A DNA stretch of 64,000 bases from Vogesella sp. XCS3 (GTDB lineage: Bacteria; Pseudomonadota; Gammaproteobacteria; Burkholderiales; Chromobacteriaceae), in assembly GCF_020616155.1 (NCBI RefSeq), contig NZ_CP085530.1, positions 929,501 through 993,500 of the forward strand. The letters run 5' to 3'. The position numbers and the translations under genes are program-made. Within the stretch, counting starts at the first letter, position 1. Each line of letters starts with the position of its first letter. Of the stretch, positions 1 through 64,000 are shown piece by piece. The notes beneath the pieces were generated by a model that searched no databases, had not been told where the DNA came from, and worked only from the letters and a program-made list of their open reading frames with translations.

Positions 1-807
1 GGCTAGATCGTCACCGGTCTGGCTGGCCTCTTCCTGCAGCACGTCGAGGAACTGCAGGCGCTTCAGCTGCAACTGGCTGGTCAGCACAAAGCGGATGCGC
101 TCGCGGTAGATCAGGCCCAGGCTGGTCACCTGCTTGCCGGCCTGAATGTGCTGGCGGATTTCCTCGGAGGTCAGATCGGTGCGAATCACTTTGACAACGG
201 CACCGTTTTCGCTGTGGTCTTCCAGCACCGCTTCGCTATCCAGTTCGAAGCCCTCGCCCGCCTCGCCTGCGGCTAACCAGTCCGTCATCAGGCTGTGGGG
301 TGACCGCGCAGTACGCGGCAACGCAGCTGGAAACGGCGGCAAGGCCTCGCGCAGGGTGGATACCAGGTTCTCCGCCTTGCTGGCCGTGCTGCTATCCACC
401 ATCAACCAGCTGCGGCCGTCATCGATATAGGCCATCACGCGGCCTGCCCGGGTGAATGCACGCGGCAGCAAGTCGTCGGTGATCTGGTCTTTGAGCGCTG
501 ACTTTTCCTTGCGGCCAACCTTGCGCAGCTCAGTGGCTTCAATCTCCGCCACCTTCTTATCCAGAAACTCGCGGATCACACCGGCCGGCAACACCTTGTC
601 TTCACGGCGCAGCGCCACCAGGCGGTAGCCGCGCGCCTCGTAAAGTGGGCCATCAACATGATGGGCCGGTGGTACCCAGCCTTCCCCGAACCAGTCCAGA
701 CCACCGGGAGGCGTGAATGGCCGTGCGGCCAATCTTTCACGCAGCTCATCGCTGTCGATTACGAACTCTGGCGACAGCTGAAAGAACGAGAGTTGTTTGA
801 ACCACAT
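1..807 (-). CDS. rdgC: Recombination-associated protein RdgC, C-terminus outside window
   Basis: RdgC is a ring-shaped DNA-binding protein that modulates RecA-dependent recombination; phages often carry a copy. The translation begins MWFKQLSFFQLS and keeps hallmark stretches of the E. coli protein: FTPPGG and GWVPP near residues 30-48, LPAGVI, LLPRAF, MVDSSTA and the DLTSEEIRQHI block. 269 of about 300 usual residues are present before the window edge; the 3' end is not seen. Its ATG overlaps the stop of the upstream exonuclease (TGATG), so it is the distal gene of a leftward, translationally coupled operon. Identification is firm; the prophage role is inferred from context. Confidence 0.92.
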   Translation of the reverse strand, partial: MWFKQLSFFQLSPEFVIDSDELRERLAARPFTPPGGLDWFGEGWVPPAHHVDGPLYEARGYRLVALRREDKVLPAGVIREFLDKKVAEIEATELRKVGRKEKSALKDQITDDLLPRAFTRAGRVMAYIDDGRSWLMVDSSTASKAENLVSTLREALPPFPAALPRTARSPHSLMTDWLAAGEAGEGFELDSEAVLEDHSENGAVVKVIRTDLTSEEIRQHIQAGKQVTSLGLIYRERIRFVLTSQLQLKRLQFLDVLQEEASQTGDDLA

Positions 808-1382
808 CAGGCGGCCTCCTTCTTGGCACCCAGCACATTGATTAATGTGGCCAGCACATCAGCTTCATGCTCTGCATCGTGCAGCGCGTGGTGCTTGATC
901 TTGTTGGCCGGAAACGCGGGCAGCTGGGTGTCTGGGTACATGTCCAGCGCCAGGCCCTTGAGGCTGCGCAGGCAGCGGTTACGGTGATACGGCCAACGCA
1001 GGCCAAGCTGGTTGAATGCGTCCTGCAGCTGGGCGTTGTCGAAGTCACTGCCGTTGCCCCATATCGGGTACGGGTTGAGCTCCAGCCATCTGGACAGCGA
1101 GTACATAGCCAGTGGCAGCGCGATGCGGCCAGGTGCCATGAACGCTTCCCCAAATGCCGCGGCATCCTGGTTGAACCACCAGCGCAGCGTGTCGTTGGTG
1201 ACCGCGCGTCCAGGCTGTCGCACCGCGGCTGGGAAGTGCAGCAAGCGGCGGTACCAGTGGCCAAGCACAATCGCCCGCCCCTGTTCTACTTCAACAGCCA
1301 CCGCCCCGATCGACAGCAGCACCGCGTCAGGGCCAGTACTCAGGGTTTCGTTGTCCACGATTACGTGACGGGTAGTCGTCAT
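807..1382 (-). CDS. DnaQ-like 3'-5' exonuclease (Rv2179c/ExoVIII-like fold)
   Basis: 191 residues. The DEDD exonuclease signature is visible: VIVDNETL near residue 10 supplies the first acidic pair (D-x-E), WGNGSDFDNAQL gives the second motif, and HHALHDAEHEADVL near the C-terminus is the HD...D motif. Families of this kind (PF16473-like) are common in phage left arms next to rdgC. The start was set at MTTTRHV because it overlaps the upstream stop as ATGA; the longer open frame upstream is not needed. It probably degrades single-stranded DNA or RNA ends during phage recombination; substrate is unknown. Confidence 0.8.
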   Translation of the reverse strand: MTTTRHVIVDNETLSTGPDAVLLSIGAVAVEVEQGRAIVLGHWYRRLLHFPAAVRQPGRAVTNDTLRWWFNQDAAAFGEAFMAPGRIALPLAMYSLSRWLELNPYPIWGNGSDFDNAQLQDAFNQLGLRWPYHRNRCLRSLKGLALDMYPDTQLPAFPANKIKHHALHDAEHEADVLATLINVLGAKKEAA

Positions 1383-1750
1383 GCGGTGGGCTCCGGTTGT
1401 GTTTCGTCCAGCTGAGCCAGTGCCCAGCCGCAGAAAGTTGGCGATAGCACGCCCAGCGTGCGGCATGGCTTGCTTGGCGCCGCATTCATCACGGCATAAG
1501 CCACCAGCGCCTGGAAGCTCTCTATCACGCTGGCTGGTGTTGTTGGATCGCGCAGCTGCTGCAGGATGGTGGCGCCCAGGCTGGCCAGGCTGGTGTGGTC
1601 AAGGTTGTGCAGTGTTGGCATCAGGGCGTACTCCTGAACGTTCAATGCTCTGGGCGGTACTGGCCCGGGCGACATATGGCTGAGCGTCATGTCTGTGCCC
1701 AGGAAGGCATCCCAGCGCGTGGTCTGGTACTGATAGAGGGTGTGGGTCAT
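1379..1750 (-). CDS. Conserved hypothetical phage protein
   Basis: 123 residues starting MTHTLYQYQ. No domain recognised. It is acidic to neutral, without membrane segments. Support for it being a gene is positional: its stop overlaps the exonuclease start (ATGA) and its own ATG overlaps the stop of the tiny upstream frame (ATGA), so it sits in an unbroken chain of coupled leftward genes ending in rdgC. Function not known. Confidence 0.65.
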   Translation of the reverse strand: MTHTLYQYQTTRWDAFLGTDMTLSHMSPGPVPPRALNVQEYALMPTLHNLDHTSLASLGATILQQLRDPTTPASVIESFQALVAYAVMNAAPSKPCRTLGVLSPTFCGWALAQLDETQPEPTA

Positions 1751-1851
1751 GGTTGGAACTGCTCCGCGGCCTGGGCCAGTGCAAGCACCAGGCTGCAAAC
1801 GCAGAACGTCACCAGCATCCGCAGGGCGGACTGGAGGATGCCTTTCAACAT
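1747..1851 (-). CDS. Tiny membrane peptide in the rdgC operon
   Basis: 34 residues, too short for usual gene callers. MLKGILQS is followed by a hydrophobic stretch (MLVTFCVCSLVLALAQA) that would span the membrane once or act as a signal sequence. It overlaps both neighbours by 1-4 bases (TGATG at its start, ATGA at its end), which argues for translation by coupling. The alternative is that it is only a spacer frame; no homologue is recognised. Confidence 0.45.
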   Translation of the reverse strand: MLKGILQSALRMLVTFCVCSLVLALAQAAEQFQP

Positions 1852-2030
1852 CACGCGGCCTCCGGCGGGGTGTAGCTCGGTTCGGCGCACACCTTCACGA
1901 TGCGGCCAAGGTTGCTCAACACTGTCATGCAGGCTGCGGCAGTGCTGCTGGCCAGCACGTCCATATCCCAACGACGACCATCACGCTCGGTGATGTGCAC
2001 GGTGATTTTCTTCATCGGTTTGGCTTTCAT
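1851..2030 (-). CDS. Small hypothetical phage protein, first gene of rdgC operon
   Basis: 59 residues starting MKAKPMKKITVHI. The start is fixed by a good ribosome-binding site (GGAGG five bases upstream on the minus strand). ITVHITERDGRRWDMDVLA looks like a short beta-rich fold; no family recognised. It heads the chain of overlapping leftward genes that ends in rdgC. Confidence 0.6.
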   Translation of the reverse strand: MKAKPMKKITVHITERDGRRWDMDVLASSTAAACMTVLSNLGRIVKVCAEPSYTPPEAA

Positions 2031-2041
2031 GCTGACCTCCG

Positions 2042-2070
2042 GAAAAAAAGAACCCCGCACGTAGCGGGGC
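2042..2070 (-). terminator. Rho-independent terminator, leftward
   Basis: GCCCCGC and GCGGGGC arms around a short loop, followed on the minus strand by a T-rich tract (seen as a run of A on the plus strand). It lies just upstream of the rdgC operon, so leftward transcripts arriving from pL would meet it before the operon, as with lambda tL sites. Confidence 0.7.
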
Positions 2071-2178
2071 AAAGGTGAGACAAGGAGAGAAACACACAGG
2101 GAAATCGGGTGGCCCGTGACGTGGGCCAGTCGCCGTGGCAGAATCTATTTGCCTATGTCATCAACCACGGAGAAAAGA

Positions 2179-2337
2179 ATGCCTTTTGACGGTAAACCAA
2201 ACAGCCATGTACCTCGCACGCCAGCCCCTGCACCTGCTCAGCCAGCCACGCCAGCCCCAACGCCAAAGCCTGGGAATCTGACACCGGCGTTTGATCACAT
2301 GCCGAGGACTCCGGCGCCGCCTCCAGGTAAAAAATAG
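2179..2337 (+). CDS. Small proline-rich protein
   Basis: 52 residues starting MPFDGKPNS, preceded by GGAGA. The sequence is mostly Pro/Ala/Thr with a duplicated motif, HVPRTPAP near the start and HMPRTPAP near the end, and ends in PGKK. No catalytic domain. It is directly followed (8 bases) by a two-helix membrane protein, so the pair probably forms one small rightward operon opposed to the rdgC genes. Function unknown; could be an adaptor or tail for its neighbour. Confidence 0.55.
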   Translation: MPFDGKPNSHVPRTPAPAPAQPATPAPTPKPGNLTPAFDHMPRTPAPPPGKK

Positions 2338-2345
2338 GAAACTCC

Positions 2346-2822
2346 ATGGAAAGCCACGAGCCAGAATTCAACCTAACCTACTCCATCCTTCTCGAGCAGA
2401 TGCACAGCGTCCTGTTTGGGCGGCTGGATCGGTTTTGTACCTTTGCCCAGCTGTTTCTTGGCACTGCTGTTGCCACTGATGTGGCAAACCCTATCGTCAG
2501 TGGCTTGTTCGTGGCATTTCTAGCTGCTATACAAATTACCTACCAACCAAGCGCAAAATCTGCCGAGGCGAAGCTTCAGCTGGCACGCTACTTGGAAATT
2601 CGGAAGCGTGCGCCAAGCCTGACGCCCGAGCAGGTTCAGGACGAAATCAACTCAATAGCGAGCAGTGACACTGAGGCAGTTGGCGCTCTAACGCATCCCG
2701 CGTGGTTAGCGACTGCCATGCAGACAGGCCGCCCTATTGATGATGCCGAATGGCGACGAATGACCCGCCTTCAAGCAGTGGCCTCTTGGTTTGCGGGCAA
2801 CCATCCGAAAAAAGCATCCTAG
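2346..2822 (+). CDS. Two-helix membrane protein, accessory
   Basis: 158 residues. A hydrophobic hairpin lies at about residues 28-62 (CTFAQLFLGTAVATDVANPI then SGLFVAFLAAIQI), followed by a cytoplasmic-looking helical region that ends NHPKKAS. The layout (two membrane helices then soluble helices) recalls SLATT-type effectors, but I see no diagnostic motif and make no assignment. It pairs with the preceding proline-rich gene. Base composition is lower in GC than the phage core, in keeping with acquired cargo. Confidence 0.6.
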   Translation: MESHEPEFNLTYSILLEQMHSVLFGRLDRFCTFAQLFLGTAVATDVANPIVSGLFVAFLAAIQITYQPSAKSAEAKLQLARYLEIRKRAPSLTPEQVQDEINSIASSDTEAVGALTHPAWLATAMQTGRPIDDAEWRRMTRLQAVASWFAGNHPKKAS

Positions 2823-3219
2823 CTAATCTGTTGGCCACTTACGGCGGCCAGTCGGACAAGCCGTTGGTTCAGGCCGCTCTCGCCTGTTTGTTGCTGGTAG
2901 TCGGTCACCACTCCCATAAAGCAGGGTTGCGGTCCCATTCAGTCCCCAGACAGAGGTGCTACAGCGGTACTCATGCGCTGCTGGTGACCAACACGGCAGG
3001 CTACTGGCGCGACGCATCAACCAGCGAACCGATATCTAGCGCTACTTGTAACCAGCGGCCTGTCGTGTTGGTGCTCGACTTCCCGAGCAGCCAGGCGAAC
3101 TGTGCTTTTACGTGGAACTCTCTTCGCCATTCCCCACGGCCTGCGCCCAGGCTGGTTTCCATAAATGCTCTTGTGCTAGGCTTTGCATTCCATTGTCAAA
3201 ACCACATCAGGAGCATGTT
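2823..3219. other. Intergenic stretch, no supported gene
   Basis: Open frames here on both strands (for example 2750-3223 plus, 2823-3020 minus) have no ribosome-binding site and unlikely composition. Only the last bases hold something clear: an AGGAG site for the gene at 3220. Confidence 0.5.
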
Positions 3220-3417
3220 ATGAATAAACGTAGCGCCGACACCCTAGCCATTAACTTCGCCATTCAAATCGCTAACACAGACCCAAACTTCTTTGGAGAA
3301 GGTGCCGCACTTTCTGCGCGAGCGGAGTATGTTGCGGACTTTATCAAGAACCTGTCTTCCCGCCTCCAAACAGACATTGATGAGGACGTGAGGCTGGATA
3401 GGATCACGCTGCGTTAA
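3220..3417 (+). CDS. Small hypothetical phage protein
   Basis: 65 residues starting MNKRSADTLAINFA, with AGGAG six bases upstream. Helical and mildly acidic; no family recognised. Its last codons overlap the convergent 49-residue gene by 14 bases. Support is the ribosome-binding site and plausible protein composition only. Confidence 0.55.
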   Translation: MNKRSADTLAINFAIQIANTDPNFFGEGAALSARAEYVADFIKNLSSRLQTDIDEDVRLDRITLR

Positions 3418-3553
3418 TTATCTTGGCTGCACTAACCAGCTGTGCAGCCAACTCACCAACATTACTCACGCCACCATTTGCTACATAGCCACAAAGTGCA
3501 TTAAGAATCATGTCTTTCTGCGCTTGGCTCAGCTTAACTTTTTGCCCTTCCAT
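3404..3553 (-). CDS. Small leftward protein downstream of pL
   Basis: 49 residues starting MEGQKVKLSQAQK. The start is chosen because AGGAGGT lies seven bases upstream on the minus strand; longer in-frame starts lack one. The sequence is helical (QKDMILNALCGYVANGG). It is the first gene after the strong leftward promoter at 3835-3863, the place where lambda has its early leftward regulators, but no similarity to N or other known products is seen. Confidence 0.6.
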   Translation of the reverse strand: MEGQKVKLSQAQKDMILNALCGYVANGGVSNVGELAAQLVSAAKIINAA

Positions 3554-3834
3554 ACTTACCTCCTGGTTGATCAACACGACTGCCGACTGTGGTACAGCGG
3601 GCATTTGTGTTGACCCTCTTTCGAAGGCCCCCCAGCCCCTCCACTCGTCATCTGAAGTTAAGGGCCATCCCATCGGTGCGCTTACGATCCACGCGCATTG
3701 TCCACCGCTCATGGGGCTTTTGGGGCTGGGTGTTCAGTCTTGCGCCCGTCTGCCTGACGGAATGCCCCGGACTGGGCGGGTGATGCTGTGATCTGTTAAG
3801 GAGCTGTGCACCGTGTGCGGTGCTGATGGGGTGA
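3554..3834. other. Untranslated leader between pL and first leftward gene
   Basis: About 280 bases with no convincing frame on either strand. As the leader of the pL transcript it is where antitermination or regulatory RNA sites could lie; I see no clear boxB-like pair by eye. Confidence 0.4.
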
Positions 3835-3863
3835 AATGTAAACTTTGGTTCTCATCATGTCAA
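3835..3863 (-). promoter_or_regulatory. Strong sigma70 promoter, leftward (pL-like)
   Basis: On the minus strand TTGACA (complement of 3858-3863), a 17-base spacer and TACATT (complement of 3835-3840). This is a near-consensus promoter reading towards 3553. The spacer and the -35 box are covered by operator sites, so it should be shut by the prophage repressor. Confidence 0.75.
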
Positions 3864-3894
3864 CCTTGGTTTGCATAAACTGATTACTTTAGTT
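3841..3894. promoter_or_regulatory. OL-like operator cluster
   Basis: AACTTTGGTT (3841-3850), AACCTTGGTT (3862-3871) and a weaker TACTTTAGTT (3885-3894). Centres are 21 and 23 bases apart. The same AACywwrGTT pattern occurs three times between the repressor and cro genes (9915-9972), so one repressor probably binds both clusters as in lambda OL/OR. Confidence 0.7.
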
Positions 3895-3959
3895 GTCATT
3901 GTTGCAACACCTACACATTGGCATAATCGATGTCATCGTCGTTTTTAAATGAGAATGTG

Positions 3960-4382
3960 ATGGAAATTATCTTTCTGACATGGTTGATTCTTGCCATCGG
4001 TGTCGCTGGTTTCGCAGATATACGTGGTCGTAGTGCGGCTGGATACGGGTTGTTAGCTTTCTTTTTGTCGCCAGTAATTGGGCTTATTGTTCTGCTGGTA
4101 ATCCCCGATCTGGCAGAGGAAGCAAAGAAGGAGCAAGCAAGACTATTAGATGAAGACCGCCGCGAAGAAGAGCGCAGGCGGCAACATGAGCTTGAGTTAG
4201 AGTCACTTCGGGCAATCACCCACAGCACTCAGCCGGCCAGCCAAAATGCTGCTGCAGCCAGTAGCACCATTGTGTCCATCGCTGACGAACTGGAAAAGCT
4301 AGCCGCACTGCGCGACAAGGGCGTGCTAACTGAGGTGGAGTTCATCAAGATGAAGATGGACCTGCTGGCACCCAAGGCATAG
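3960..4382 (+). CDS. Membrane protein with C-terminal SHOCT domain
   Basis: 140 residues from MEIIFLTW. Two membrane helices occupy roughly residues 3-20 and 34-50, then a charged coiled region rich in E and R (EEAKKEQARLLDEDRREEER), then a SHOCT-type ending (ADELEKLAALRDKGVLTEVE) near residues 110-130. SHOCT domains are short oligomerisation or binding modules found at protein ends. An in-frame ATG at 3930 is possible but no better supported. It leads a rightward group with the TerB-BRCT gene nine bases downstream. Role unknown, probably accessory. Confidence 0.7.
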   Translation: MEIIFLTWLILAIGVAGFADIRGRSAAGYGLLAFFLSPVIGLIVLLVIPDLAEEAKKEQARLLDEDRREEERRRQHELELESLRAITHSTQPASQNAAAASSTIVSIADELEKLAALRDKGVLTEVEFIKMKMDLLAPKA

Positions 4383-4390
4383 GACAAGCC

Positions 4391-5281
4391 ATGCACCTCG
4401 ACCACTACAAGTACCACCACTACACGGGCCCAGCCAGGCTGGAAAAATCGATCAACTCGCTGGTGGGTATCGTCGAAGGCATCACCATCGACCAGGCCGT
4501 GAATGCCCGCGAGGTTCAGTTCCTGAATGACTGGTTGGCCGAGCATGCCGAGGTGGCCAACCGGCACCCCTACAACGAGCTGATACCGGTACTGAACACT
4601 GCCCTGGCCGATGGCGTGCTGACCGCAGACGAGCGCGACGACATTCTGTGGCTGTGCAACAAGCTCCAGTCCTCGGAATTTTTCGACGCCATCACCACCG
4701 ACCTGCAACGCCTGCATGCCATCTTGGGCGCCATTCTGGCCGATGGGGTTATCACCGAAGCTGAGCTGACTGGCTTGTCTGCATGGCTGGCAGATCATGA
4801 TCACCTGCAGCGTTGCTGGCCTTACGACGAGATTCACAGCCTGGTGGTGAGCGTCATGGCCGACAAGAAGATCGACGAACAGGAACAGAAGATGCTGCGC
4901 AGCTTCTTTTCCGAGTTCATCGCCGTACTGGATGACCGCACCATCACCGCCCCGCCAGTGATGATCGATGGCGACATCGTGGGGCTCTGCGCGGTGTGTC
5001 CAGATATCGCCCTGCCTGGCAGCGTGTTCTGTTTCACCGGTGCATCCAGCCGTTACACCCGCAACCAGCTGGCCGACGTGGTGCGCCAGGCCGGCGGGGA
5101 GTTCGTAAACACGGTAACGCAGAAAGTGCACTACCTAATCATCGGCGCCGACGGTAACCCGTGCTGGGCGTATGCCTGCTACGGCCGCAAGGTAGAAAAG
5201 GCCGTGAAGATGCGCAAGGAAGGCTCGCGCATCCTGATCGTGCATGAGCACGACTTCCACGACGCAGTAGCGGACGCTTGA
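4391..5281 (+). CDS. TerB-like plus BRCT domain protein
   Basis: 296 residues. The first ~180 residues hold two helical repeats with acidic motifs (ADGVLTADERDDI, ADGVITEAELTGL, ADKKIDEQEQKML) typical of TerB-like folds. The last ~85 residues form a BRCT domain: GSVFCFTGASS, QLADVVRQAGGEFV, VHYLIIGADGNP and a conserved W-A-Y. BRCT domains bind phosphopeptides or DNA ends; NAD-dependent ligases carry a similar one. The gene is coupled to the SHOCT gene before it and to the tiny zinc-site gene after it (TTGA overlap). Domain calls are good; the biological role is open. Confidence 0.8.
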   Translation: MHLDHYKYHHYTGPARLEKSINSLVGIVEGITIDQAVNAREVQFLNDWLAEHAEVANRHPYNELIPVLNTALADGVLTADERDDILWLCNKLQSSEFFDAITTDLQRLHAILGAILADGVITEAELTGLSAWLADHDHLQRCWPYDEIHSLVVSVMADKKIDEQEQKMLRSFFSEFIAVLDDRTITAPPVMIDGDIVGLCAVCPDIALPGSVFCFTGASSRYTRNQLADVVRQAGGEFVNTVTQKVHYLIIGADGNPCWAYACYGRKVEKAVKMRKEGSRILIVHEHDFHDAVADA

Positions 5282-5436
5282 AGCTGGCCACCCTGCTGCT
5301 CTGCCGGCTGCTACGTCGGCACCAGTGGCAACGTAGACCGCCCAGCATTGAGTTCAGCACCATCTACCGGTGCAAACGGTGTGGGATGGTGCGTGTGCCA
5401 GGCGTCGGTGTGATTGATAGAGGACATAACGGATGA
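5278..5436 (+). CDS. Small DUF1660-like putative zinc-site protein, TTG start
   Basis: 52 residues, below usual length cut-offs. It starts at TTG overlapping the TGA of the TerB-BRCT gene and its own TGA overlaps the ATG of the next gene. CRLLRRHQW near the N-terminus and YRCKRCGMVRVPG near the middle supply a Cys/His site and a CxxC knuckle as in small phage proteins of the DUF1660 kind. Coupling on both sides makes translation likely. Confidence 0.65.
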   Translation: MKLATLLLCRLLRRHQWQRRPPSIEFSTIYRCKRCGMVRVPGVGVIDRGHNG

Positions 5437-5687
5437 AGACGAAGCTATTGGCCCTGGCCCTGCTGGTGTTGGGAGCTAACGCTTTGGCAGCCCCGCAAAT
5501 TCAAGACCCCGTACTGTACGCGGCACAGAAGAAGCAAAGCGGTGCCAAGTTCACCTGCGAGGGCAAGCACAAGTGCGGGCAGATGAACAGCTGCGACGAG
5601 GCCTACTTCTACCTGCAGCAGTGCGGTGTGGGCAAGCTGGACCGTGACAAGGACGGCATACCGTGTGAGTCGATCTGCGGTGGCTGA
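5433..5687 (+). CDS. Secreted Excalibur-domain protein
   Basis: 84 residues. A signal peptide (MKTKLLALALLVLGANALAA) is followed by an Excalibur calcium-binding domain: KFTC, KCGQMNSCDEAYFYLQQC and the loop DRDKDGIPCESIC, whose Asp residues fit an EF-hand-like site stabilised by Cys pairs. The protein should be periplasmic or exported. It is the last gene of the SHOCT/TerB-BRCT group. Such domains occur in secreted nucleases, but no nuclease domain is present here. Confidence 0.85.
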   Translation: MKTKLLALALLVLGANALAAPQIQDPVLYAAQKKQSGAKFTCEGKHKCGQMNSCDEAYFYLQQCGVGKLDRDKDGIPCESICGG

Positions 5688-5825
5688 TCTCCTTGACTTG
5701 TGCAAGGCATCATCATATTGACGGTGCCTTGGATGCATAAATTTCGATAGCAGGAAAGCCACAACATGCTTCAAGGGAACCAAACAACTACCATGCTGAC
5801 AAAGATATAACAAAATTGTGCTATC

Positions 5826-6230
5826 ATGAGCTACAAGATACTAGAGTGGATAGATGCACGGACTGATTCCGGTGCCTTCAGCGAACCATACGACCAGCTC
5901 AATGCGAAGGGCCAAGCAGCATGTGATACGCGACTTCTTTATCTAAGAGACCAGCAGCCTCATATGTGGCGGGATCCGAGTGCTAAAAAGTTAGACTGGA
6001 GTAAAGACTGTGACTGTAAAGACATCTATGAAATCAGATTTCTTGCAAACAACGTTCCGCAAAGACCTATGGGATACTTCGGCCCCAACAAAAATGAGTT
6101 TACCATCGTCATCTGGGTTACTCACAAAGGGAAGCAATACACTCCAAAAGAGTTCTGCGCTATTGCAAAAAAACGATGGGCTGAAGTTAGAAACGGCAAT
6201 GCAATTACCCGCGAGGTTGAGATCGACTAA
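5826..6230 (+). CDS. RelE/HigB-family toxin (Gp49-like)
   Basis: 134 residues. The core IYEIRFLANNVPQRPMGYFG, FTIVIWVTHKG and FCAIAKKRW follow the RelE/Gp49 fold pattern, in which the protein enters the ribosome and cuts mRNA. It is followed by an overlapping HTH gene, the HigB-then-HigA order. The local sequence is AT-richer than the phage core, a sign of acquisition. Activity is inferred. Confidence 0.75.
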   Translation: MSYKILEWIDARTDSGAFSEPYDQLNAKGQAACDTRLLYLRDQQPHMWRDPSAKKLDWSKDCDCKDIYEIRFLANNVPQRPMGYFGPNKNEFTIVIWVTHKGKQYTPKEFCAIAKKRWAEVRNGNAITREVEID

Positions 6231-6732
6231 ACCAAGCAAGCGGCTTAAAAAGTTATCCGATGTTGCTTACAGGAATGAAGTATCCGCACTCAACATTGCG
6301 AACTTGATTGCCACTCAAATCCGACTACTCAGGGAAAAGAATAATATGACCCAGTCGGATTTGGCAAAAGCACTAAACACTCAGCAAAGTGCAATTGCAA
6401 GACTTGAGGATCCTAGCTATGGGAAGTTTACTCTCAAGTCCATAATAAACATTGCAAGATTTTTTGATGTTTCAGTTTCTGTAGAAATAGTTTCGTTTTC
6501 AACTCATTTGCGTAGAACTGCAAACTTGCAAGCTGAAACAATTACGCCAAAGTCGTACCTAGAGGAGTTTGATCCAAGCACAGGCGAACCTCTTTGCACT
6601 CTAGATCTTCATCACGACAAGAGCGTTTTGTGCTTAACCAACTATGTAACGCCTGTTTACATTGACAATAGCGTATTTGTAAGCGGCTCCTCAGCTCAAT
6701 ACACCGCAGTTGATAAGTTATTCAGTTTTTAA
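6199..6732 (+). CDS. HigA-type antitoxin with XRE HTH domain
   Basis: 177 residues counted from the ATG at 6199, inside the end of the toxin gene; an earlier start is open but has no better signal. The HTH lies near residues 45-100 (IRLLREKNNMTQSDLAKALN, then SAIARLED and FDVSVSVEIV). The C-terminal ~75 residues are longer than in standard HigA and unassigned; they may bind the toxin or another ligand. It probably neutralises the preceding toxin and represses the pair. Confidence 0.7.
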   Translation: MQLPARLRSTKPSKRLKKLSDVAYRNEVSALNIANLIATQIRLLREKNNMTQSDLAKALNTQQSAIARLEDPSYGKFTLKSIINIARFFDVSVSVEIVSFSTHLRRTANLQAETITPKSYLEEFDPSTGEPLCTLDLHHDKSVLCLTNYVTPVYIDNSVFVSGSSAQYTAVDKLFSF

Positions 6733-6756
6733 TTCTTACCCTTGAAGAGATACCAA

Positions 6757-7059
6757 ATGGCACGAATCATCCAGCATGAAGAAAATGGCGCAATTGTTTT
6801 TTTCTCCATTGACGAAAATGCCAAACACATTGCTGCGGATGGCATTGGACCATGCATGATTGGCCCTGCCAATACAAAAGTGACTTTCATACAACAGGCG
6901 ATAACACAGCCAGGTGATTCGCAGATTAAAGAGATTGTCGCGACCATTAACATTCCTACTGCTGTGCTATTAGATCTAGCAAGAACTATAACTGAAACAT
7001 TCAAAGATCAGCCTGGATTGATTGATCTTCCAGCATCACAACTCAAATCTCATCTTTAG
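6757..7059 (+). CDS. Hypothetical protein after the toxin-antitoxin pair
   Basis: 100 residues starting MARIIQHEE with GAAGAGA upstream. A beta-rich N-terminus (GAIVFFSIDENAKHIAADGIG) is followed by a helix; no family recognised. It ends two bases before a strong terminator, so it is probably the third gene of the toxin-antitoxin cassette. Confidence 0.6.
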   Translation: MARIIQHEENGAIVFFSIDENAKHIAADGIGPCMIGPANTKVTFIQQAITQPGDSQIKEIVATINIPTAVLLDLARTITETFKDQPGLIDLPASQLKSHL

Positions 7060-7060
7060 G

Positions 7061-7085
7061 AAAACCCGCTTCGGCGGGTTTTTTC
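7061..7085 (+). terminator. Rho-independent terminator, cassette copy 1
   Basis: AACCCGC-ttc-GGCGGGTT stem then six T. An identical 25-base sequence recurs at 7558 and a one-base variant at 8315. Confidence 0.9.
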
Positions 7086-7184
7086 TTGGCCAGCCCTACC
7101 AACCGTAAGCCCCTCACCTGCAGTTCCTGCTACACTATACATATACGCAAAGTATTGTTGATGTACGAGCAAGGAGCGACTGCC

Positions 7185-7388
7185 ATGAGCCCATACTTCA
7201 AGCCAGACCCAGACAATCCAAGTGCTCACTTCATTAGCAATGAAGAAGCAAGGCGACTGCTCGTTGAGCTACACAGCCAAGATGCGCTAACAGATGAAGA
7301 ACTTGAGGCCATGCTACGGGAGCTGCATGGTGACGATGATGCCGGACACCCCCTCGCAGTTTCGAAAGAAGTACCACCCTCTGATTGA
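7185..7388 (+). CDS. Small acidic hypothetical protein
   Basis: 67 residues starting MSPYFKPDPDNPS, with AAGGAG eight bases upstream; an ATG at 7161 is less well placed. It is acidic and helical (DALTDEELEAMLRELHGDDDAG). No family recognised. It overlaps the next small membrane gene in another frame by about 60 bases. Confidence 0.5.
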   Translation: MSPYFKPDPDNPSAHFISNEEARRLLVELHSQDALTDEELEAMLRELHGDDDAGHPLAVSKEVPPSD

Positions 7389-7545
7389 TGTCGATGTACT
7401 GGAGTGGCTTGACAAGCAGAAGGCTAAGAAGGAACGGAAAGTCAGTAGGCTGTACTTCTGGTTAGACGTTACCTGGAACGTATGCTTCTGGATAAGTGTT
7501 TTGCTGGCGGTAAGCCTTTCCTGCTTTGTCTTATTTTGGTGGTAG
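7327..7545 (+). CDS. Small membrane-anchored protein
   Basis: 72 residues from MVTMMPDTP, with GGGAG six bases before the ATG. The C-terminal third is one membrane helix (CFWISVLLAVSLSCFVLFWW) after a basic segment (KQKAKKERKVSRL), predicting cytoplasmic N-in topology. It overlaps the preceding acidic gene and ends just before a terminator. Function unknown. Confidence 0.55.
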   Translation: MVTMMPDTPSQFRKKYHPLIDVDVLEWLDKQKAKKERKVSRLYFWLDVTWNVCFWISVLLAVSLSCFVLFWW

Positions 7546-7557
7546 CCATCAGTTTAC

Positions 7558-7583
7558 AAAACCCGCTTCGGCGGGTTTTTTCT
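7558..7583 (+). terminator. Rho-independent terminator, cassette copy 2
   Basis: Same stem and T-run as at 7061-7085, base for base over 25 positions. It closes the two-gene small-protein cassette. Confidence 0.9.
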
Positions 7584-7627
7584 CGACGGCCATTGCAATC
7601 ACTACGTTACTTGCGTACACTTTTGTT

Positions 7628-7975
7628 ATGAAAGCAGTTTTTGTTGAGCTACCACCCTTCGCCCGCTACAGGCCGGACTATCTGGATGATGCAGCCTATC
7701 GTGGCTTGCAGCAGCTGCTACTCAAACAGCCAGATGCCGGCGATGTCATCCAGGGTACAGGCGGATTGCGTAAGCTGCGCTATGCAGACGCTAAGCGCAG
7801 CAAAGGCAAGCGCGGCGGTCTGCGGGTGATTTACTACTGGTGGGTGAGCGGCGATCAATGTTGGCTGTTTACCCTTTACGACAAAGACGAGGCAGCCGAT
7901 CTGTCCAGTGACGAGCGTAAGGCACTGAAACAGATGCTGGAGCGCGAACTGCAACACAGGAGTGCCAAGCCATGA
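7628..7975 (+). CDS. higB: HigB-2/RelE-type toxin
   Basis: 115 residues. FARYRPDYLDDAAYRGLQQLLL and GTGGLRKLRYADAKRSKGKRGG are the signature of the HigB-2 branch of RelE toxins; RVIYYWW and WLFTLYDKDEAADLS follow. These ribosome-dependent mRNA endonucleases are neutralised by the HTH partner encoded next. Stop and following start overlap (ATGA), giving the toxin-first order normal for this family. Confidence 0.88.
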   Translation: MKAVFVELPPFARYRPDYLDDAAYRGLQQLLLKQPDAGDVIQGTGGLRKLRYADAKRSKGKRGGLRVIYYWWVSGDQCWLFTLYDKDEAADLSSDERKALKQMLERELQHRSAKP

Positions 7976-8283
7976 AACGTAACCTTTTTGCCGAACTGAC
8001 CGAAGGCTTTGATGCCCTGGCCGCTGAGCGCGAGGGCAAAATGACGCTGCGTAACCATGCAATCGAACGTCAGCCTGCACCAGAGGTAACTGCGCAAGAT
8101 GTGGCAGCACTGCGCGAGCGCCTGCATATGTCGCGGCCAGTGTTTGCACGGATTCTGCGCACCAACGAACGCACACTGGAGAACTGGGAGCAGGGCCGAG
8201 CCAAGCCCAATGCCCAGGCGGCCCTGCTTATCAGATTGGTGGCGCAGTATCCTGACACTGTAGAGCGCTTGGCTGCGGTCTAG
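7972..8283 (+). CDS. higA: HigA-2-type antitoxin
   Basis: 103 residues. The N-terminal ~45 residues are the flexible toxin-binding part (MKRNLFAELTEGFDAL). The C-terminal HTH reads ALRERLHMSRPVFARILRTN and TLENWEQGRAKPN, as in HigA-2/NadS-like antitoxins. It is coupled to the toxin by an ATGA overlap and followed 31 bases later by a terminator. It should repress its own operon. Confidence 0.88.
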   Translation: MKRNLFAELTEGFDALAAEREGKMTLRNHAIERQPAPEVTAQDVAALRERLHMSRPVFARILRTNERTLENWEQGRAKPNAQAALLIRLVAQYPDTVERLAAV

Positions 8284-8314
8284 GCCTCGCTTCTAGCAAG
8301 TCACCTTTGCTTAC

Positions 8315-8338
8315 AAAACCCGCCTCGGCGGGTTTTTT
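8315..8338 (+). terminator. Rho-independent terminator, cassette copy 3
   Basis: AACCCGC-ctc-GGCGGGTT then six T; differs from the two earlier copies by one loop base. Confidence 0.88.
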
Positions 8339-8413
8339 GTTGACCGCGCACCCCGCGGCGACCATCCAGCAACTCACCCCCTGCCAGCCTCAAACCCTCC
8401 ACATTTAACAGTA

Positions 8414-8433
8414 AATGCTTTAACTAAAGCATT
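8414..8433. promoter_or_regulatory. Perfect inverted repeat upstream of HTH gene
   Basis: AATGCTTTA-AC-TAAAGCATT, nine-base arms with a two-base centre. It is operator-like and lies about 100 bases before the HTH gene at 8535; which regulator binds it is not known. Confidence 0.5.
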
Positions 8434-8507
8434 GAAAATGCATGGCTTCTTTTAGGCTATCTTTCGAATTAACTTGATCATTTAGCAAGTGTGCTTGATG
8501 GTACATA

Positions 8508-8523
8508 TACGTAGAACTACGTA
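8508..8523. promoter_or_regulatory. Operator of the HTH gene, upstream copy
   Basis: TACGTAG-AA-CTACGTA, a perfect inverted repeat ending just before the coding start. Its core GTAGAACTAC recurs, on the other strand, at 8868-8877 just after the same gene. Confidence 0.65.
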
Positions 8524-8534
8524 TAGTGCCGCCC

Positions 8535-8849
8535 GTGGCTGAACTAAAAGACAGGCTGCGCCAGCTTCTGTCCAAGAAGCGGTGCACGCACAAGGAAATA
8601 GCACTGGAATGTGGGGTAAGTACCCAGGCTGTAAGCGGCTGGCTTGCAGGCACACAGCCTAAACCAAGGCATCTTGCAAGCTTGGCGGCATACTTGGGTG
8701 TGACGACGGACTACTTGGTAAGCGGGGATGGCACGCTAGGCCGGAAGCTGCAGATTGAAGCCCTGATGGCCGAGTTGCCGACCTTGGACGACGACGACAT
8801 TAAGTTACTTGTCATGACGGCTCGGCGACTAAACAAACGCCGTACTTGA
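8535..8849 (+). CDS. Cro/CI-type HTH repressor, no peptidase domain
   Basis: 104 residues from GTG 8535 (GTG 8526 is also possible). The HTH is clear: LRQLLSKKRCTHKEIALECG, VSTQAVSGWLAGTQPKP, then YLGVTTDYLVSGDG. The rest is a short helical tail. The gene starts inside or right next to a perfect inverted repeat, so self-repression is likely. It is one of four HTH regulators within 1.7 kb and points rightward, away from the CI-like genes. Confidence 0.8.
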   Translation: MAELKDRLRQLLSKKRCTHKEIALECGVSTQAVSGWLAGTQPKPRHLASLAAYLGVTTDYLVSGDGTLGRKLQIEALMAELPTLDDDDIKLLVMTARRLNKRRT

Positions 8850-8867
8850 TGCGCTTGATTTTTGTAG

Positions 8868-8877
8868 GTAGTTCTAC
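8868..8877. promoter_or_regulatory. Operator-like site, downstream copy
   Basis: GTAGTTCTAC, the exact reverse complement of the core at 8511-8520. Its position before the small gene at 8943 suggests that the HTH protein also controls that gene. Confidence 0.55.
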
Positions 8878-8942
8878 GCTGTCACGTATGCAAATTGGTA
8901 ATTAATCTGCAATCCTCTTAAGCGAAACAGATAGGACTGCAA

Positions 8943-9104
8943 GTGCCAGACGTGAACACCACCCAGGCCGCACCAAGAAGGGCACGCCTGATCATTGAGC
9001 TTATGGACGATGGCTCAGTAAAAATTCAAAGGGAGGGCGATAGCTGCCTGTTGTGGCGCTATCTGGCTGCGGCCTTGTCGCAACCAGAACCCAGGGCAGC
9101 CTAA
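8943..9104 (+). CDS. Small hypothetical phage protein, GTG start
   Basis: 53 residues from GTG 8943 with AGGA six bases upstream; GTG 8952 is an alternative. ARLIIELMDDGSVKI suggests a short beta-alpha fold. It ends overlapping the convergent HTH gene by four bases. No family recognised; too short for most gene finders. Confidence 0.5.
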   Translation: MPDVNTTQAAPRRARLIIELMDDGSVKIQREGDSCLLWRYLAAALSQPEPRAA

Positions 9105-9457
9105 CTACCCTTCCCTTCCTTGAGCTTCATCACAACGGCCAGCAGCTGCAATACGGCATCGTCCCCCTTTGCCAGCAGCTGCTCGGCTGCCTCTTCAGGC
9201 GACTTCGCCACCAGGTAGTACTGCTCCCCGGCTACCGGCTCTACACCGGCTTCTTTCTTGCCCTTGCCACTCACTAGCCACTCCTCCCGCACGCCGAGCG
9301 CCTTGGCGATCGGGACGATAAGTGTCGTGCCCTTGCTTCGGCCTTGCTCAATCGAACTAATGGTAGATGGTGCAACACCTGCCCGCTTGGCAAGGTCGCT
9401 TTGGCTCATGCGCCTTTCTTCTCTGGAGGCGCGTACTCGGTCGGCTAGGGAAATCAT
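9101..9457 (-). CDS. XRE-family repressor-like protein (second repressor)
   Basis: 118 residues starting MISLADRVRA. The HTH is near residues 4-58 (VRASREERRMSQSDLAKRAG, VAPSTISSIEQGRSKGTT, LGVREEWLVSGKG). The C-terminus (SPEEAAEQLLAKGDDAVLQ) resembles that of the CI-like protein encoded next (SPEDLAAKLSEKGNEDIAK), so the two look like paralogues sharing an oligomerisation tail. No S24 self-cleaving peptidase domain is present. CCCGC-gagtgt-GCGGG lies immediately before its start and may be an operator or leader hairpin. Confidence 0.8.
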   Translation of the reverse strand: MISLADRVRASREERRMSQSDLAKRAGVAPSTISSIEQGRSKGTTLIVPIAKALGVREEWLVSGKGKKEAGVEPVAGEQYYLVAKSPEEAAEQLLAKGDDAVLQLLAVVMKLKEGKGS

Positions 9458-9533
9458 CCCGCGAGTGTGCGGGATAACGCCAATACGGTGATGCTGGCAA
9501 GCCAGCAAAACGACGCAGGAACAAAAAAGCGAC

Positions 9534-9911
9534 CTAGTGGCCGCTTATCTTGTCTTTGTTCGCGAGGAGTAGCTGGATGATCTTGGCAATATCCTCGTTG
9601 CCCTTTTCCGACAGCTTGGCCGCTAGGTCTTCAGGGCTGGATGCGTAGATATAGCTTGCCTCGGGGGAGTCGCCACTGACAGGGCCCGTGTCCCTACCTG
9701 TCTGCAACCACTCCGGCGACACCCGCAAAGCTTTAGAGGCCATCAAGAGGTTATCGCCATCAATCCCCGCAGTGGGGTTGTTCATCCATTTATAAACGGC
9801 AGTACGCGACACACCAATCTGAACGGAAAGCCAGTTCGCGGTGTGTTTTTTGCCCGTAGCTTCAGTCAGGTCGTCTAAGGCCTTCTGAATACGATTTCCA
9901 AGTGTGCTCAT
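9534..9911 (-). CDS. CI-like prophage repressor without peptidase domain
   Basis: 125 residues starting MSTLGNRIQKAL; the ATG is three bases from the nearest operator, so the longer frame upstream is unlikely. HTH region: GKKHTANWLSVQIGVSRTAV, YKWMNNPTAGIDG, LRVSPEWLQTGRDTG. The tail SPEDLAAKLSEKG...IIQLLLANK is helical. It is divergent from cro across three operator-like repeats, the position of lambda cI. The short length means that it cannot be inactivated by RecA-stimulated self-cleavage in the usual way. Confidence 0.82.
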   Translation of the reverse strand: MSTLGNRIQKALDDLTEATGKKHTANWLSVQIGVSRTAVYKWMNNPTAGIDGDNLLMASKALRVSPEWLQTGRDTGPVSGDSPEASYIYASSPEDLAAKLSEKGNEDIAKIIQLLLANKDKISGH

Positions 9912-9914
9912 GTT

Positions 9915-9972
9915 AACCAAGGTTAGCGCATTATTAGCAAACCTTGGGTTGCATGGAGTGTCAACTATAGTT
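9915..9972. promoter_or_regulatory. OR-like operator region with divergent promoters
   Basis: Three sites: AACCAAGGTT (9915-9924), AACC-TTG-GGTT (9940-9950) and AACTATAGTT (9963-9972), centres about 25 and 23 bases apart. TATAGT at 9966-9971 is a likely -10 for the rightward cro promoter, with TTGGGT (9944-9949) as a weak -35. On the minus strand TTGACA (complement of 9959-9964) could be the -35 for repressor transcription, with a poor -10. Confidence 0.7.
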
Positions 9973-9983
9973 ATCATCTGCGT

Positions 9984-10208
9984 ATGAAAACTGAAACCTT
10001 GATCAAATTCTTCGGTGGCGGTTGTGGATCTCAGGCGCGCATAGCGAAAGCGCTAGGCATATCCAGAGCCGCTGTTTCCAAGTGGGGCGATACCGTCCCG
10101 CCAGGTAGCGCATACGCCCTGTGCCGCATGTATCCAGATCTTGATGCCATGGACAAGAAAGAGTGGCAGCAGCAGCACGATCTGAAGACTACACCCAAGG
10201 CCGCCTGA
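9984..10208 (+). CDS. cro: Cro/YdaS-like repressor
   Basis: 74 residues. The fold reads as a compact HTH: MKTETLIKFFGGGCGSQARI, AKALGISRAAVSKWGDTVPP, SAYALCRMYPDL. This is the YdaS/Cro pattern found just right of the repressor in many betaproteobacterial prophages. It lies 11 bases from the third operator site and heads the rightward early operon, so it should compete with the CI-like repressor. Confidence 0.85.
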   Translation: MKTETLIKFFGGGCGSQARIAKALGISRAAVSKWGDTVPPGSAYALCRMYPDLDAMDKKEWQQQHDLKTTPKAA

Positions 10209-10237
10209 CCTCCACGCAACACTGAAAGGACGTTTAC

Positions 10238-10702
10238 ATGTCGAACCCCAAAACCTTAGACGGCAAAGCCCGTCACCGCGACGTATTCGGTCTGATCCAG
10301 ATGCAGGCGCGTGAGAAAGGCGGCCTGTCTGAAGTCGCGCGCCAGCTGGGCAAGGACGAGCGGACCTTTGCCACCAAGTTCAACCCGAACAACGGCGACC
10401 ACCAGCCAACGGCCATCGAGCTGCTGGACGTGATCGAGCTGCTGGGCCTGGACTTTGCCGTGAACGCGATCGCTTTGAAGGTTGGCCGCATTGCCGTAGA
10501 GCAGGCCACTGTTGAAATCAGCCCGCGTGAGCTGGTGGAGCATGTGCGTCTGATGATGGCGCAGTTTGGGCTCACCATTCATACGTCGGCTAGCAGCCTT
10601 GCCGATCAACGCCTGGACTCCGAAGAGCGCAAAACCATTGCTCAGCAGCTGGATAGCTTGATTCCGCTGCTAATTGCTGTGCGCGAAGCCGCGAGGACTT
10701 GA
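10238..10702 (+). CDS. CII-like phage regulatory protein
   Basis: 154 residues starting MSNPKTLDG. The pattern FGLIQMQAREKGGLSEVARQ, LGKDERTFATKFNPN, HQPTAIELLDVIELLG matches the phage CII/CP76 family (PF06892), rightward activators that help set up lysogeny. It sits between cro and the O-like gene, exactly where cII lies in lambda. The C-terminal part (QQLDSLIPLLIAVREAA) is helical and may form the tetramer. Confidence 0.8.
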   Translation: MSNPKTLDGKARHRDVFGLIQMQAREKGGLSEVARQLGKDERTFATKFNPNNGDHQPTAIELLDVIELLGLDFAVNAIALKVGRIAVEQATVEISPRELVEHVRLMMAQFGLTIHTSASSLADQRLDSEERKTIAQQLDSLIPLLIAVREAART

Positions 10703-10706
10703 TGCC

Positions 10707-11582
10707 ATGAGCGCTGCCCGCAAAGTGGTAGACCTGGCCGCCTATCGCACGCCAGCCCCTGCCCCAGAAAAGAAACCCAGCATGCAGGACGGATTCCTTG
10801 CCATCCCTAACGAGCTGATGGACGCGCTATTGGCCGCAGACCTGACTGGTCGCCAGCTGAAACTGGCGCTGGCCATCGTGCGCAAGACCATTGGTTACGG
10901 CAAGGTAGAAGACGATTGCACCATCAGCCAGCTGGCTGAGGTGGCCGGCCTGCATCGCCCGAATGCCAGTAAAGCCCTGCAGCAGCTGCTGGACATGAAT
11001 GTGGTATCTGCCCGTAAGGGTCGCCATGGTCAGCTGGTGTCGGTTAATGCTCCAAGCAGCTGGAATCTTGACCCTGTTCAAAACGATACGCCTACCGATA
11101 CGAACGTATCAAAACAATACGCTGAACCGTATCAAAACGAGACACACAATAGACAATACCAAAACACAAGTACTACTCCCCCTGTATCCCCCTCCGGTGA
11201 TCAGCCATCTGCTGCTGACATACCGGCCAAGCCGAAGCGTGCACCCCGTGCCAAATCCGCCAAGGTGACCTTTGCCCAGTGGCGCGACACAGCCAAGGCA
11301 TCCGGCGAGAAGCTGATCCCTGAAAACGACCCCGTGTTCGAATACGCCGCCGATGCAGGCATCAGCATCGAATTCCTGCAGCTGGCCTGGGTGGAGTTCC
11401 GTGAGGCGTACAAAGACAACGGCAAGCAATACGCCGACTGGCGTGCCGTGTTCCGTACCTGCGTGCGCCGCAACTGGTACCGGCTGTGGTTCCTGAAGCC
11501 TGACGGCACATGCGAGCTCACCACTGCTGGTGTGCAGGCCATGAACGCCGCAGAAGCCCGCAAAAAGCAGGAGGCGAAGTGA
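10707..11582 (+). CDS. O-like replication initiator
   Basis: 291 residues. An N-terminal winged-helix domain of the phage O type (FLAIPNELMDALLAADLTGR, LKLALAIVRKTIGYGK, EDDCTISQLAEVAGL) spans about residues 30-120. A poorly structured linker (residues ~123-185) is encoded by direct repeats that look like the origin. The C-terminus (AQWRDTAKASGEKLIPENDP onward) resembles DnaT-like domains. The ATG at 10707 is used, just after the CII-like stop. The gene overlaps the helicase gene by one base. Confidence 0.85.
   Translation: MSAARKVVDLAAYRTPAPAPEKKPSMQDGFLAIPNELMDALLAADLTGRQLKLALAIVRKTIGYGKVEDDCTISQLAEVAGLHRPNASKALQQLLDMNVVSARKGRHGQLVSVNAPSSWNLDPVQNDTPTDTNVSKQYAEPYQNETHNRQYQNTSTTPPVSPSGDQPSAADIPAKPKRAPRAKSAKVTFAQWRDTAKASGEKLIPENDPVFEYAADAGISIEFLQLAWVEFREAYKDNGKQYADWRAVFRTCVRRNWYRLWFLKPDGTCELTTAGVQAMNAAEARKKQEAK
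11076..11170 (+). other. Probable phage origin: iterons inside the O-like gene
   Basis: Four copies of a repeat with core CAAAAC: GTTCAAAACGATACG (11076), GTATCAAAACAATACG (11106), GTATCAAAACGAGACA (11129) and ATACCAAAACACAAG (11156). Spacing is 23-30 bases. The segment is AT-richer than its surroundings. Lambda-type phages place their origin iterons in the same part of O. Confidence 0.7.
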
Positions 11583-12979
11583 TGCGCGCCGAAAACGAAT
11601 TCATCCAGCTGCACAGCCAGGAGGCCGAGCAATCGGTACTGGGCGGCCTGATGCTGGACAACCTCGCCTGGGACAAGGTGAGCGATACCCTGGTACCGGA
11701 ACAGTTTTTCGACCGTGCCCACCAGCTGATTGCCCGTGCCCTGTTCGCCATGCTGTCCGATGGCAAGCCCGCCGACGCGGTGACCATGGCCGCGGTACTG
11801 CAAGCCCATGGCCACGCTGACACCGTGGGCGGGCTGGAATACCTGGTATCGCTGGTACAGAACACCCCGTCTGCGGCCAACATCCGCCGTTACGCCGATA
11901 TCGTCGTGGAGAAGGCCGTAGCCCGTAGCGCCATCCACATCACTGCCGAGATGGTGGAGCAGCTGCAGACACCGAAGGGCGTAAAAGCCGCCGAGCTGGT
12001 AGACCGTACTGCCGGTGCGCTGGAAATGTTGACCGCCGACAAGGGTGCCGAGGAAAAGACCCTGGACGCCACGGAGCTGGCCAAGCGCTGTATCGCCAAC
12101 ATCGACCGCCGCTACTCCATGCCCGAAGGCCAGATGGACGGCATGCCGACAGGCTGGGCTGACCTCGATGCTCGCCTGATGGGTTTGCAGCCCGGCGACC
12201 TGGTCATCATTGCCGGCCGCCCAGGCATGGGTAAGACCGTGATGGCCATGAACATCGCGGAGCATGTATCCCGCTTTGTGGGTCCGGTATTCGTGTTCAG
12301 CCAGGAAATGAGCGAAACCCAGCTGGGTGACCGCCAGATTGCTAGCCTGGCCGGTATCTCGCTGGACACCATCCGTAGCGGCAGGCTTGAAGACGACGAC
12401 TGGCAGCGCATGACCTACTACGCCAGCCTGGTGCAGGATCTGCGCATGTACATCGACTTCCGCGCCGCCCTGTCGCCCGAGCAGGTACGCAACAAGAGCC
12501 GCCAGCTGTCCCGCCGACACGGGCGCCCTTCCCTGATCGTGATCGACTACCTGCAGCTGATGCGTGGCCCGAACCATGGCAACGGCGAGAACCGCAACCA
12601 TGAAATGGGCTACATCACCGGTGCCACGAAGGCGCTGGCCAAGGAAATGGGCTGCCCTGTGATCTTGCTGAGCCAGCTTTCCCGCAACGTAGAGCAGCGC
12701 GCCAACAAGCGCCCGCTGATGGCTGACCTGCGCGACTCCGGCTCTATCGAGCAAGACGCCGATATCGTGCTGTTTCCGTACCGCGACGAGTACTACAACC
12801 CCGACAGCGCGGACGCTGGCACCGTGGAAGTGGGTATCGGCAAGTTCCGCCAGGGTGAACCCAAACCAGTGCGCCTGGGCTGGCAAGGCCAGTATGCCCG
12901 CATGACCAACCTGCAAGCCGGCTGGCGGCCAACGCCCACCGCCCCAAGCCGCCCCCAGCGTGGAGGGTTTGACGAATGA
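11582..12979 (+). CDS. dnaB: Replicative DNA helicase DnaB, phage
   Basis: 465 residues. The N-terminal domain begins SQEAEQSVLGGLMLDN; the RecA-like domain has Walker A GRPGMGKT near residue 210, FVFSQEMSETQ, Walker B LIVIDYLQLM, the LLSQLSRNVEQR loop and an arginine finger region (LRDSGSIEQDADIV). It unwinds DNA at the fork as a hexamer and recruits primase. Phages that encode their own DnaB need no P-type loader. It overlaps the O-like gene (ATGA-type) and the next gene by four bases. Confidence 0.95.
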   Translation: MRAENEFIQLHSQEAEQSVLGGLMLDNLAWDKVSDTLVPEQFFDRAHQLIARALFAMLSDGKPADAVTMAAVLQAHGHADTVGGLEYLVSLVQNTPSAANIRRYADIVVEKAVARSAIHITAEMVEQLQTPKGVKAAELVDRTAGALEMLTADKGAEEKTLDATELAKRCIANIDRRYSMPEGQMDGMPTGWADLDARLMGLQPGDLVIIAGRPGMGKTVMAMNIAEHVSRFVGPVFVFSQEMSETQLGDRQIASLAGISLDTIRSGRLEDDDWQRMTYYASLVQDLRMYIDFRAALSPEQVRNKSRQLSRRHGRPSLIVIDYLQLMRGPNHGNGENRNHEMGYITGATKALAKEMGCPVILLSQLSRNVEQRANKRPLMADLRDSGSIEQDADIVLFPYRDEYYNPDSADAGTVEVGIGKFRQGEPKPVRLGWQGQYARMTNLQAGWRPTPTAPSRPQRGGFDE

Positions 12980-13353
12980 GCAGCACATCCCGCCCCAGCA
13001 AGATCGTGCCACGCCCCGGCGATACGCCTGGCACTGGCCGCCGTGATGACTACCGCCAAAACAGCGACTGGTTGGCCGCAGTGGGCATGATTGAGCAGTG
13101 TGTACTGTGTGGCAGCGCTGACGCTGTCCAGGTAGCGCACCGGAACGAAGGCAAGGGTCTGGCCTTGAAAGCCCCTGATGCCCTGACCGCCTCGCTGTGC
13201 ATCCACTGCCACCACGAAATCGACAACGGCCGCAGCCACTCGCTGGAATACCGCCGCAACGCCATGAACCGCGCCATCGTGCAGACGCTTGAGCGCCTGG
13301 CCCTGGCGGGTGTGGTGGTGATCGACAAGAAACGACTGAGAGAACTGGTATGA
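12976..13353 (+). CDS. YbcO-like HNH-type nuclease (DUF1364)
   Basis: 125 residues. A zinc-binding nuclease core is visible: CVLCGS near residue 39, VQVAHRNEGKGLALKAPD, LCIHCHHEID near residue 75. This follows the YbcO/DUF1364 pattern, and in DLP12-like prophages ybcO also lies beside rusA. It probably acts on recombination or replication intermediates. Four-base overlaps with both neighbours show tight coupling. Confidence 0.75.
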   Translation: MSSTSRPSKIVPRPGDTPGTGRRDDYRQNSDWLAAVGMIEQCVLCGSADAVQVAHRNEGKGLALKAPDALTASLCIHCHHEIDNGRSHSLEYRRNAMNRAIVQTLERLALAGVVVIDKKRLRELV

Positions 13354-13796
13354 GCAACGTCATTAAATTTTCTGTTCCAGGCTCACCGGTAGGCAAAGGC
13401 CGCCCGAAGGTCTCCAGTAGCGGCGGCAAGTTTGCCCGCATGTACACGCCTGAGAAAACCGTCAGCTACGAAACGCTGGTGGCTTTGGCCGCACAGCAGG
13501 CCATGGAAGGTCGCCCGCTGCTGAGTGGCCCTGTGAATGTGCGTATGGCGATCTTGCTGCCGGTACCGGCCAGCTGGTCTAAGCGTAAGCAAGCAGCGGC
13601 CCTGGCCGGCCTGGTGTACCCGACCAAGAAGCCAGACGCGGATAACGTGGTGAAAGCCATCTTCGACGGTATCAACGGTGTGGTGTGGAACGACGACGTG
13701 CAGGTATGCGGCCTGAACATGACCAAGCGCTATGCGTGCACGCCTGGTGTTGAAGTGCTGGTGTCGCCCATCGACGGCGCGCTGTTCGCTGCCTGA
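13350..13796 (+). CDS. rusA: RusA-family Holliday junction resolvase
   Basis: 148 residues. FSVPGSPVGKGRPKV at the N-terminus, KPDADNVVKAIFDGING near residue 92 and VWNDDVQV carry the acidic metal-binding residues of RusA. The enzyme is a dimer that cuts four-way junctions, resolving recombination intermediates before packaging. It is coupled to the YbcO-like gene. Confidence 0.93.
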   Translation: MSNVIKFSVPGSPVGKGRPKVSSSGGKFARMYTPEKTVSYETLVALAAQQAMEGRPLLSGPVNVRMAILLPVPASWSKRKQAAALAGLVYPTKKPDADNVVKAIFDGINGVVWNDDVQVCGLNMTKRYACTPGVEVLVSPIDGALFAA

Positions 13797-13819
13797 TCAC
13801 GAAGACCAAGGGGGAAATC

Positions 13820-14197
13820 ATGATCGAACCAGCAGCAGCACTGAAACACTGGGGAGCCTGGGCGGTAGACACCGGCAACTGGCGCCGCACCTGCGCAGGC
13901 ATCGAAAAGCGCTGGGTGAACGACCCGAGCCGGTATGTGTACCCGGATGATATGGAGAAGCGGTTCCGCTTCAAGTACGATCAGCGTACTGGCGAGGCGG
14001 TCGAAGTGCTGGTGAATACCATGCACGACCAGGAAAAGCTGGTGTTGAGGGCAAAGCACATCTACTGCTCGCACATGGAAGACGAGAAGATCGCCAGCAG
14101 CCTGGGCATGTCGCCCAGTGCATTCGACACGGTTCTGTGTGCGGCCACCGTTCGCTTTGGCCGGATCTGGCGCGAAATGAACCGGAGTGCAGCATGA
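13820..14197 (+). CDS. Q-like late regulator
   Basis: 125 residues. The C-terminal half (EKLVLRAKHIYCSHMEDEKI, ASSLGMSPSAFDTVLCAATV, RFGRIW) is a sigma-like HTH of the kind found in phage antitermination proteins of the Q/ArpU type. The place, after rusA and before the late operon, fits that role. Direct binding site not identified. Confidence 0.65.
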   Translation: MIEPAAALKHWGAWAVDTGNWRRTCAGIEKRWVNDPSRYVYPDDMEKRFRFKYDQRTGEAVEVLVNTMHDQEKLVLRAKHIYCSHMEDEKIASSLGMSPSAFDTVLCAATVRFGRIWREMNRSAA

Positions 14198-14454
14198 AGA
14201 AGCCAAGGGGCAATGGCTTGGCCGCTAAGCTAGGCGAGGTTCTGGCAGATGCGCCACGCCCGATGTTCCTGGGCGAGCTGGAAGCCGCGCTCGACTTCCA
14301 GTTCGAAAAGGCCGAGATCATGAGCGTGCTGGTGAAGCTGCAGGCGCAGGGCAAGGTGGAAAGCGCCCTGCGTGAGCGTGAAGGGCCAGGGCCGAGGGTG
14401 GCTAAGGCTTATGCGTTGCTCTCGGCCGATGGGTTGCAGATGAAATTATGCTGA
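14194..14454 (+). CDS. Small winged-helix protein
   Basis: 86 residues starting at the ATG that overlaps the Q-like stop. AAKLGEVLADAPRPMFLGEL, EAALDFQFEKAEIMSVLVKL, QAQGKVESAL follows a winged-helix layout with an R-rich wing. Probably a DNA-binding accessory regulator; no named family. It converges with the minus-strand gene and overlaps it by nine bases. Confidence 0.6.
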   Translation: MKKPRGNGLAAKLGEVLADAPRPMFLGELEAALDFQFEKAEIMSVLVKLQAQGKVESALREREGPGPRVAKAYALLSADGLQMKLC

Positions 14455-15189
14455 TCTCAATGGCAAATCGGCGGGATTTAATTCTCTAGCGATTGACTTG
14501 AATATAGAAACTCCCAGTAGTGTCAGGTCATCTCTATCGTTAATGATCCCGACGCTACGCAGTCCGGTAAAAGCACCTCCGTTGATATTTACATTGGGAT
14601 GCATCCCAGCGGCCCGAGTTTCTGCTGCCAATTGAGCAAATAAAGTCATTAGTTCCTTAGGGTCTGATCGAATAACCTTGTCTGCTCCAAGGTAGGAGAC
14701 GATGTCACCTACAATTGCTCTTCGACCAGGCGACAGCTCCCCATTTGCGTTGCTGAGAAACTTCCAGTACGGCTCCTCGGCTTTGCTGAGTAGACGTGAT
14801 AGCTGCTGACGCTCAGCATCCAACAGTGCCACGTGCTGCGATACCGCAACAAGTTGATTTACCAAATCCTGTTGCTGATCGGATGACTCTGGATTTGCAA
14901 GCTTTTTCTTAAGTTCGTCAATTTCTGCGATCAGCGGTTCTTTTTCTTTCTCCGCTTCTTGTAACTCCTTTTCGAGGAGAGCTGTGCGCTTCTCGATCCG
15001 ATTCATGAGTACGTCAGGTGCGTCATCTGCGGAAGCTTTGATCTTGCTCTCAAGAAAGCTTAGCTGCTGCCGCAGTGTCTCAATGGTTGCATCTTTTGAG
15101 CTAACCAGTAGACGGTAAAGTGCGAATAGGCTCAGGATGAACGCGAGAATGCTTCCGATCTGCGTGTAAAATACCATTTGTATAGTCAT
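14446..15189 (-). CDS. Membrane-anchored coiled-coil protein (moron candidate)
   Basis: 247 residues from MTIQMVFYT, chosen for GGAG upstream on the minus strand. One N-terminal membrane helix (IGSILAFILSLFALYRLLVS) is followed by about 120 residues of heptad-rich coiled coil and a globular C-terminus containing NVNINGGAFTGLRSVGIIND. It opposes the surrounding late genes, has its own leader and lies in AT-richer DNA, all signs of an independently expressed lysogenic gene. Possible superinfection exclusion role is only a guess. Confidence 0.7.
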   Translation of the reverse strand: MTIQMVFYTQIGSILAFILSLFALYRLLVSSKDATIETLRQQLSFLESKIKASADDAPDVLMNRIEKRTALLEKELQEAEKEKEPLIAEIDELKKKLANPESSDQQQDLVNQLVAVSQHVALLDAERQQLSRLLSKAEEPYWKFLSNANGELSPGRRAIVGDIVSYLGADKVIRSDPKELMTLFAQLAAETRAAGMHPNVNINGGAFTGLRSVGIINDRDDLTLLGVSIFKSIARELNPADLPLRSA

Positions 15190-15494
15190 GACAACTCCGT
15201 CAGAGTCCATTGTAAAACATCGTCCTTTGCAGGTATGCAAGGTAGTCCTTACGACTACACATTGCGCATATAATTTGCGCATTTTGAGCTTTTTACAAGC
15301 ATTTTTAGCGTCAAAAGCATGCCGGTGACTCGCTTACTTTCCGCCGGCTGGTGTGGAGTCCCCTAACATAGAATGGCTTGTAAAACTGATTTCGGCATAT
15401 ATGCGAACAGCCCGACCACAACCCAATAAAACCAAGGGTCTGCTATATTGACGGCGTGGTGGTCGAGCTACGCCCACCGAACACAAGACACCCA
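15190..15494. promoter_or_regulatory. Divergent spacer with promoter-like repeat
   Basis: No gene. TGCGCA occurs at 15263 and 15276 around an AT core that on the minus strand reads ATTATAT, a likely -10 for the membrane coiled-coil gene, with an operator-like repeat over it. GTAGTC-cttac-GACTAC at 15243-15259 could form a leader hairpin in that transcript. Confidence 0.45.
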
Positions 15495-15529
15495 ACCCCG
15501 CACGGTTCGCCCTGCGGGGTTTTGCTTTT
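15495..15529 (+). terminator. Rho-independent terminator before late operon
   Basis: AACCCCGCA and TGCGGGGTT arms around a loop, then TTTGCTTTT. It ends ten bases before the HNH gene. Confidence 0.75.
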
Positions 15530-15539
15530 GGTACTCGCC

Positions 15540-15872
15540 ATGTCCCGACTCAAGACGCTCAAGCCCACCCTGCAGGTGATGCGTGATGAGCGCGTGCCAA
15601 CCATGCAGGCCGGTGGCTGGCGGACCAAGGGCATGACGGCGGCCCAGCGTGGCTACGACTACGACTGGCAGAAGGCCAGAAAGCAGTACCTGTCCGAGCA
15701 CCCGCTGTGCGTACGCTGCGAGGCGAAAGGCCTGGTGGTTGCGGCCAACGTGGTCGATCACGTCATTGCCCACCGAGGTGACAAGCGACTGTTCTGGGAC
15801 AGGGCCAACTGGCAGGCACTGTGCACGCCCTGCCATAGCGGCGACAAGCAGCGCGAGGAGAACGCAGCATGA
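15540..15872 (+). CDS. HNH endonuclease, late-operon packaging partner
   Basis: 110 residues. Motifs: CVRCEAKGLVVAANVVDHVI (first Cys pair plus the D-H of HNH), RANWQALCTPCHSGDKQREE (second Cys pair and terminal H). Phage HNH proteins placed before terminase, as here, assist DNA packaging in HK97-type phages. Start at ATG 15540 just after a terminator. Coupled to the next gene (four-base overlap). Confidence 0.9.
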   Translation: MSRLKTLKPTLQVMRDERVPTMQAGGWRTKGMTAAQRGYDYDWQKARKQYLSEHPLCVRCEAKGLVVAANVVDHVIAHRGDKRLFWDRANWQALCTPCHSGDKQREENAA

Positions 15873-16111
15873 GTATCAGTGTAAGCAGCGACCGGCAGAA
15901 CCGTACTGTGCACCGGGCGCATGTTGACGAGAAAGAGCTTCATCGCCTTGTTCTGCATGCGGTGGCTGGTCAACTTGGCCTGGTGCCTGATGCGGCCAAC
16001 CTCACGACGCGGGTGTTTTCCACTACCTACCAAGAAGGCAGCCTTGGCACGTCCAGGCCGCGCATTGAGGTTGAGATCATCGAAGCCCATGACGTAGAGC
16101 CGAAGGCCTGA
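15869..16111 (+). CDS. Hypothetical late-operon protein
   Basis: 80 residues starting MSISVSSDRQNRTVH. LHRLVLHAVAGQLGL and PRIEVEIIEAHDVEP suggest a small alpha-beta fold. Found between HNH and terminase small subunit; function unknown. Confidence 0.6.
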   Translation: MSISVSSDRQNRTVHRAHVDEKELHRLVLHAVAGQLGLVPDAANLTTRVFSTTYQEGSLGTSRPRIEVEIIEAHDVEPKA

Positions 16112-16260
16112 CCGTGCAGCAGCGGCCCGCTGTGGGTCGGCGCTGGGCATTCCCCAGGCGGTCAGCACCCCAGGGGGTGGTCCAAAGTCTGGGATACCCG
16201 GCCCTCTAGACCGCCCGTATTCCCACGCGCAGATTTTTTCCCCTCTGGAGGAAATTGTTA

Positions 16261-16713
16261 ATGGCTTTAACAGGCAAGAAGAAGGCGTTTGCCGATGCCA
16301 AACTTGCCGGCAAATCCAATAAGGAAGCGGCTATCGCGGCTGGTTACAGCGAGAAAACGGCCGCCGCTGCGGGTGCCCGCCTTGTTAAAGACGTTAACAT
16401 CGCGGCCTATATCGCTGCGGCCAAGGAAGCGCCAGGGAAGAAGGGTAAAGCTGACGATCAAGCCCCTACTTTCAACCTCAGCGAGGCGATGCAGCACAGC
16501 GACCCGATGGCATTCCTGAAGGCTGCGATGAACGACCTGAAGCTTGATCCGCGCATGCGGATTGATGCGGCCAAGGCCATGCTGCCGTACACGCACCGCA
16601 AGCTGGGTGAAGAAGGCAAGAAAGACGAAAGGCAGAAGGCAGCTGAGAACGCGGCAAAGGGTGGCAGCAAGTTTGCCCCGCCACCGCCGCCGCTCAGGCT
16701 AGTGGGGAAATGA
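16261..16713 (+). CDS. Terminase small subunit
   Basis: 150 residues starting MALTGKKKAFADAKL; GGAGG lies upstream. The N-terminal HTH (KEAAIAAGYSEKTAAAAGAR) recognises the packaging site in this family. The middle (SDPMAFLKAAMNDLKLDPRM) is the helical oligomerisation part, and the C-terminus ends in a proline run before RLVGK that likely contacts the large subunit. Directly followed by terL. Confidence 0.85.
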   Translation: MALTGKKKAFADAKLAGKSNKEAAIAAGYSEKTAAAAGARLVKDVNIAAYIAAAKEAPGKKGKADDQAPTFNLSEAMQHSDPMAFLKAAMNDLKLDPRMRIDAAKAMLPYTHRKLGEEGKKDERQKAAENAAKGGSKFAPPPPPLRLVGK

Positions 16714-16714
16714 T

Positions 16715-18394
16715 ATGGGTGCGCCAGAATGGACTACTGCGTGCCCAGACTGGGCTGCGCGGCTGATCAATCGCAAGTCGATCATTCCGCCGCCCATCTA
16801 CCCGGACATGGCAGCCTACGCGCTGGAGATTTTCAAGGCGCTGAAAGTAGTCGACCTGCCAGGCCAGCCCACCTTCGGCGAGTGTAGCGATGAGTGGGTG
16901 TTCGACTTCGTTGCCGCTATCTTCGGCGCGTACGATGCCGAGACCGGCAGGCAGCTGATCCGCGAGTACTACCTGCTGATCTCCAAGAAGAACACGAAAT
17001 CGACCATCGCCGCCGGCATCATGCTGACGGCGGTGATTCTGTGCTGGCGTAACGATGAGGAGCACCTGATCCTTGCGCCAACCAAAGAAGTAGCAGACAA
17101 CAGCTTCAAGCCGGCCGCCGGCATGGTGCGGGCAGACCCTGAGCTGTCTGCCCTGTTCCACGTGCAGGATCACCTACGCACCATCACCCACCGGACCACA
17201 AAAGCGTCCATGAAGGTGGTAGCAGCCGATACTGACACCGTATCCGGCAAGAAGTCTGGCCGCATCCTGGTGGACGAGCACTGGCTGTTCGGCAAGAAGT
17301 CCGGCGCCGAGGCCATGTTCATCGAGGCATTGGGCGGCCAGATTTCCCGCGAAGAAGGCTGGGTAATCTTTCTGACCACACAAAGCGATGAACCACCCGC
17401 TGGTGTGTTCCGCGACAAGCTGCAGTACTTCCGCGACGTGCGGGACGGCAAGATTCATGACCCGAGATCGTTAGGCGTGCTCTATGAGTTCCCCGAGCAG
17501 ATCCTGAAGGACAAGGGCTATCTGCTGCCCGAGAACTTCCACATCACCAACCCGAACCTGGGCCGGTCGGTTAGCAGTGAATGGCTGTCCGACCAGCTAC
17601 GCAAGAACCAGCACAAGACTGATGGCACATTTCAACAGATTCTGGCCAAACACCTCAACGTAGAAATCGGCCTCGCCTTACGGATGGGCCGTTGGGCCGG
17701 TGCTGACTTCTGGCTGCAGCAAGGCCGACGAGGCCTGACGCTGGAGCAGATCATCAAGCGTAGCGAGGTCATCACCGCCGGCATAGACGGCGGCGGCCTG
17801 GATGACTTGCTGGGTCTGGCTATCGTTGGCCGCGATCGTGAGACGGGTGAATGGCTTGCCTGGATGCATGCATGGGCACACCCATCCGTACTGGAGCGCC
17901 GAAAGGAAATTGCCCCTGCCCTGCGCGACTTCGCCCGAGATGGCCATCTGACGCTGGTCAAGCGCATAGGCGAGGATGTGGAAGAGCTTGCTAGCTACAT
18001 CGCCCAGGTTGAAGAAGACGATTTATTAGACAAAGCGGGGCTCGATCCGGCTGGGATTGGCACGATTCTGGATGCGCTGGTTGCTGCGGGTGTACCGCAG
18101 GACAAAATCATCGGTATCAGCCAGGGCTGGAAATTGGGTGGTGCCATCAAGACTGCTGAGCGCAAGCTGGCTGAAGAAGTGCTGGTGCACGATGCCAGCC
18201 CGATGATGGCCTGGTGTGTCGGTAACGCCATGGTGGAGCCGAAAGGCAACGCCATCCTGATCACCAAGCAAGCCAGCGGCTCAGCCAAGATTGACCCGCT
18301 GATGGCCCTATTCAACGCCGTGCAACTGATGGCACTCGGCCCTGCTGCCCGTGGCCCATCCGTGTACGAATCCCGCGGTATCCGTTTTATCTAA
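16715..18394 (+). CDS. terL: Terminase large subunit
   Basis: 559 residues, HK97-like (Terminase_1). ATPase: adenine-side LLISKKNTKST near residue 88 serves as Walker A, SGRILVDEHW near residue 185 as Walker B, FLTTQSDEPP as coupling motif. Nuclease: acidic residues in ITAGIDGGGLDDLLGLAIVG and in the KAGLDPAGIG segment. It drives ATP-dependent DNA packaging into the prohead and cuts concatemers. Confidence 0.95.
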   Translation: MGAPEWTTACPDWAARLINRKSIIPPPIYPDMAAYALEIFKALKVVDLPGQPTFGECSDEWVFDFVAAIFGAYDAETGRQLIREYYLLISKKNTKSTIAAGIMLTAVILCWRNDEEHLILAPTKEVADNSFKPAAGMVRADPELSALFHVQDHLRTITHRTTKASMKVVAADTDTVSGKKSGRILVDEHWLFGKKSGAEAMFIEALGGQISREEGWVIFLTTQSDEPPAGVFRDKLQYFRDVRDGKIHDPRSLGVLYEFPEQILKDKGYLLPENFHITNPNLGRSVSSEWLSDQLRKNQHKTDGTFQQILAKHLNVEIGLALRMGRWAGADFWLQQGRRGLTLEQIIKRSEVITAGIDGGGLDDLLGLAIVGRDRETGEWLAWMHAWAHPSVLERRKEIAPALRDFARDGHLTLVKRIGEDVEELASYIAQVEEDDLLDKAGLDPAGIGTILDALVAAGVPQDKIIGISQGWKLGGAIKTAERKLAEEVLVHDASPMMAWCVGNAMVEPKGNAILITKQASGSAKIDPLMALFNAVQLMALGPAARGPSVYESRGIRFI

Positions 18395-18403
18395 GGCCTC
18401 CCC

Positions 18404-19678
18404 ATGAACTGGCTAAGAAATCTATTTGGTGGCGCACCATCGGCCACCGCCGAGCAGTCGCGCCCTGCATCCGAGGTGCGAGCAGAAGCCGGCGCCAGCC
18501 TGACCTTCACCGGCCTGGACGACCCGCGGCTACTTGAGTTTATACGCTCAGGCTTGGGCGGCATGAGCCTGCAAGGTGCCAACAGCCTGCGCAATATGGC
18601 GGTCTTGCGGTGCGTGTCTCTGATTTCCAACGGCATCGGCATGCTGCCGGTCAATTTGATGGAGTACGGCGATAGTAAGACCGTCGTGGATAAGCACCCT
18701 GCGCATCGACTCATCAAGCGGAAGCCGAACGACTGGCTAACGCCGATTGAACTGAAATCCCTGCTGCAACTGCATGCCCTGCTCCACGGCAACGGATATG
18801 CCCGAATTATCTGGGCTGGGGAGCGCCCCATTAGGATGATTCCGCTAAATCCGCTGCACACCTCGCCGAAGCTAACCAGCGAATGGCGCATGACCTACGA
18901 AACGCGGCTGGATAACGGGAACGTCATCACCCTGCCAGCCAGGGAGGTATTCCACCTGCGCGATCTGTCGCTTGATGGCATCAAGGGCTTGGCCAGATCT
19001 GAGCTGGCCAACGAGGCGATCCAGCTGGCACTGAATGCGGAAAAAGCAGCAAGCCGGGTATTCAAAACGGGCGTCATGGCAACTGGCGCAATCGAAGTGC
19101 CGAATGCGCTTTCCGATACGGCGTATAGCCGCATGAAGCAGTCGCTGCAGGATAACTACGGCGGCGCCGAGAATGCCGGCAGCTGGATGGTGCTGGAAGA
19201 AAATGCCAAGGCCAATCGTTTCTCCAGTACGGCATCTGAAGCTCAGCAAATCGAAAACCGTAACCACCAAATCGAAGAGGTGGCCCGGCTTTACGGCGTG
19301 CCGCGCCCACTGCTCATGATGGACGACACAAGCTGGGGTAGTGGCGTGGAACAGCTTGCCATCTTCTTCGTGCAGTACACGCTTGCCCCATGGTTTGTTG
19401 CGTGGGAACAGGCGCTGGCGCGGGTATTCCTGACCGACAAAGAGCTGGATCAGGTGTACTTCAAATTCAATGAACGCGCCCTGCTTCGCGGCACGCTGAA
19501 AGACCAAGCGGATTTCTTTACGAAGGCGCTCGGCGCCGGCGGCCACGGCCCTTGGATGTCGCAGAACGAGGTGCGTGGCCTGTCTGAAATGCCGCGCTCT
19601 GCTGATCCAGCAGCCGATCAACTGCGCAACCCAATGACACAAAAGGACAACAGCAATGTGCCTGATAAAGCTGCCTGA
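18404..19678 (+). CDS. HK97-family portal protein
   Basis: 424 residues. SLRNMAVLRCVSLISNGIGM, LHGNGYARIIW, IRGL-like DGIKGLARSELANEAIQL and VARLYGVPRPLLMMDD are typical of the HK97 portal. The dodecamer forms the DNA channel at one capsid vertex. Its 3' end overlaps the protease gene by 23 bases. Confidence 0.94.
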   Translation: MNWLRNLFGGAPSATAEQSRPASEVRAEAGASLTFTGLDDPRLLEFIRSGLGGMSLQGANSLRNMAVLRCVSLISNGIGMLPVNLMEYGDSKTVVDKHPAHRLIKRKPNDWLTPIELKSLLQLHALLHGNGYARIIWAGERPIRMIPLNPLHTSPKLTSEWRMTYETRLDNGNVITLPAREVFHLRDLSLDGIKGLARSELANEAIQLALNAEKAASRVFKTGVMATGAIEVPNALSDTAYSRMKQSLQDNYGGAENAGSWMVLEENAKANRFSSTASEAQQIENRNHQIEEVARLYGVPRPLLMMDDTSWGSGVEQLAIFFVQYTLAPWFVAWEQALARVFLTDKELDQVYFKFNERALLRGTLKDQADFFTKALGAGGHGPWMSQNEVRGLSEMPRSADPAADQLRNPMTQKDNSNVPDKAA

Positions 19679-20489
19679 AATCCGCGCAGATATTCAACTG
19701 GGTGACATCCAATTCGATATGCGCCCAGATGCATTAGAGCGCTGGGACCCTGGTGTAGTAGCAGCCGACAGTACGGATAAGTCGATTTCTATCTATGGCC
19801 GCATCGGAAAGACAGACGACGGCACTGGCATCACGGCAAACCGTATTGGCGCTGCACTGCGTGTGATTGGCAAGCAGGACATCGTGGTGAACGTGAACTC
19901 GCCTGGCGGTGACTTCTTTGAGGGGGTGGCCATTTACAACCTGCTCCGAGAGCACCAGGCCAGGGTGACGATACGCGTGCTTGGTGTGGCAGCGTCGGCC
20001 GCTTCGGTTATTGCCATGGCCGGCGACGAGATTCTGATGGGCGATAGCTCGCACATCATGATTCACAACGCCTGGGCCGTCGCAGTGGGTAACCGGCACG
20101 ACTTCACCGAGGCCGCCGACCGCTTGGCGGTATTCGATGCGGCCATGGCCAAGGTGTATGCGGAACGCTCCGGCGCCAATGCTGAAGAGGTAGCCGCAAT
20201 GATGGACAAGGAGACCTGGATCACCGCTGAGGCTGCTGTTGCCAACGGCTTCGCTACCGGCCTGCTTCCATCGTCATCGCTTTCCCATACCGAAGCATCG
20301 TGCGGCCAACAAAAGGCCATGGCCATTGTGGAAGCTGCAATGGCAAAAGCCGGCCACACCCGTGCAGGCCGCCGCGAAGTTCTCAAGACCCTTTTTTCTG
20401 GCAAGCCGAGCGCTGCCGAAGCTGCCATGCCGCGCGCTGGCGAAGAAGTAGCCCTGCTTCAATCCCTGACTAATTCTTTGAGAGTGTGA
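19656..20489 (+). CDS. ClpP-like prohead protease
   Basis: 277 residues. ClpP fold with NSPGGDFFEG, then GVAASAASVIAMAG, where Ser114 aligns with the ClpP nucleophile, and HIMIHNAW, where His137 fits the catalytic His. Such phage proteases mature the capsid by removing the scaffold (delta) domain of the major capsid protein encoded next. Overlaps the portal gene in another frame. Confidence 0.93.
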   Translation: MCLIKLPEIRADIQLGDIQFDMRPDALERWDPGVVAADSTDKSISIYGRIGKTDDGTGITANRIGAALRVIGKQDIVVNVNSPGGDFFEGVAIYNLLREHQARVTIRVLGVAASAASVIAMAGDEILMGDSSHIMIHNAWAVAVGNRHDFTEAADRLAVFDAAMAKVYAERSGANAEEVAAMMDKETWITAEAAVANGFATGLLPSSSLSHTEASCGQQKAMAIVEAAMAKAGHTRAGRREVLKTLFSGKPSAAEAAMPRAGEEVALLQSLTNSLRV

Positions 20490-20493
20490 ACCC

Positions 20494-21714
20494 ATGAACA
20501 AACAAATTCCCCGTGGCCTGCTGGCCGTACGTGCCGAGGGCACCCCAGAAGTCAAAGCAGCAGTAGAGGCGCTGCAAAAGAGCTTCTCTGATTTCCGCGC
20601 CGAACACACCCGCCAGCTGGAAGACATGCGCAAAGGCCTGCCGACTGGCGACCAAGCCGGCAAGGTAGAGCGCATCAACGCAGACGTCGATCGTCTGCAA
20701 AAGGAGCTGGAAGACCTGCACGTCAAGATGGCAGCGAATGCTGGTGCTAGCGCTGATGGTGGTAAGCGCGATCCGGAATACTCGGCCGCCTTCATGGCCT
20801 ATATGAAGAAAAACGAAGCTCAGGCCGCCCTGAACAAGGGCTCCGATACTGACGGCGGCTTCCTGACACCTACCGAGTGGGACCGTACCATCGGCAGCAA
20901 GCTGAAGCTGGTATCCCCGATGCGCTCTCTTTGCCAAGTCCAAACGATTTCGACCAATGCGTTCTCCAAGCTGTTCAGCATCGGCGCGGCGAATAGTGGC
21001 TGGGTGGGTGAAGCAGCAGCACGTCCCAACACTGGCAATGGCCAGTTCCAGCAACTGAAGTTCGAAACCGGCGAAATCTACGCCAACCCTTCGGCCACTC
21101 AGCAAATCCTGGACGATGCCGAGATTGACCTGGAAGTGTGGCTTGCCGGTGAGGTTCAAGACGAGTTCGCCAAGCAGGAGAACATTGCGTTCCTGGCTGG
21201 CGACGGCTCGAACAAACCTTTCGGTCTGCTGACCTATGTTGCCGGCAATGCCAACGCCGCCAAACACCCGTACGGCGCCATTGCAAAGGTGGCCAGCGGT
21301 TCGGCGGGCGGCATTGTCGCAGACAGCATCATCAGCCTGATCTACGACCTGCCGTCTGCCTTTGCGGCCAACGCGTCGTTCATCATGAACCGCAAGACCC
21401 AATCGGTCATCCGCAAGCTGAAAGATGGCCAGGGCAACTACCTGTGGCAACCATCCTACGCGGCCGGTGTGCCGGCTACGCTGGGCGGTTATGCCATCAC
21501 TGAAGTTCCGGACATGCCTGACGTTGCCGCCAATGCCCTGCCTATCATGTTCGGTGACTACAAACAGGGCTACCTGATTGTCGACCGCATCGGCATCCGT
21601 GTTTTGCGCGACAACCTGACCAACAAGCCGTATGTCAGCTTCTACACCACCAAGCGTGTCGGTGGCGGCCTGCTGAATCCAGAACCGCTGCGTGCGCTGC
21701 AGATTGCCGCGTAA
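20494..21714 (+). CDS. HK97-type major capsid protein
   Basis: 406 residues. About 100 N-terminal residues form a coiled-coil delta domain (VEALQKSFSDFRAEHTRQLE) that the protease would remove. The mature fold starts near GSDTDGGFLTPTEWDRTIGS and includes AFLAGDGSNKPFGLL, the E-loop/P-domain region and the C-terminal YVSFYTTKRVGGGLLNPEPL. Forms the icosahedral shell. Confidence 0.95.
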   Translation: MNKQIPRGLLAVRAEGTPEVKAAVEALQKSFSDFRAEHTRQLEDMRKGLPTGDQAGKVERINADVDRLQKELEDLHVKMAANAGASADGGKRDPEYSAAFMAYMKKNEAQAALNKGSDTDGGFLTPTEWDRTIGSKLKLVSPMRSLCQVQTISTNAFSKLFSIGAANSGWVGEAAARPNTGNGQFQQLKFETGEIYANPSATQQILDDAEIDLEVWLAGEVQDEFAKQENIAFLAGDGSNKPFGLLTYVAGNANAAKHPYGAIAKVASGSAGGIVADSIISLIYDLPSAFAANASFIMNRKTQSVIRKLKDGQGNYLWQPSYAAGVPATLGGYAITEVPDMPDVAANALPIMFGDYKQGYLIVDRIGIRVLRDNLTNKPYVSFYTTKRVGGGLLNPEPLRALQIAA

Positions 21715-21732
21715 ACGGACGTAGAGACTAAC

Positions 21733-21757
21733 CAGGGCGGCTTCGGCCGCCCTTTCT
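21733..21757 (+). terminator. Hairpin after capsid gene
   Basis: AGGGCGGC-ttc-GGCCGCCCT followed by a short T/C run; possibly a weak terminator or an mRNA-stabilising end for capsid message. Confidence 0.55.
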
Positions 21758-21770
21758 CATGGAGGCGAAC

Positions 21771-21968
21771 ATGCCCAAGTACTTCAGCAAACCTTTCCGT
21801 GGCGTAAAGAACCAGGAAATCTACCCGACCGAATTTCAGGCTGGTGAAGAATGCCCGCCCGAGCTGGAAGAAGCTGCCAGTGAGCTCGGCGTACTGACCG
21901 GCAAGAAAACCACTGGCCGCCAGCAGGCAGGCGAAGCAGTAGAGCAATCGCAGAACGAGGGTGAATAA
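21771..21968 (+). CDS. Small hypothetical head protein
   Basis: 65 residues starting MPKYFSKPFRG with GGAGG upstream. The C-terminal half is acidic and Gln-rich and likely disordered. Small genes of this kind sit between capsid and connector in related phages; no function assigned. Confidence 0.65.
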   Translation: MPKYFSKPFRGVKNQEIYPTEFQAGEECPPELEEAASELGVLTGKKTTGRQQAGEAVEQSQNEGE

Positions 21969-21970
21969 TC

Positions 21971-22315
21971 ATGCAGCTCATCAGCCTCGATATTGCCAGG
22001 CAGCACTGCCGTGTTGAGCAGGACGAGACCGATGAGCTGATGACGATTTACCTTGGCGCCGCAGAACAATCTGCCATCGACTATCTGGGGCGCCAGGTAT
22101 TTGCCACTCAGCAAGACCTCGATACGGCCAAAACGGCAGGCACAGCGGGAGAGAATCCCATCGTGGTGAACTACGCCATTCGTGCAGCGATATTGCTGAC
22201 GCTTGGCCACCTATATATGAACCGAGAGGACGTGGCGGTGGGTGTCTCGGCGGTAGAAATGCCGCGCGGCGCGCGTGATCTGCTGCGGCCGCATCGCATA
22301 CCGCCGGGGGTGTAA
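21971..22315 (+). CDS. Head-tail connector (gp6-like)
   Basis: 114 residues. ISLDIARQHCRVEQDETDEL, YLGAAEQSAIDYLGRQVF and VNYAIRAAILLTLGHLYMNR match the HK97 gp6/phage_connect family, helical adaptors that form the ring below the portal. The next gene begins at the following base. Confidence 0.9.
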   Translation: MQLISLDIARQHCRVEQDETDELMTIYLGAAEQSAIDYLGRQVFATQQDLDTAKTAGTAGENPIVVNYAIRAAILLTLGHLYMNREDVAVGVSAVEMPRGARDLLRPHRIPPGV

Positions 22316-22639
22316 ATGCGCGCAGGTCAGCTTAAGCACAGAATCACCCTGCTCACGTACACGACTACCGGCCGTGACAGCATGGGTCAGCCCATCAAGG
22401 GCTGGTCAGAAAATCCCCCGATCTGGGCGAACGTGCGCTTCATCAGTGGGCGCGAGTTCGTGCGGGCCGACAAAGAGACGGCGGAGGCTACCGCGAGCAT
22501 CCGCATCCGTTCGCGTGCGGTGACCACGGACATGTGCGTGCGCTACAAGGGCGTGCTGTACGACATCCGTGCCGTATTGCCAGCGGCCAGTGGCGACTTC
22601 ATCGACTTGGCTGTAGCTGAAGTGAAGGCCGCGCCATGA
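22316..22639 (+). CDS. Head closure protein (HK97 gp7/SPP1 gp16-like)
   Basis: 107 residues. MRAGQLKHRITLL, WANVRFISGREFVRADKETA, VRYKGVLYDIRAVLPA are the usual landmarks of head-tail joining proteins, beta-barrels that stopper the connector. Overlaps the next gene by four bases. Confidence 0.9.
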   Translation: MRAGQLKHRITLLTYTTTGRDSMGQPIKGWSENPPIWANVRFISGREFVRADKETAEATASIRIRSRAVTTDMCVRYKGVLYDIRAVLPAASGDFIDLAVAEVKAAP

Positions 22640-23175
22640 CCAAAGCCACAGTTGGCCGCGACGCCATCGGGATTGGCTTCGATGACTCGGCGATTGTGCG
22701 CGGGTTGCATGAGTTGGCAGACAAAGTGCGCGGCGAGGTGATGATCGCCGGAGCCGCAGCTGCCGCACGGGTGCTGGCTGATGAAATGAAACAGCAGGTT
22801 CCCGAGAAATCAGGTCGCCTGCGCGACTCAATTTACCGCTACTACGATGAGAAGCGCTCGGCAGCCGGGCGCCAGATTTACCTGATAGGCGTGAACAAGC
22901 GGCTGGCGCCGCACTGGCACCACATCGAATACGGGCACTGGCGGTACAACAAGATCGTCAACGGCCGCCCAATGAAGGCCAAGACCAAGCCCAACGCCAA
23001 GAACAAGACGCTCGGCGTGCTTGATCCGGCAATCTACGACCTGCCCGGCGCACTGTCGCGGCCGGTGTGGGTACCGGCCAAGCCGTACATACGGCCGGCG
23101 TACGATGCCAAGATCAACCCCGCTCTGCAGGCCGCACTGGCGCGCATGCGGGACAAAATGGAAGGGAAAGACTGA
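22636..23175 (+). CDS. HK97 gp10-like tail completion protein
   Basis: 179 residues. GLHELADKVRGEVM, ARVLADEMKQQVPEKSGRLR, HHIEYGHW and PAKPYIRPAYD are the HK97-gp10 pattern. It is part of the head-tail interface. Its stop overlaps the next start (TGATG). Confidence 0.9.
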   Translation: MTKATVGRDAIGIGFDDSAIVRGLHELADKVRGEVMIAGAAAAARVLADEMKQQVPEKSGRLRDSIYRYYDEKRSAAGRQIYLIGVNKRLAPHWHHIEYGHWRYNKIVNGRPMKAKTKPNAKNKTLGVLDPAIYDLPGALSRPVWVPAKPYIRPAYDAKINPALQAALARMRDKMEGKD

Positions 23176-23519
23176 TGCAGGAAGAACTGATGGTGGCACA
23201 GCTGTCACCGCTGGTGGCCGGCCAGGTATACCCGGACACGGCGCCATCAGATGTCGCACCGCCCTACCTCATCTGGCAGCAGGTCGGCGGCCAACCTATC
23301 CAGTTTCTGGGGGGTGTCGGCAGCACCACCCGCCCGCGCATTCAGCTCACCTGGTGGGCTGTTAGCCGGCTGGCAGCCTGCCAGCTGCGCGACCAGATTC
23401 AAGCCGCCATGGTCGATACACCGCTGTTCGCCGAAATCGCCACCGGCCCCGTTGCTGATCATGAGCCGGTGCAGGGTTTGTACGGGTTCCGGCAGGATTT
23501 TTACCTGGCAGTGCCCTGA
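23175..23519 (+). CDS. Tail terminator-like protein (DUF3168)
   Basis: 114 residues starting MQEELMVAQLSPLVAGQVYP. APPYLIWQQVGGQPI, RIQLTWWAVSRLAACQLRDQ and GLYGFRQDFYLAV follow the DUF3168/gp17-like fold that caps the tail tube. Position between gp10-like and tail tube agrees. Confidence 0.85.
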   Translation: MQEELMVAQLSPLVAGQVYPDTAPSDVAPPYLIWQQVGGQPIQFLGGVGSTTRPRIQLTWWAVSRLAACQLRDQIQAAMVDTPLFAEIATGPVADHEPVQGLYGFRQDFYLAVP

Positions 23520-23549
23520 CCGACACGGCCAACGTTTACAGCACCAACC

Positions 23550-23580
23550 AGCCCGCCGCGCGCGGGCTTTTTCATTTTTA
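23550..23580 (+). terminator. Rho-independent terminator
   Basis: GCCCGC-cgcg-GCGGGC type stem then TTTTTCATTTTTA, between tail terminator and tail tube genes. Late transcription must pass it, so it may only lower expression or need antitermination. Confidence 0.7.
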
Positions 23581-23590
23581 GGAGACGCCC

Positions 23591-24235
23591 ATGTCTTTCT
23601 CCCTCCCAGATGGCAGCCGCGTACAAGTGGCCAGCCTCTATGCAGCATCCAAGCCGATCACCGCGATCAGCAATGCCTCGCCTGCGGTGGCAACCTCTGC
23701 CGCACACGGCCTGTCTGCCGGTGACTATCTGGAGCTGACCGCTACCTGGCCGAAGCTTACCGACCGCATCGTCAAGGTGGGTGCCGCCCCTGCTACCGAC
23801 ACCTTCAAACTGGAAGGTATCGACAGCACCAAGACCACGATTTATCCGGTCGGTGTCACCGGTAGCTTCCGCAAAATCTCGGCATGGCAGGACGTGCCCC
23901 AAGTGCTGACTGTCGATACCTCTGGTGGTGAAACCAAATTCGTCACGGTGCAGTTCCTGGAAGATGAAGATGAAAAGCAGGCGCCTGGAGGCAAATCTGC
24001 AGCAGCAATCAAACTGACCATGGCCGATGACCCGAGCCAGCCTTACTACGCCACCTTGCGTGCGGCAGATGAGGCCAAAGAACCAATCGCTCTGCGCATC
24101 ATCCTGCCTGCTGGCCGTGGTGAGCTGCTCTACAACTGCCTCGTGTCTTTCAACGACTCGCCAAAGCTCGGCAAAGGCAGCGTGATGACGGTAGAGGCAA
24201 GCATGCCGCTTAAAGCCAAATTCACCCGCTACTAA
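23591..24235 (+). CDS. Major tail tube protein
   Basis: 214 residues. SPAVATSAAHGLSAGDYLEL resembles a tube-protein insertion seen in related phages; TGSFRKISAWQDVPQVLTVD and ALRIILPAGRGELLYNCLVS fit the tube core. It polymerises around the tape measure to form the tail tube. Preceded by AGGAG. A GC hairpin follows at about 24,242-24,262. Confidence 0.88.
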   Translation: MSFSLPDGSRVQVASLYAASKPITAISNASPAVATSAAHGLSAGDYLELTATWPKLTDRIVKVGAAPATDTFKLEGIDSTKTTIYPVGVTGSFRKISAWQDVPQVLTVDTSGGETKFVTVQFLEDEDEKQAPGGKSAAAIKLTMADDPSQPYYATLRAADEAKEPIALRIILPAGRGELLYNCLVSFNDSPKLGKGSVMTVEASMPLKAKFTRY

Positions 24236-24277
24236 CCCACCGCCCCGCCGCTGGCGGGGTGCAATCTGGAGTTCAAC

Positions 24278-24906
24278 ATGGCCCGCAAACTGGTCCTGAT
24301 TCCCGCCCCCACCTTCCGTGCGGTGGTAGCCATTCCGCAGCCAGAAGGTGAACCGGCCAAAGTGGAAATGGTGTTCAAGCACCGCAACAAAGACGAGCTG
24401 AAAGCGCTGGCCGAACAGCTTGGCAGCAAAGACGACGTGGCGCTGGTCAAGGAGATGGCCAGCGGCTGGGACCTGGCTGACGACTTCAACGAAGCCAATA
24501 TCAAGCGCCTGGTCAGCGAGCACCATCAAGCTGCCGTTTCGATCTGGAATACCTACTTCGAAAAACTGACCGGCCTGCGCCTGGGAAACTGAGAGAGGCC
24601 GCCCGCGCCCTGTTCGAGCCTGAAGCAGATGTCAGCAAGCTGGATGCGTTCGGCCTGACGGCAGATGACGTTGCAGCCGCACCGGTAGAGGTTTGGCCGG
24701 ACGTTTGGCCCGCCGTGTTGCTACTGCGGCGGCTGCGTACCCAGTGGCGGGTTGGGATGGGCGGAGCGGTCGGCCTCGACTACAGCGTGATGTACTGGAT
24801 GATGGACCGCATGGAGCTGGACAAGGACGCCTACGACCAGCTGGAAGCAGACATCCAGGTGATGGAAGACGAAGTGCTGGCTATGCTGGCGGAGGGAAAA
24901 GAGTAA
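24278..24906 (+). CDS. Tail assembly chaperones G and GT (programmed -1 frameshift)
   Basis: The first frame ends at 24592 (gpG-like, 104 residues). A GGGAAAC heptamer (24583-24589) lies directly before its stop; a -1 slip joins it to a second frame running to 24906, giving a 209-residue GT-like product. The second part (LREAARALFEPEADVSKLDA through MLAEGKE) has no start of its own. Lambda uses GGGAAAG in the same way for gpG/gpGT, which chaperone the tape measure during tail assembly. Gene order tube-G/GT-tape measure agrees. Confidence 0.9.
24583..24589 (+). other. Slippery heptamer GGGAAAC
   Basis: X-XXY-YYZ pattern in frame (ctG GGA AAC tga) one codon before the G stop. Slippage to GGG AAA puts the ribosome in the GT frame. 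Confidence 0.9.
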
Positions 24907-24928
24907 AGCCGCCCGTGGGCGGCTTCTT
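24897..24928 (+). repeat. 32-base direct repeat, left copy (GT stop plus terminator)
   Basis: Contains AAAAGAGTAA (end of the GT frame) and the hairpin GCCGCCC-gt-GGGCGGC with a T-rich tail. An identical copy lies at 25637-25668, so the two copies flank hicBA. Confidence 0.85.
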
Positions 24929-24959
24929 CATGCCAGTGCTCGACTGCTGGCCGAGCCAC

Positions 24960-25301
24960 TCAGGCCATATGGCCTGCATGGTCTTCGATGGCATCTGCCA
25001 CCCACTCGTTCAGGCTCTTGCCTTGCGCAGCTGCAGACATGGCAGCAACAGCATGCAGCGCGGAAGCAATGCGCACATTGAATTTGCCTGAATACGACCG
25101 GTAGGGCTCAATGCCTTTTTCCTGACACATATCGAGATAAACGCGAAGCGATACTTCGCCCTCTGCTTTGAGACCGGCCACATCTGCGGCATAGAAATCG
25201 GCGCCGCCGGTCAGGCCGAGAAACTCGCCGCGAAACATCTCGATCTCGGGATCGTAAGACACCGTAGCCTTCTGGCCGTTGATGATCATGATGTTGTTCA
25301 T
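24960..25301 (-). CDS. hicB: HicB-family antitoxin
   Basis: 113 residues. YDPEIEMFRGEFLGLTGGAD and YAADVAGLKAEGEVSLRVYL form the degraded RNase H fold of HicB; VRIASALHAVAAMSAAAQGK and SLNEWVADAIEDH form a C-terminal ribbon-helix-helix for DNA binding. It follows hicA with a four-base overlap on the minus strand, opposite to the late operon. Confidence 0.9.
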   Translation of the reverse strand: MNNIMIINGQKATVSYDPEIEMFRGEFLGLTGGADFYAADVAGLKAEGEVSLRVYLDMCQEKGIEPYRSYSGKFNVRIASALHAVAAMSAAAQGKSLNEWVADAIEDHAGHMA

Positions 25302-25552
25302 GGTTTAACTCCGTTTTCCTCTAACCACTTACGAATAGATGCTACTGCAGCCTTGTCCGTCTCTGGTGACGGATGCGGGCGATGAAACACGCGCACCTGG
25401 CTAAATAGGGTAACACCCACCCTGGACCCCTCGCGCTCTTCTATCCCGGCGCCCAGCTCAACGAAGAGCGCTTCGATATCTTTCCAGCGTATTGTGCCGC
25501 TGACGGGGCGACTGTAAATCTGCTCTAGGGTGGCTTGGTGTTTGCGTTTCAT
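25298..25552 (-). CDS. hicA: HicA-family toxin
   Basis: 84 residues. IRWKDIEALFVELGAGIEER, GSRVGVTLFSQVRVFHRPHP and the KAAVASIRKWLEENGV ending are the long HicA variant; the conserved His in VFHRPHP is the likely catalytic or RNA-binding residue. HicA is a small double-stranded-RNA-binding-fold mRNase. The pair is cargo in the tail region and should be expressed in the lysogen. Confidence 0.9.
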   Translation of the reverse strand: MKRKHQATLEQIYSRPVSGTIRWKDIEALFVELGAGIEEREGSRVGVTLFSQVRVFHRPHPSPETDKAAVASIRKWLEENGVKP

Positions 25553-25636
25553 TTGTTTATGGTACTAAAAAACAGTACCAAAGCAAAGGATTTTTGTTGC
25601 AAAAGACGCATGGCGCAAGAAGACGCACGCGATGAA

Positions 25637-25668
25637 AAAAGAGTAAAGCCGCCCGTGGGCGGCTTCTT
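25637..25668 (+). repeat. 32-base direct repeat, right copy
   Basis: Identical to 24897-24928, including the hairpin. The sequence before it does not code for the GT end, so this copy looks like the scar of a cassette insertion. Confidence 0.85.
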
Positions 25669-25739
25669 AACAATCCGGTTTAAAGAAGGTTGGCATTCGT
25701 GTACCCTTCCGTCATTTCCAAGCAATGATGGAGGGGTTT

Positions 25740-26153
25740 ATGCGTGTTTTTTTTGCGGTTGCTATTGCAGTCATCGCGCTGCAATCTGGCTGCGCTCAGG
25801 TGCATTACCGCTATCCAGAGCAGACAGCAAGCTATGGCCAGTCACCTAGCAATATCGAACAGCAGATCAAAGATCGAATGCAGGGCTTCTTGAAAGACCC
25901 ATACAGTGCACAGTACAGAATCCTCAGTGCGCCCAAAAAGGCCTACTACAATGCTGCCGACGGTGGTATTCAGTGGACCGGATATGCAGTGAAATTCTCT
26001 GTGAATGCAAAGAATAGCTACGGCGCCTATGTGGGAGAGAAGTTATACGTCGCCATTTTTAATGACGGAGCGCTTGGGAACATACAGGATCCTGCACGCA
26101 TGGAATGGATTGATGGTAGTTTTACCAACAGACCCATCAATTACATGGAATAG
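25740..26153 (+). CDS. Putative prophage lipoprotein
   Basis: 137 residues starting MRVFFAVAIAVIALQSGCAQ; GAGGGG lies upstream. LQSGC is a lipobox, so the mature protein would begin at Cys18 and be anchored by lipid. The rest includes IEQQIKDRMQGFLKDPYSAQ and YNAADGGIQWTGYAVKFSVN, a beta-rich domain. A lipoprotein inserted between tail genes is a candidate for surface exclusion; that is inference. Confidence 0.75.
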   Translation: MRVFFAVAIAVIALQSGCAQVHYRYPEQTASYGQSPSNIEQQIKDRMQGFLKDPYSAQYRILSAPKKAYYNAADGGIQWTGYAVKFSVNAKNSYGAYVGEKLYVAIFNDGALGNIQDPARMEWIDGSFTNRPINYME

Positions 26154-26170
26154 GCCAATAGCCGTTACAT

Positions 26171-26199
26171 AGCCCCGCACTTGCGGGGCTTTTTCTTTT
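26171..26199 (+). terminator. Rho-independent terminator
   Basis: AGCCCCGCA-ct-TGCGGGGCT then TTTTTCTTTT. The same stem recurs at 51475-51509. Confidence 0.85.
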
Positions 26200-26209
26200 G
26201 GGGAAAAGC

Positions 26210-28969
26210 ATGACTGATACGACCATCGGCAAGGGTGTTGTAGAGGTCGAAATGCGTGACACTGGCGTGGAAGCGGGTGTTGCGCGTATCGAGAAGTCCC
26301 TGGATACCTTGGGCGTTCGCGCCAAGGCAGCAGGCCAGACAGCTGCTGATGGCGTTGGCCAGATTCCCGCCAGTACCGAGAGCGCGGAAAAACGCATCGA
26401 GGCATCAACGCGAAGCATCGCTAACGCTATTCAGCGCCAAATCGCCATGCTGGAGGCTGGCAATAAGACTACGTCCGAGTACTACACTCTGCTGGCGCAG
26501 CAGCGCGGTGTTGATCCTTCTCGCTTGAAGCCCTATCTGGAGCAGCTAGACCAAGTCAATTCGCGCCAGCGGCAATCTGGGATAACAGCCGGCGAGATGA
26601 GCAATGCCATGCGCACCCTGCCCGCACAATTCACCGACATTGCCACCAGCCTGGCCGGCGGCCAAAACCCGATGCTGGTGTTTATTCAGCAAGGCGGACA
26701 GATCAAGGACATGTTCGGCGGGACGGGTGCTGCAGCCAAGGCCATGGGTCAGTACATCATGGGGTTGGTCAATCCCTTCACTATCGCCGCTGCCGCTGCG
26801 GCGGTTCTCTCATATAGCTTGTACGCGGGCAGCCGTGAGTCTAGGGCCTTCGCCGACGCCCTGATCATGACAAACAATGCGGCAGGTGCCACCGCAGATC
26901 AGCTGGAGACTATGGCGGCTCGGATGGACGAGCTAGACGGTACGCGAGCCGCTTCTGCGGAGGCGATTACCGCCCTCGTCGCCACGGGCAAGGTATCCGC
27001 TGACAACCTGGAGAAATTTGCAGTAGCCACGATGAAGTGGTCCGCCGTTACCGGTGAAGCGGTGGCCGATGTGGTCGGCAAGTTCGAGCAGCTTGGTAAA
27101 GACCCAGTTGGCGCATCACTCAAGCTAGATGAAAGCCTGCGCCACCTGACGGCAAGCACTTACGAGCAGGTTAAAGCCTTGATCGATCAAGGCCGGGAAA
27201 CGGATGCGGCCAACCTGGCGCAGCTGACGTTCTTCGACACGCTGTCCAGTCGCACGGGGGAAATGGAAGCCAACCTAGGAATCATCGAACGAAGCTGGAT
27301 AGCCATTAAGCAGAAGATCAACGAGGCTGGCGATGCACTGCTAGATTTCGGACGAAAACAGACCTACCAAGACCAGCTTGATGCCATTGATCGAAAGCTG
27401 AAAAGCGGCTTTTACGGCGGTACCCGACGTGACGGAATGGAGCTGACCGAAGGAGATCGGGCGGCGCTGATTCAAGAGCGCAAAGCCATTGAGTTGGCAA
27501 TGAGCCTGGACCGTAAGACCGCTACCGTGCAAGGGGAAAACGAGGCAAATCGCCGCGCTGGCCTTAATGCCCAGATGCAGTTCAACAAACTGCTGGAGTC
27601 AGGTGCTAGCAAGGCGCAGAAAATGGCCAAGGAATTGGCCGAGGTCGATCGCTGGGCAAAAGCGCTAGCTGCCGATGGAAAGCCCTTGTCTGATGCACAG
27701 ATAGCACAGGCGAAGAGCATCGTCGCCAAGAAATATGAGGAGAAGCCCAAGCAAGCCCGCACCGGGCTTTCTGCTGGTGACGGCGCCCTGGCTAGCATTG
27801 AGGCCGACATTGCCGCACGCCGCCGCGAGATCGACCTTTTTTTCTCGGAGGACTCTGCCGTTCGTCAACTGACAGCGACTCAAGAGAAATTGCTGGAAGT
27901 GCAGGAGCGACTGAGGAAGGCAAAAACCGATGCTCAGCGTGCACCTCTTCTACAGCAAGAAATAAAACTACAAGAGCTGAAAGAAGTGGAGGCGCAGCTT
28001 ACGGCTCTTGATGAGCTAAAGGCAGCTACCGATGATTGGCAAAACTCGCAAGCCGAATACACGGCACAGCTGGTCCAGGATGCCGCAACAAGAAACGCAT
28101 CAATACGGACAGAGTCTGAATCGATACGAGAGCAAATCATTATCCTGGGCATGAGCGCTGGACAGATTGCCCAGAGGAAGGTGGCGTTGGCAGAGGAGGC
28201 GCTTAGCAAGGCTGAGGCCGCAGGAGAGAGTGAGTTGTACCTGGAGCAATTGCGCGGAGAAGTGCGGCTGCGCAAGGCTGTTGTGGGCGATACGGAGGAC
28301 CTAGAGAAAGCACGCCGTGACCCAGCAAAAGCGCTAAACAGTGCCATTGAGGACTATGCCCGCCGCGCCACCGATGGCGCTGCGGCCATTCAATCGGTTT
28401 TTGGCGTTATCACCAAGGGCATGGAAGACAACTTGACCAAGTTCTTCATGACCGGCAAGGCAGGCTGGAAGGACTTTGCCAACTCGGTGGTGGAGCAGAT
28501 CGTACGCATCCAAATACAGAAGGCCATTGCAGGTGGGCTGGACGCATTCAAAACCACTGACATCAGCAAAACAATCAGCAGTTTCTTCGCTAGCGCCAAT
28601 GGCAATGCATTTGCTGGCGGCCAACCGCTGACGGCCTTCGCCACCGGCGGCGCATTCACCAACACGATAGCGACCGCCCCTACCGTCGCGCCCATGGCGC
28701 TGTTTGGTGAAGCGGGACCGGAGGCCATCATGCCGCTGGCTCGGGACAGCTCAGGCCGGCTAGGTGTGCGCTCCAGTAGCGAAGGCACGCAGGCAGTGGC
28801 CGTATCGGTCAATGTAACCAATGCATCCAGCCAACCGGTGAACGCCACTGCCAGCCAGCCCAAATGGGATGGCAAGCAATGGGTGATTGGTGTGATGCTG
28901 GAAGATGTGAAGCGAGGCGGCCCTGTATCGACCGCCTTCGAAAACGCCTATCGACTTAGGCGCGGGTAG
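26210..28969 (+). CDS. Tail tape measure protein
   Basis: 919 residues starting MTDTTIGKGVVEVEM. Features: long helical and coiled-coil stretches, a hydrophobic part near residues 185-210 (VNPFTIAAAAAAVLSYSLYA), the phage tail-length pattern MSNAMRTLPAQFTDIATSLA, and a lambda gpH-like C-terminus (LFGEAGPEAIMPLARDSSGR). Its length sets the tail length and it is ejected with DNA. Start at ATG 26210 with GGGGAA upstream. Confidence 0.93.
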   Translation: MTDTTIGKGVVEVEMRDTGVEAGVARIEKSLDTLGVRAKAAGQTAADGVGQIPASTESAEKRIEASTRSIANAIQRQIAMLEAGNKTTSEYYTLLAQQRGVDPSRLKPYLEQLDQVNSRQRQSGITAGEMSNAMRTLPAQFTDIATSLAGGQNPMLVFIQQGGQIKDMFGGTGAAAKAMGQYIMGLVNPFTIAAAAAAVLSYSLYAGSRESRAFADALIMTNNAAGATADQLETMAARMDELDGTRAASAEAITALVATGKVSADNLEKFAVATMKWSAVTGEAVADVVGKFEQLGKDPVGASLKLDESLRHLTASTYEQVKALIDQGRETDAANLAQLTFFDTLSSRTGEMEANLGIIERSWIAIKQKINEAGDALLDFGRKQTYQDQLDAIDRKLKSGFYGGTRRDGMELTEGDRAALIQERKAIELAMSLDRKTATVQGENEANRRAGLNAQMQFNKLLESGASKAQKMAKELAEVDRWAKALAADGKPLSDAQIAQAKSIVAKKYEEKPKQARTGLSAGDGALASIEADIAARRREIDLFFSEDSAVRQLTATQEKLLEVQERLRKAKTDAQRAPLLQQEIKLQELKEVEAQLTALDELKAATDDWQNSQAEYTAQLVQDAATRNASIRTESESIREQIIILGMSAGQIAQRKVALAEEALSKAEAAGESELYLEQLRGEVRLRKAVVGDTEDLEKARRDPAKALNSAIEDYARRATDGAAAIQSVFGVITKGMEDNLTKFFMTGKAGWKDFANSVVEQIVRIQIQKAIAGGLDAFKTTDISKTISSFFASANGNAFAGGQPLTAFATGGAFTNTIATAPTVAPMALFGEAGPEAIMPLARDSSGRLGVRSSSEGTQAVAVSVNVTNASSQPVNATASQPKWDGKQWVIGVMLEDVKRGGPVSTAFENAYRLRRG

Positions 28970-29001
28970 TTGTAGTTCTGCCCTCTTTTTCAGGATGCGC
29001 C

Positions 29002-29352
29002 ATGACAATGCCCTCACTACCAACTTACGTCCGTATCGGCCAGGCCGACTTCGAAGAGGTCATCGACTACGGTCTGAAGCGTACCGACACCGACGGCGGC
29101 CTGCCCAAGCAGCGGCCAACCCGCAGCACGCCCATCGTGACGCGTAGCTGCAGCCTGCTGATCGACGGCCAGGCAAACCGCGATGCCTTCGACACTTGGT
29201 TCGGCCAGGCACTAGCCGGTGGCAGTGCGTGGTTCACCCTGCCGATACGTGGCAGGACCGTGCGTGCCCGCTTTACCGAGAAGCTGCGCTGGAAGCCGCA
29301 AGGCAGGCCGGATTTGTGGTCAACGCCGGCCACCCTCGAAACCATCGGATAG
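29002..29352 (+). CDS. Minor tail protein M-like
   Basis: 116 residues. PTRSTPIVTRSCSLLIDGQA and GQALAGGSAWFTLPIRGRTV are seen in phage tail-tip proteins that follow the tape measure. Position corresponds to lambda M. A terminator-like hairpin follows the stop. Confidence 0.75.
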   Translation: MTMPSLPTYVRIGQADFEEVIDYGLKRTDTDGGLPKQRPTRSTPIVTRSCSLLIDGQANRDAFDTWFGQALAGGSAWFTLPIRGRTVRARFTEKLRWKPQGRPDLWSTPATLETIG

Positions 29353-29380
29353 CCCCGCCCAGTGCGGGGCTTCTGCTTTT
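29351..29380 (+). terminator. Rho-independent terminator-like hairpin
   Basis: AGCCCCGC-ccagt-GCGGGGCT then TCTGCTTTT; between M-like and L-like genes. Confidence 0.6.
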
Positions 29381-29394
29381 CTGGAGCTTGAGAA

Positions 29395-29871
29395 ATGCCC
29401 CGCAACCTGTCGAACGCCGCCCGGTTGAATCTGAACGCCACGTCGGCAAGTGAGCCGCTGCTGACCTTGCTGGAAATCACCCATCCCGACCTGGCCGAGC
29501 CGGTGCGGGTGGTATGCGACACGCAGGATATTACGGTGGAAGGCCGCCTTTTTCTGGCGTGCGCCTTCGACATCCAGCTGCCGGAAGAAAGCGAAGGCCG
29601 CGTACCGCAAGCACAGCTGACCATCGACAACATCGGCCGCGAGCTGGTGCAGTGGATTGAGCTGTCACGCGGCGGTATCGGCGCGCAGTGCCGCGTTATG
29701 CAGTTGCTGCGCAGTCAGCCGTCGGTGATTGAGTACGACATCACACTGGACATGTCAGGCATCGAGGTGTCGCAGACGGCCGTCACCGCCACGCTGGGCT
29801 ATGTCGATTTCCTCAACCTGCAGGCCGTGGCCATCAGCTACCGGCCAGAAACCGCCCCGGGGTGCTTCTGA
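29395..29871 (+). CDS. Minor tail protein L-like (DUF1833)
   Basis: 158 residues. EPLLTLLEITHPDLAEPVRV, VCDTQDITVEGRLFLACAFD and PQAQLTIDNIGRELVQWIEL are typical of DUF1833 tail proteins in the place of lambda L. The last base of its stop overlaps the next ATG. Confidence 0.82.
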   Translation: MPRNLSNAARLNLNATSASEPLLTLLEITHPDLAEPVRVVCDTQDITVEGRLFLACAFDIQLPEESEGRVPQAQLTIDNIGRELVQWIELSRGGIGAQCRVMQLLRSQPSVIEYDITLDMSGIEVSQTAVTATLGYVDFLNLQAVAISYRPETAPGCF

Positions 29872-30269
29872 TGACGCACTGGTCTGACGCTTACATGGGG
29901 CGCGAGTACCTGCCTGGCGTGGCCGACTGTGCAGCGCTGGCCCAGGCCGTAGCGCGTGAGGTGCTGGGGCTAGAAGTAGCCCTGCCTGCCGAGCATGCCA
30001 CCCAGCCATTCGCCCGTAATGTCCAGATACGCACGCACCGCGATAGCGTGGCCGAGCGCGTACAAGAGCCGATCGAAGGCCATCCTGTGCTGATGCTGGC
30101 GCGTGGCCGGCTGCAGCACATAGGCGTCATGTGCGACATGGGCGGGCGCTGGTACGTACTGCACGCCGACGACGGCTTTGGCGAGGTCATCCGCCAGCCG
30201 CTGCGCCAGCGCGGTGACGTGCATTTTGTTGACGACTGCGTGATCGAGGGATTTTACAAATGGAAATGA
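29871..30269 (+). CDS. NlpC/P60-type tail peptidase (lambda K-like)
   Basis: 132 residues. YLPGVADCAALAQAVAREVL holds the catalytic Cys (GxxDC), and RLQHIGVMCDMGGRWYVLHA holds the His region. Tail-tip NlpC/P60 proteins open peptidoglycan or process tail parts. Start at the ATG overlapping the L-like stop rather than the earlier in-frame codon. Confidence 0.82.
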   Translation: MTHWSDAYMGREYLPGVADCAALAQAVAREVLGLEVALPAEHATQPFARNVQIRTHRDSVAERVQEPIEGHPVLMLARGRLQHIGVMCDMGGRWYVLHADDGFGEVIRQPLRQRGDVHFVDDCVIEGFYKWK

Positions 30270-33200
30270 CCGTACCGCAGGCCGTGCGTGCGGCCTACCT
30301 GCCGCACCCGCTGACCACCTCCGGACGGCAGGTGTATACCCTGCCGCCGAAGCGCAATGAAACGCTGGGTGGCTACCTGCGCCGCCTCGGCATTGAGGTC
30401 GACACCCACCCGCACGCCATCATGGTGAATGGCCGCCCACTGGGCGAAGCCTGGGCAAAATACCGGCTGCGCAAAGACGACCAGATCCTGATTCGTGCAG
30501 TGGTGCGCGGTGGCGGCGGTGGTGGCGCCGGCAAGGTGCTGCGCACCGTGGCGCTGGCAGCCATTGCCGTGGCGGCCGGCCCTTTGGCCGAAGCGGCAGT
30601 CGGCACCGAATGGGGCTTTCTTTCCGCGATAGGCGTGACGAATGCCGGCATTGCTCAGGCCGGCATCATGATCGCCGGCAGTATGCTGGTGAACGCCGTG
30701 CTGCCGCCACCGACTGCCTCAGCAGGTACGCTGGGTAATAGCAGCAGCGTCGAGCAGTCGCCAACCTATAGCCTCACCGGCGCCCGCAACCGGGTCCGCC
30801 CGTTCGAGCCAATGCCGCTGGTGCTGGGCAGGCATCGTATCGTGCCAGATCTGGCCGGCCAGCCGTATACGGTTTTCGAGGGGCAAGACCAATACCTGCT
30901 ACAAAGCTTCCACTTCGGCCTGCAGTCCGATCTGCAGCTGGGTGACTTCAAGCTGGGCGATACCCCGCTTAGCGATTACCAGGGCGTCACCGTCTATCAC
31001 GCCGGTGCTGACGGCAAGCTGCCGGCCGAGTTTGGCAACGTGGATACCGAGCCCGGCCGCGAGATCGCCCAGGCTGATGGCTGGATAAGCCGCACGACCA
31101 GTGCGGACTGCATCGGCATCAGCGTGGATATCCAGGGCGTGGCGTACTACGCCCGCGACGATGGCGGTGTGGATGGTCAAGCGATCGGCTACGACGTGCA
31201 GTATCGGTCGGTAGGCGCGTCTACGTGGGCAGCTTTTGGTGCCGGCAGTTTTGTGCTGAACGGCAATGCCGTCAATGTGGTACGTGCCAGCCACTTCTTG
31301 CAAGTTGGCCGCGGCCAGTACGAAGTGCGCATCCGCAAGACCAGTGCCGATGTGGATAGCAGCCGCCAAAAAAGCCAGTTTGCCCTGGCCCAGCTGCGTA
31401 CCCATCAGTACGACGGCGCCGACTATACCGGCCAGCGCCGTGTCGGCATCAAGATCAAGGCCAGCAGCCAGCTGAACGGCGCGCTGGAAGAGCTGTCCGC
31501 CGTGGCGCAGATCGCGGTGCCGGTATGGACGGGTAGCGGCTGGGTGAGCCAGGTTAGCCAGAACCCGGCATGGCTGCTGCTGTACTTTCTGCGCGGTGGC
31601 TTCATTAGCGGTCGCCGTGTCTGGGGTGCCGGCCTGCCGGACAGCCGCATAGATATCGCCAGCATCAAGCAGTTTGCCGCCTGGTGCGATCGCAAAGCCC
31701 TCACCTGCAGCCTGGTGCTGGACCGCGCAGCCAGTATCAAGACCGTGGCCGAGCAGCTTGCCCGCTGCGGCCGTGGCCAACTGACATGGCAGTCTGGCCG
31801 CTACGGTGTGGTGTGGGATGACGACAGCCTGCCCTACGTGGCCACCTTCGGGCCGGCCAACATTGTTGCGGGCTCGTTCCGCGTCAGCTACGCCAGTGGC
31901 CAGATGGCTGACGAGGTCATCGTGACCTTCGCCAACGCCGCCAAAGGCTGGGAAGCCGACAGTGTGCGCAAGGTAGTGCCAGGAGTGGTCAATCCGAGCA
32001 ACCAGGTTACGCTGGACTTTGCGGGCTGCACCAGTGCAGACATGGCCGGCCGCGAGGCTAACCTGTTGGCCGCCGCGCAGCATCTGCTGCGCCGCAAGAT
32101 CAGCTGGGAGACGGACCAGGAAGGGCTGGTCGCTGGTAAAGGCGATGTGGTGATGATCAGCCACGACATGGTCAGCTGGTCGCACTCCGGTCGGCTACTG
32201 GACGGCAGCCGCGGCGCGCTGGTGCTGGATAAAGCGGTGCCGCTGTCTGCCGGTGGCTATGTCGGCGTGCGCTTCCCTGATGGCCGCTACTACACCTACC
32301 GCGTGCAGCCTGGTACTGGCCAAAGCAGCACGCTGCAGCTGCGTGACCTGATCCCGGCCGCTGATGATTACGGCCCTCTGCCTGTGCCGTCCGAGTCGGA
32401 CACTGTGCCGTATGACTGGCTGTGGTTCTACGACGAAGCCGCGCAGCCAGGTAAGCAAGTCAAGATCACCGACGTAGCGCCTACGGGGGATGGTTTCCGC
32501 TTCACCGCGGTGGACTACCTGCCCGAGTACTACGCGGCCGAGTCGGGCTCATACGTATATGTGCCGCCCCGTGCGGCCAACCTTCCCCTGCTGGGCTGGG
32601 TGGCGCTGGCCGAGTCCAGCCGCATTACCGTGGACAAGCGGCGCGTGCCGGTGCTGTCTGCCAGCTGGCCACCCGTAGCCGGTGCGACGCAGTACCGCCT
32701 GCGCTGGCGCCGTACAGGTGGTGCCTGGGCGGAGGCGCTCATAGCTGGCCAGCAGTGGCAGGCAGATGTCGAGCCCGGGGCGTACGACGTACAGGTAGCC
32801 GCCGTTTTTACAGGCGGCACGATCAGTGCGCCCGTATCGGAAAGCATCACCATCGTGGCCGCCGGTGCGCCGCCGCTGGCGGTTACCGGCTTTACCGCGA
32901 TGGGCGAGGCCATGCAGATCAGCCTGCGCTGGCAGTACCCCGCCCAGGCCGATATTGCCAGTGTCGTGCTGTATGGCACGCCGGCGGGTGGTGGCAAGGT
33001 TCTGCTCACCAGCCTGGCGTATCCGGCAGACCGCTGGACCCATGCCGGGCTGTCGGTGGGCATCAGCTGGCAGTACGAGCTGGTGCTGGTCGACGGCTGG
33101 GGTAATCGCAGCGCGGCGGCCGTGGCCACTGCCACCACGGTAAAAGACCCGTCCATCCTGCTGCAGCAGCTGCATGGCTCGGTATCGCGCGAGGCGCTGG

Positions 33201-34924
33201 ACGGCCTGCTGCGTACTGATATTGTCACGGCGCAGGACGTGGCTACGCGGGTGATCCCTGCGCTGAATGAGGCCGCCGAGCAGGCCGCCAAGGCCGGTAT
33301 CGCGGCGCTGATCGAGGCGGATCGCCGCCGCCGCGAGGCACGGTTTAACCGCCGCGCGTTTGACGCCATTCTGGATATCGACCCAGCTACTGGCCAGATC
33401 AAGCTGAAAGCTACCGCCGAGATCACCACGGACGTGGATACCAAGCTGCGCGACGTACAACTGGTGCTGGATGCGCAGGCCGGCAAGCTGGCCACCGCCG
33501 TGTCTGGCGTAGAAAGCCAAGGCGGCAGGCTGACTGCGGCCGAGAGCAAGCTGACGCAGCTGGAAAGCGGCATCAGCCTGGCCGTACAGCAAGCCTTTGC
33601 CTACACCGATGGCGCGGTGGCCAGTAACAGCGAGGCGGTAGACGGCCTGCAGCAGCAAGTGGACACCCTGGCGGGTAGCGGCATCGCCGGGCTGGTGGCA
33701 GATCAGCGCCGCCAGCAGCAGGCGCGGGCGGCACGGCTGGGGCTGGCGCGTGCGCAGTTCGATATCAAGGCAGTGGCCGATGGCCTGGCTGCCGAGTCCA
33801 CGGCACGGCTGGCGCTGGATGCGCAGCTGGGTGGCACAGCAGCGGCGCTGCTGGTCGAGCAGAAAGCACGGGCGGATGGCGATACGGCGGTAAGTCAGCA
33901 AGTCACCACGCTTGCGGCCAACCTCCAGACCGAAAAAGGCGCACGGCAGGCGGCCATAGAGCAAGAAGCTGCTGCGCGTGTCACGGCAGATAGTGCCCTG
34001 GCATCCCGCATCGATACCGTGCAGGCTGCTGTGGATGGGGCTTCTGCGGCGGTTCAGCAGGAGGCCACTGCACGGGCAGATGCAGTATCTGGCGTGCTAG
34101 GCAAGTGGTCGGTGCGCATTGTCACCACGGCGGATGGCCAGCAGCGCGTGGCCGGTATCGGCTTGCTGAACGGCCAGCAGGGCAGTGCTTTCAGCGTATT
34201 GGCCGATGCATTCACGGTGGCGCTGCCCAATGGCAATGCGCCAAAGCAGGTATTCACTGTGGGCAGCATCGGTGGCGCGCCGGCCGTGGGGATTGCCGGT
34301 GATCTGATCATCGACGGCACGCTGTCCGGCCGTCGCGTGCTGGCATCCGAAAGTGTGGATGCAGACCAGATCAACACCCGTGGGCTGACCATAAAAGATG
34401 CGGCAGGTGCCGTTATCTTTGGCGCGGGCAAGGCGCTCGATGTATCGCGGGTAGCCGGCCTGGGTGCGTTGTCGACAAAGTCGCAGGTACAGGCGTCTGA
34501 CCTGGCCGTGGGGCAGCTGTCTGCCATCACTGCAGATGTCGGCACGCTCACTGCGGGGGTGATGTACAGCCGCAGCTGGACGGCCTTCGTGAATCTGAAT
34601 GCCTCCGGCTCGCAGCCTTTTATCCGTACGGCGGGCGGTTTCCAGATCAACGCGGATGGCAGCGGCAGTATCGATAGCCGCATGCTGGGTAACGTGGTGA
34701 CAGGTTCGGTATTTATCGACTACACCCGCGCCGGCGAGGCTGACTGGCGACCAGTGCCGGTCGGCATCTGGCATGGGCGTGGGCGGCCGGTAATTTTGAC
34801 GCTGTGGTTGACCGGTGGTGGTGGCGTTCCTGTGGTGATTGCCAATGATGGTGGCAGCTTCGTCATCAGCGGCCTGCCTAAGCAGGAGTCGAGCGGCATC
34901 ACCGTCGGCTACGCATATATGTAA
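30260..34924 (+). CDS. Host-specificity tail-tip protein J-like
   Basis: 1554 residues. The N-terminus (residues 1-90) resembles the ubiquitin-like lambda I part (RLGIEVDTHPHAIMVNGRPL, then a Gly run), suggesting an I-J fusion; residues 95-160 are hydrophobic (KVLRTVALAAIAVAAGPLAE). The J core follows (LTGARNRVRPFEPMPLVLGR, LLYFLRGGFISGRRVWGAGL), then fibronectin-like repeats around 780-920, a helical shaft rich in A/Q/E to about 1270, and a C-terminal receptor-binding part. It forms the tail tip that contacts the cell. Confidence 0.92.
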   Translation: MEMTVPQAVRAAYLPHPLTTSGRQVYTLPPKRNETLGGYLRRLGIEVDTHPHAIMVNGRPLGEAWAKYRLRKDDQILIRAVVRGGGGGGAGKVLRTVALAAIAVAAGPLAEAAVGTEWGFLSAIGVTNAGIAQAGIMIAGSMLVNAVLPPPTASAGTLGNSSSVEQSPTYSLTGARNRVRPFEPMPLVLGRHRIVPDLAGQPYTVFEGQDQYLLQSFHFGLQSDLQLGDFKLGDTPLSDYQGVTVYHAGADGKLPAEFGNVDTEPGREIAQADGWISRTTSADCIGISVDIQGVAYYARDDGGVDGQAIGYDVQYRSVGASTWAAFGAGSFVLNGNAVNVVRASHFLQVGRGQYEVRIRKTSADVDSSRQKSQFALAQLRTHQYDGADYTGQRRVGIKIKASSQLNGALEELSAVAQIAVPVWTGSGWVSQVSQNPAWLLLYFLRGGFISGRRVWGAGLPDSRIDIASIKQFAAWCDRKALTCSLVLDRAASIKTVAEQLARCGRGQLTWQSGRYGVVWDDDSLPYVATFGPANIVAGSFRVSYASGQMADEVIVTFANAAKGWEADSVRKVVPGVVNPSNQVTLDFAGCTSADMAGREANLLAAAQHLLRRKISWETDQEGLVAGKGDVVMISHDMVSWSHSGRLLDGSRGALVLDKAVPLSAGGYVGVRFPDGRYYTYRVQPGTGQSSTLQLRDLIPAADDYGPLPVPSESDTVPYDWLWFYDEAAQPGKQVKITDVAPTGDGFRFTAVDYLPEYYAAESGSYVYVPPRAANLPLLGWVALAESSRITVDKRRVPVLSASWPPVAGATQYRLRWRRTGGAWAEALIAGQQWQADVEPGAYDVQVAAVFTGGTISAPVSESITIVAAGAPPLAVTGFTAMGEAMQISLRWQYPAQADIASVVLYGTPAGGGKVLLTSLAYPADRWTHAGLSVGISWQYELVLVDGWGNRSAAAVATATTVKDPSILLQQLHGSVSREALDGLLRTDIVTAQDVATRVIPALNEAAEQAAKAGIAALIEADRRRREARFNRRAFDAILDIDPATGQIKLKATAEITTDVDTKLRDVQLVLDAQAGKLATAVSGVESQGGRLTAAESKLTQLESGISLAVQQAFAYTDGAVASNSEAVDGLQQQVDTLAGSGIAGLVADQRRQQQARAARLGLARAQFDIKAVADGLAAESTARLALDAQLGGTAAALLVEQKARADGDTAVSQQVTTLAANLQTEKGARQAAIEQEAAARVTADSALASRIDTVQAAVDGASAAVQQEATARADAVSGVLGKWSVRIVTTADGQQRVAGIGLLNGQQGSAFSVLADAFTVALPNGNAPKQVFTVGSIGGAPAVGIAGDLIIDGTLSGRRVLASESVDADQINTRGLTIKDAAGAVIFGAGKALDVSRVAGLGALSTKSQVQASDLAVGQLSAITADVGTLTAGVMYSRSWTAFVNLNASGSQPFIRTAGGFQINADGSGSIDSRMLGNVVTGSVFIDYTRAGEADWRPVPVGIWHGRGRPVILTLWLTGGGGVPVVIANDGGSFVISGLPKQESSGITVGYAYM

Positions 34925-34929
34925 ACAAC

Positions 34930-34954
34930 CGCCCGGCCATGTGCCGGGCTTCTT
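34930..34954 (+). terminator. Terminator-like hairpin after J
   Basis: GCCCGGC-catgt-GCCGGGC followed by TTCTTAT. Confidence 0.55.
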
Positions 34955-34968
34955 ATCGGGAGTGTCAC

Positions 34969-35883
34969 ATGGGTGTTGCATGGACTCGCCTCGGCACCGT
35001 GACGGTGACTGCGGGCAGTGTCAATGTCAGCGGCGTCGATACCCGCTGGCAGACGGCCGCCAGCATCGGCGATGCTTTTCAGGGGCCAGACGGCAAGCAG
35101 TATGAGGTGGCGGCAATCACGTCCGATACCGCCCTGCAGCTGCGCACGCCGTACCAGGGCGCGACGGCGGCAGGTCAGGCCTACGCCATCCTGCGCATCG
35201 TGCCGCAAGGCTCGGACGCGGAAACCATGGCCCTGCTGCGGCAGGTGCTTAACCTGACGGATGTGCAGCTGTCAGCCTTTATGGCGTGGGCAGATAGCCA
35301 GGGGGTGGTGTCGATCAGCGATGGCGAGACCACGCTGCCCGGGCTTCATGGCCTGCGCAAGCTGATGGCGGATCTAGCCCAGCTTTTTGTGGAGACTGCG
35401 AAGCGGCCTGCACTGACTGCTGCCGGCAGTCTGGGCATCGGCATGACGCCTAGCGCCTGGTCGAACGCAGGCCCTGGGCAAAATGCAGTCCAGACCATGT
35501 CGTGGGCAGTGTCGTGTGATGTGAACTCGCACTATCAGACGAATAACGCTTTCTACTCTGGCGCATGGACTTATATCGGATCGAAGTGCGCCACGCGGTA
35601 TGACCAGGACGCCTCAGCAGGTGCCCATAAGTGGTATAGCGCGCCTGCCGGTATCGCTGGTGACAGTATCGCTTTCAGCAAGCTGATGGAGCTGTCGGTG
35701 GCTGGCGCGCTGGCGGTAGCGGGGCCGGTCTCCGTCGGTCGATACACCGCGTCCACGCTGCCATCGGCGGCAGCATATCTCGACCACGTAATCACCGTCA
35801 GTAACGCCAGCGGCGGCCCTGCGTTGTGCCTGAGCAATGGCTCTGCATGGATCAATGTCCGTACTAACGCACCTGTGAGCTAA
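34969..35883 (+). CDS. Tail fibre-type protein
   Basis: 304 residues starting MGVAWTRLGTVTVTAGSVNV, GGAG upstream. The N-terminal SVNVSGVDTRWQTAASIGDA and YAILRIVP are common to phage side-fibre or tail-tip-attached proteins; the C-terminal half has beta-rich repeats ending NASGGPALCLSNGSAWINV. Likely binds the cell surface. Confidence 0.7.
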   Translation: MGVAWTRLGTVTVTAGSVNVSGVDTRWQTAASIGDAFQGPDGKQYEVAAITSDTALQLRTPYQGATAAGQAYAILRIVPQGSDAETMALLRQVLNLTDVQLSAFMAWADSQGVVSISDGETTLPGLHGLRKLMADLAQLFVETAKRPALTAAGSLGIGMTPSAWSNAGPGQNAVQTMSWAVSCDVNSHYQTNNAFYSGAWTYIGSKCATRYDQDASAGAHKWYSAPAGIAGDSIAFSKLMELSVAGALAVAGPVSVGRYTASTLPSAAAYLDHVITVSNASGGPALCLSNGSAWINVRTNAPVS

Positions 35884-35892
35884 AGGAAAAGT

Positions 35893-36204
35893 ATGTCTAT
35901 CATCGAAACAACTCGCCCCTACGAAACACTCATCCGCCACAACGCGGACGGCACCATCGGTGCGCACCACGTCCGTATCTACGAAGTCGTCAAAGACGGT
36001 CAGGTGCTGACCAGTCAGCTGCAGTCGCCAGTGCAGCTGGCGGTGGCTGGTGAGCAAGGCGTCGCGCTTGCTCAGGTGCTGGGCGAAGCGACCACGGCCG
36101 CGCTCTTGTCCGCAGAGAAAGCCCAGGCTGAACTGGCCACTGTCAAAGCGCAGCTGGCAGCAGTCCAGGGCGAGCTGGCAAAGCTGAAAGGTACCGCACC
36201 ATGA
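35893..36204 (+). CDS. Small tail-associated protein with coiled-coil end
   Basis: 103 residues. The first half (YETLIRHNADGTIGAHHVRI, YEVVKDGQVL) is beta-like; the last 45 residues are a coiled coil (SAEKAQAELATVKAQLAAVQ). May be a fibre accessory; no named family. Overlaps the next gene by four bases. Confidence 0.6.
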   Translation: MSIIETTRPYETLIRHNADGTIGAHHVRIYEVVKDGQVLTSQLQSPVQLAVAGEQGVALAQVLGEATTAALLSAEKAQAELATVKAQLAAVQGELAKLKGTAP

Positions 36205-36389
36205 AAACCTACGAAATCGGCACGCTGATCATCGTCGCGCTGGCCGGCGCCCAGCTGCTGCAGATGGGCGCGCAAGCGCTGATGCCCACACCACCGCCGC
36301 AGTGCATGGTGCAAGCCACCACGCCGGAGGGTGCCACCATCCAGCGCTGGCGCCCTTGCACCGAGGCCGAACTGGCCGCTACCAAATGA
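36201..36389 (+). CDS. Small single-pass membrane protein
   Basis: 62 residues. One N-terminal hydrophobic helix (IGTLIIVALAGAQLLQMGAQ) then a short exported-looking tail with two Cys. It lies just before the holin and could be part of the lysis set; not recognised. Confidence 0.55.
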   Translation: MKTYEIGTLIIVALAGAQLLQMGAQALMPTPPPQCMVQATTPEGATIQRWRPCTEAELAATK

Positions 36390-36415
36390 CCCGCTTCGGC
36401 GGGTCTTCTGCTTTC
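36388..36415 (+). terminator. Rho-independent terminator-like hairpin
   Basis: ACCCGC-ttc-GGCGGGT then CTTCTGCTTTC; stem shared with the accessory-zone terminators at 7061 and 7558. Confidence 0.65.
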
Positions 36416-36459
36416 TAGCCCTGCCATGTGCGGGGCGTTTTTCATTTCAAGGGGGATGT

Positions 36460-36804
36460 ATGCAGGAAATTCAGGAGGCAGCCCAAGTAGCCAAAAGCCC
36501 GACTTCGTACAGTTTGCTGACGTACGTCTGGGTGCTGGCTTTAGCACTACTGGGTGGCGTGGCGGGCGCAATCCGCCGGGCGAAGGCTGACGGCAAGATC
36601 AGCATGGCCGAGATCGTCGGCGAGCTGGCCATCAGCGCGTTTGCTGGTGTTGTGACCTTCTACCTGTGCGAGTGGGCTGGTGTTTCTCAGCTGCTGTCTG
36701 CCGCGCTGGTCGGCATCAGTGGACACATGGGCAGCCGGGCGATTTTCCAGTTTGAGAAAGTGTGGGCCCAGAAGATGGGCGTTCCCAACACCGAGGAGCA
36801 ATGA
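36460..36804 (+). CDS. Phage holin
   Basis: 114 residues from MQEIQEAAQ, AGGGGG upstream. Three hydrophobic segments: LLTYVWVLALALLGGVAGAI, IVGELAISAFAGVVTFYLCE and LLSAALVGISGHMGSR, with charged ends, as in LydA/LysB-type holins. It forms inner-membrane lesions that release the endolysin encoded two bases downstream. Confidence 0.85.
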   Translation: MQEIQEAAQVAKSPTSYSLLTYVWVLALALLGGVAGAIRRAKADGKISMAEIVGELAISAFAGVVTFYLCEWAGVSQLLSAALVGISGHMGSRAIFQFEKVWAQKMGVPNTEEQ

Positions 36805-36805
36805 C

Positions 36806-37303
36806 ATGGCACGTATTTCCGCACAAGAAGCCGGCGGCGCCAACGTGCTGGCGTTTCTGGACATGCTGGCCGTGTCCGAGCTGGGCAAGGACCTGCTGGC
36901 CTTGTCTGACGATGGTTACAACGTGGTGGTGGGCAGTACGGCCAAGCGCCCTATCCTGTTTGCCAGCTATAGCGATCACCCCCGCCGCCTGATTGACCTG
37001 CCAAGCTTGGGCATCAAGTCCACCGCTGCAGGCCGGTACCAGATCCTGGCGCGCTACTTTGACCACTACAAGAAGCAGCTTGGCCTGTCGAACTTCGGCC
37101 CGATGAACCAGGACCGCATCGCGTTGCAGCTGATCCGCGAATGCAATGCGCTGGACGATCTCAAACGGGGCAAGGTTGCTGCAGCCATCAGCAAGTGCCG
37201 CAGCCGCTGGGCGTCTCTGCCTGGCGCTGGTTATGGCCAGAACGAGCACAGCCTTGAGCACCTGGTGGCCGCCTACGCGGCTGCTGGTGGAAAGGTGGCG
37301 TGA
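36806..37303 (+). CDS. Endolysin, lambda R-like (GH104 family)
   Basis: 165 residues. NVLAFLDMLAVSELGKDLLA places the catalytic Glu (SE); then GYNVVVGSTAKRPILFASYS, IKSTAAGRYQILARYFDHYK (AAGRYQ is the family hallmark) and NFGPMNQDRIALQLI. It cuts the glycan chain of peptidoglycan. No signal peptide, so it depends on the holin. Confidence 0.93.
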   Translation: MARISAQEAGGANVLAFLDMLAVSELGKDLLALSDDGYNVVVGSTAKRPILFASYSDHPRRLIDLPSLGIKSTAAGRYQILARYFDHYKKQLGLSNFGPMNQDRIALQLIRECNALDDLKRGKVAAAISKCRSRWASLPGAGYGQNEHSLEHLVAAYAAAGGKVA

Positions 37304-37304
37304 C

Positions 37305-37784
37305 ATGGGTACCCTTATCCCCGCCTCGTATCGCTGGCTAGCCATGCTGGCGCTGGCTGCTGCCGTTTTTGCCACTGGCTGGGTAAAGGGTGCCAGTCAG
37401 GTGCAGGCACGGTGGGATGCCGCCACAGGTATCCAGACGGTAGCAGTGGCCACCGTAAGGCAGCGCCAGGCCGAAGCCACCGTGCAGGTGGTAACCCAGT
37501 ACGTCGACCGCGTTCACACCGTGCGCGAGGTCGGCCAGACCATCATCAAGGAGGTGCCCGTTTATGTACCGGCTGATTCCCCTGCTCTGCCTGGCGGTTT
37601 CCGCCTGCTCCACGACGCCGCAGTCCGTGGTGAGCTACCCGACGCCACCGGAGTTGCTGATGCGCCCCCCGTCCCCGCTCAAGACCTTGCCGCTACCGTC
37701 GCGGCCAACTACCTTACCTGCAGGGAAAACGCCGAGCAGCTGACGGCGTTGCAGGCGTGGATTGAGCTGCAAAGTAGGCAGTAA
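37305..37784 (+). CDS. Rz i-spanin
   Basis: 159 residues. N-terminal membrane anchor (YRWLAMLALAAAVFATGWVK) then a periplasmic coiled region (AVATVRQRQAEATVQVVTQY, VDRVHTVREVGQTIIKEVPV). With the nested Rz1 lipoprotein it spans the periplasm and fuses the membranes at lysis. It starts two bases after the endolysin stop. Confidence 0.9.
   Translation: MGTLIPASYRWLAMLALAAAVFATGWVKGASQVQARWDAATGIQTVAVATVRQRQAEATVQVVTQYVDRVHTVREVGQTIIKEVPVYVPADSPALPGGFRLLHDAAVRGELPDATGVADAPPVPAQDLAATVAANYLTCRENAEQLTALQAWIELQSRQ
37564..37743 (+). CDS. Rz1 o-spanin lipoprotein, nested in Rz
   Basis: 59 residues in the +1 frame inside Rz, just below usual length limits. MYRLIPLLCLAVSACSTTPQ is a lipoprotein signal with lipobox AVSAC; the mature part is proline-rich (YPTPPELLMRPPSPLK), as in Rz1. 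AAGGAGGT lies nine bases before the ATG. Confidence 0.92.
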   Translation: MYRLIPLLCLAVSACSTTPQSVVSYPTPPELLMRPPSPLKTLPLPSRPTTLPAGKTPSS

Positions 37785-37870
37785 ATTGGTAGAATCGCAC
37801 TTCTGTCGCACTTAAAAAAGATGCGGCACGATAAAGGGTGATATATCAAATACTTGCGGTCGGTCGGTTT

Positions 37871-37897
37871 CGGGTTCGATTCCCGCCGCCTCCACCA
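37871..37897 (+). other. Attachment site: 3' end of tmRNA (ssrA)
   Basis: CGGGTTCGATTCCCG forms a T-arm and CGCCTCC-A-CCA the acceptor end, with U70 and A73 (alanine identity) as in tmRNA. The 5' part of the gene is absent here. The site is the right end of the prophage and the left end of the island. Minus-strand frames across it give the known artefact peptide with RRRESNP. Confidence 0.7.
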
Positions 37898-37905
37898 AAA
37901 CACCA

Positions 37906-37925
37906 CTTCATGACGTGTCATGAAG
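37906..37925. repeat. Perfect palindrome next to the attachment site
   Basis: CTTCATGACGTGTCATGAAG, nine-base arms with a GT centre, eight bases after the CCA of the attachment site; possible excisionase or AlpA site. Confidence 0.6.
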
Positions 37926-37934
37926 CTTCAGAAA

Positions 37935-37964
37935 CCCCGACAGCCCAGGCTCTCGGGGTTTTTT
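37935..37964 (+). terminator. Rho-independent terminator after attachment site
   Basis: CCCCGA and TCGGGG arms with an inner GCC/GGC pair, then six T. It would stop transcription of the late operon or of tmRNA before the integrase. Confidence 0.8.
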
Positions 37965-38010
37965 ATTGTCTCATGGCGTGTCACCGTGCGCCTTGACATG
38001 CCGTCTCTGC

Positions 38011-38061
38011 TGACGGTATCTATGACGGTAGTTTGCATACCGTCAGAGTGAGATACCGTCA
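38011..38061. promoter_or_regulatory. Integrase arm-type sites, left end of island
   Basis: TGACGGTA at 38011 and 38023, and its complement TACCGTCA at 38038 and 38054; the last touches the integrase start codon. Binding there could both form the integration complex and repress int. Confidence 0.65.
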
Positions 38062-39278
38062 TGCCACTTACCGATACCGCCTGCAAGAACGCCAAACCCA
38101 AACCGGATGGCAAACCCGCCAAGTATGCGGATGAAAAAGGTATGTACCTACTGGTTAATCAAACTGGCAAGTACTGGAGGTTGGACTATCGCTACGCCAA
38201 CAAGCGCAAGACCTTGGCCATCGGCGTGTATCCAACTGTCACTCTCAAAGATGCAAGAGAAAAGCGAGACGAAGCTCGCCGGCTTTTAGCGGAAGACATC
38301 GACCCTGGCGAGCACCGCAAGGTGACCAAAGCCATTAAGGTTCTTCAAGCTGAAAATAGCCTTGAGGCTGTAGCGCGTGAGTGGTTTGCCAAGTTCAAAC
38401 CAACATGGACTGATGGGCACGCAGAGCGAATTATTCGCCGCCTAGAGCGCGACATTTTCCCTTGGCTGGGTAGCCGTCCCATTGCCGACATTGAAGCGCC
38501 TGAGCTACTGACCAACCTGCAGCGTATCGAGCGGCGCGGTGCGATAGAAACTGCGCATCGTGCAATGCAAAACACCAGCCAGATATTTCGGTACGCGATT
38601 GCTACCGGTCGTGCCAAATACAATCCAGCCGCAGACCTTACGGGAGCGCTTGCACCTACGATTAAAACATCCTTCCCAACTATCACCGACCCGACCAAGA
38701 TCGCTGAGCTCTTGCGAGCCATTGACGGTTACCAAGGCACCTTGGCAACCCAGTGCGCACTGAAGCTGGCCCCGCTAGTGTTTGTCAGACCCGGAGAGTT
38801 GAGACAAGCGGAATGGTGTGAAGTTGATCTTGAGAATGCCCTGTGGATCATCCCTGCAGCGCGTATGAAAATGCGGGAAAAACATGTCGTACCACTGTCG
38901 CGCCAAGCTGTGGCCATCCTGTCTGAGCTGAAACCGCTGACCGGCAATGGCCGCTATGTCTTTCCTGGTGCGCGCTCCAATGGTCGTCCGATGTCAGAAA
39001 ATACAGTCAACGCAGCCCTACGACGCCTTGGGTATGACAAAGACACTATGACCGGTCACGGCTTCCGGCATATGGCTTCGACCCTCCTTAATGAACAGTG
39101 CTGGAACCGTGATGCTATCGAACGTCAGATGGCACATGCCGAGCGAAACAGCATCCGGGCAACTTACAACTACGCTGAGTACTTACCCGAACGCAATAAG
39201 ATGATGCAAGCCTGGGCAGATTATCTGGATAGTTTGAAAGCCGGAGCGAAAGTCACTCCGCTGTTCAAAACAGCCTAA
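38061..39278 (+). CDS. P4-type tyrosine integrase
   Basis: 405 residues. N-terminal DUF4102 arm-binding domain (ADEKGMYLLVNQTGKYWRLD), core-binding domain near 100-190, catalytic domain with Arg in RPGELRQAEW, HGFRHMAST (H-x-x-R) and Tyr in ATYNYAEYL. It recombines attP with tRNA or tmRNA 3' ends. Located right beside such an end and pointing inward, as in P4-like islands. It belongs to the island rather than to the prophage. Confidence 0.94.
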   Translation: MPLTDTACKNAKPKPDGKPAKYADEKGMYLLVNQTGKYWRLDYRYANKRKTLAIGVYPTVTLKDAREKRDEARRLLAEDIDPGEHRKVTKAIKVLQAENSLEAVAREWFAKFKPTWTDGHAERIIRRLERDIFPWLGSRPIADIEAPELLTNLQRIERRGAIETAHRAMQNTSQIFRYAIATGRAKYNPAADLTGALAPTIKTSFPTITDPTKIAELLRAIDGYQGTLATQCALKLAPLVFVRPGELRQAEWCEVDLENALWIIPAARMKMREKHVVPLSRQAVAILSELKPLTGNGRYVFPGARSNGRPMSENTVNAALRRLGYDKDTMTGHGFRHMASTLLNEQCWNRDAIERQMAHAERNSIRATYNYAEYLPERNKMMQAWADYLDSLKAGAKVTPLFKTA

Positions 39279-39314
39279 AAGCAGCATCACAAACATTTTC
39301 GCCCAGAGGTAGCA

Positions 39315-40145
39315 ATGAGCAAACTATTCAAGCTTAAGCAATGGCTGACGCTAGAAGATGCAGCCAAGAGGCTTAGTACGACGTTAGGCGGGCAAGTAAC
39401 TGTCGCAGATATCCTTCAGCTAGCCTTGGATGGAAGCTTAAGGCTGTCGGTAAACTTCGTAAATCATGCTTATGCAAAATGCTGTAGACGCGTGCCGATT
39501 AAAGAGGCTACGTATCAAGAAGTACCAAGCATTGAAAATCCAGCAATTACTGTTCGTCTTTACAAAGGACCACGCACTGACTCAGAAGTATTCGAATATA
39601 AAGATGGACTGGTAAAGCTGATTGGCATTTACACCTTATCCATGGTAGGCGCAGAAAGGCTAGACGTGGATCATCGACTCCAAATGGAGACTAGCGGCCC
39701 TGTTGTTACATTGATCGATCTTGATGGGACATTTGTTGAGAATGGTGATGGATACATCTATCAGGTTCGAGATATCCATCAAGACAAAAAGATAAGCGCG
39801 GACAACAGCTACCCTGCAGGCGGACTGCCCGATGATGCTGTTCTGGTTATGCGTACATCAGATATCACGAGGTTTGAAGCATCTTTGGATGCTGAAGACG
39901 AAGAGCCATCAAAAACCAATACCACTGAGCGCGAAAATCTGCTGAAAATGCTTGGAGGAATGGCTCTTCTGCTCGCAGAGAAAGGTGGGAAGTACAAACG
40001 GGGTAACAAGCCAAACGCAGCATCTATTGCTAATGAAGTCTCCGAGCTTATAGAACACCATCCAAATTCCAACCTCTACGGAATGAGTACTCGTAACATC
40101 AGAGAAAAACTCTCCGAGGCTATCCGCTTGCTGGCAGACTCTTGA
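39315..40145 (+). CDS. Island protein with N-terminal helix-turn-helix-like region
   Basis: 276 residues. WLTLEDAAKRLSTTLGGQVT, VADILQLALDGSLRLSVNFV at the N-terminus resembles an HTH. The middle is beta-rich and the C-terminus (NLLKMLGGMALLLAEKGGKY, RNIREKLSEAIRLLADS) helical. Proteins with this layout accompany P4-type integrases in many islands; role unknown. The gene is AT-richer than its neighbours. Confidence 0.7.
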   Translation: MSKLFKLKQWLTLEDAAKRLSTTLGGQVTVADILQLALDGSLRLSVNFVNHAYAKCCRRVPIKEATYQEVPSIENPAITVRLYKGPRTDSEVFEYKDGLVKLIGIYTLSMVGAERLDVDHRLQMETSGPVVTLIDLDGTFVENGDGYIYQVRDIHQDKKISADNSYPAGGLPDDAVLVMRTSDITRFEASLDAEDEEPSKTNTTERENLLKMLGGMALLLAEKGGKYKRGNKPNAASIANEVSELIEHHPNSNLYGMSTRNIREKLSEAIRLLADS

Positions 40146-40174
40146 TCTGCCATTTGCCTTTGGCAGTTGCCTGA

Positions 40175-40197
40175 AGCCCCGCGAAGGGGCTTTTACA
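40175..40197 (+). terminator. Rho-independent terminator
   Basis: AAGCCCC-gcga-GGGGCTT then TTACATT; separates the gene at 39315 from alpA. Confidence 0.7.
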
Positions 40198-40233
40198 TTG
40201 GCGTCACCCTTCTAATAGACGGAGTGACACACT

Positions 40234-40518
40234 ATGACTCATCCAGCAGATAGCGCGAATACCTCCAAGCGCGCCCAGCATCACCACGACAACCACGCCT
40301 CCTACGGCGCTTTACCTGCTACGGGTTTTGTTCGCCTTGCAGACTTGCGCGTCATCATCCCCCTCAGCGACTCAACAATCTGGCGAAGGGTGAAAGGTCA
40401 AACCTTCCCGGCCCCAATCAAGCTCTCCGAACGGGTCACTGCTTGGAAAGTAGAAGACATCCGACAGTGGCTAGAAACACAAGGTCGGCATGACACCTGG
40501 GGAGGCCAAAATGAGTAA
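40234..40518 (+). CDS. AlpA-family regulator
   Basis: 94 residues. An unusual His-rich N-terminus (HHHDNHASY) precedes the AlpA HTH (RLADLRVIIPLSDSTIWRRV, FPAPIKLSERVTAWKVEDIR). AlpA proteins activate integrase or act as excision factors in satellites. Overlaps the primase-helicase gene by eight bases. Confidence 0.88.
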   Translation: MTHPADSANTSKRAQHHHDNHASYGALPATGFVRLADLRVIIPLSDSTIWRRVKGQTFPAPIKLSERVTAWKVEDIRQWLETQGRHDTWGGQNE

Positions 40519-43459
40519 TGTCGCCAAGGCTATCCTCATGAACGTCCCACTCCGAGCGCCAGGCGATGATATCCGCGCCGCCCTAGCCTATCTGGACGCC
40601 CACGACCGCGACAAGTGGGTAATGCACGGCATGGCCGTGAAATCGGAGCTGGGCGAAGCCGGCTTCCCTATCTGGGATGACTGGAGCCGCACCGCCGACA
40701 ACTACCAGCCCAAGGCAGCACGATCTGTCTGGAAGAGCATTAAGCCTGCCGGGCGCATCACCATTGCCAGCCTGTTTGCCGAGGCCATCCAGCACGGCTA
40801 CCGCCCGACCGCGCCTTACCAGCCACCTAGCCCCGAGGAGCGGGCCAAGATCGAGGCCGACCAACAGGCCGCCCAGGCCGAGGCCGAGGCGCTAGCCCAG
40901 CAGCAGCGGGACGTAGCCCGGCAGCAAGCGGCCAACCTGTGGGGGCGTGGTCATGCTGTCAGCAGCGAACACACCTACCTACAGGCCAAGGGCATCCAGC
41001 CCAAGGGCGCGGCCCAACTGCGCGACATGCTGCTTATCCCGCTGCGGGACGGTGGCGAGCTGGTGAACCTACAGATCATTGGTGCCGATGGCGGTAAGCG
41101 TTTCCTGACGGGTGGCCAGGTCAAAGGTGCCTCGCTGGTGTTGGGCCAGATCAAGGGCGCGGACACCGTGCTGCTGTGTGAAGGCTGGGCCACGGGCTGC
41201 ACCTTGCACCAAGCCACGGGCTTGCCGGTGGTGGTGGCTTTCAACGCCCATAACCTGGTGACGATCGCGGGCCGGCTAGCCAGTGCCCTGCCGGTAGATG
41301 TGCAGGTGCTGGTGTGCGGTGATACAGACGAAAGCCTGACCGGCCAAAAGGCGGCCAGCCGCGCCGCCGAGCTGCTGCAAGGCCGTGGCCGTTCGATGGT
41401 GCCGGTATTTACCCAGGAACAGATCGAGCAGTACCGCCAGCAGCATGGCAAAGCGCCAAGCGACTACAACGACCTGCACCAGCTGGCCGGCTTGCTGGCT
41501 GTCACTGAGGCGGTACAGGCTCCCGCAAATCCAGAAAAAAACACCGATTTATATATGTCGGGCTACGTTTCAATGGCAAATGAGAGAGAAGGAACACCCC
41601 TACCTGCTGTTGGGGATGCAGACTTACCTAAAATCGACGGGAACTACGGGAATCACGGGAACCTGCATCAAGAATCTAGCACTGGCGAGACTTCCAGCGA
41701 TATAGGCAGGTTACCGTTGCCAGAAAACGAGAACGGGAACCACGGGAACACGCAAGGCTTACCGCCTGGTTTTTTGCTGATTTATGGAAGCCACCGCCCA
41801 GGCGTGTACTGGCTAGACCCAGAAGGCGAAAGACCGCCCCGCTGGATATGCTCGCCCCTGAGTGTTGAGGCCAAGACCCGAGACGAGCGCGGCAGCAACT
41901 GGGGCCGGCTGCTGTACTGGGATGACGCCGAAGGCAGACCGCACCGCTGGGCCATGCCTGCCGAGCTGACATGTGGCGATGGTAGCGAGATGGCAAAAGA
42001 GCTGGCACGGGGCGGACTGGACATCGACCCCACCCGCAAGGCGCGGGAGCTACTGAACGCCTACCTTGTACGCTGCACACCACCCCGCTTTGTCCGCTGC
42101 ACCAGCAGAACCGGCTGGCATGGCGGCGCCTTTGTGCTGCACGACGATGTAGTCAGCCAGCAGGATGGCGAGGGCATCTTCTTGCAGAGCGAGCGAGATG
42201 AAACCATGGGCATGGTGCAGGCCGGCACAGCTGCCGGCTGGCGCGAGCTGGTGGCGAAGTTGGCCGCAGGTAACAGCCGGCTGGTGTTTGCACTGTCGCT
42301 GGCCTTCGCTGCACCACTCGCCGAGTTAGCTAACGAGTCTGGCGGTTTCCACCTAATTGGCACATCGAGCGCCGGCAAGTCCACCGCGTTGGAAGCCGCC
42401 GCTTCGGTATGGGGCAGCCCTGCCGATTACGGCTATAAGTGGCGGGCCACCTCCAACGGCTTGGAGGGGCTTTGTGCTAGCCGTAATGATTTGCTGGTGA
42501 TACTGGACGAGCTGGCCCAGGTAGATCCCCGCGAGGCAGGGGAATCCGCTTACCTGATCGCCAACGGCCAGGGCAAGGCCCGCGCCAGCCGCAACGGCAC
42601 CATGCGAACACCAGCACGCTGGCGCGTGCTACTGCTGTCTGCGGGTGAAATCAGCCTGACACAACACATGCAGGAAGCTGGCAAGCAAAGCCGGGCAGGA
42701 CAGGAAATCCGCCTGATTGATATCGCTGCCGAGTCTGGTGCAGGCCTTGGCCTGTTCGACACTCTGCATGGCATGGAAAGCGGAGCTGCCTTGTCACAAG
42801 CTATCAAGGCAGCCTGCCAGCAGCAGCACGGCACCGCCGGGCGAGCTTTCCTGCAACAACTGGTGCAGCAGTGCGATGCCGTCGCCACCCTGATTCGTGA
42901 TGCACGGGCCAGCTTTCTGGCAGAGGACGTGCCACCCAGCGCCTCCGGCCAGGTGGTGAGGGCGGCCAGCCGCTTTGCCCTGGTAGCTGTGGCCGGCGAA
43001 ATTGCCACCACTTGGGGGCTGACTGGCTGGCAGGAAGGCGAGGCGATGGCCGCCGCCGTGCGACTGTTCAATGAGTGGCTATCCGGGCGTGGCGGCGCCG
43101 GAGATGCGGAAACCCGCGAAGGACTTGCTGCGGTACGTGCTTTTCTGGAGGCACACGGCGAAAGCCGCTTTACCCCATGGGATGCCAACCCCGCCGCCAC
43201 TGCTTGCACGATCAACAGAGCAGGCTTCAAGCGCTTGGAAGATGACGGACTGTGGTTCTACGTGCTGCCGGCTGCGTTCCGCAAAGAGATATGCAAGGGA
43301 TTCAACCCGGTAAGTGTGGCTAAGTCGATGGCAGGCCGTGGCTGGCTCAAGACGCAATCAGATGACCGTACCACCTACAAGGCCAAGCTGCCAGGCATGG
43401 GCAACAAACCATCGAATGTGTACCTGATAACGCCGGGGATATGGGAGGACGAACAATGA
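40511..43459 (+). CDS. Primase-helicase of P4-like element
   Basis: 982 residues, GGAGG upstream of ATG 40511. N-terminal PriCT-like region; a Toprim part near 190-300 (VLLCEGWATGCTLHQATGLP, VQVLVCGDTDES); a linker near 370-415 with NYGNHGN and NGNHGN encoded by iterons; a DUF927 SF3-like helicase with Walker A GTSSAGKST near 616 and LLVILDELAQVD near 660. The arrangement parallels P4 alpha protein, which recognises origin, primes and unwinds. Should let the island replicate after excision. Confidence 0.9.
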   Translation: MSNVAKAILMNVPLRAPGDDIRAALAYLDAHDRDKWVMHGMAVKSELGEAGFPIWDDWSRTADNYQPKAARSVWKSIKPAGRITIASLFAEAIQHGYRPTAPYQPPSPEERAKIEADQQAAQAEAEALAQQQRDVARQQAANLWGRGHAVSSEHTYLQAKGIQPKGAAQLRDMLLIPLRDGGELVNLQIIGADGGKRFLTGGQVKGASLVLGQIKGADTVLLCEGWATGCTLHQATGLPVVVAFNAHNLVTIAGRLASALPVDVQVLVCGDTDESLTGQKAASRAAELLQGRGRSMVPVFTQEQIEQYRQQHGKAPSDYNDLHQLAGLLAVTEAVQAPANPEKNTDLYMSGYVSMANEREGTPLPAVGDADLPKIDGNYGNHGNLHQESSTGETSSDIGRLPLPENENGNHGNTQGLPPGFLLIYGSHRPGVYWLDPEGERPPRWICSPLSVEAKTRDERGSNWGRLLYWDDAEGRPHRWAMPAELTCGDGSEMAKELARGGLDIDPTRKARELLNAYLVRCTPPRFVRCTSRTGWHGGAFVLHDDVVSQQDGEGIFLQSERDETMGMVQAGTAAGWRELVAKLAAGNSRLVFALSLAFAAPLAELANESGGFHLIGTSSAGKSTALEAAASVWGSPADYGYKWRATSNGLEGLCASRNDLLVILDELAQVDPREAGESAYLIANGQGKARASRNGTMRTPARWRVLLLSAGEISLTQHMQEAGKQSRAGQEIRLIDIAAESGAGLGLFDTLHGMESGAALSQAIKAACQQQHGTAGRAFLQQLVQQCDAVATLIRDARASFLAEDVPPSASGQVVRAASRFALVAVAGEIATTWGLTGWQEGEAMAAAVRLFNEWLSGRGGAGDAETREGLAAVRAFLEAHGESRFTPWDANPAATACTINRAGFKRLEDDGLWFYVLPAAFRKEICKGFNPVSVAKSMAGRGWLKTQSDDRTTYKAKLPGMGNKPSNVYLITPGIWEDEQ
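41637..41749 (+). repeat. Iteron cluster A (ACGGGAA, nine-base period)
   Basis: ACGGGAA starts at 41637, 41646 and 41655, and again at 41733 and 41742, always nine bases apart. They lie in the linker-coding part of the primase-helicase gene. Confidence 0.75.
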
Positions 43460-43890
43460 AACTAGACCTATCCATACTGGCAGTTCCCGCAGTTCCCGCA
43501 GTTCCCGTAGCGAAAAATCAGCAATGGGAACCGCACTGCCAACCTGAAAGCCTTTCCCTACAAGGGCTTTGGCCATCGATTCCCGTGGTTCCCGTAGTTC
43601 CCGTTCGAAACGGGAATCTTTGCAGGCGCACGGAAACAAGCGGACGGGAGGGCGCCGCTCCGCCCCACCCCATCCCCGATGATCTGGCCGGACTGGTGTC
43701 GCGAGTAGCCACGCTGGAAAGTTGGCCGCATGACTTGTGGGTCGAACACCTGACCATCATTAGCCGGCAGCTGGTGTCCGGTGAGTGTGACGCCGATACC
43801 ATCCGCACTGGCTGGCTGGCGCATATCGACCGATGGCACCACAGCTGCAAAGCTGAGTTTTTGATTAATTTGCCTATTGATTTCGTATGA
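43456..43890 (+). CDS. Island protein with iteron-encoded Val-Pro repeats
   Basis: 144 residues from MKLDLSILA, overlapping the primase-helicase stop (ATGA). The first 55 residues contain VPAVPAVPV and VPVVPVRNGN, which are by-products of DNA iterons. The C-terminal half (LAGLVSRVATLESWPHDLWV, CDADTIRTGWLAHIDRWHH) is an ordinary globular fold. Function unknown. Confidence 0.65.
   Translation: MKLDLSILAVPAVPAVPVAKNQQWEPHCQPESLSLQGLWPSIPVVPVVPVRNGNLCRRTETSGREGAAPPHPIPDDLAGLVSRVATLESWPHDLWVEHLTIISRQLVSGECDADTIRTGWLAHIDRWHHSCKAEFLINLPIDFV
43484..43617 (+). repeat. Iteron cluster B (inverse orientation)
   Basis: TTCCCG (complement of the cluster A core) at 43484, 43493 and 43502, then at 43580, 43589 and 43598, plus one opposite copy near 43611. 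The nine-base period is kept. Candidate replication origin. Confidence 0.75.
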
Positions 43891-44468
43891 CAAAACCGCT
43901 GACAACCGACCTGCGGCACATTGATGTGCGCCAATTGGCCCGAAAAAAGCTGCTAGTACCTGGTTACAGATACGCCTGGGAGTGGAAACACCACCATACG
44001 GGGGAGCTAAAAGCCTCAATATGGATTGAGATCTCGGATGCGTACATTACCTTCCGCTACAAGATCAGCAACCGCGAGCAAAGCTGCCATATTGCTCAGG
44101 CGGTGCAGCTGGTGACTACACCTTGCAACTATGGCCATCAACGAGTTTGGTTTGCTTGCCCACACTGCGGCAGAAAGGCGGCCCTGCTATACCTTGGCTT
44201 TAAACTAGCATGTCGTCGCTGCCACAAGATGGCGTACGAAGTGCAAAGAGAAAGCCTGCATGACCGCCAGTGCCGAAAACTTGATAAAGTCCGTGAACGC
44301 TTGGGCTGGGAAGCAGGTTTCTTGAATGGGCATGGCAACAGGCCTACTGGAATGCACTGGTACACTTACGAGAAACTGCTTACAGATCACCATCGGCTGG
44401 AGGCTCCCATCCTTGTGCAGCTCAGTAAACTGTGCGGTTTGGACGCTCCGCTGGTGGACTACCTGTAG
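43887..44468 (+). CDS. Zinc-ribbon island protein
   Basis: 193 residues. Beta-rich N-terminus (WEWKHHHTGELKASIWIEIS), then FACPHCGRKAALLYLG and FKLACRRCHKMAYEVQRES, two CxxC knuckles at about 90 and 110, then a helical end. Proteins of this form often sit in integrated elements; function not assigned. Overlaps the previous gene by four bases. Confidence 0.75.
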   Translation: MTKPLTTDLRHIDVRQLARKKLLVPGYRYAWEWKHHHTGELKASIWIEISDAYITFRYKISNREQSCHIAQAVQLVTTPCNYGHQRVWFACPHCGRKAALLYLGFKLACRRCHKMAYEVQRESLHDRQCRKLDKVRERLGWEAGFLNGHGNRPTGMHWYTYEKLLTDHHRLEAPILVQLSKLCGLDAPLVDYL

Positions 44469-45065
44469 CCAGACGGGAAGTAGAACTACCGACCGAGATG
44501 GCAGTAATCAAGTCCAATAAAATGGGGACATGTCCACCAGACAACCGAACATGTCCGCACTGCAAATGGACATGTCCGGCAGTTGATCGAACATGTCCAT
44601 GTTCCATACCAAAACGGGCCATTCTATTTGGGATAGTTCGGCTCTTACATTGCCCTGGCAATCTTTAAAGCCGATAGTAACCATAAATGGTTAGTCTAAC
44701 GCCCTTGCAGCGATGCCTGCATCTTACTGCTGCTAGTGGTTGTAGCTTGAATTCCAGCTGACTCACGCAGCAAAGCCTTGAAAAAGTGAAAGCCGGGCGA
44801 CTTTATACAAAGTGGCCCGGCCTTCTTCCCGCCCCATTCCCTAATCAAGACAAGCACTTTTCGGTGGTAGCCAGCTTGCGCCACCACCTAGAACAGCAGC
44901 ACCGCCAGGTGGTTGTCTTCCTTAAAAATTTCTCCAAGCGCCGCAGGGGCGAAATGGCCTTGCTGCGGGGCATTAACTGACTGAGAAATACCAACGATCA
45001 CGCATGATCAAAATCAATGGGCCAGAACCTGGCCACAGTTTTTTGCTTGGGGGTTCCTTAGCCTA
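44469..45065. other. Non-coding stretch with phased repeats
   Basis: Contains the 21-base repeat array at 44526-44600 and a hairpin (CCGGGC / GCCCGG arms near 44,793-44,820). Frames at 44432-44668 and 44786-44980 are not supported as genes. Confidence 0.5.
44526..44600. repeat. Four ACATGTCC sites at an exact 21-base period
   Basis: Starts at 44528, 44549, 44570 and 44591. Copies 1 and 3 are the full palindrome GGACATGTCC; copies 2 and 4 read CGAACATGTCC. Twenty-one bases is two helical turns, so proteins would bind on one face. Confidence 0.8.
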
Positions 45066-45737
45066 TCAAACTGACAAGTGTTCCTCAACCCCTTCCAGGG
45101 GGATGCCATGCTCTAGCAAAGCTTTACGGAGCAAGGTGCGAATCATCAGCTTGTCAGACTTGTATTCTTTTTGACTTTCGTAAAATTGATTGTCATCCAC
45201 AAGCACCAGTAACTGCCCCACCGAAAGCTGAGCTATTGCATTGCTTCTGAAAATATTCGCATCGGCAAACAGCGTTTGGTAATTTGGCTTAAATACCCGC
45301 TCTTGCTTCACAAGGCAAAACTTTCCCCCGCCTTGGTCATGAATGATGATCCGGCGCTGCGGAACAGGTTTTTTCGGGTGCCGATCATCCCTGCATTCAC
45401 CAGGATTGCATCGGGGGCAACTCAGATAGGTATCATAGGCATGCGAAAAGATAACCTCGCCCTCAACCTTGATCAGCTTGATCTCCGGCTCTTGCTCAGG
45501 CACTACACGCAAATCGTGATAAATCCGGAATGATTTTCTCCGCAATCTTGCGCCATACACTTCCAGCAAGGGCTTCAACTGGTGCTCGGATGCCTGCTTG
45601 GCACCATTTTTCCAAGCACTGACGACAGACTGCTGAGTACGGCATGCGTCAGCGATCTGTTTCTGCGTCCAGCCATCACGCAACGCCATATTGATCAGCT
45701 GCTTGGTGTAGCGATATTTTCGCGAGTTCTGTTCCAT
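45066..45737 (-). CDS. Island HTH regulator with Cys-rich insert
   Basis: 223 residues from MEQNSRKYRYT. The N-terminal HTH reads LINMALRDGWTQKQIADACR, TQQSVVSAWKNGAKQASEHQ. A middle segment CPRCNPGECRDDRH could bind zinc. The C-terminus is helical. It is leftward, downstream of the 45-residue gene and the large restriction-modification gene, so it may control them. No ribosome-binding site of quality; TTG 45761 is an alternative start. Confidence 0.75.
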   Translation of the reverse strand: MEQNSRKYRYTKQLINMALRDGWTQKQIADACRTQQSVVSAWKNGAKQASEHQLKPLLEVYGARLRRKSFRIYHDLRVVPEQEPEIKLIKVEGEVIFSHAYDTYLSCPRCNPGECRDDRHPKKPVPQRRIIIHDQGGGKFCLVKQERVFKPNYQTLFADANIFRSNAIAQLSVGQLLVLVDDNQFYESQKEYKSDKLMIRTLLRKALLEHGIPLEGVEEHLSV

Positions 45738-45788
45738 ATTTTCGTGCCAAAAGGCGGGCAAGCCCGCCAGCGTTCAAACGATCAGACT

Positions 45789-45926
45789 TTATTTCTTGGT
45801 CGGTTTTGGCGCTTGCTGATTGGGATTCAGCTGCTTGCCCCGGTTGCCCTGGTTTTGGTCGTAAGTCTTGTTGGTGCCGGATGTACCTTTGTTACCGTTC
45901 TTGATATCAGCGTTGTGGTTCGACAT
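45789..45926 (-). CDS. 45-residue Asn/Gly/Lys-rich conserved small protein
   Basis: Begins MSNHNADIKNGNKGTSGTNK and ends NPNQQAPKPTKK; AGGAG lies seven bases upstream. I recall very similar small proteins in many proteobacterial genomes, which supports a real gene, but no function is known to me. Likely disordered and basic. Too short for standard gene callers. Confidence 0.7.
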   Translation of the reverse strand: MSNHNADIKNGNKGTSGTNKTYDQNQGNRGKQLNPNQQAPKPTKK

Positions 45927-45996
45927 GGTGATCTCCTAAAGAGCGCATAGAGGAGCCACAATTCTGCCAAAACCACTTTTTTATGCCATTGATATT

Positions 45997-46025
45997 ATCA
46001 TGATCGTTTCGTGATAAATCATGAT
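45997..46025. promoter_or_regulatory. Paired ATCATGAT operator-like sites
   Basis: ATCATGAT at 45997-46004 and 46018-46025, starts 21 bases apart, in an AT-rich leader upstream of the 45-residue gene. Likely target of the HTH regulator encoded at 45066. Confidence 0.55.
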
Positions 46026-46047
46026 ATTTCGCAGCAGGCGGAAAAAT

Positions 46048-46065
46048 GCCGGGCAGGCCCGGCAC
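46048..46065 (-). terminator. Terminator of the restriction-modification gene
   Basis: TGCCGGGC-AG-GCCCGGCA-type stem; on the minus strand it is followed by TTTTT. Lies seven bases beyond the stop at 46072. Confidence 0.8.
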
Positions 46066-46071
46066 TTTCAC

Positions 46072-49000
46072 TTAGATATCCAGTGACGGCAGAGCCTTCA
46101 CAATCTTCATCGTCTCCAGGCTGACGGTCACCACACGCAGGAACAGCTCCAGCGGGTAGCGCGGGTTGTTCATGGTTTCGGTGGCCCAATCGTTGGCGTC
46201 GTTGACGATGCCGCTAACCGGATCAGGTTTCACGCGCTGGCGTTCTACTACCCAGTCTAGCGCCGGTTTGCCGTTGACCACGTACTCGTAGGCTTCCAGC
46301 GGGATGCCGGTTACAGTAATACGTGGGTTGTAGATCAGCACAGTTTTGTCATCAACAGTCTTTGATTGGCCGGTTTCTTTATCAACAACCTTGGTCTTGC
46401 CGTACTTCATTTTCTCGACTCGATAGTCAGCAGCAGTTAGCGTCTTGCCGCTGGTATCCACCTTGGCACCTTCGTACATGGCCACGGTTTCGTAGTTCAG
46501 ATGCAGCTCGGCCAGCTTACGCCCAGCTTTGCTGAACTCCCGAAAATTGGCCGCGCCTTTCACGCAAGGTATACGCGGCAGCTCTTTGCTGAGGTTGTCG
46601 GCAAAGCGTTCACGGTAATCCGGTGAGTGCAGCAAACCATAGACGTAATAGAAAATGTCTTCTTTGCTGATAGCATCGCTGATGGGCATGTCCGGGTAAG
46701 CGGCCACGAAATACGCCAGTCCCTCGTCGGTAATGGCATCGCGGCGCGTGCGGCCAACCTTGGCCGCAGCAGCGGGCGGGCTGTCGAACAGGCTATCTTG
46801 CTGCGGCTCTTTGGCGGGCTTGGCATCGTCCTCTTCGTAGAGGTAAAGGGGGAAGCATTGCGTACCGCCATCGGTTTGCAGCTCCATAATGTGATCCACC
46901 ATCAGGGCCAACTGGCCATCACCGTTCCAGCGTTGCTTGATGACAATCATGCGATTGGGCGATTGCACATCGGGGAAGATTTGGGGCAATTGACCGACAC
47001 GGTGATTCAAAGCGCCGTGGTAATAAATCCACTGCTTTTGAAATGGCCGGTACAGGCCAACTACCAAACGTTTTGCATCAGTTTTGATCGCGTGATTTCG
47101 TGCCAAGCTCTGCTTCAAACTACTCGTCCAGCTAACCTTAGTTGCATCGTGACTTACAAAATCATCAATCAGTGCAAGTCGATCTGCATCATCGCCATGT
47201 GTGAAAGAAGCATTAAATCTGCTTAACTCCGCATGATAAAAATCTACCAATTTGCTGACATTTTGATATGTCAACTTACCAGAGGCATTCACACACCAAG
47301 CATCGCGCCCAGTCTCTAAACCTCTGGTGTAGTTCTCGAATAGAACGTCTGACTTTTGCTTTTTATTTCCAATCTGCAAAAAGCCTTCAAACCCTGCATC
47401 CCGCTGCTTGACCCAATCCCCATGTGCGTCCGGCGTGATGGCTTGCCAAAGGTTGGCCGCAGCAATGCCACCGATGCTGCCAAACTCACTCACGATGTTC
47501 AGCTTTTCCTCGCGGCTCAGGTAGTCGCCGATGTCGTGCCAGAAAATGCGGCCATGCTGGGTGGCGTGCGGGTTTTTCACCAGTAGCGAAATGGCAATCG
47601 GGGCGCGGCTGCCCATGCCGAAAACGTTGTCCTTTTCCTTGCGGCGCAATTCGCCCGAAGTACGCGCATTGCCGCGCAAGTGGAAGACGTAAATATCGGA
47701 AAACTCTTCCGCCAGACACTGGCGCAAACCGTCGGCGGTGTTGGCTTCCAGAAACCCGGCATTGGTCACAAAGCCAATCACGCCGCTATCGCCCAACCGG
47801 TCTGACGCCCAGCGAATGGCGCGGATATAGCTGTCGTACAGCGCATTCTTGTTGGTGGCAGCGGAACGGGCGGCGTAGCTATCGCGGATGCGGGCATCCA
47901 GCTGCGGGTAGGCCACGTTCTGGTTGTTGTCGTTGGCACTGTCTTGCCCGGCGGAATACGGCGGGTTGCCGATAATCACGCGGATATCCAGCGCCTTTTG
48001 CCGTTTGCGCCGCGCGCTGTTCTGGAACAGCACCTGATCGACCAGATCTTCTTTCTCGTACATCTGGAAGGTGTCGGTGAGGCAGATGCCGTCAAACGGC
48101 ACGTAATCGCCACCGGCAATGCCGTGGTACACCGCCTCGATATTGATGGCAGCAATGTAGTAGGCCAAGAGCACCAGCTCGTTGGCGTGGATTTCGCCCT
48201 TGAATTTTTTCTTGAGCTGCTCGGCCGGGATGATGCCGCTTTGCAAGAGGCGCGTGATAAACGTGCCGGTGCCGGTGAACGGGTCGATAATGTGCACGCC
48301 GTCGCTGGCCAGGCTCTGGCCAAACTGGCTTTGCAGGATGTGCTCGACGCTGTGGATGATGAAATCCACCACCTCCACCGGGGTGTAGACAATGCCCAGG
48401 CGCTCGGTCATGCGCGGGAAGGCGTTGCGGAAGAATTTGTCGTACAGCTCGACAATAATTTTCTGCTTGCCTTCGGCTTTGTCGATGCCCTCGGCCCGCA
48501 GTTTTACGCTGGCGTAGAACTTTTCCAGTGTGTCGGCTTCTTTATCCAGCCGGTGCTCATGCAGCCGATCCAGCACGTTCTGCATGGCCTTAGACATCGG
48601 GTTATGGCTGGCAAAACTGTAGTCGGCAAACAGGGCATCGAAAACCGGCTTGGTAATCAGATGCTGGGCCAGCATCTCGATAACTTCTTCCTCACCGATT
48701 TTGCCGTTCAGGTCATTTTTTAGCTCGGCGACCAAGCCCTGAAAGGCTACCTGCTCGTCGTGATTACAGTCGTTTTTTACAATCTCGGTGATGCGGGTGA
48801 TGTGGGTACGGGCAATCTTGGCGATATCATTGGCCCATTCTTCCCAGTGATGACGATTACCACACTTCTGCACCACCTTGGCAAAGATGGCGCGTTCGAT
48901 TTCACCGATTTCAAACTCCAGCGTTTGCTGTTCCGGTTTGTTTTCTGCAGCTTTCCCTGCGCTACCAATGCCATAAGTGCCTTTGCCTTTATCCAGCTTG

Positions 49001-51039
49001 GTCGCAGCGGTTTTCTTATCGGCTTTTTTCTGCACCTTATCGCTGACGGCGATCACTTCCATCTTGCTGGTGTCGTTGCCAACCAGATCCAGCTTATTGA
49101 TCATGGCATCGAAGCGGTCGTCGTGCGAACGCAGCGCCTGCAACACCTGCCACACCACCTTGTAGGTCTTGTTGTCGTTGAGGGCTTCGTCTGGTGCCAT
49201 ACCAGAGGGGATGACCACCGGCAAGATCACATAGCCGCGCTTTTTACCTTCGGCCAGACGCATGACGCGACCAACAGATTGCACCACATCGACTTGCGAG
49301 CTGCGTGGCGTGAGAAACAGCACGGCATCTAGCGCGGGCACATCCACGCCTTCAGACAGGCAGCGCACATTGCTGAGGATGCGGCAGGTATCGTCCGGCA
49401 CCGGTGCTTTGAGCCAGGCGAGTTTGCTGTCTTTCTCACCGGCATTCATGCCGCCATCGATGTGGTCTGCCTCGCACTTGAGGGTGGCGCAATCCTCGTC
49501 CGGGTTGCTGGCCTTGTACTCTTCCACCACGGCGGCAAACATGTCAGCAATCTTCTTGGAGCTGATCTTGTGGGTCTTGGCGTTGCTTTGGTACTCGATG
49601 ACCTGGCAGAACGCCACGGCGCGCCGCATCGCGGCGGCATCGTCGCCCAGGTCTTCACGGGTGTCTTGCTTGGACAGCGCTTTCCAGCAACCGACGATCT
49701 TGGCAGCGTCTTCGACCTTGATCTGGTTGTTGTCGTCCTTGAGCAGGTTTTGCAGGCTACGGCTGATGTGAGCTTCGTCCATAGCCAACACCAGCACTTT
49801 GTAGTCCACCAGTAGCCCGGCCTTCACCGCCTCGCTGAAGGTGATAACGAACAACTCTTTGCCAAACAGGCTTTCGTCGTCCATCGAGCACAGCGCCACG
49901 CCGCCTTTTTCTTCCTGGGCCTTGGCACCATCACCATAGATGCGCGGGGTGGCGGTCATGTACAGGCGCTTGGCAGCGCGAATGTAGTCGCCATCGTGTA
50001 CACGGACAAAGGCGCTTTCTTCTTCGCCGTCAAAGGTGGCACCGGTAGTACGGTGGGCTTCGTCACAGATGATGAGGTCGAAATCGGCCAAGCCATGCTC
50101 CAGTTGAGCACGGCTGATCACGTCGATGGAGTGGTAGGTGCTGAACACTACACTCATGTGCTCGCCATCGTGACGCTTGGCCATCTCTGTGGCCAACCTG
50201 GCCGCATCAGTGGTCGCCGGATAGCGCAGTTCGTGGGCCAGCGTCTGAACCACGTCATCGTCTTTCTTGCGCTTTTTGCCCACGTCGCTATCGGAACACA
50301 CGGCAAAGCTGTGCAGTGGGGTAGTGCTTTCTTGCGTCCACTCGGTGAGGGTTTGCGACAGCAGCGACAAGCTAGGTACCAAGAACAGTACGCGCTTGCC
50401 AGCCCCCACCAGCTTCTCGGCAATCTTCAGGCTGGTGAAGGTCTTACCCGTGCCGCAGGCCATAATCAGCTTGCCACGCTCTGCGTTGGCCAGGCCGGCT
50501 TCAACACGAGTCAAAGCACGGATCTGATGGTCACGCAGTTGCTTCTTGGGCTTTAGCACAGCGGCTTGCTTAGGCTGGTACTGGCTCCAGTCGATCTGGC
50601 TGTCTTCCAGTGCCTGCAAGTCCAGCTTGGTAACCGGTGGCTGCTGATTAACCAAAGCGTCTTCAGCATTTGGCCCCCAGCTGTTGGTGGTGGTAACAAT
50701 CAGGCGGCGGCTGAAAGGCTGCTTGCCGGAGGCGGTGAAAAAGCTGTCGATATCAGCTTTCTGGACTTTGTAGTCTTCGGCGTAGAACTTGCACTGGATA
50801 GCGTGGTATTCGCCGTCTGTCGTCTTGGCCACCAGGTCGATACCGGTATCCTTCTTGCTCCAGCCATTGCCGTACTGCTCGGCCCATTCGCCAAACGGCC
50901 ACACGTCGCTGTACAGGTCGCGGTAAGTGGCTTCGTTCTTGAGGTAGCAGACAATCAGCTCTTCGAAGTAGGTACCTTTTTCACGCTCGGTAACGGCGGC
51001 GTTGCGAAAGGTGGTCAGCAGGGTTTGTAGTGCAGACAT
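46072..51039 (-). CDS. Type ISP single-chain restriction-modification enzyme
   Basis: 1655 residues, close to LlaGI/LlaBIII size. Order: Mrr-like nuclease (DTGIDLVA, then AIQCKFY near 64-86); SF2 ATPase with MACGTGKT near 194-200 and ICDEAHR near 325-330; helicase C-terminal motifs (VMRLAEGKKRGYVILPVV); adenine methyltransferase with IIDPFTGTGTF near 915 and GNPPYSAGQ near 1023; C-terminal target-recognition region. Such enzymes methylate one strand of an asymmetric site and translocate to cut unmethylated DNA. No frame break seen. Anti-phage cargo of the island. Confidence 0.93.
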   Translation of the reverse strand: MSALQTLLTTFRNAAVTEREKGTYFEELIVCYLKNEATYRDLYSDVWPFGEWAEQYGNGWSKKDTGIDLVAKTTDGEYHAIQCKFYAEDYKVQKADIDSFFTASGKQPFSRRLIVTTTNSWGPNAEDALVNQQPPVTKLDLQALEDSQIDWSQYQPKQAAVLKPKKQLRDHQIRALTRVEAGLANAERGKLIMACGTGKTFTSLKIAEKLVGAGKRVLFLVPSLSLLSQTLTEWTQESTTPLHSFAVCSDSDVGKKRKKDDDVVQTLAHELRYPATTDAARLATEMAKRHDGEHMSVVFSTYHSIDVISRAQLEHGLADFDLIICDEAHRTTGATFDGEEESAFVRVHDGDYIRAAKRLYMTATPRIYGDGAKAQEEKGGVALCSMDDESLFGKELFVITFSEAVKAGLLVDYKVLVLAMDEAHISRSLQNLLKDDNNQIKVEDAAKIVGCWKALSKQDTREDLGDDAAAMRRAVAFCQVIEYQSNAKTHKISSKKIADMFAAVVEEYKASNPDEDCATLKCEADHIDGGMNAGEKDSKLAWLKAPVPDDTCRILSNVRCLSEGVDVPALDAVLFLTPRSSQVDVVQSVGRVMRLAEGKKRGYVILPVVIPSGMAPDEALNDNKTYKVVWQVLQALRSHDDRFDAMINKLDLVGNDTSKMEVIAVSDKVQKKADKKTAATKLDKGKGTYGIGSAGKAAENKPEQQTLEFEIGEIERAIFAKVVQKCGNRHHWEEWANDIAKIARTHITRITEIVKNDCNHDEQVAFQGLVAELKNDLNGKIGEEEVIEMLAQHLITKPVFDALFADYSFASHNPMSKAMQNVLDRLHEHRLDKEADTLEKFYASVKLRAEGIDKAEGKQKIIVELYDKFFRNAFPRMTERLGIVYTPVEVVDFIIHSVEHILQSQFGQSLASDGVHIIDPFTGTGTFITRLLQSGIIPAEQLKKKFKGEIHANELVLLAYYIAAINIEAVYHGIAGGDYVPFDGICLTDTFQMYEKEDLVDQVLFQNSARRKRQKALDIRVIIGNPPYSAGQDSANDNNQNVAYPQLDARIRDSYAARSAATNKNALYDSYIRAIRWASDRLGDSGVIGFVTNAGFLEANTADGLRQCLAEEFSDIYVFHLRGNARTSGELRRKEKDNVFGMGSRAPIAISLLVKNPHATQHGRIFWHDIGDYLSREEKLNIVSEFGSIGGIAAANLWQAITPDAHGDWVKQRDAGFEGFLQIGNKKQKSDVLFENYTRGLETGRDAWCVNASGKLTYQNVSKLVDFYHAELSRFNASFTHGDDADRLALIDDFVSHDATKVSWTSSLKQSLARNHAIKTDAKRLVVGLYRPFQKQWIYYHGALNHRVGQLPQIFPDVQSPNRMIVIKQRWNGDGQLALMVDHIMELQTDGGTQCFPLYLYEEDDAKPAKEPQQDSLFDSPPAAAAKVGRTRRDAITDEGLAYFVAAYPDMPISDAISKEDIFYYVYGLLHSPDYRERFADNLSKELPRIPCVKGAANFREFSKAGRKLAELHLNYETVAMYEGAKVDTSGKTLTAADYRVEKMKYGKTKVVDKETGQSKTVDDKTVLIYNPRITVTGIPLEAYEYVVNGKPALDWVVERQRVKPDPVSGIVNDANDWATETMNNPRYPLELFLRVVTVSLETMKIVKALPSLDI

Positions 51040-51352
51040 GGCGATTTATTCTTATCAGGTTAGATGACTGAGCAATGCGGCATTTTAATCACAAAACCAA
51101 TGCCATGAGGATTTTTGCAAAGACGGGTAGTAGACGTTGGCCATCGCAAGTAGGCCTGAAGAAAACGTGACGAGGTGAGCTGAGTCACTCACGGACAAAA
51201 CCACATCTAATGTGGACTCACCGATGAGATCAACGAGCCTGACGCTGCCAGAGTAACAATGAGACTTAAGTACCACATCTGCTATGCAGGCCCAGGATCG
51301 ACTAATTAGTCTGAAAGACATTTGCTCCACGAGAAGAGCAACGCAAAGGAAG

Positions 51353-51372
51353 TGACGGTATTTTTGACGGTA
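51353..51372. promoter_or_regulatory. Integrase arm-type sites, right end of island
   Basis: TGACGGTA at 51353 and 51365, 12 bases apart, exactly the spacing of the direct pair at 38011/38023. Confidence 0.7.
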
Positions 51373-51434
51373 TTTTCAAAGTCCAAATTGAAAAAAACAT
51401 TGCCAGTGTTGGTTTTTAGCAGTCAATTCTGTAG

Positions 51435-51449
51435 TCGCCGCCCCACCGG
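51435..51449 (+). other. Possible degenerate attR
   Basis: CGCCGCC-CCACC matches CGCCGCCTCCACC of the tmRNA end with one base missing. Short, so only suggestive. Confidence 0.35.
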
Positions 51450-51474
51450 ATTCTAGTAAAATCAAGCAGTTAGC

Positions 51475-51509
51475 AAAAAAGCCCCGCACTTGCGGGGCTT
51501 TTTTTTGGG
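51475..51509. terminator. Bidirectional terminator at island-chromosome junction
   Basis: A-run, AGCCCCGCA-ct-TGCGGGGCT, T-run; works in either direction. Stem identical to that at 26171. Confidence 0.85.
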
Positions 51510-51704
51510 CTTTTTGAGGCTGTTTGGTCAGCTTTTTGGTCAGCATTTTTTGGCGTCACAAATACCAAAAGCCACTACGCCAAAGCGCAGATGCTTTTTC
51601 ATTTTACAACTTTGGTCACAATCCAGCGCCCGCCTGCTGGACGATGGGCAGCAGCCGCCCCCGGACAGTGACATGCATTAAGCAGCCACCAAACAGCCGA
51701 CAGA

Positions 51705-51714
51705 GTTGGCCGCA
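51705..51714 (-). repeat. TGCGGCCAAC motif, intergenic
   Basis: Exact copy of the 10-mer enriched in the chromosomal block; see findings. Confidence 0.6.
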
Positions 51715-51780
51715 TCGCGCTGGCAGGACTTGGGCAAGGGGCAGAGGTGGGAAATTGCTCGCTAGCAATCACACTGTGGC

Positions 51781-51975
51781 TTACCGATCAATACCCACAC
51801 CCGGTATCTGCCGCAACCAGATCACGCCGCCCGGCAGTGTGGTTTTGCAGAAATCGCCTACGCGGCGCTCTGGCGGGCAGACATGCGGGTCGTCCGGCTT
51901 GCTGCCCAGCAACACCCAGGCTAGCAATATGGTCGATGCCGCTACCGCAAAGTACAGAAAATGTACCGGCTTCAT
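51781..51975 (-). CDS. Small membrane or exported protein
   Basis: 64 residues from MKPVHFLYF, with GGAGG five bases upstream on the minus strand. N-terminal hydrophobic helix (FLYFAVAASTILLAWVLLGS) then a short Cys-containing tail (HVCPPERRVGDFC). Probably a small inner-membrane or periplasmic protein of the host; not recognised. Confidence 0.6.
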   Translation of the reverse strand: MKPVHFLYFAVAASTILLAWVLLGSKPDDPHVCPPERRVGDFCKTTLPGGVIWLRQIPGVGIDR

Positions 51976-52125
51976 AGCCCCTCCGTCTTTCATGACTCAG
52001 CATCATAACAAGCAAATGTCATTGACCATGACATGGCAACGGAGTTTCTGCAGAACAATGAAATCAGCATTTTGCACGATCGCTACAAAGTGCGTTTTGC
52101 CTATTTGTATCGAGAACCAGAAAGA

Positions 52126-52163
52126 CAGTGCGGCCAAGCTGGGATAACAGCTTGGCCGCACTG
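52126..52163 (-). terminator. Hairpin built from the TGCGGCCAA motif, after pyk
   Basis: CAGTGCGGCCAAGCTG, loop ggataa, CAGCTTGGCCGCACTG: a perfect 16-base stem 44 bases beyond the pyk stop. On the minus strand TCTTTCT follows. Likely the pyk terminator. Confidence 0.8.
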
Positions 52164-52206
52164 GGCACATGGCAAGCCGGCGTGAAGCCGGCATGGGGCC
52201 GGGCGC

Positions 52207-53631
52207 TTAGCGCGCTTCGCCCGCCTTGATGATCTTCATGGTATTGGTGTGGCCCATCATGCCCACGGTGTCGCCGATGGTTACTACAAGCACGTCACCC
52301 TGCTCTACGCGGCCGCGCTCCAGCAGTTTGCGCTCGGCGGCCGCCAGCAGTTTTTTCTGGTCGGTAGCGGCGGGCAGCAGCATGGGGAATACGTCGCGGT
52401 ACATGGCCAGGCGGCGGTAGGTGCGGATATCGGGTGTTAGCGCGTAGATGGGCACGCCGCAATTCACCCGGCTGATCCACAGCGCGGTAGAGCCGGTCTG
52501 GGTGAGCGACACCAGCGCGCGCACCGGCAGGTGATTGGCGGTAAACAGCGCGGCCATGGCGATGGACTGGTCTACGCGGGTGAATTCGCGGTTGAGGAAG
52601 GTGCGCTCCAGCTGGTAGTCGCTGGAGTTTTCCGCCTCCATACACACGCGCGACATGGATTCGACCGTTTCTACCGGGAACTGGCCGGCAGCGGTTTCGG
52701 CCGACAACATCACCGCGTCGGTACCGTCCAGCACGGCGTTGGCCACGTCGGATACTTCGGCGCGGGTAGGCACCGGGCTGCTGATCATGGACTCCATCAT
52801 CTGGGTGGCGGTGATGGTGAGCTTGTTACGCTCGCGGGCGGCGCGGATCATGCGTTTTTGCAGCGCCGGCACCGCGGCGTCGCCCACTTCTACCGCCAGG
52901 TCTCCGCGCGCCACCATGATGCCGTCGGCGGAGTTGATCAGGTCGTCCAGGTTGGTGATGGCTTCGCAGCGCTCGATCTTGGCGATGATGCGCGCCTGAC
53001 AGCCGGCGGCGTTAATCAGCGTGCGCGCCATGTACAGGTCGGCGCTGCTCTTGGGGAAGGATACCGCCACGTAGTCGGCCTCCAGCTGCGCCGCCACCTT
53101 GATGTCGTCGATATCTTTGGCGGTCAGCGCCGGGGCAGACAGGCCGCCGCCCTGGCGGTTGATGCCTTTGTTATTGGATAGCACGCCACCCACTTTCACC
53201 TTGGTGTGGATCTGGCTGCCCAGGACTTTTTCTACTACCAGCACGATGCGGCCATCGTCCAGCAGCAGTACGGCACCCGGCTCTACGTCGCCCGGCAGCT
53301 CTTTGTAGTCCAGCCCTACGCGGCCGTCGTCACCCAGCGTGCATTCGGCGTCCAGGATAAAGGGCTGGCCGTTGGTCAGCGTGGTCTTGCCGTTGGCAAA
53401 CTTGCCGACGCGGATTTTGGGACCCTGCAGGTCTACCATGATGGCCACCGGCACGCCCAGCTTGTCGGCAGTGCTGCGCACCAAGGTGGCGCGGTCGATA
53501 TGGTCTTGCGCGCTGCCGTGCGAGAAGTTGAGGCGCACCACGTTGACGCCGGCTTGTAACAGGCGCTCCAGTGTTTCTGGGTCGCTGGAAGCCGGGCCGA
53601 GGGTGGCGACGATTTTGGTACGACGGGTCAT
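52207..53631 (-). CDS. pyk: Pyruvate kinase
   Basis: 474 residues. Converts phosphoenolpyruvate and ADP to pyruvate and ATP, the last step of glycolysis. Landmarks: TKIVATLGPASS at the start, VVRLNFSHG, DLQGPKIRVG, the active-site stretch IMVARGDLAVEVG and ATQMMESM, and the DGTDAVMLSAETAAGQFPVE segment. AAGGAG precedes the ATG. A weak promoter-like pair (TTTAGT, 17 bases, CATAAT) lies upstream. Monocistronic; flanked by a motif-hairpin at the 3' end. Confidence 0.97.
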   Translation of the reverse strand: MTRRTKIVATLGPASSDPETLERLLQAGVNVVRLNFSHGSAQDHIDRATLVRSTADKLGVPVAIMVDLQGPKIRVGKFANGKTTLTNGQPFILDAECTLGDDGRVGLDYKELPGDVEPGAVLLLDDGRIVLVVEKVLGSQIHTKVKVGGVLSNNKGINRQGGGLSAPALTAKDIDDIKVAAQLEADYVAVSFPKSSADLYMARTLINAAGCQARIIAKIERCEAITNLDDLINSADGIMVARGDLAVEVGDAAVPALQKRMIRAARERNKLTITATQMMESMISSPVPTRAEVSDVANAVLDGTDAVMLSAETAAGQFPVETVESMSRVCMEAENSSDYQLERTFLNREFTRVDQSIAMAALFTANHLPVRALVSLTQTGSTALWISRVNCGVPIYALTPDIRTYRRLAMYRDVFPMLLPAATDQKKLLAAAERKLLERGRVEQGDVLVVTIGDTVGMMGHTNTMKIIKAGEAR

Positions 53632-53771
53632 GGTGTTGTCTCCTTGGGTTCTGCCTGCATTATGGTACGAAACGCGCGTGTACTAAATTGATTACAGTTA
53701 AAGCCGGTTAACGGCAGATTCACGCAGCATTGGCCGCAAAAACTGCCGCTGCCAGCCACCCGCCCCCGCCC

Positions 53772-53781
53772 TGCGGCCAAC
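53772..53781 (+). repeat. TGCGGCCAAC motif, intergenic
   Basis: Exact copy between pyk and the cytochrome gene, followed by CTTGGCC, a partial inverted partner. Confidence 0.6.
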
Positions 53782-53827
53782 CTTGGCCATCCGTGCGTAA
53801 TACGCGCACTACCTGCGCACAAAACAA

Positions 53828-53849
53828 AAGGCACGCCGTAGCGTGCCTT
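53828..53849. terminator. Terminator hairpin between pyk and cytochrome gene
   Basis: AAGGCACGC-cgta-GCGTGCCTT; A-rich on its left, so it ends the leftward cytochrome transcript. Confidence 0.75.
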
Positions 53850-53868
53850 GGTGCCTAAGCCACCCCTG

Positions 53869-54519
53869 TTACACCAGCGACAAGCCGCCTACCACCAGTA
53901 CGGCAGCCACCACCAGCACCACCAGCGCCAGCCAGCCCGGCGCAAAGCGCAGCGGTTTGACCTCGCCGGCCAGCGTTTTGCTGCCGGTAATCATCGGCGG
54001 CACCAGGTTGGTATTTTTCAGCTTGCGGTAAGCCACAATCGCCAGCACGTGTACGCCTACCAGGCCCAGCAGCACGTTGAACCAGATTTCGTGCCATTCG
54101 GTTACCTGCTCGGCCAGGCCACTATCGATGAGCTTGGCCAGCGGGCCGTCGAAGGTGTAGCTGTCCACGTCGGCGGCAAACAGGCCCAGGCCCAGCTGCA
54201 CCAGCAGCGCACCCAGCAACGCCACCACCATCAGCCCGCCCAGCGGGTTGTGGCCTGGCTGCTGGTTTTCGCTGACCTCACCGCGCAGGTAGGCTTTTAC
54301 CTGACAGGGCTTGAAAAAATCGCTGAAGCGCGCGGTCTGGCTGCCCACCACACCCCACAGCAGGCGGAACACCACCAGCACCAGCATGGCTACGCCCAAT
54401 TTGGTATGAATCTGCAGCTGGCCGTTTTCGGCCGACGCCCACATCCCCGCAAACATGGCCAGCAGCGTCCAGTGAAACAGGCGTGTCGGCACATCCCATA
54501 CTTTTACCTTGTTACTCAT
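53869..54519 (-). CDS. Cytochrome b561-type membrane protein
   Basis: 216 residues. Four or five membrane helices; heme-ligand His residues in [14 protein letters not shown] and [20 protein letters not shown], then [20 protein letters not shown] (two more). This is the b-type cytochrome of the PF01292 group that passes electrons in the inner membrane. Partner not encoded nearby. Divergent from tyrS across about 200 bases. Confidence 0.88.
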
Positions 54520-54723
54520 TTACCCTCTCCCGTCTTTTGGCCGGCTGTTGCCAGCTCATCCTCATGCAACAGGGATTTTACCCCTGCCGGCGTATGCCGT
54601 GCTGAAGCAATGCTTAACGAATGTTGCCCACAATGTGCCAGCGCAGCAAAACGGCAAAATCGGGTAAACTTGGCGTTTTGCTGTGGGGCCCTGCGCCCCG
54701 ACCCTTTCAGGAGAACAATACAG

Positions 54724-55998
54724 ATGTCCCAAGCCTCCCTTATCCAGGATCTGCAAGCACGCGGTCTGATTGCACAACAAACCGATGCGGCTGCCCTCGA
54801 AGAACTGCTGGCCAAGGAAAGCGTGACCCTGTATTGCGGCTTTGACCCTACCGCCGACAGCCTGCACCTGGGCCACCTGGTACCGGTGCTGGTGCTCAAG
54901 CGCTTCCAGCAGGCCGGCCACAAGCCCATCGCGCTGGTAGGCGGCGCCACCGGCATGATCGGCGACCCCAGCTTCAAGGCCACCGAGCGCAAGCTGAACA
55001 CCCCGGACGTGATTGCCAGCTGGGTAGAGAAAATCCGCGGCCAGGTATCGCCGTTCCTGAGCTTTGACGGCGACAACGCCGCCATCATGGCCAACAACTA
55101 CGACTGGTTTGGCGGCATGGGCGCGCTGGAGTTCCTGCGCGACATCGGCAAGCATTTCTCCGTGAACCAGATGATCAAGAAAGAATCGGTTCAGCAGCGT
55201 ATCAACCGCGAAGACCAGGGCATCAGCTACACCGAATTCAGCTACAGCCTGCTGCAAGGCTACGACTTTGCCGAGCTGTACCGCCGCCACGGCTGCCAGC
55301 TGCAGATTGGCGGCTCCGATCAGTGGGGCAATATCACCGCCGGTACCGACCTGACCCGCCGCATCCACCAGAAACAGGTGTACGGCCTGACCCTGCCGCT
55401 GGTCACCAAAGCCGACGGCACCAAGTTCGGCAAAACCGAAGGCGGCGCGGTGTGGCTGGACGCCAGCAAGACCAGCCCGTACGCCTTCTACCAGTTCTGG
55501 CTGAACACCGCCGACGCCGACGTGTACAAGTTCCTGCGCTACTTTACTTTCCTGTCCATCGACGAGATCAACGCCATCGAAGAGCAGGACAAAACCAGCG
55601 GCACCAAGCCGCAGGCGCAGCGCATTCTGGCCGAGCAAGCTACCGCGCTGGTACACGGCCAGGCCGCGGTCGACGCGGCACAGCGCATCAGTGCCAGCCT
55701 GTTCAGCGGCAGCGTCACCGACCTCACCGCGTCCGACCTGGCGCAGCTGGCGCAGGACGGCATGCCCAGCGTGCAGATCGAGCGGGCACAAGCAGGCTTG
55801 ATCGACGCGCTGGTGGCCGGCGGCCTGGCCAAGTCCAAGTCCGAAGCGCGTACCTTTATCCAGAGCGGCGCGGTGAGCATCAACGGTAACAAGATCGAGG
55901 CGCTGGATTACCAGGTAGCCGATAGCGACCGCCTGTTTGGCCAGTACAGCCTGCTGAAACGCGGCAAGAAAAACCACACGCTGATCAGCTGGATCTAA
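54724..55998 (+). CDS. tyrS: Tyrosyl-tRNA synthetase
   Basis: 424 residues. Class I signature HLGH in [20 protein letters not shown] near 45; tyrosine pocket in [20 protein letters not shown] and [23 protein letters not shown] replaces KMSKS near 237; C-terminal S4 RNA-binding domain ([20 protein letters not shown]). AGGAG lies upstream. It charges tRNA-Tyr. Followed by two hairpins. Confidence 0.97.
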
Positions 55999-56031
55999 GC
56001 GCTACCATACTGCGCAGACAGCACAACAAAA

Positions 56032-56055
56032 CACCCGGCCCGCGCCGGGTGTTTT
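56032..56055 (+). terminator. Rho-independent terminator of tyrS
   Basis: CACCCGGC-ccgc-GCCGGGTG then TTTTG. Confidence 0.85.
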
Positions 56056-56079
56056 GCTATCGGCTACCGCCAAAAGCAC

Positions 56080-56112
56080 TGCGGCCAACCCTGGCTGGCA
56101 AGGTTGGCCGCA
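56080..56112. repeat. Inverted pair of TGCGGCCAACC motifs after tyrS
   Basis: TGCGGCCAACC (56080-56090), 11-base loop, GGTTGGCCGCA (56102-56112). Can form a hairpin between the convergent tyrS and the gene at 56131. Confidence 0.8.
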
Positions 56113-56130
56113 TGATTCTGCCCGCGGGTA

Positions 56131-56751
56131 TCAGGACACGCGCAGGTCGGTATCGCCATTGGCGTCCGGCACGCTGCTGTAGCGCAGCAGGCCGGGCGTG
56201 GTGGCAGGCAGCGCCTCGGCTACCGGTTTGCCGGCCAGCAGCGCCAGCGCCGGCACTACCACGGCAGCGCGCAGTGCATCTTCGCTGCTCAAGGCCGCCA
56301 GATCCAGGGTGTAGGTCCATTCCGGCCCGAAGCTGCTATCGCTTTCTTCCCACCACAGCAGGCTATCGCCCTGCTGCTGCCACGGCTGCCACTGGCTGGC
56401 GGGGAAGCCGACATAAGCATCGTATTCAAAGGCAAACTCGCAAGCCCAGTGCGCCACGTGCAGTACCGGCGCGCACGGCTGGCCATCGGCGCGCTGCGGC
56501 AAGCCGTCGCCGGACAGGCTGATCTGGTAATTGAGCCAGCCGCCGATGAACTCTTTCTTTTTCTTGTTGCGCACCAGCAGGCCAAAGCTGCTGGACAGTG
56601 CGCTACGCTCGCCTTGATATTGCTGCTGCGAGTGCAGCTGTTCGGCAATTTTGCGGCACAGGCCGCTGGCGGTGATGGCTTCGGCCAGCAGAGTGTCCAG
56701 GGTTTGCTGCAGGTTTTTGGCGTGGCGCCAGGGCTCGTTGCCGGTAGTCAT
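56131..56751 (-). CDS. Conserved protein of unknown function
   Basis: 206 residues from MTTGNEPWRHAKN. Segments HAKNLQQTLDTLLAEAITAS, LSSSFGLLVRNKKKKEFIGG and VLHVAHWACEFAFEYDAYVG are distinctive; alpha-beta, soluble, no signal peptide. Convergent with tyrS. I do not recognise the family. Confidence 0.75.
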   Translation of the reverse strand: MTTGNEPWRHAKNLQQTLDTLLAEAITASGLCRKIAEQLHSQQQYQGERSALSSSFGLLVRNKKKKEFIGGWLNYQISLSGDGLPQRADGQPCAPVLHVAHWACEFAFEYDAYVGFPASQWQPWQQQGDSLLWWEESDSSFGPEWTYTLDLAALSSEDALRAAVVVPALALLAGKPVAEALPATTPGLLRYSSVPDANGDTDLRVS

Positions 56752-56941
56752 GCGGTGTAGCTTTCGTGTTCGTTGGGCGGGGCGGAGGGTGCCCCGCTGG
56801 CAAGCGCGCAGTCTAGCACAGGCTACCGGCGTGGATGACGGGCAAAAAAGAGGGGTTGCCCGTCCAAAGGCAACCCCGCATCCCATCCAGGTCCATCCAG
56901 CAGAAGCGACTTGCTGTTGGCACCAGATTAGCGAAATATCG

Positions 56942-57931
56942 TTACGGCATGATGACAGGCAAGAGGCTCAGCACCACCTTGCCCAGGTTGCGGTTGTCTT
57001 CCACATATCGATGAGCGTCGGCCACCGCCGCCAGCGGGTAGACGCTATCCAGCGTGACGCGCGCGCGGCCGTCGGCCAGCGCGGGCAGCACCTCGGCTTC
57101 CAGCGCGGCGGCCAAGCTGGCTTTCACCGCTTCCGGCTGGCTGCGCAGCGTGGAGCCTAGCAAGCGCAGCCGCTTTACCAGCAACAGGCCCAGGTTCAGC
57201 GTGGCGCTGCTGCCGCCCATGATGCCGATCACCACCAGGCGACCGTCCGGCTTCAGCACCGCGATATTGTCGTCAAACAGCGCGGCACCTACCGGGTCCA
57301 GCACCACGTCTACCCCGCCCTGTGCCTTGAGGTTGGCCGCAAAGCCGGCTTGGCGGCTATCGATGACCTCGTCTGCCCCCAGGCTGCGGCAAAACTGGCG
57401 CTTTTCCTCGCTACCGGCACTGGCTACCACGCGGGCGCCCAGCAGGCTGGCCAGCTGGATGGCTGCAGCGCCTACACCGCTGGCACCGGCGTGAATCAGC
57501 ACCGTTTCGCCCGGCTGCAGCGCGGCAATGTCAACCAGGTTGAACCAGGCGGTCATCCACGCCTCGGGCAGGCTGGCGGCCTCGGCCCAGCTCATCAGGT
57601 CTGGCTTGGGCAGCGCGGCGCTGCTATCGATCAACGCGTACTCGGCGTAGCCGCCACCGGACACCAGGCCAAACACCGCATCGCCTTCCTGAAAGCGCGA
57701 CGGGCCATTAACGGCATCGACAATGCCGGCGATTTCCAGACCCAGTACCGGCGACGCGCCCTTGGGCGGCGGGTACTTGCCCTCGCGCTGCACGATATCG
57801 GCGCGGTTAATACCCGCCGCCAGCACGCGCACGCGCAGCTGGCCGGGCGCCGGCTGCGGCTTTTCGGCAAAGGCGATTTCCAGTGTATCTGCGCCACCCG
57901 GCGCGCTTTGTGTGACCAGCTGCATGGACAT
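56942..57931 (-). CDS. NAD(P)H quinone oxidoreductase, PIG3-like
   Basis: 329 residues from MSMQLVTQS. Medium-chain dehydrogenase fold without structural zinc: AGINRADIVQREGKYPPPKG, ASPVLGLEIAGIVDA, then the nucleotide-binding GASGVGAAAIQLASLLGARV and VVIGIMGGSSATLNLGLLLV. This group reduces quinones with NADPH. Monocistronic, divergent from ccoI. Confidence 0.92.
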   Translation of the reverse strand: MSMQLVTQSAPGGADTLEIAFAEKPQPAPGQLRVRVLAAGINRADIVQREGKYPPPKGASPVLGLEIAGIVDAVNGPSRFQEGDAVFGLVSGGGYAEYALIDSSAALPKPDLMSWAEAASLPEAWMTAWFNLVDIAALQPGETVLIHAGASGVGAAAIQLASLLGARVVASAGSEEKRQFCRSLGADEVIDSRQAGFAANLKAQGGVDVVLDPVGAALFDDNIAVLKPDGRLVVIGIMGGSSATLNLGLLLVKRLRLLGSTLRSQPEAVKASLAAALEAEVLPALADGRARVTLDSVYPLAAVADAHRYVEDNRNLGKVVLSLLPVIMP

Positions 57932-57982
57932 GATTGACCCTCGGCAAAACAAGTAGCATCTCTTGCACTACAATAGCACGCC

Positions 57983-60418
57983 ATGAACCCGACCTGCTTT
58001 CACTGCAGCCTGCCCATCCCCGCGGGGCAGGCTTTTCCTATCCGCTATCGCGAACGTACCGAACAAGCCTGCTGCGCCGGCTGCCAGGCGGTAGCGCAGA
58101 CCATTATCGACAGCGGCCTGGCCGACTACTACGAGCACCGCACCGCCGAGCAGCGCCAGGCCGAGCCCGTACCGGCCGAGCTGCTGCAGCAGATGCAGCT
58201 ATACGATAACGAAGCGCTGCAACACAGCTTTGTGCACGTGGAAGACGAGCACATCCGCGAGGCTTCGCTGATGCTGGAAGGCATCACCTGCGCCGCCTGC
58301 GTCTGGCTGAACGAGCACCACGTACGCAAGCTGCCGGGCGTGCTGTCGGTAGACATCAACTACGCCACCCATCGCGCCCGCGTGCGCTGGGACGTGCGCC
58401 AGCTCAAGCTCAGCCAGATTCTGGAAGCCATCAGCGCCATTGGCTACCGCGCCCACCCCTACGATGCCTCGCGCCAGGAAGCGCTGCACCAGAAAGAGCG
58501 CAAAACCGCGCTGAACCGGCTATGGGTGGCCGGCCTGTCCATGATGCAGGTGATGATGTACGCCTACCCGGTGTACATGGCGCCGGATGGCGAAATCGAA
58601 AGCCAGTGGCTGTGGATGCTGCACTGGTCCAGCTTTGTGCTCACGCTGCCGGTAGTGCTGTACTCGGCCATACCGTTTTACCGCGGCACCTGGCGCGACC
58701 TGAAGCGCGGCCGCGTCGGCATGGACACCCCCGTTACCATCGGCATTCTGACTGCCTTTCTGGCCAGCCTGTGGGCGCTGCTGAACAAGGTAGAGCACGG
58801 CGTGTACTTCGACTCGGTATCGATGTTCATCTTCCTGCTGCTGGGCGGCCGCTATCTGGAAAGCATGGCGCGGCGCAAAACCGGCGAAGCCACCGAAAAA
58901 CTGGTGAAGCTGATCCCGGCCTTTGCCCACGCGGTACCGGGTTGGCCGCAAGACCAGACCCAGCAGGAGGTGGCCGTCAGCCAACTGGCGGTGGGTGATG
59001 TGGTGCTGGTGAAACCGGGCGAAACCATCCCCTGCGACGGCGACATCCTGGAAGGCCACAGCAGCGTGGATGAAGCGCTGCTCACCGGCGAAAGCACGCC
59101 CATCAGCAAGCAGGCTGGCGACAGCGTGATTGCCGGTAGCGTGAACCAGGCCAGCCCGCTGCTGCTGCGCCTTAGCCGTACCGGCAGCGACACCCGCCTG
59201 GCCGGCATTGTGCGGCTGATGGATCAGGCGCTGGCGGAAAAGCCGCGCCTGGCCGAGCTGGCCGACCGCTACGCCGTGTGGTTTGTTACCGTACTGCTGC
59301 TGGCCGCCGCCGCCACCTATATCGGCTGGAGCCTGGCCGGCAGCCAGGAACACGCGCTATGGGTAACGGTGGCGGTACTGGTGGTGTCCTGCCCGTGCGC
59401 GCTGTCGCTGGCCACGCCGGCGGCGCTGACCGCTGCCACCGGCCACATGGCGCAGCTGGGCATCCTCACCACCCGCGGCCATGCGCTGGAAACGCTGGCG
59501 CGTATTAGCGATGTGGTATTCGACAAGACCGGCACCCTCACCCACGGCCGCATGCAACTGCTGGCCAGCCATGGCTTTAATCACCCGGACGCCGGGCAAG
59601 CGCTGGCCATGGCCGCCGCGCTGGAGCAAGGCTCCGAGCACCCTATCGCCCGCGCCCTGCTGCAAGCCGCGGAAGGCACCGCGCTACCCGCGTGCGGCCA
59701 ACGTAGCAACCAGCCTGGCCAGGGCATAGAAGCCGACATCGCCGGCCAGCGCTGGCGCCTGGGCCGCCCGGCTTTTGTGGCCGGGCTAAGCGGCAGCTTT
59801 AGCCTGCCGGACGAGCTGCCGGCCAGCGCCACCATCATCGCGCTGGGCGATGGCCGCGGCGTGGCCGCCGTGTTTGCCATTGGTGACCAGGTACGTGACG
59901 ACAGCGCGGCGCTGATCCGCGCCCTGCAAGCACGTGGCCTGCGCGTCCACCTGCTGTCTGGCGACGCCGACAAGGCGGTGGCCAGCCTGGCGTCACAACT
60001 GCACATTGCCGATTACCGCGCCGCCGCCACGCCGGAAGACAAGCTGGCGTATGTCAGCCAGCTACAGCAAGGCGGTGCACGCGTACTGATGGTGGGCGAC
60101 GGTGTAAACGATGCGCCGGTACTGGCGCGCGCCGACGTGTCGCTGGCCATGGGTGGCGGCACTGACGTGGCACGCGCCAGCGGCGACATGGTACTGATGG
60201 GCGACGAGCTGGGCCGCCTGCCGCAGGCACTGGGCCTGGCCGCGCGCAGCATGCACATCATCCGCCAGAACCTGGCGTGGGCCGCGTTGTACAATCTGGT
60301 GGCGCTGCCGCTGGCCATGGCCGGCTGGGTCACGCCCTGGCTTGCCAGCCTGGGCATGGCGCTCAGCTCGCTGCTGGTAGTGAGCAATGCCCTGCGCCTG
60401 ACCAAACGGAGTAAGTAA
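57983..60418 (+). CDS. ccoI: Copper-transporting P1B-ATPase CcoI/FixI
   Basis: 811 residues. N-terminal Cys-rich region (CFHCSLPIPAGQAFPI, CCAGCQAVAQTI) then a heavy-metal-associated domain with GITCAAC near 100; eight membrane helices; LTGESTPISKQAGD actuator; CPC in VVSCPCALSLATP near 469; DKTGTLTHG phosphorylation site near 513; GDGVNDAPVLARADV. It exports copper for assembly of cbb3 oxidase. Followed by overlapping ccoS. Confidence 0.95.
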   Translation: MNPTCFHCSLPIPAGQAFPIRYRERTEQACCAGCQAVAQTIIDSGLADYYEHRTAEQRQAEPVPAELLQQMQLYDNEALQHSFVHVEDEHIREASLMLEGITCAACVWLNEHHVRKLPGVLSVDINYATHRARVRWDVRQLKLSQILEAISAIGYRAHPYDASRQEALHQKERKTALNRLWVAGLSMMQVMMYAYPVYMAPDGEIESQWLWMLHWSSFVLTLPVVLYSAIPFYRGTWRDLKRGRVGMDTPVTIGILTAFLASLWALLNKVEHGVYFDSVSMFIFLLLGGRYLESMARRKTGEATEKLVKLIPAFAHAVPGWPQDQTQQEVAVSQLAVGDVVLVKPGETIPCDGDILEGHSSVDEALLTGESTPISKQAGDSVIAGSVNQASPLLLRLSRTGSDTRLAGIVRLMDQALAEKPRLAELADRYAVWFVTVLLLAAAATYIGWSLAGSQEHALWVTVAVLVVSCPCALSLATPAALTAATGHMAQLGILTTRGHALETLARISDVVFDKTGTLTHGRMQLLASHGFNHPDAGQALAMAAALEQGSEHPIARALLQAAEGTALPACGQRSNQPGQGIEADIAGQRWRLGRPAFVAGLSGSFSLPDELPASATIIALGDGRGVAAVFAIGDQVRDDSAALIRALQARGLRVHLLSGDADKAVASLASQLHIADYRAAATPEDKLAYVSQLQQGGARVLMVGDGVNDAPVLARADVSLAMGGGTDVARASGDMVLMGDELGRLPQALGLAARSMHIIRQNLAWAALYNLVALPLAMAGWVTPWLASLGMALSSLLVVSNALRLTKRSK

Positions 60419-60591
60419 TGGAAAGCCTGTACCTGTTGATTCCCATGAGCATCGTGCTGGTGTTCTTTATCGGCCTGCTGTTCTGGTGGTCTACCCGCTC
60501 CGGCCAGTTTGACGACCTGGAAGGCCCTGCCCACCGCATCCTGATGGATGACGACGACAGCCAGCGCGACACACCCAAGCAGCAGGACTAA
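60418..60591 (+). CDS. ccoS: cbb3 oxidase maturation protein CcoS
   Basis: 57 residues, missed by 60-residue cut-offs. MESLYLLIPMSIVLVFFIGL is the membrane helix; FWWSTRSGQFDDLEGPAHRI is the family signature. Its ATG overlaps the ccoI stop (TAATG). Needed for cofactor insertion into cbb3 oxidase. It converges with the kinase gene and overlaps it by four bases. Confidence 0.95.
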   Translation: MESLYLLIPMSIVLVFFIGLLFWWSTRSGQFDDLEGPAHRILMDDDDSQRDTPKQQD

Positions 60592-61889
60592 CCCGCCTGC
60601 GGGCAGGCGGCCGGTGCCATTGCGGGCACAGCGGCCATGGGCTGCCCGGCGACAAAGGGCAGCTGCACGATAAAGCAGGCACCGTGCGTAGCGGCCTCCA
60701 GCCGTATCTGCCCGCCGTGCGCCTGGGCAATGCGGCGGCAGATCGCCAGCCCCAGCCCCGCGTGGCCACTATCCTGCCCCAGGCTACCCTGCTCGAACGC
60801 TTCAAATATCCGCTCTGCTTCCGTGGCAGGCACCCCGGGGCCTTCGTCCCGCACCATCAGCTGCAAACACGTCTCCAGGCGGTCTATCTGGAGCTCGATC
60901 GCCCCGCCCTGCGGTGAAAAACGGATGGCATTGCCCAGCAATTGCCCCAGCAGCTGCATCAGGCTGCCATGATCGGCCACCAGGCGTGGCAAGGGGTGGC
61001 TGCTTACGCGTATTTGCAGCTCGCGCGGCTGCCATGCCGGCTCGTGCTGGCTGACGCAGTCTTCTACCAGCTGGCGCATATTCAGGCTTTGCCAGTGAAA
61101 CGGCCGTCGCCCTGCATCCAGCGCGGCCAGGTCAATCAACCCGTTCAGCTGATAGGAAAGCCGCTGGCCGTTCTCGCCAATCGCCGCCAGGTGTGCGGCC
61201 ACGCGCTGGGTGTCGCCACGCGCCAGCTTGAGCCTGGCCATCTCGGCAAAATTCAGTATGCCGTGCAGCGGGGTCAGCAGCTCGTGCGAGACATTCGCCA
61301 ACAGCCGGTTTTTGGCCTGGCAGGCATGCTCGGCCGCCAGCTTGGCGTCGATCAGCGCCAGCGCCTGCTCAGCCAGCGACTGCCCCATATCGGCCTGCCC
61401 CTGACGCAGCGTGGCCTGTAGCTGCTGGCTATCCGACACGTCCCGCCCCGTGCCGCGGTAACCGGCCAGCTGCCCGGCAGCGTCGAACCAGGGCAAGGCA
61501 CTGAGCGAAATATGGCGCTGCACACCATCGGGGCAGTCCAGCAAAAACACCTGGTTGCGAAAAGGCTGGCCAGCGGCAAACAACGTGGCCAGACGGCTAT
61601 GGCTATCCGGCGAGCCCTGTACTGCCTGCAGCGCAGACCAGTGCAAGCCGTGCAGTGACGCCGGGGCAAACCCCAGCAAGGGCTGCAGCGCCGCGGAACA
61701 GCGCACGATGCGACCGGCGCCGTCCAGCTCCCAGAACCAGTCGCTGGCAATGGTCAGAAAATCCTGCAACACCTGCCGCTGCTGTACTGCGGCCAACTGC
61801 ATGCCACGCATGCGCTGCCGTAAGCGCACCATGGCAAGGAGTAAAGCAATGCAACAAAGCGCAGCGCAAAAAAACGCAAGAACCAACAT
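60588..61889 (-). CDS. Membrane-anchored PAS sensor histidine kinase
   Basis: 433 residues. One N-terminal helix (VLAFFCAALCCIALLLAMVR), a PAS domain near 45-160, HisKA with His in LLANVSHELLTPLHGILNFA near 205, and HATPase: NAIRFSPQGG (N box), DEGPGVP (G1), GHAGLGLAICRRIAQAHGG (G2). It probably autophosphorylates on His and passes phosphate to a response regulator encoded elsewhere. No receiver domain or partner gene is seen here. Confidence 0.92.
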   Translation of the reverse strand: MLVLAFFCAALCCIALLLAMVRLRQRMRGMQLAAVQQRQVLQDFLTIASDWFWELDGAGRIVRCSAALQPLLGFAPASLHGLHWSALQAVQGSPDSHSRLATLFAAGQPFRNQVFLLDCPDGVQRHISLSALPWFDAAGQLAGYRGTGRDVSDSQQLQATLRQGQADMGQSLAEQALALIDAKLAAEHACQAKNRLLANVSHELLTPLHGILNFAEMARLKLARGDTQRVAAHLAAIGENGQRLSYQLNGLIDLAALDAGRRPFHWQSLNMRQLVEDCVSQHEPAWQPRELQIRVSSHPLPRLVADHGSLMQLLGQLLGNAIRFSPQGGAIELQIDRLETCLQLMVRDEGPGVPATEAERIFEAFEQGSLGQDSGHAGLGLAICRRIAQAHGGQIRLEAATHGACFIVQLPFVAGQPMAAVPAMAPAACPQAG

Positions 61890-62209
61890 GGCCAGAACCT
61901 TTTCAGAGCGGAACCGGCAGGCTAACGCTGCCCATACGGAATATTTCGATATTATGCCACGCGGCTATCGCCCATAAATACCAACGCAGCCGAACGTTCA
62001 CCATTTTGGGCAACGCACCCACCCGGCAAGCACGCCAACCACATTAAACATTAGCAATCATATACTTACAAAAAGCCGCCAGCCCCGACAGCGTTGGCCG
62101 CATGATCAACGCTCCTGGCCGAGGCAAGCCAGGGCTCGATATGCACGCTTGATACAGCGTAAAATGGCAGTTATTCCGATTCCACTGCCCGCCAGCCATT
62201 AACCTGCAC
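61890..62209. other. Divergent intergenic region
   Basis: Separates the kinase and trkA, which point apart. It has one exact GTTGGCCGCA at 62093-62102 followed by ATGATC; the same GTTGGCCGCATGAT extension occurs at 56103. No gene or clear promoter pair identified. Confidence 0.5.
62093..62102 (-). repeat. TGCGGCCAAC motif, intergenic
   Basis: Exact copy in the kinase-trkA spacer, GTTGGCCGCA on the plus strand. Confidence 0.6.
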
Positions 62210-63580
62210 ATGAAAATACTGATTCTGGGCTGCGGCCAGGTCGGCGCCAGCGTCGCCGAAAACCTGGTAGATGAAGGTAACGACATCACCGTGGTAGACC
62301 AAGACCCCAACCTGCTGAAACTGCTGCAGGCCAAGCTGGATATCCGTACGGTAGCCGGCAATGCCGCCCTGCCCGGCATACTGCGCCAGGCCGGTGCCGA
62401 CGAGGCCGAAATGCTGCTGGCGCTGACCCGTAGCGACGAAACCAATCTGCTGGCCTGCGCGCTGGCACAGCGCCACTTCAATATCCCTACCCGCATCGCC
62501 CGCATCCGCGCTACCGACTACGTGGACGGCGACCTGCCTGTGCTGGAGCAGTTTGGCGTGGAGCACGCTATCTGCCCGGAGCAAATCGTGACCCAGAACC
62601 TGAAGCGCCTGCTGCAGTACCCGCGCGCGCTGCAGGTTATCGACTTTGCCGAAGGCAGTGCCCAGCTGGTGGTATCGCGTGCACAGCAAGGCGGCAAGCT
62701 GCTGGGCAAGCCGCTGCGCCAGCTGCGCGAGGACATGCCGGACACCGACTGCCGCATCTGCGCCATCTACCGCGACGACAGGCTGGTACAGCCCGATGGC
62801 AGCACGGTGATACAGGAAGGTGACGAAGTGTTTTTTGTGGCCGCGCGCGCCGACATCCCCACCATGCTGGCCGAGCTGCGCCCCAGCGAAAAGGCGGTAA
62901 AACGGGTGATGATCGCCGGTGGCGGCAATATCGGCTACCGCCTGGCGCGGCAGCTGGCCGACGACTACGAAGTCAAGATCATCGAATACCGCGCCGAGCG
63001 CGCGCGCTGGCTTGCAGAAAACCTGCCTGGCGTACTGGTGCTGCACGGCGAGGCCACCGACGAGGCGCTGCTGGAAGAAGAGAACATCGACGAGATGGAC
63101 GCTTTTTGCGCGCTGACCAACGACGACGAAGACAACCTGATGTCCACGCTGCTGGCCAAGCGCATGGGGGCGCGGCGTGTCATTGCGCTGGTCAACCGCG
63201 CCAGCTACGTGGACCTGCTGGAAGGTAACCGCATCGACATCGTCATTTCACCTTATCTGTCTACCATCGGTTCGATTCTGGCGCATCTGCGCCGCGGCGA
63301 CGTGGTAGCGGCGCACCCGGTACGGCGCGGCCGCGCCGAGGTGCTGGAGGTGATCATCCACGGCGACAGCCACAGCTCGCGCATGGTTGGCCGCCGCGTC
63401 GACGCGCTAGACCTGCCGCGCGGCTGCAGCATCAGCGCCATCATCCGCGACGGCCAGGTGCTGATGGCACACCACGACACCCTGCTGCAAGCCGAAGACC
63501 ACCTGATCATCTTCGTGCACGGCCGCCACCGCGTGAAACAAATCGAAAAACTGACACAAGTGAAACTGGGGTTCTTCTGA
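62210..63580 (+). CDS. trkA: Trk potassium uptake regulator TrkA
   Basis: 456 residues. Two Rossmann RCK units: MKILILGCGQVGASVAENLV with ITVVDQD near 30, and VMIAGGGNIGYRLARQLADD near 233, each followed by a TrkA-C domain (MADE-like ending DHLIIFVHGRHRVKQIEKL). It binds NAD(H)/ATP and gates the TrkH/G potassium channel from the cytoplasm. Two bases before the VOC gene, so co-transcribed. Confidence 0.95.
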   Translation: MKILILGCGQVGASVAENLVDEGNDITVVDQDPNLLKLLQAKLDIRTVAGNAALPGILRQAGADEAEMLLALTRSDETNLLACALAQRHFNIPTRIARIRATDYVDGDLPVLEQFGVEHAICPEQIVTQNLKRLLQYPRALQVIDFAEGSAQLVVSRAQQGGKLLGKPLRQLREDMPDTDCRICAIYRDDRLVQPDGSTVIQEGDEVFFVAARADIPTMLAELRPSEKAVKRVMIAGGGNIGYRLARQLADDYEVKIIEYRAERARWLAENLPGVLVLHGEATDEALLEEENIDEMDAFCALTNDDEDNLMSTLLAKRMGARRVIALVNRASYVDLLEGNRIDIVISPYLSTIGSILAHLRRGDVVAAHPVRRGRAEVLEVIIHGDSHSSRMVGRRVDALDLPRGCSISAIIRDGQVLMAHHDTLLQAEDHLIIFVHGRHRVKQIEKLTQVKLGFF

Positions 63581-63582
63581 GC

Positions 63583-63975
63583 ATGAGCATACGCGGCATC
63601 CACCACGTGGCCATTATTGCGGCCAACTATGCGCGCTCGCGCGACTTTTATCTGAACACCCTGGGCTTTACCCTGGTGTCAGAGCACTACCGTGCCGAGC
63701 GCGACTCCTGGAAACTGAACCTGGCGCTGCCGGATGGCTGCCAGATCGAGCTGTTCAGCTTTCCCAGCCCGCCACCCCGCCCCACCCGGCCAGAAGCCTG
63801 CGGGCTACGCCACCTGGCGCTGGCTACCACCGGTCTGGACGCCGACATCGCCCGCCTGACCAGCCTGGGTGTCACTTGCGAGCCGGTGCGCGTGGATGAG
63901 TACACCGACCGCCGCTTTACCTTCCTGGCCGACCCGGACGGGCTGCCGATCGAGCTGTACGAAGTGCCGGCATGA
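63583..63975 (+). CDS. VOC-family (glyoxalase-like) protein
   Basis: 130 residues. IHHVAIIAANYARSRDFYLN, CQIELFSFP, LRHLALATTGLDADIARLTS and FLADPDGLPIELYE give the H-E-H-E metal set of the vicinal oxygen chelate fold. Close to the GloA2/YaeR group; substrate unknown. Coupled to trkA before it and to the next gene by an ATGA overlap. Confidence 0.9.
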   Translation: MSIRGIHHVAIIAANYARSRDFYLNTLGFTLVSEHYRAERDSWKLNLALPDGCQIELFSFPSPPPRPTRPEACGLRHLALATTGLDADIARLTSLGVTCEPVRVDEYTDRRFTFLADPDGLPIELYEVPA

Positions 63976-64000
63976 GCAAGCTGCTACCCATCATCCACGT
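63972..64000 (+). CDS. Start of next gene, cut by window edge
   Basis: Opens MSKLLPIIH at an ATG overlapping the VOC stop. Too short to identify. Confidence 0.55.

Follow-up and report, generated by a model that had tools for sequence, protein, structure and literature searches.

To our knowledge, self-recognizing DNA uptake by means of an abundant word has been established only for the Pasteurellaceae and the Neisseriaceae. The core of the Pasteurellaceae USS is different in sequence from the repeat described here, TGCGGCCAAC; the two are alike as abundant tags of self DNA and differ in host group. The receptor of the USS is predicted to be ComN, according to the available part of PMC12616744. 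The CTG at +6 to +8 is invariant in the published dialects of the neisserial DNA uptake sequence (DUS), and no obvious DUS was reported in Chromobacterium, Laribacter, Lutiella or Pseudogulbenkiania (Frye et al., PMC3630211). Neisserial ComP binds DNA through its DD region, which holds two disulfides between four cysteines (from the accessible part of PMC4906244), and the abstract of PMC12061091 describes the way in which ComP recognizes the DUS as unsolved. Neither Vogesella nor Chromobacter is mentioned in the available parts of PMC12061091, PMC12616744 and PMC7371117. Our literature search, which left most preprints and subscription journals outside and does not establish priority, returned no report of an uptake sequence or of competence in Vogesella. 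Among the matches listed, none dealt by its title with uptake in Chromobacteriaceae or Laribacter, and no title on uptake was retrieved with TGCGGCCAAC or TTCGGCCAAC as strings.

To describe the repeat, we analysed a 64,000-nt stretch of Vogesella DNA (the window), the genome that contains it and the genomes of its relatives. The results indicate that TGCGGCCAAC, which reads AG-GTTGGCCGCA on the other strand, is a genus-wide Vogesella repeat that likely serves in DNA uptake as a recognition sequence; the minor pilin ComP is predicted to bind it at the surface of the pilus. We put the probability of this reading at roughly 0.8. The best explanation is a family of DNA uptake sequences that lies outside the neisserial dialects known so far. 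Like the DUS, the Vogesella word is present in about 2000 exact copies, lies on both strands, forms intergenic inverted pairs, is depleted in foreign DNA and has dialects among related genera. Read on the other strand in the numbering of Frye et al., these dialects are AG-GTTGGCCGAA (TT), AG-GTTGGCCGCA (TG, Vogesella) and AG-GTTGGCCGAG (CT, Crenobacter). They share with the DUS the AG flank at −2/−1, the C at +6 and the G at +8, with A at +10 in the TG and TT dialects and G in the CT dialect. The C that Vogesella has at +9 is likewise present in king3DUS. The G at +5 is absent from all seven dialects compared, and the repeat has C at +7, a position occupied by T in each of the eight published dialects, so that the invariant CTG is replaced by CCG.

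In a comparison with seven DUS dialects, the TT spelling is identical to AG-mucDUS and AG-simDUS at 9 of 12 letters and the Vogesella spelling reaches 8 of 12. Random 12-mers of 62% GC attain 9 of 12 with a probability of 0.004 in register or 0.009 when shifts are allowed; for 8 of 12 the corresponding probabilities are 0.025 and 0.059, which makes the Vogesella likeness weak when taken alone. An earlier reading of the window, made without database searches (the sequence-only reading), had called the word unlike the known dialects; that statement does not hold once the other strand is read together with its AG flank. Judged by its letters, the Vogesella repeat is not a DUS dialect by the published definition, because the invariant T at +7 is C. 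Common descent of the DUS and the Vogesella repeat is nevertheless suggested.

The window holds 25 exact copies of TGCGGCCAAC, for which 0.46 are expected and shuffled sequences give at most 3. Ten of them lie in the chromosomal block, between 51705 and 63627, as the sequence-only reading had counted; its positions agree with ours except for the last, which starts at 63618 rather than 63619, and its estimate that half of the copies are intergenic is borne out, with 5 of the 10 inside called genes. These copies are found at 51705..51714 (−); upstream of a gene that by eye encodes pyruvate kinase, at 53772..53781 (+); as an inverted pair spanning 56080..56112 (56080–56089, +; 56103–56112, −) downstream of a gene for TyrRS by eye; in what looks by eye like a quinone oxidoreductase gene, at 57332..57341 (−); twice in the gene for an 811-residue protein, a P-type ATPase by eye, at 58941..58950 (−) and 59693..59702 (+); in a sensor kinase-like gene by eye, at 61788..61797 (+); between called genes at 62093..62102 (−); and in an Ala-Ala-Asn frame at 63618..63627 (+). 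The density of the block (51400..64000) is 0.79 copies per kb, and that of a 380-kb chromosome sample is 0.68.

Throughout the genome (3,889,382 bases), TGCGGCCAAC occurs 2279 times, 1106 on the forward and 1173 on the reverse strand, as against 11 occurrences of the reversed word. With about one exact copy per 1–2 kb on both strands, its density is DUS-like. In the 380-kb sample it is the most frequent 10-mer, with 257 copies compared with 2.7 expected under an order-3 Markov model and 14.3 under order 5, so the over-representation that had been claimed amounts to 97-fold and 18-fold, respectively. Enrichment of one-letter variants is concentrated at position 1 (C, 41; G, 35; A, 16). In the rest of the word (positions 2–10) such variants are around or under chance, except for minor surpluses, for example of G at position 10 (11 versus 3.3). 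On the 3′ side, C (0.60), T (0.58) and T (0.45) are preferred, giving the extended form TGCGGCCAACCTT, and little flanking sequence is shared beyond about three bases.

The 380-kb sample was annotated with a custom gene caller based on hexamers (367 genes; 90.1% of the sample coding), which places 179 of the 257 copies in coding sequence, 77 between genes and 1 in an overlapping position. Codon or composition bias could produce such a word, and most coding copies do fall in Ala-Ala-Asn or Leu-Ala-Ala frames, among several frames used. However, when synonymous codons were shuffled within each gene (50 rounds), a mean of 7.2 copies and a maximum of 14 remained in place of the 179 observed, whereas five control words gave 0–5 observed copies against 0.6–3.8 after the same shuffle. 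Moreover, the word is fourfold denser between genes (2.06 per kb) than within them (0.52 per kb), and it does not rise above background in sister genera whose GC is similar. We therefore give codon or composition bias next to no chance of being the cause, having ruled it out by the Markov expectations and the synonymous shuffling; the claim that codon use does not explain the word stands.

The distribution of the word over mobile DNA was also assessed. From 10707 to 39278 the window encodes eight proteins with matches to phage families: replication O, DnaB, terminase, portal, head, tape measure, tail J and integrase. Seven of these matches, at 10707–34924, fall within 1..37900, and on this basis the first 37.9 kb of the window were taken as a prophage with an assumed left edge. 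This part carries 0.29 copies per kb, and the integrase (38061) with a putative island (37900..51400) carries 0.30. Copies on the prophage side lie at 510..519 (+), 10481..10490 (−), 11872..11881 (+, in a DnaB-like gene), 13071..13080 (−), 15740..15749 (+), 15991..16000 (+), 20301..20310 (+), 21363..21372 (+, in the major head protein gene), 27205..27214 (+, in the tape measure gene), and 32572..32581 and 33913..33922 (both + and in the tail fibre J gene). Those in the putative island lie at 42259..42268 (−), 43721..43730 (−), 46749..46758 (+) and 47452..47461 (−).

Together, prophage and island hold 15 copies where chromosomal density predicts 34.8 (P = 5 × 10−4). The depletion noted in the sequence-only reading is thus real, and its count of about 14 becomes 15 in 51.4 kb. 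The contrast is incomplete, however: the called genes of the prophage are not empty of the word but hold 10 copies compared with 0.99 after codon shuffling, an excess over codon expectation that we count against the uptake-sequence reading. The prophage may have resided for a long time in this or a similar host, or may move by transformation. A sharper case is contig C2 (164.5 kb), which encodes T2SSE and T2SSF proteins, a ParM-like actin and a DotM_C protein, has a weak Shufflon_N match below the cut-off and, from these genes, looks like a conjugative plasmid; a search with 20 kb of C2 found no near plasmid record. Over 160 kb it contains 4 copies of TGCGGCCAAC as against 108 expected (P = 1 × 10−33), which is near its own chance level of 0.8.

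In the 380-kb sample, all 21 pairs of neighbours less than 150 bp apart are on opposite strands, 16 of them between genes; chance spacing predicts 24.8 pairs of any orientation in all. Within 60 bp, 17 pairs are opposite and none is in the same orientation (10.2 expected, all orientations). The enrichment in inverted pairs between genes that had been proposed as a check is therefore present. In stretches of other carriers (the other g1 genomes, g5, g6, g7, g9, g10 and G010, g labels denoting genera), 10 close pairs are opposite and 2 are the same. Such pairs would suit a transcription terminator hairpin or a REP-like mobile palindrome, and the single inverted pair of the window, at 56080–56112, folds into a hairpin of −24.5 kcal/mol; its z score is only −1.8, with 12 of 200 shuffles equally good. 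By contrast, the 179 coding copies of the 257 are mostly single, their flanks beyond about three bases have little sequence in common and no Rfam family reaches its gathering score at 51–64 kb of the window. On these grounds a terminator or REP element was rejected as the main role and is extremely unlikely to account for the repeat. A terminator role has reportedly been seen for the DUS in Neisseria, and terminator use of TGCGGCCAAC would be a side role at most.

A word present in thousands of copies and scarce in plasmid and prophage might instead serve chromosome maintenance, as a Chi-like recombination signal or a segregation guide unrelated to uptake. Chi-like and segregation words are strand-polarized. 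TGCGGCCAAC shows no such polarity: in stretches signed by GC skew, 121 copies are on the leading and 136 on the lagging strand (P = 0.38), in line with the balance of the strands overall, and a polar chromosome word was discarded as a candidate for this reason. Neither inverted pairs between genes nor a spelling that changes between genera, with a pilin loop that tracks the repeat, would be expected of a maintenance signal, which we regard as very unlikely.

To trace the repeat through related bacteria, its copies were counted in whole genomes. All 13 Vogesella genomes carry 1871–2895 copies of TGCGGCCAAC (G055 is Vogesella oryzae by 20 kb of identical sequence, and the ComP of G059 is 100% identical to that of Vogesella sp. 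LIG4), whereas 48 genomes of nine sister genera have at most 58 and, among 399 genomes sampled from the order, only six, all Vogesella, are high. Sister genera have the core of the word, CGGCCAAC, with other ends: CT in Crenobacter and TT in five genera. Pattern-free word discovery in 20–60 kb per sister genus returned it with other 5′ ends in g5, g6, g7, g9 and g10. The core plus CT, CGGCCAACCT, is high inside the family only, with no more than 64 copies in any of 386 genomes outside it. The family meant here is that of the genome resource; NCBI places Crenobacter in Neisseriaceae, and Vogesella and Chromobacterium in Chromobacteriaceae.

The CT spelling, CTCGGCCAAC, occurs 1940 and 1590 times in the genomes of g5; a 100% match of their ComP identifies these two as Crenobacter cavernae and C. 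luteus. The TT spelling, TTCGGCCAAC, occurs 579 and 2168 times in g6, 1245 times in g7, 1851 times in g9 and 1104, 183 and 893 times in g10, as well as 1368 times in G010, the only one of ten g2 species to have it. The spellings are almost mutually exclusive, the exceptions being G036 (TT, 579; CT, 165) and Crenobacter, which has some TT (77 and 78). No spelling exceeds 92 copies in the nine other g2 species or in 19 g3 (Chromobacterium-type), four g4 and six g8 genomes, and a search for a diverged uptake word, which covered 80 kb of g4 and 140 kb from a single species in each of g2, g3 and g8, found none. In a ParC tree, Vogesella forms one clade (96/100), g5 and g6 are joined (97/92), G010 is placed near g2 and g3 (88/84) and the deep forks are unresolved. 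Because TT is scattered over this tree, it suggests, without proof, that the TT spelling is ancestral. TyrRS was dropped as a tree marker, since g5, g7, g9 and g10 have another type of the enzyme.

A ComP homologue is present. The genome encodes a pilin that is nearest to ComP by sequence and fold, at C1:3106226 (PF16732, 32.6 bits; cut-off, 27.3), and its nearest solved structures are those of ComP (PDB 5hz7, 2m3k and 2nba). Like ComP it is a minor pilin with, in the predicted model, a long β1–β2 loop (residues 90–101, between strands 85–89 and 102–107; local confidence is low), and its DNA binding is putative. It differs from ComP in having two cysteines, both C-terminal, rather than four, in lacking the DD region and in carrying an N[TAV]Dx[GD] loop; the missing DD region counts against it as the receptor. 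Exactly two cysteines are present in the last 25 residues of 22 carrier ComPs, 3 of which have one or two additional cysteines close to the helix at the N terminus. In the fold search, other pilins rank below ComP.

ComP was read in every one of the 23 carriers. Of the 34 non-carriers that have a ComP-level hit, 21 were read (8 in g2, 8 in g3 and 5 in g8). The N[TAV]Dx[GD] motif, in the β1–β2 loop predicted to bind DNA, is found in 22 of the 23 carriers and in none of the 21 non-carriers, a motif defined after inspection in cases that are related by descent. Its form in carriers is mostly R/K-N-T-D, and 21 of the 22 end in G. Some N-x-D occurs in three non-carrier ComPs, in one of which (G029) it is in the β1–β2 loop. 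Within g2, the carrier G010 has ANTDAG where eight non-carrier sisters have GNAR(A/N)D. The exception is the carrier G045, whose best two ComP-profile matches (125.5 and 98.6 bits) are without the motif; this genome is 80% complete and 7% contaminated, with a fragmented ParC, and was counted as a miss. The two matches may be paralogues or a real miss. Among database pilins, the motif is present in 22 of 26 (P0122 to P0147) and in 0 of 95 (P0148 to P0242). A pilin like that of G045 is named for Aquitalea sp. ASV11 (P0147).

The ComP homologue is kept without the repeat in g2 (9 of 10 species), g3 and g8, which counts against the uptake and ComP reading. This, together with the presence of only two cysteines, would fit an uptake sequence whose receptor is another minor pilin, ComP having lost DNA reading with its DD region. 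The genome has three PF16732 pilins, and the highest score (81.7 bits) belongs to the PilE-type protein at C1:112281, which with the third pilin would be the candidate. However, the best PDB match of the C1:112281 pilin is Pseudomonas aeruginosa PilE, with no ComP entry among the matches listed at E up to 1, and it was dropped as a receptor candidate. Furthermore, g4 retains PF16732 pilins and has neither a ComP-level match nor the repeat, and the loop motif, read in ComP only, follows the repeat even within g2. A different pilin as receptor is therefore unlikely. ComEC is matched in 59 of 61 genomes, at C1:3479369 in this one; the absence of a match in the carriers G057 and G058, both Vogesella drafts, counts against the uptake reading.

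Overall, the uptake-sequence-like character proposed in the sequence-only reading is supported: frequency, codon context and mobile DNA did not overturn it, and inverted pairs and a ComP homologue are present. With TGCGGCCAAC as an uptake sequence read by ComP, ComP on the pilus would bind free DNA carrying the word, retraction of the pilus would pull this DNA in and ComEC would pass one strand. Recombination with DNA from word-carrying kin would copy the word onward, so that it would accumulate. A bias of uptake towards the word would let such words spread and be retained, as has been suggested for Neisseria. All of these uptake steps are inferred; the abundance, genus restriction, strand balance, intergenic and inverted-pair enrichment, mobile-DNA depletion, dialects and a ComP homologue with a loop that tracks the repeat were observed.

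A broader and tentative proposal, to which we give somewhat less than even odds, is that ComP recognized self DNA before the known neisserial dialects arose. One ancestral word would then have given rise to both the DUS and the repeat; TT (AG-GTTGGCCGAA) would be ancestral in the sister family; Vogesella (C at +9) and Crenobacter (G at +10) would have changed it; and Chromobacterium, most of g2 and others would have lost the word with the N-x-D-x-[G/D] ComP loop, which would read DNA without a DD region. Three further dialects, which closely related species have apparently switched or lost, amount to a comparative experiment on the co-evolution of receptor and word, to which environmental bacteria contribute receptors that differ naturally in the loop and lack the DD region. 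The word may also prove of practical use as a tag in the transformation of Vogesella and Crenobacter and, within their genomes, as a marker of foreign DNA.

The upkeep of copies was examined at two scales. Single-copy positions are mostly unshared between genera, and copy-by-copy conversion between dialects was therefore not seen. Between the present genome and loci of other Vogesella, where one site may count against several relatives so that cases are not independent, exact copies were kept in 13 of 13 aligned cases at an identity of at least 92%, 9 of 12 at 85–92%, 7 of 13 at 78–85% and 4 of 9 below 78%, with GC-matched control words kept at 0.63, 0.42, 0.21 and 0.08 in the same bins.

The prophage genes (window 1–37900) carry ten copies of the host's uptake word, compared with 0.99 expected from codon shuffling, and the density of the word across this region is less than half that of the chromosome. 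A whole-genome count for G036, a member of sister genus g6, revealed two dialect spellings of the word's end, with 579 copies of TT and 165 of CT. In the ParC tree, g6 groups with Crenobacter, which uses the CT spelling. The mixture in G036 is possibly a dialect change under way.

A ComP-level match, denoting the predicted receptor, was found in none of the four genomes of genus g4 (G030–G033), despite the presence of ComEC in this genus. Two copies of the word lie inside the gene for the PilE-type minor pilin of our own genome (L001:1420–1851).

The TyrRS of g5, g7, g9 and g10 (G034, G035, G038 and G045–G048) is of a different type from that of the remaining family, with 31–33% identity across most of its length; for G045, the comparison comprises short pieces only.

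Adjoining the island's end, a 1,655-residue open frame (window 46072–51039) contains stretches that, judged by eye, resemble a helicase and a methyltransferase, and possibly encodes a restriction system. On the plasmid-like contig C2, three 310-residue open frames (L075:8020–8952, L076:10587–11519 and L079:3491–4423) probably encode an insertion sequence transposase; their residues 1–40 are identical to one another.
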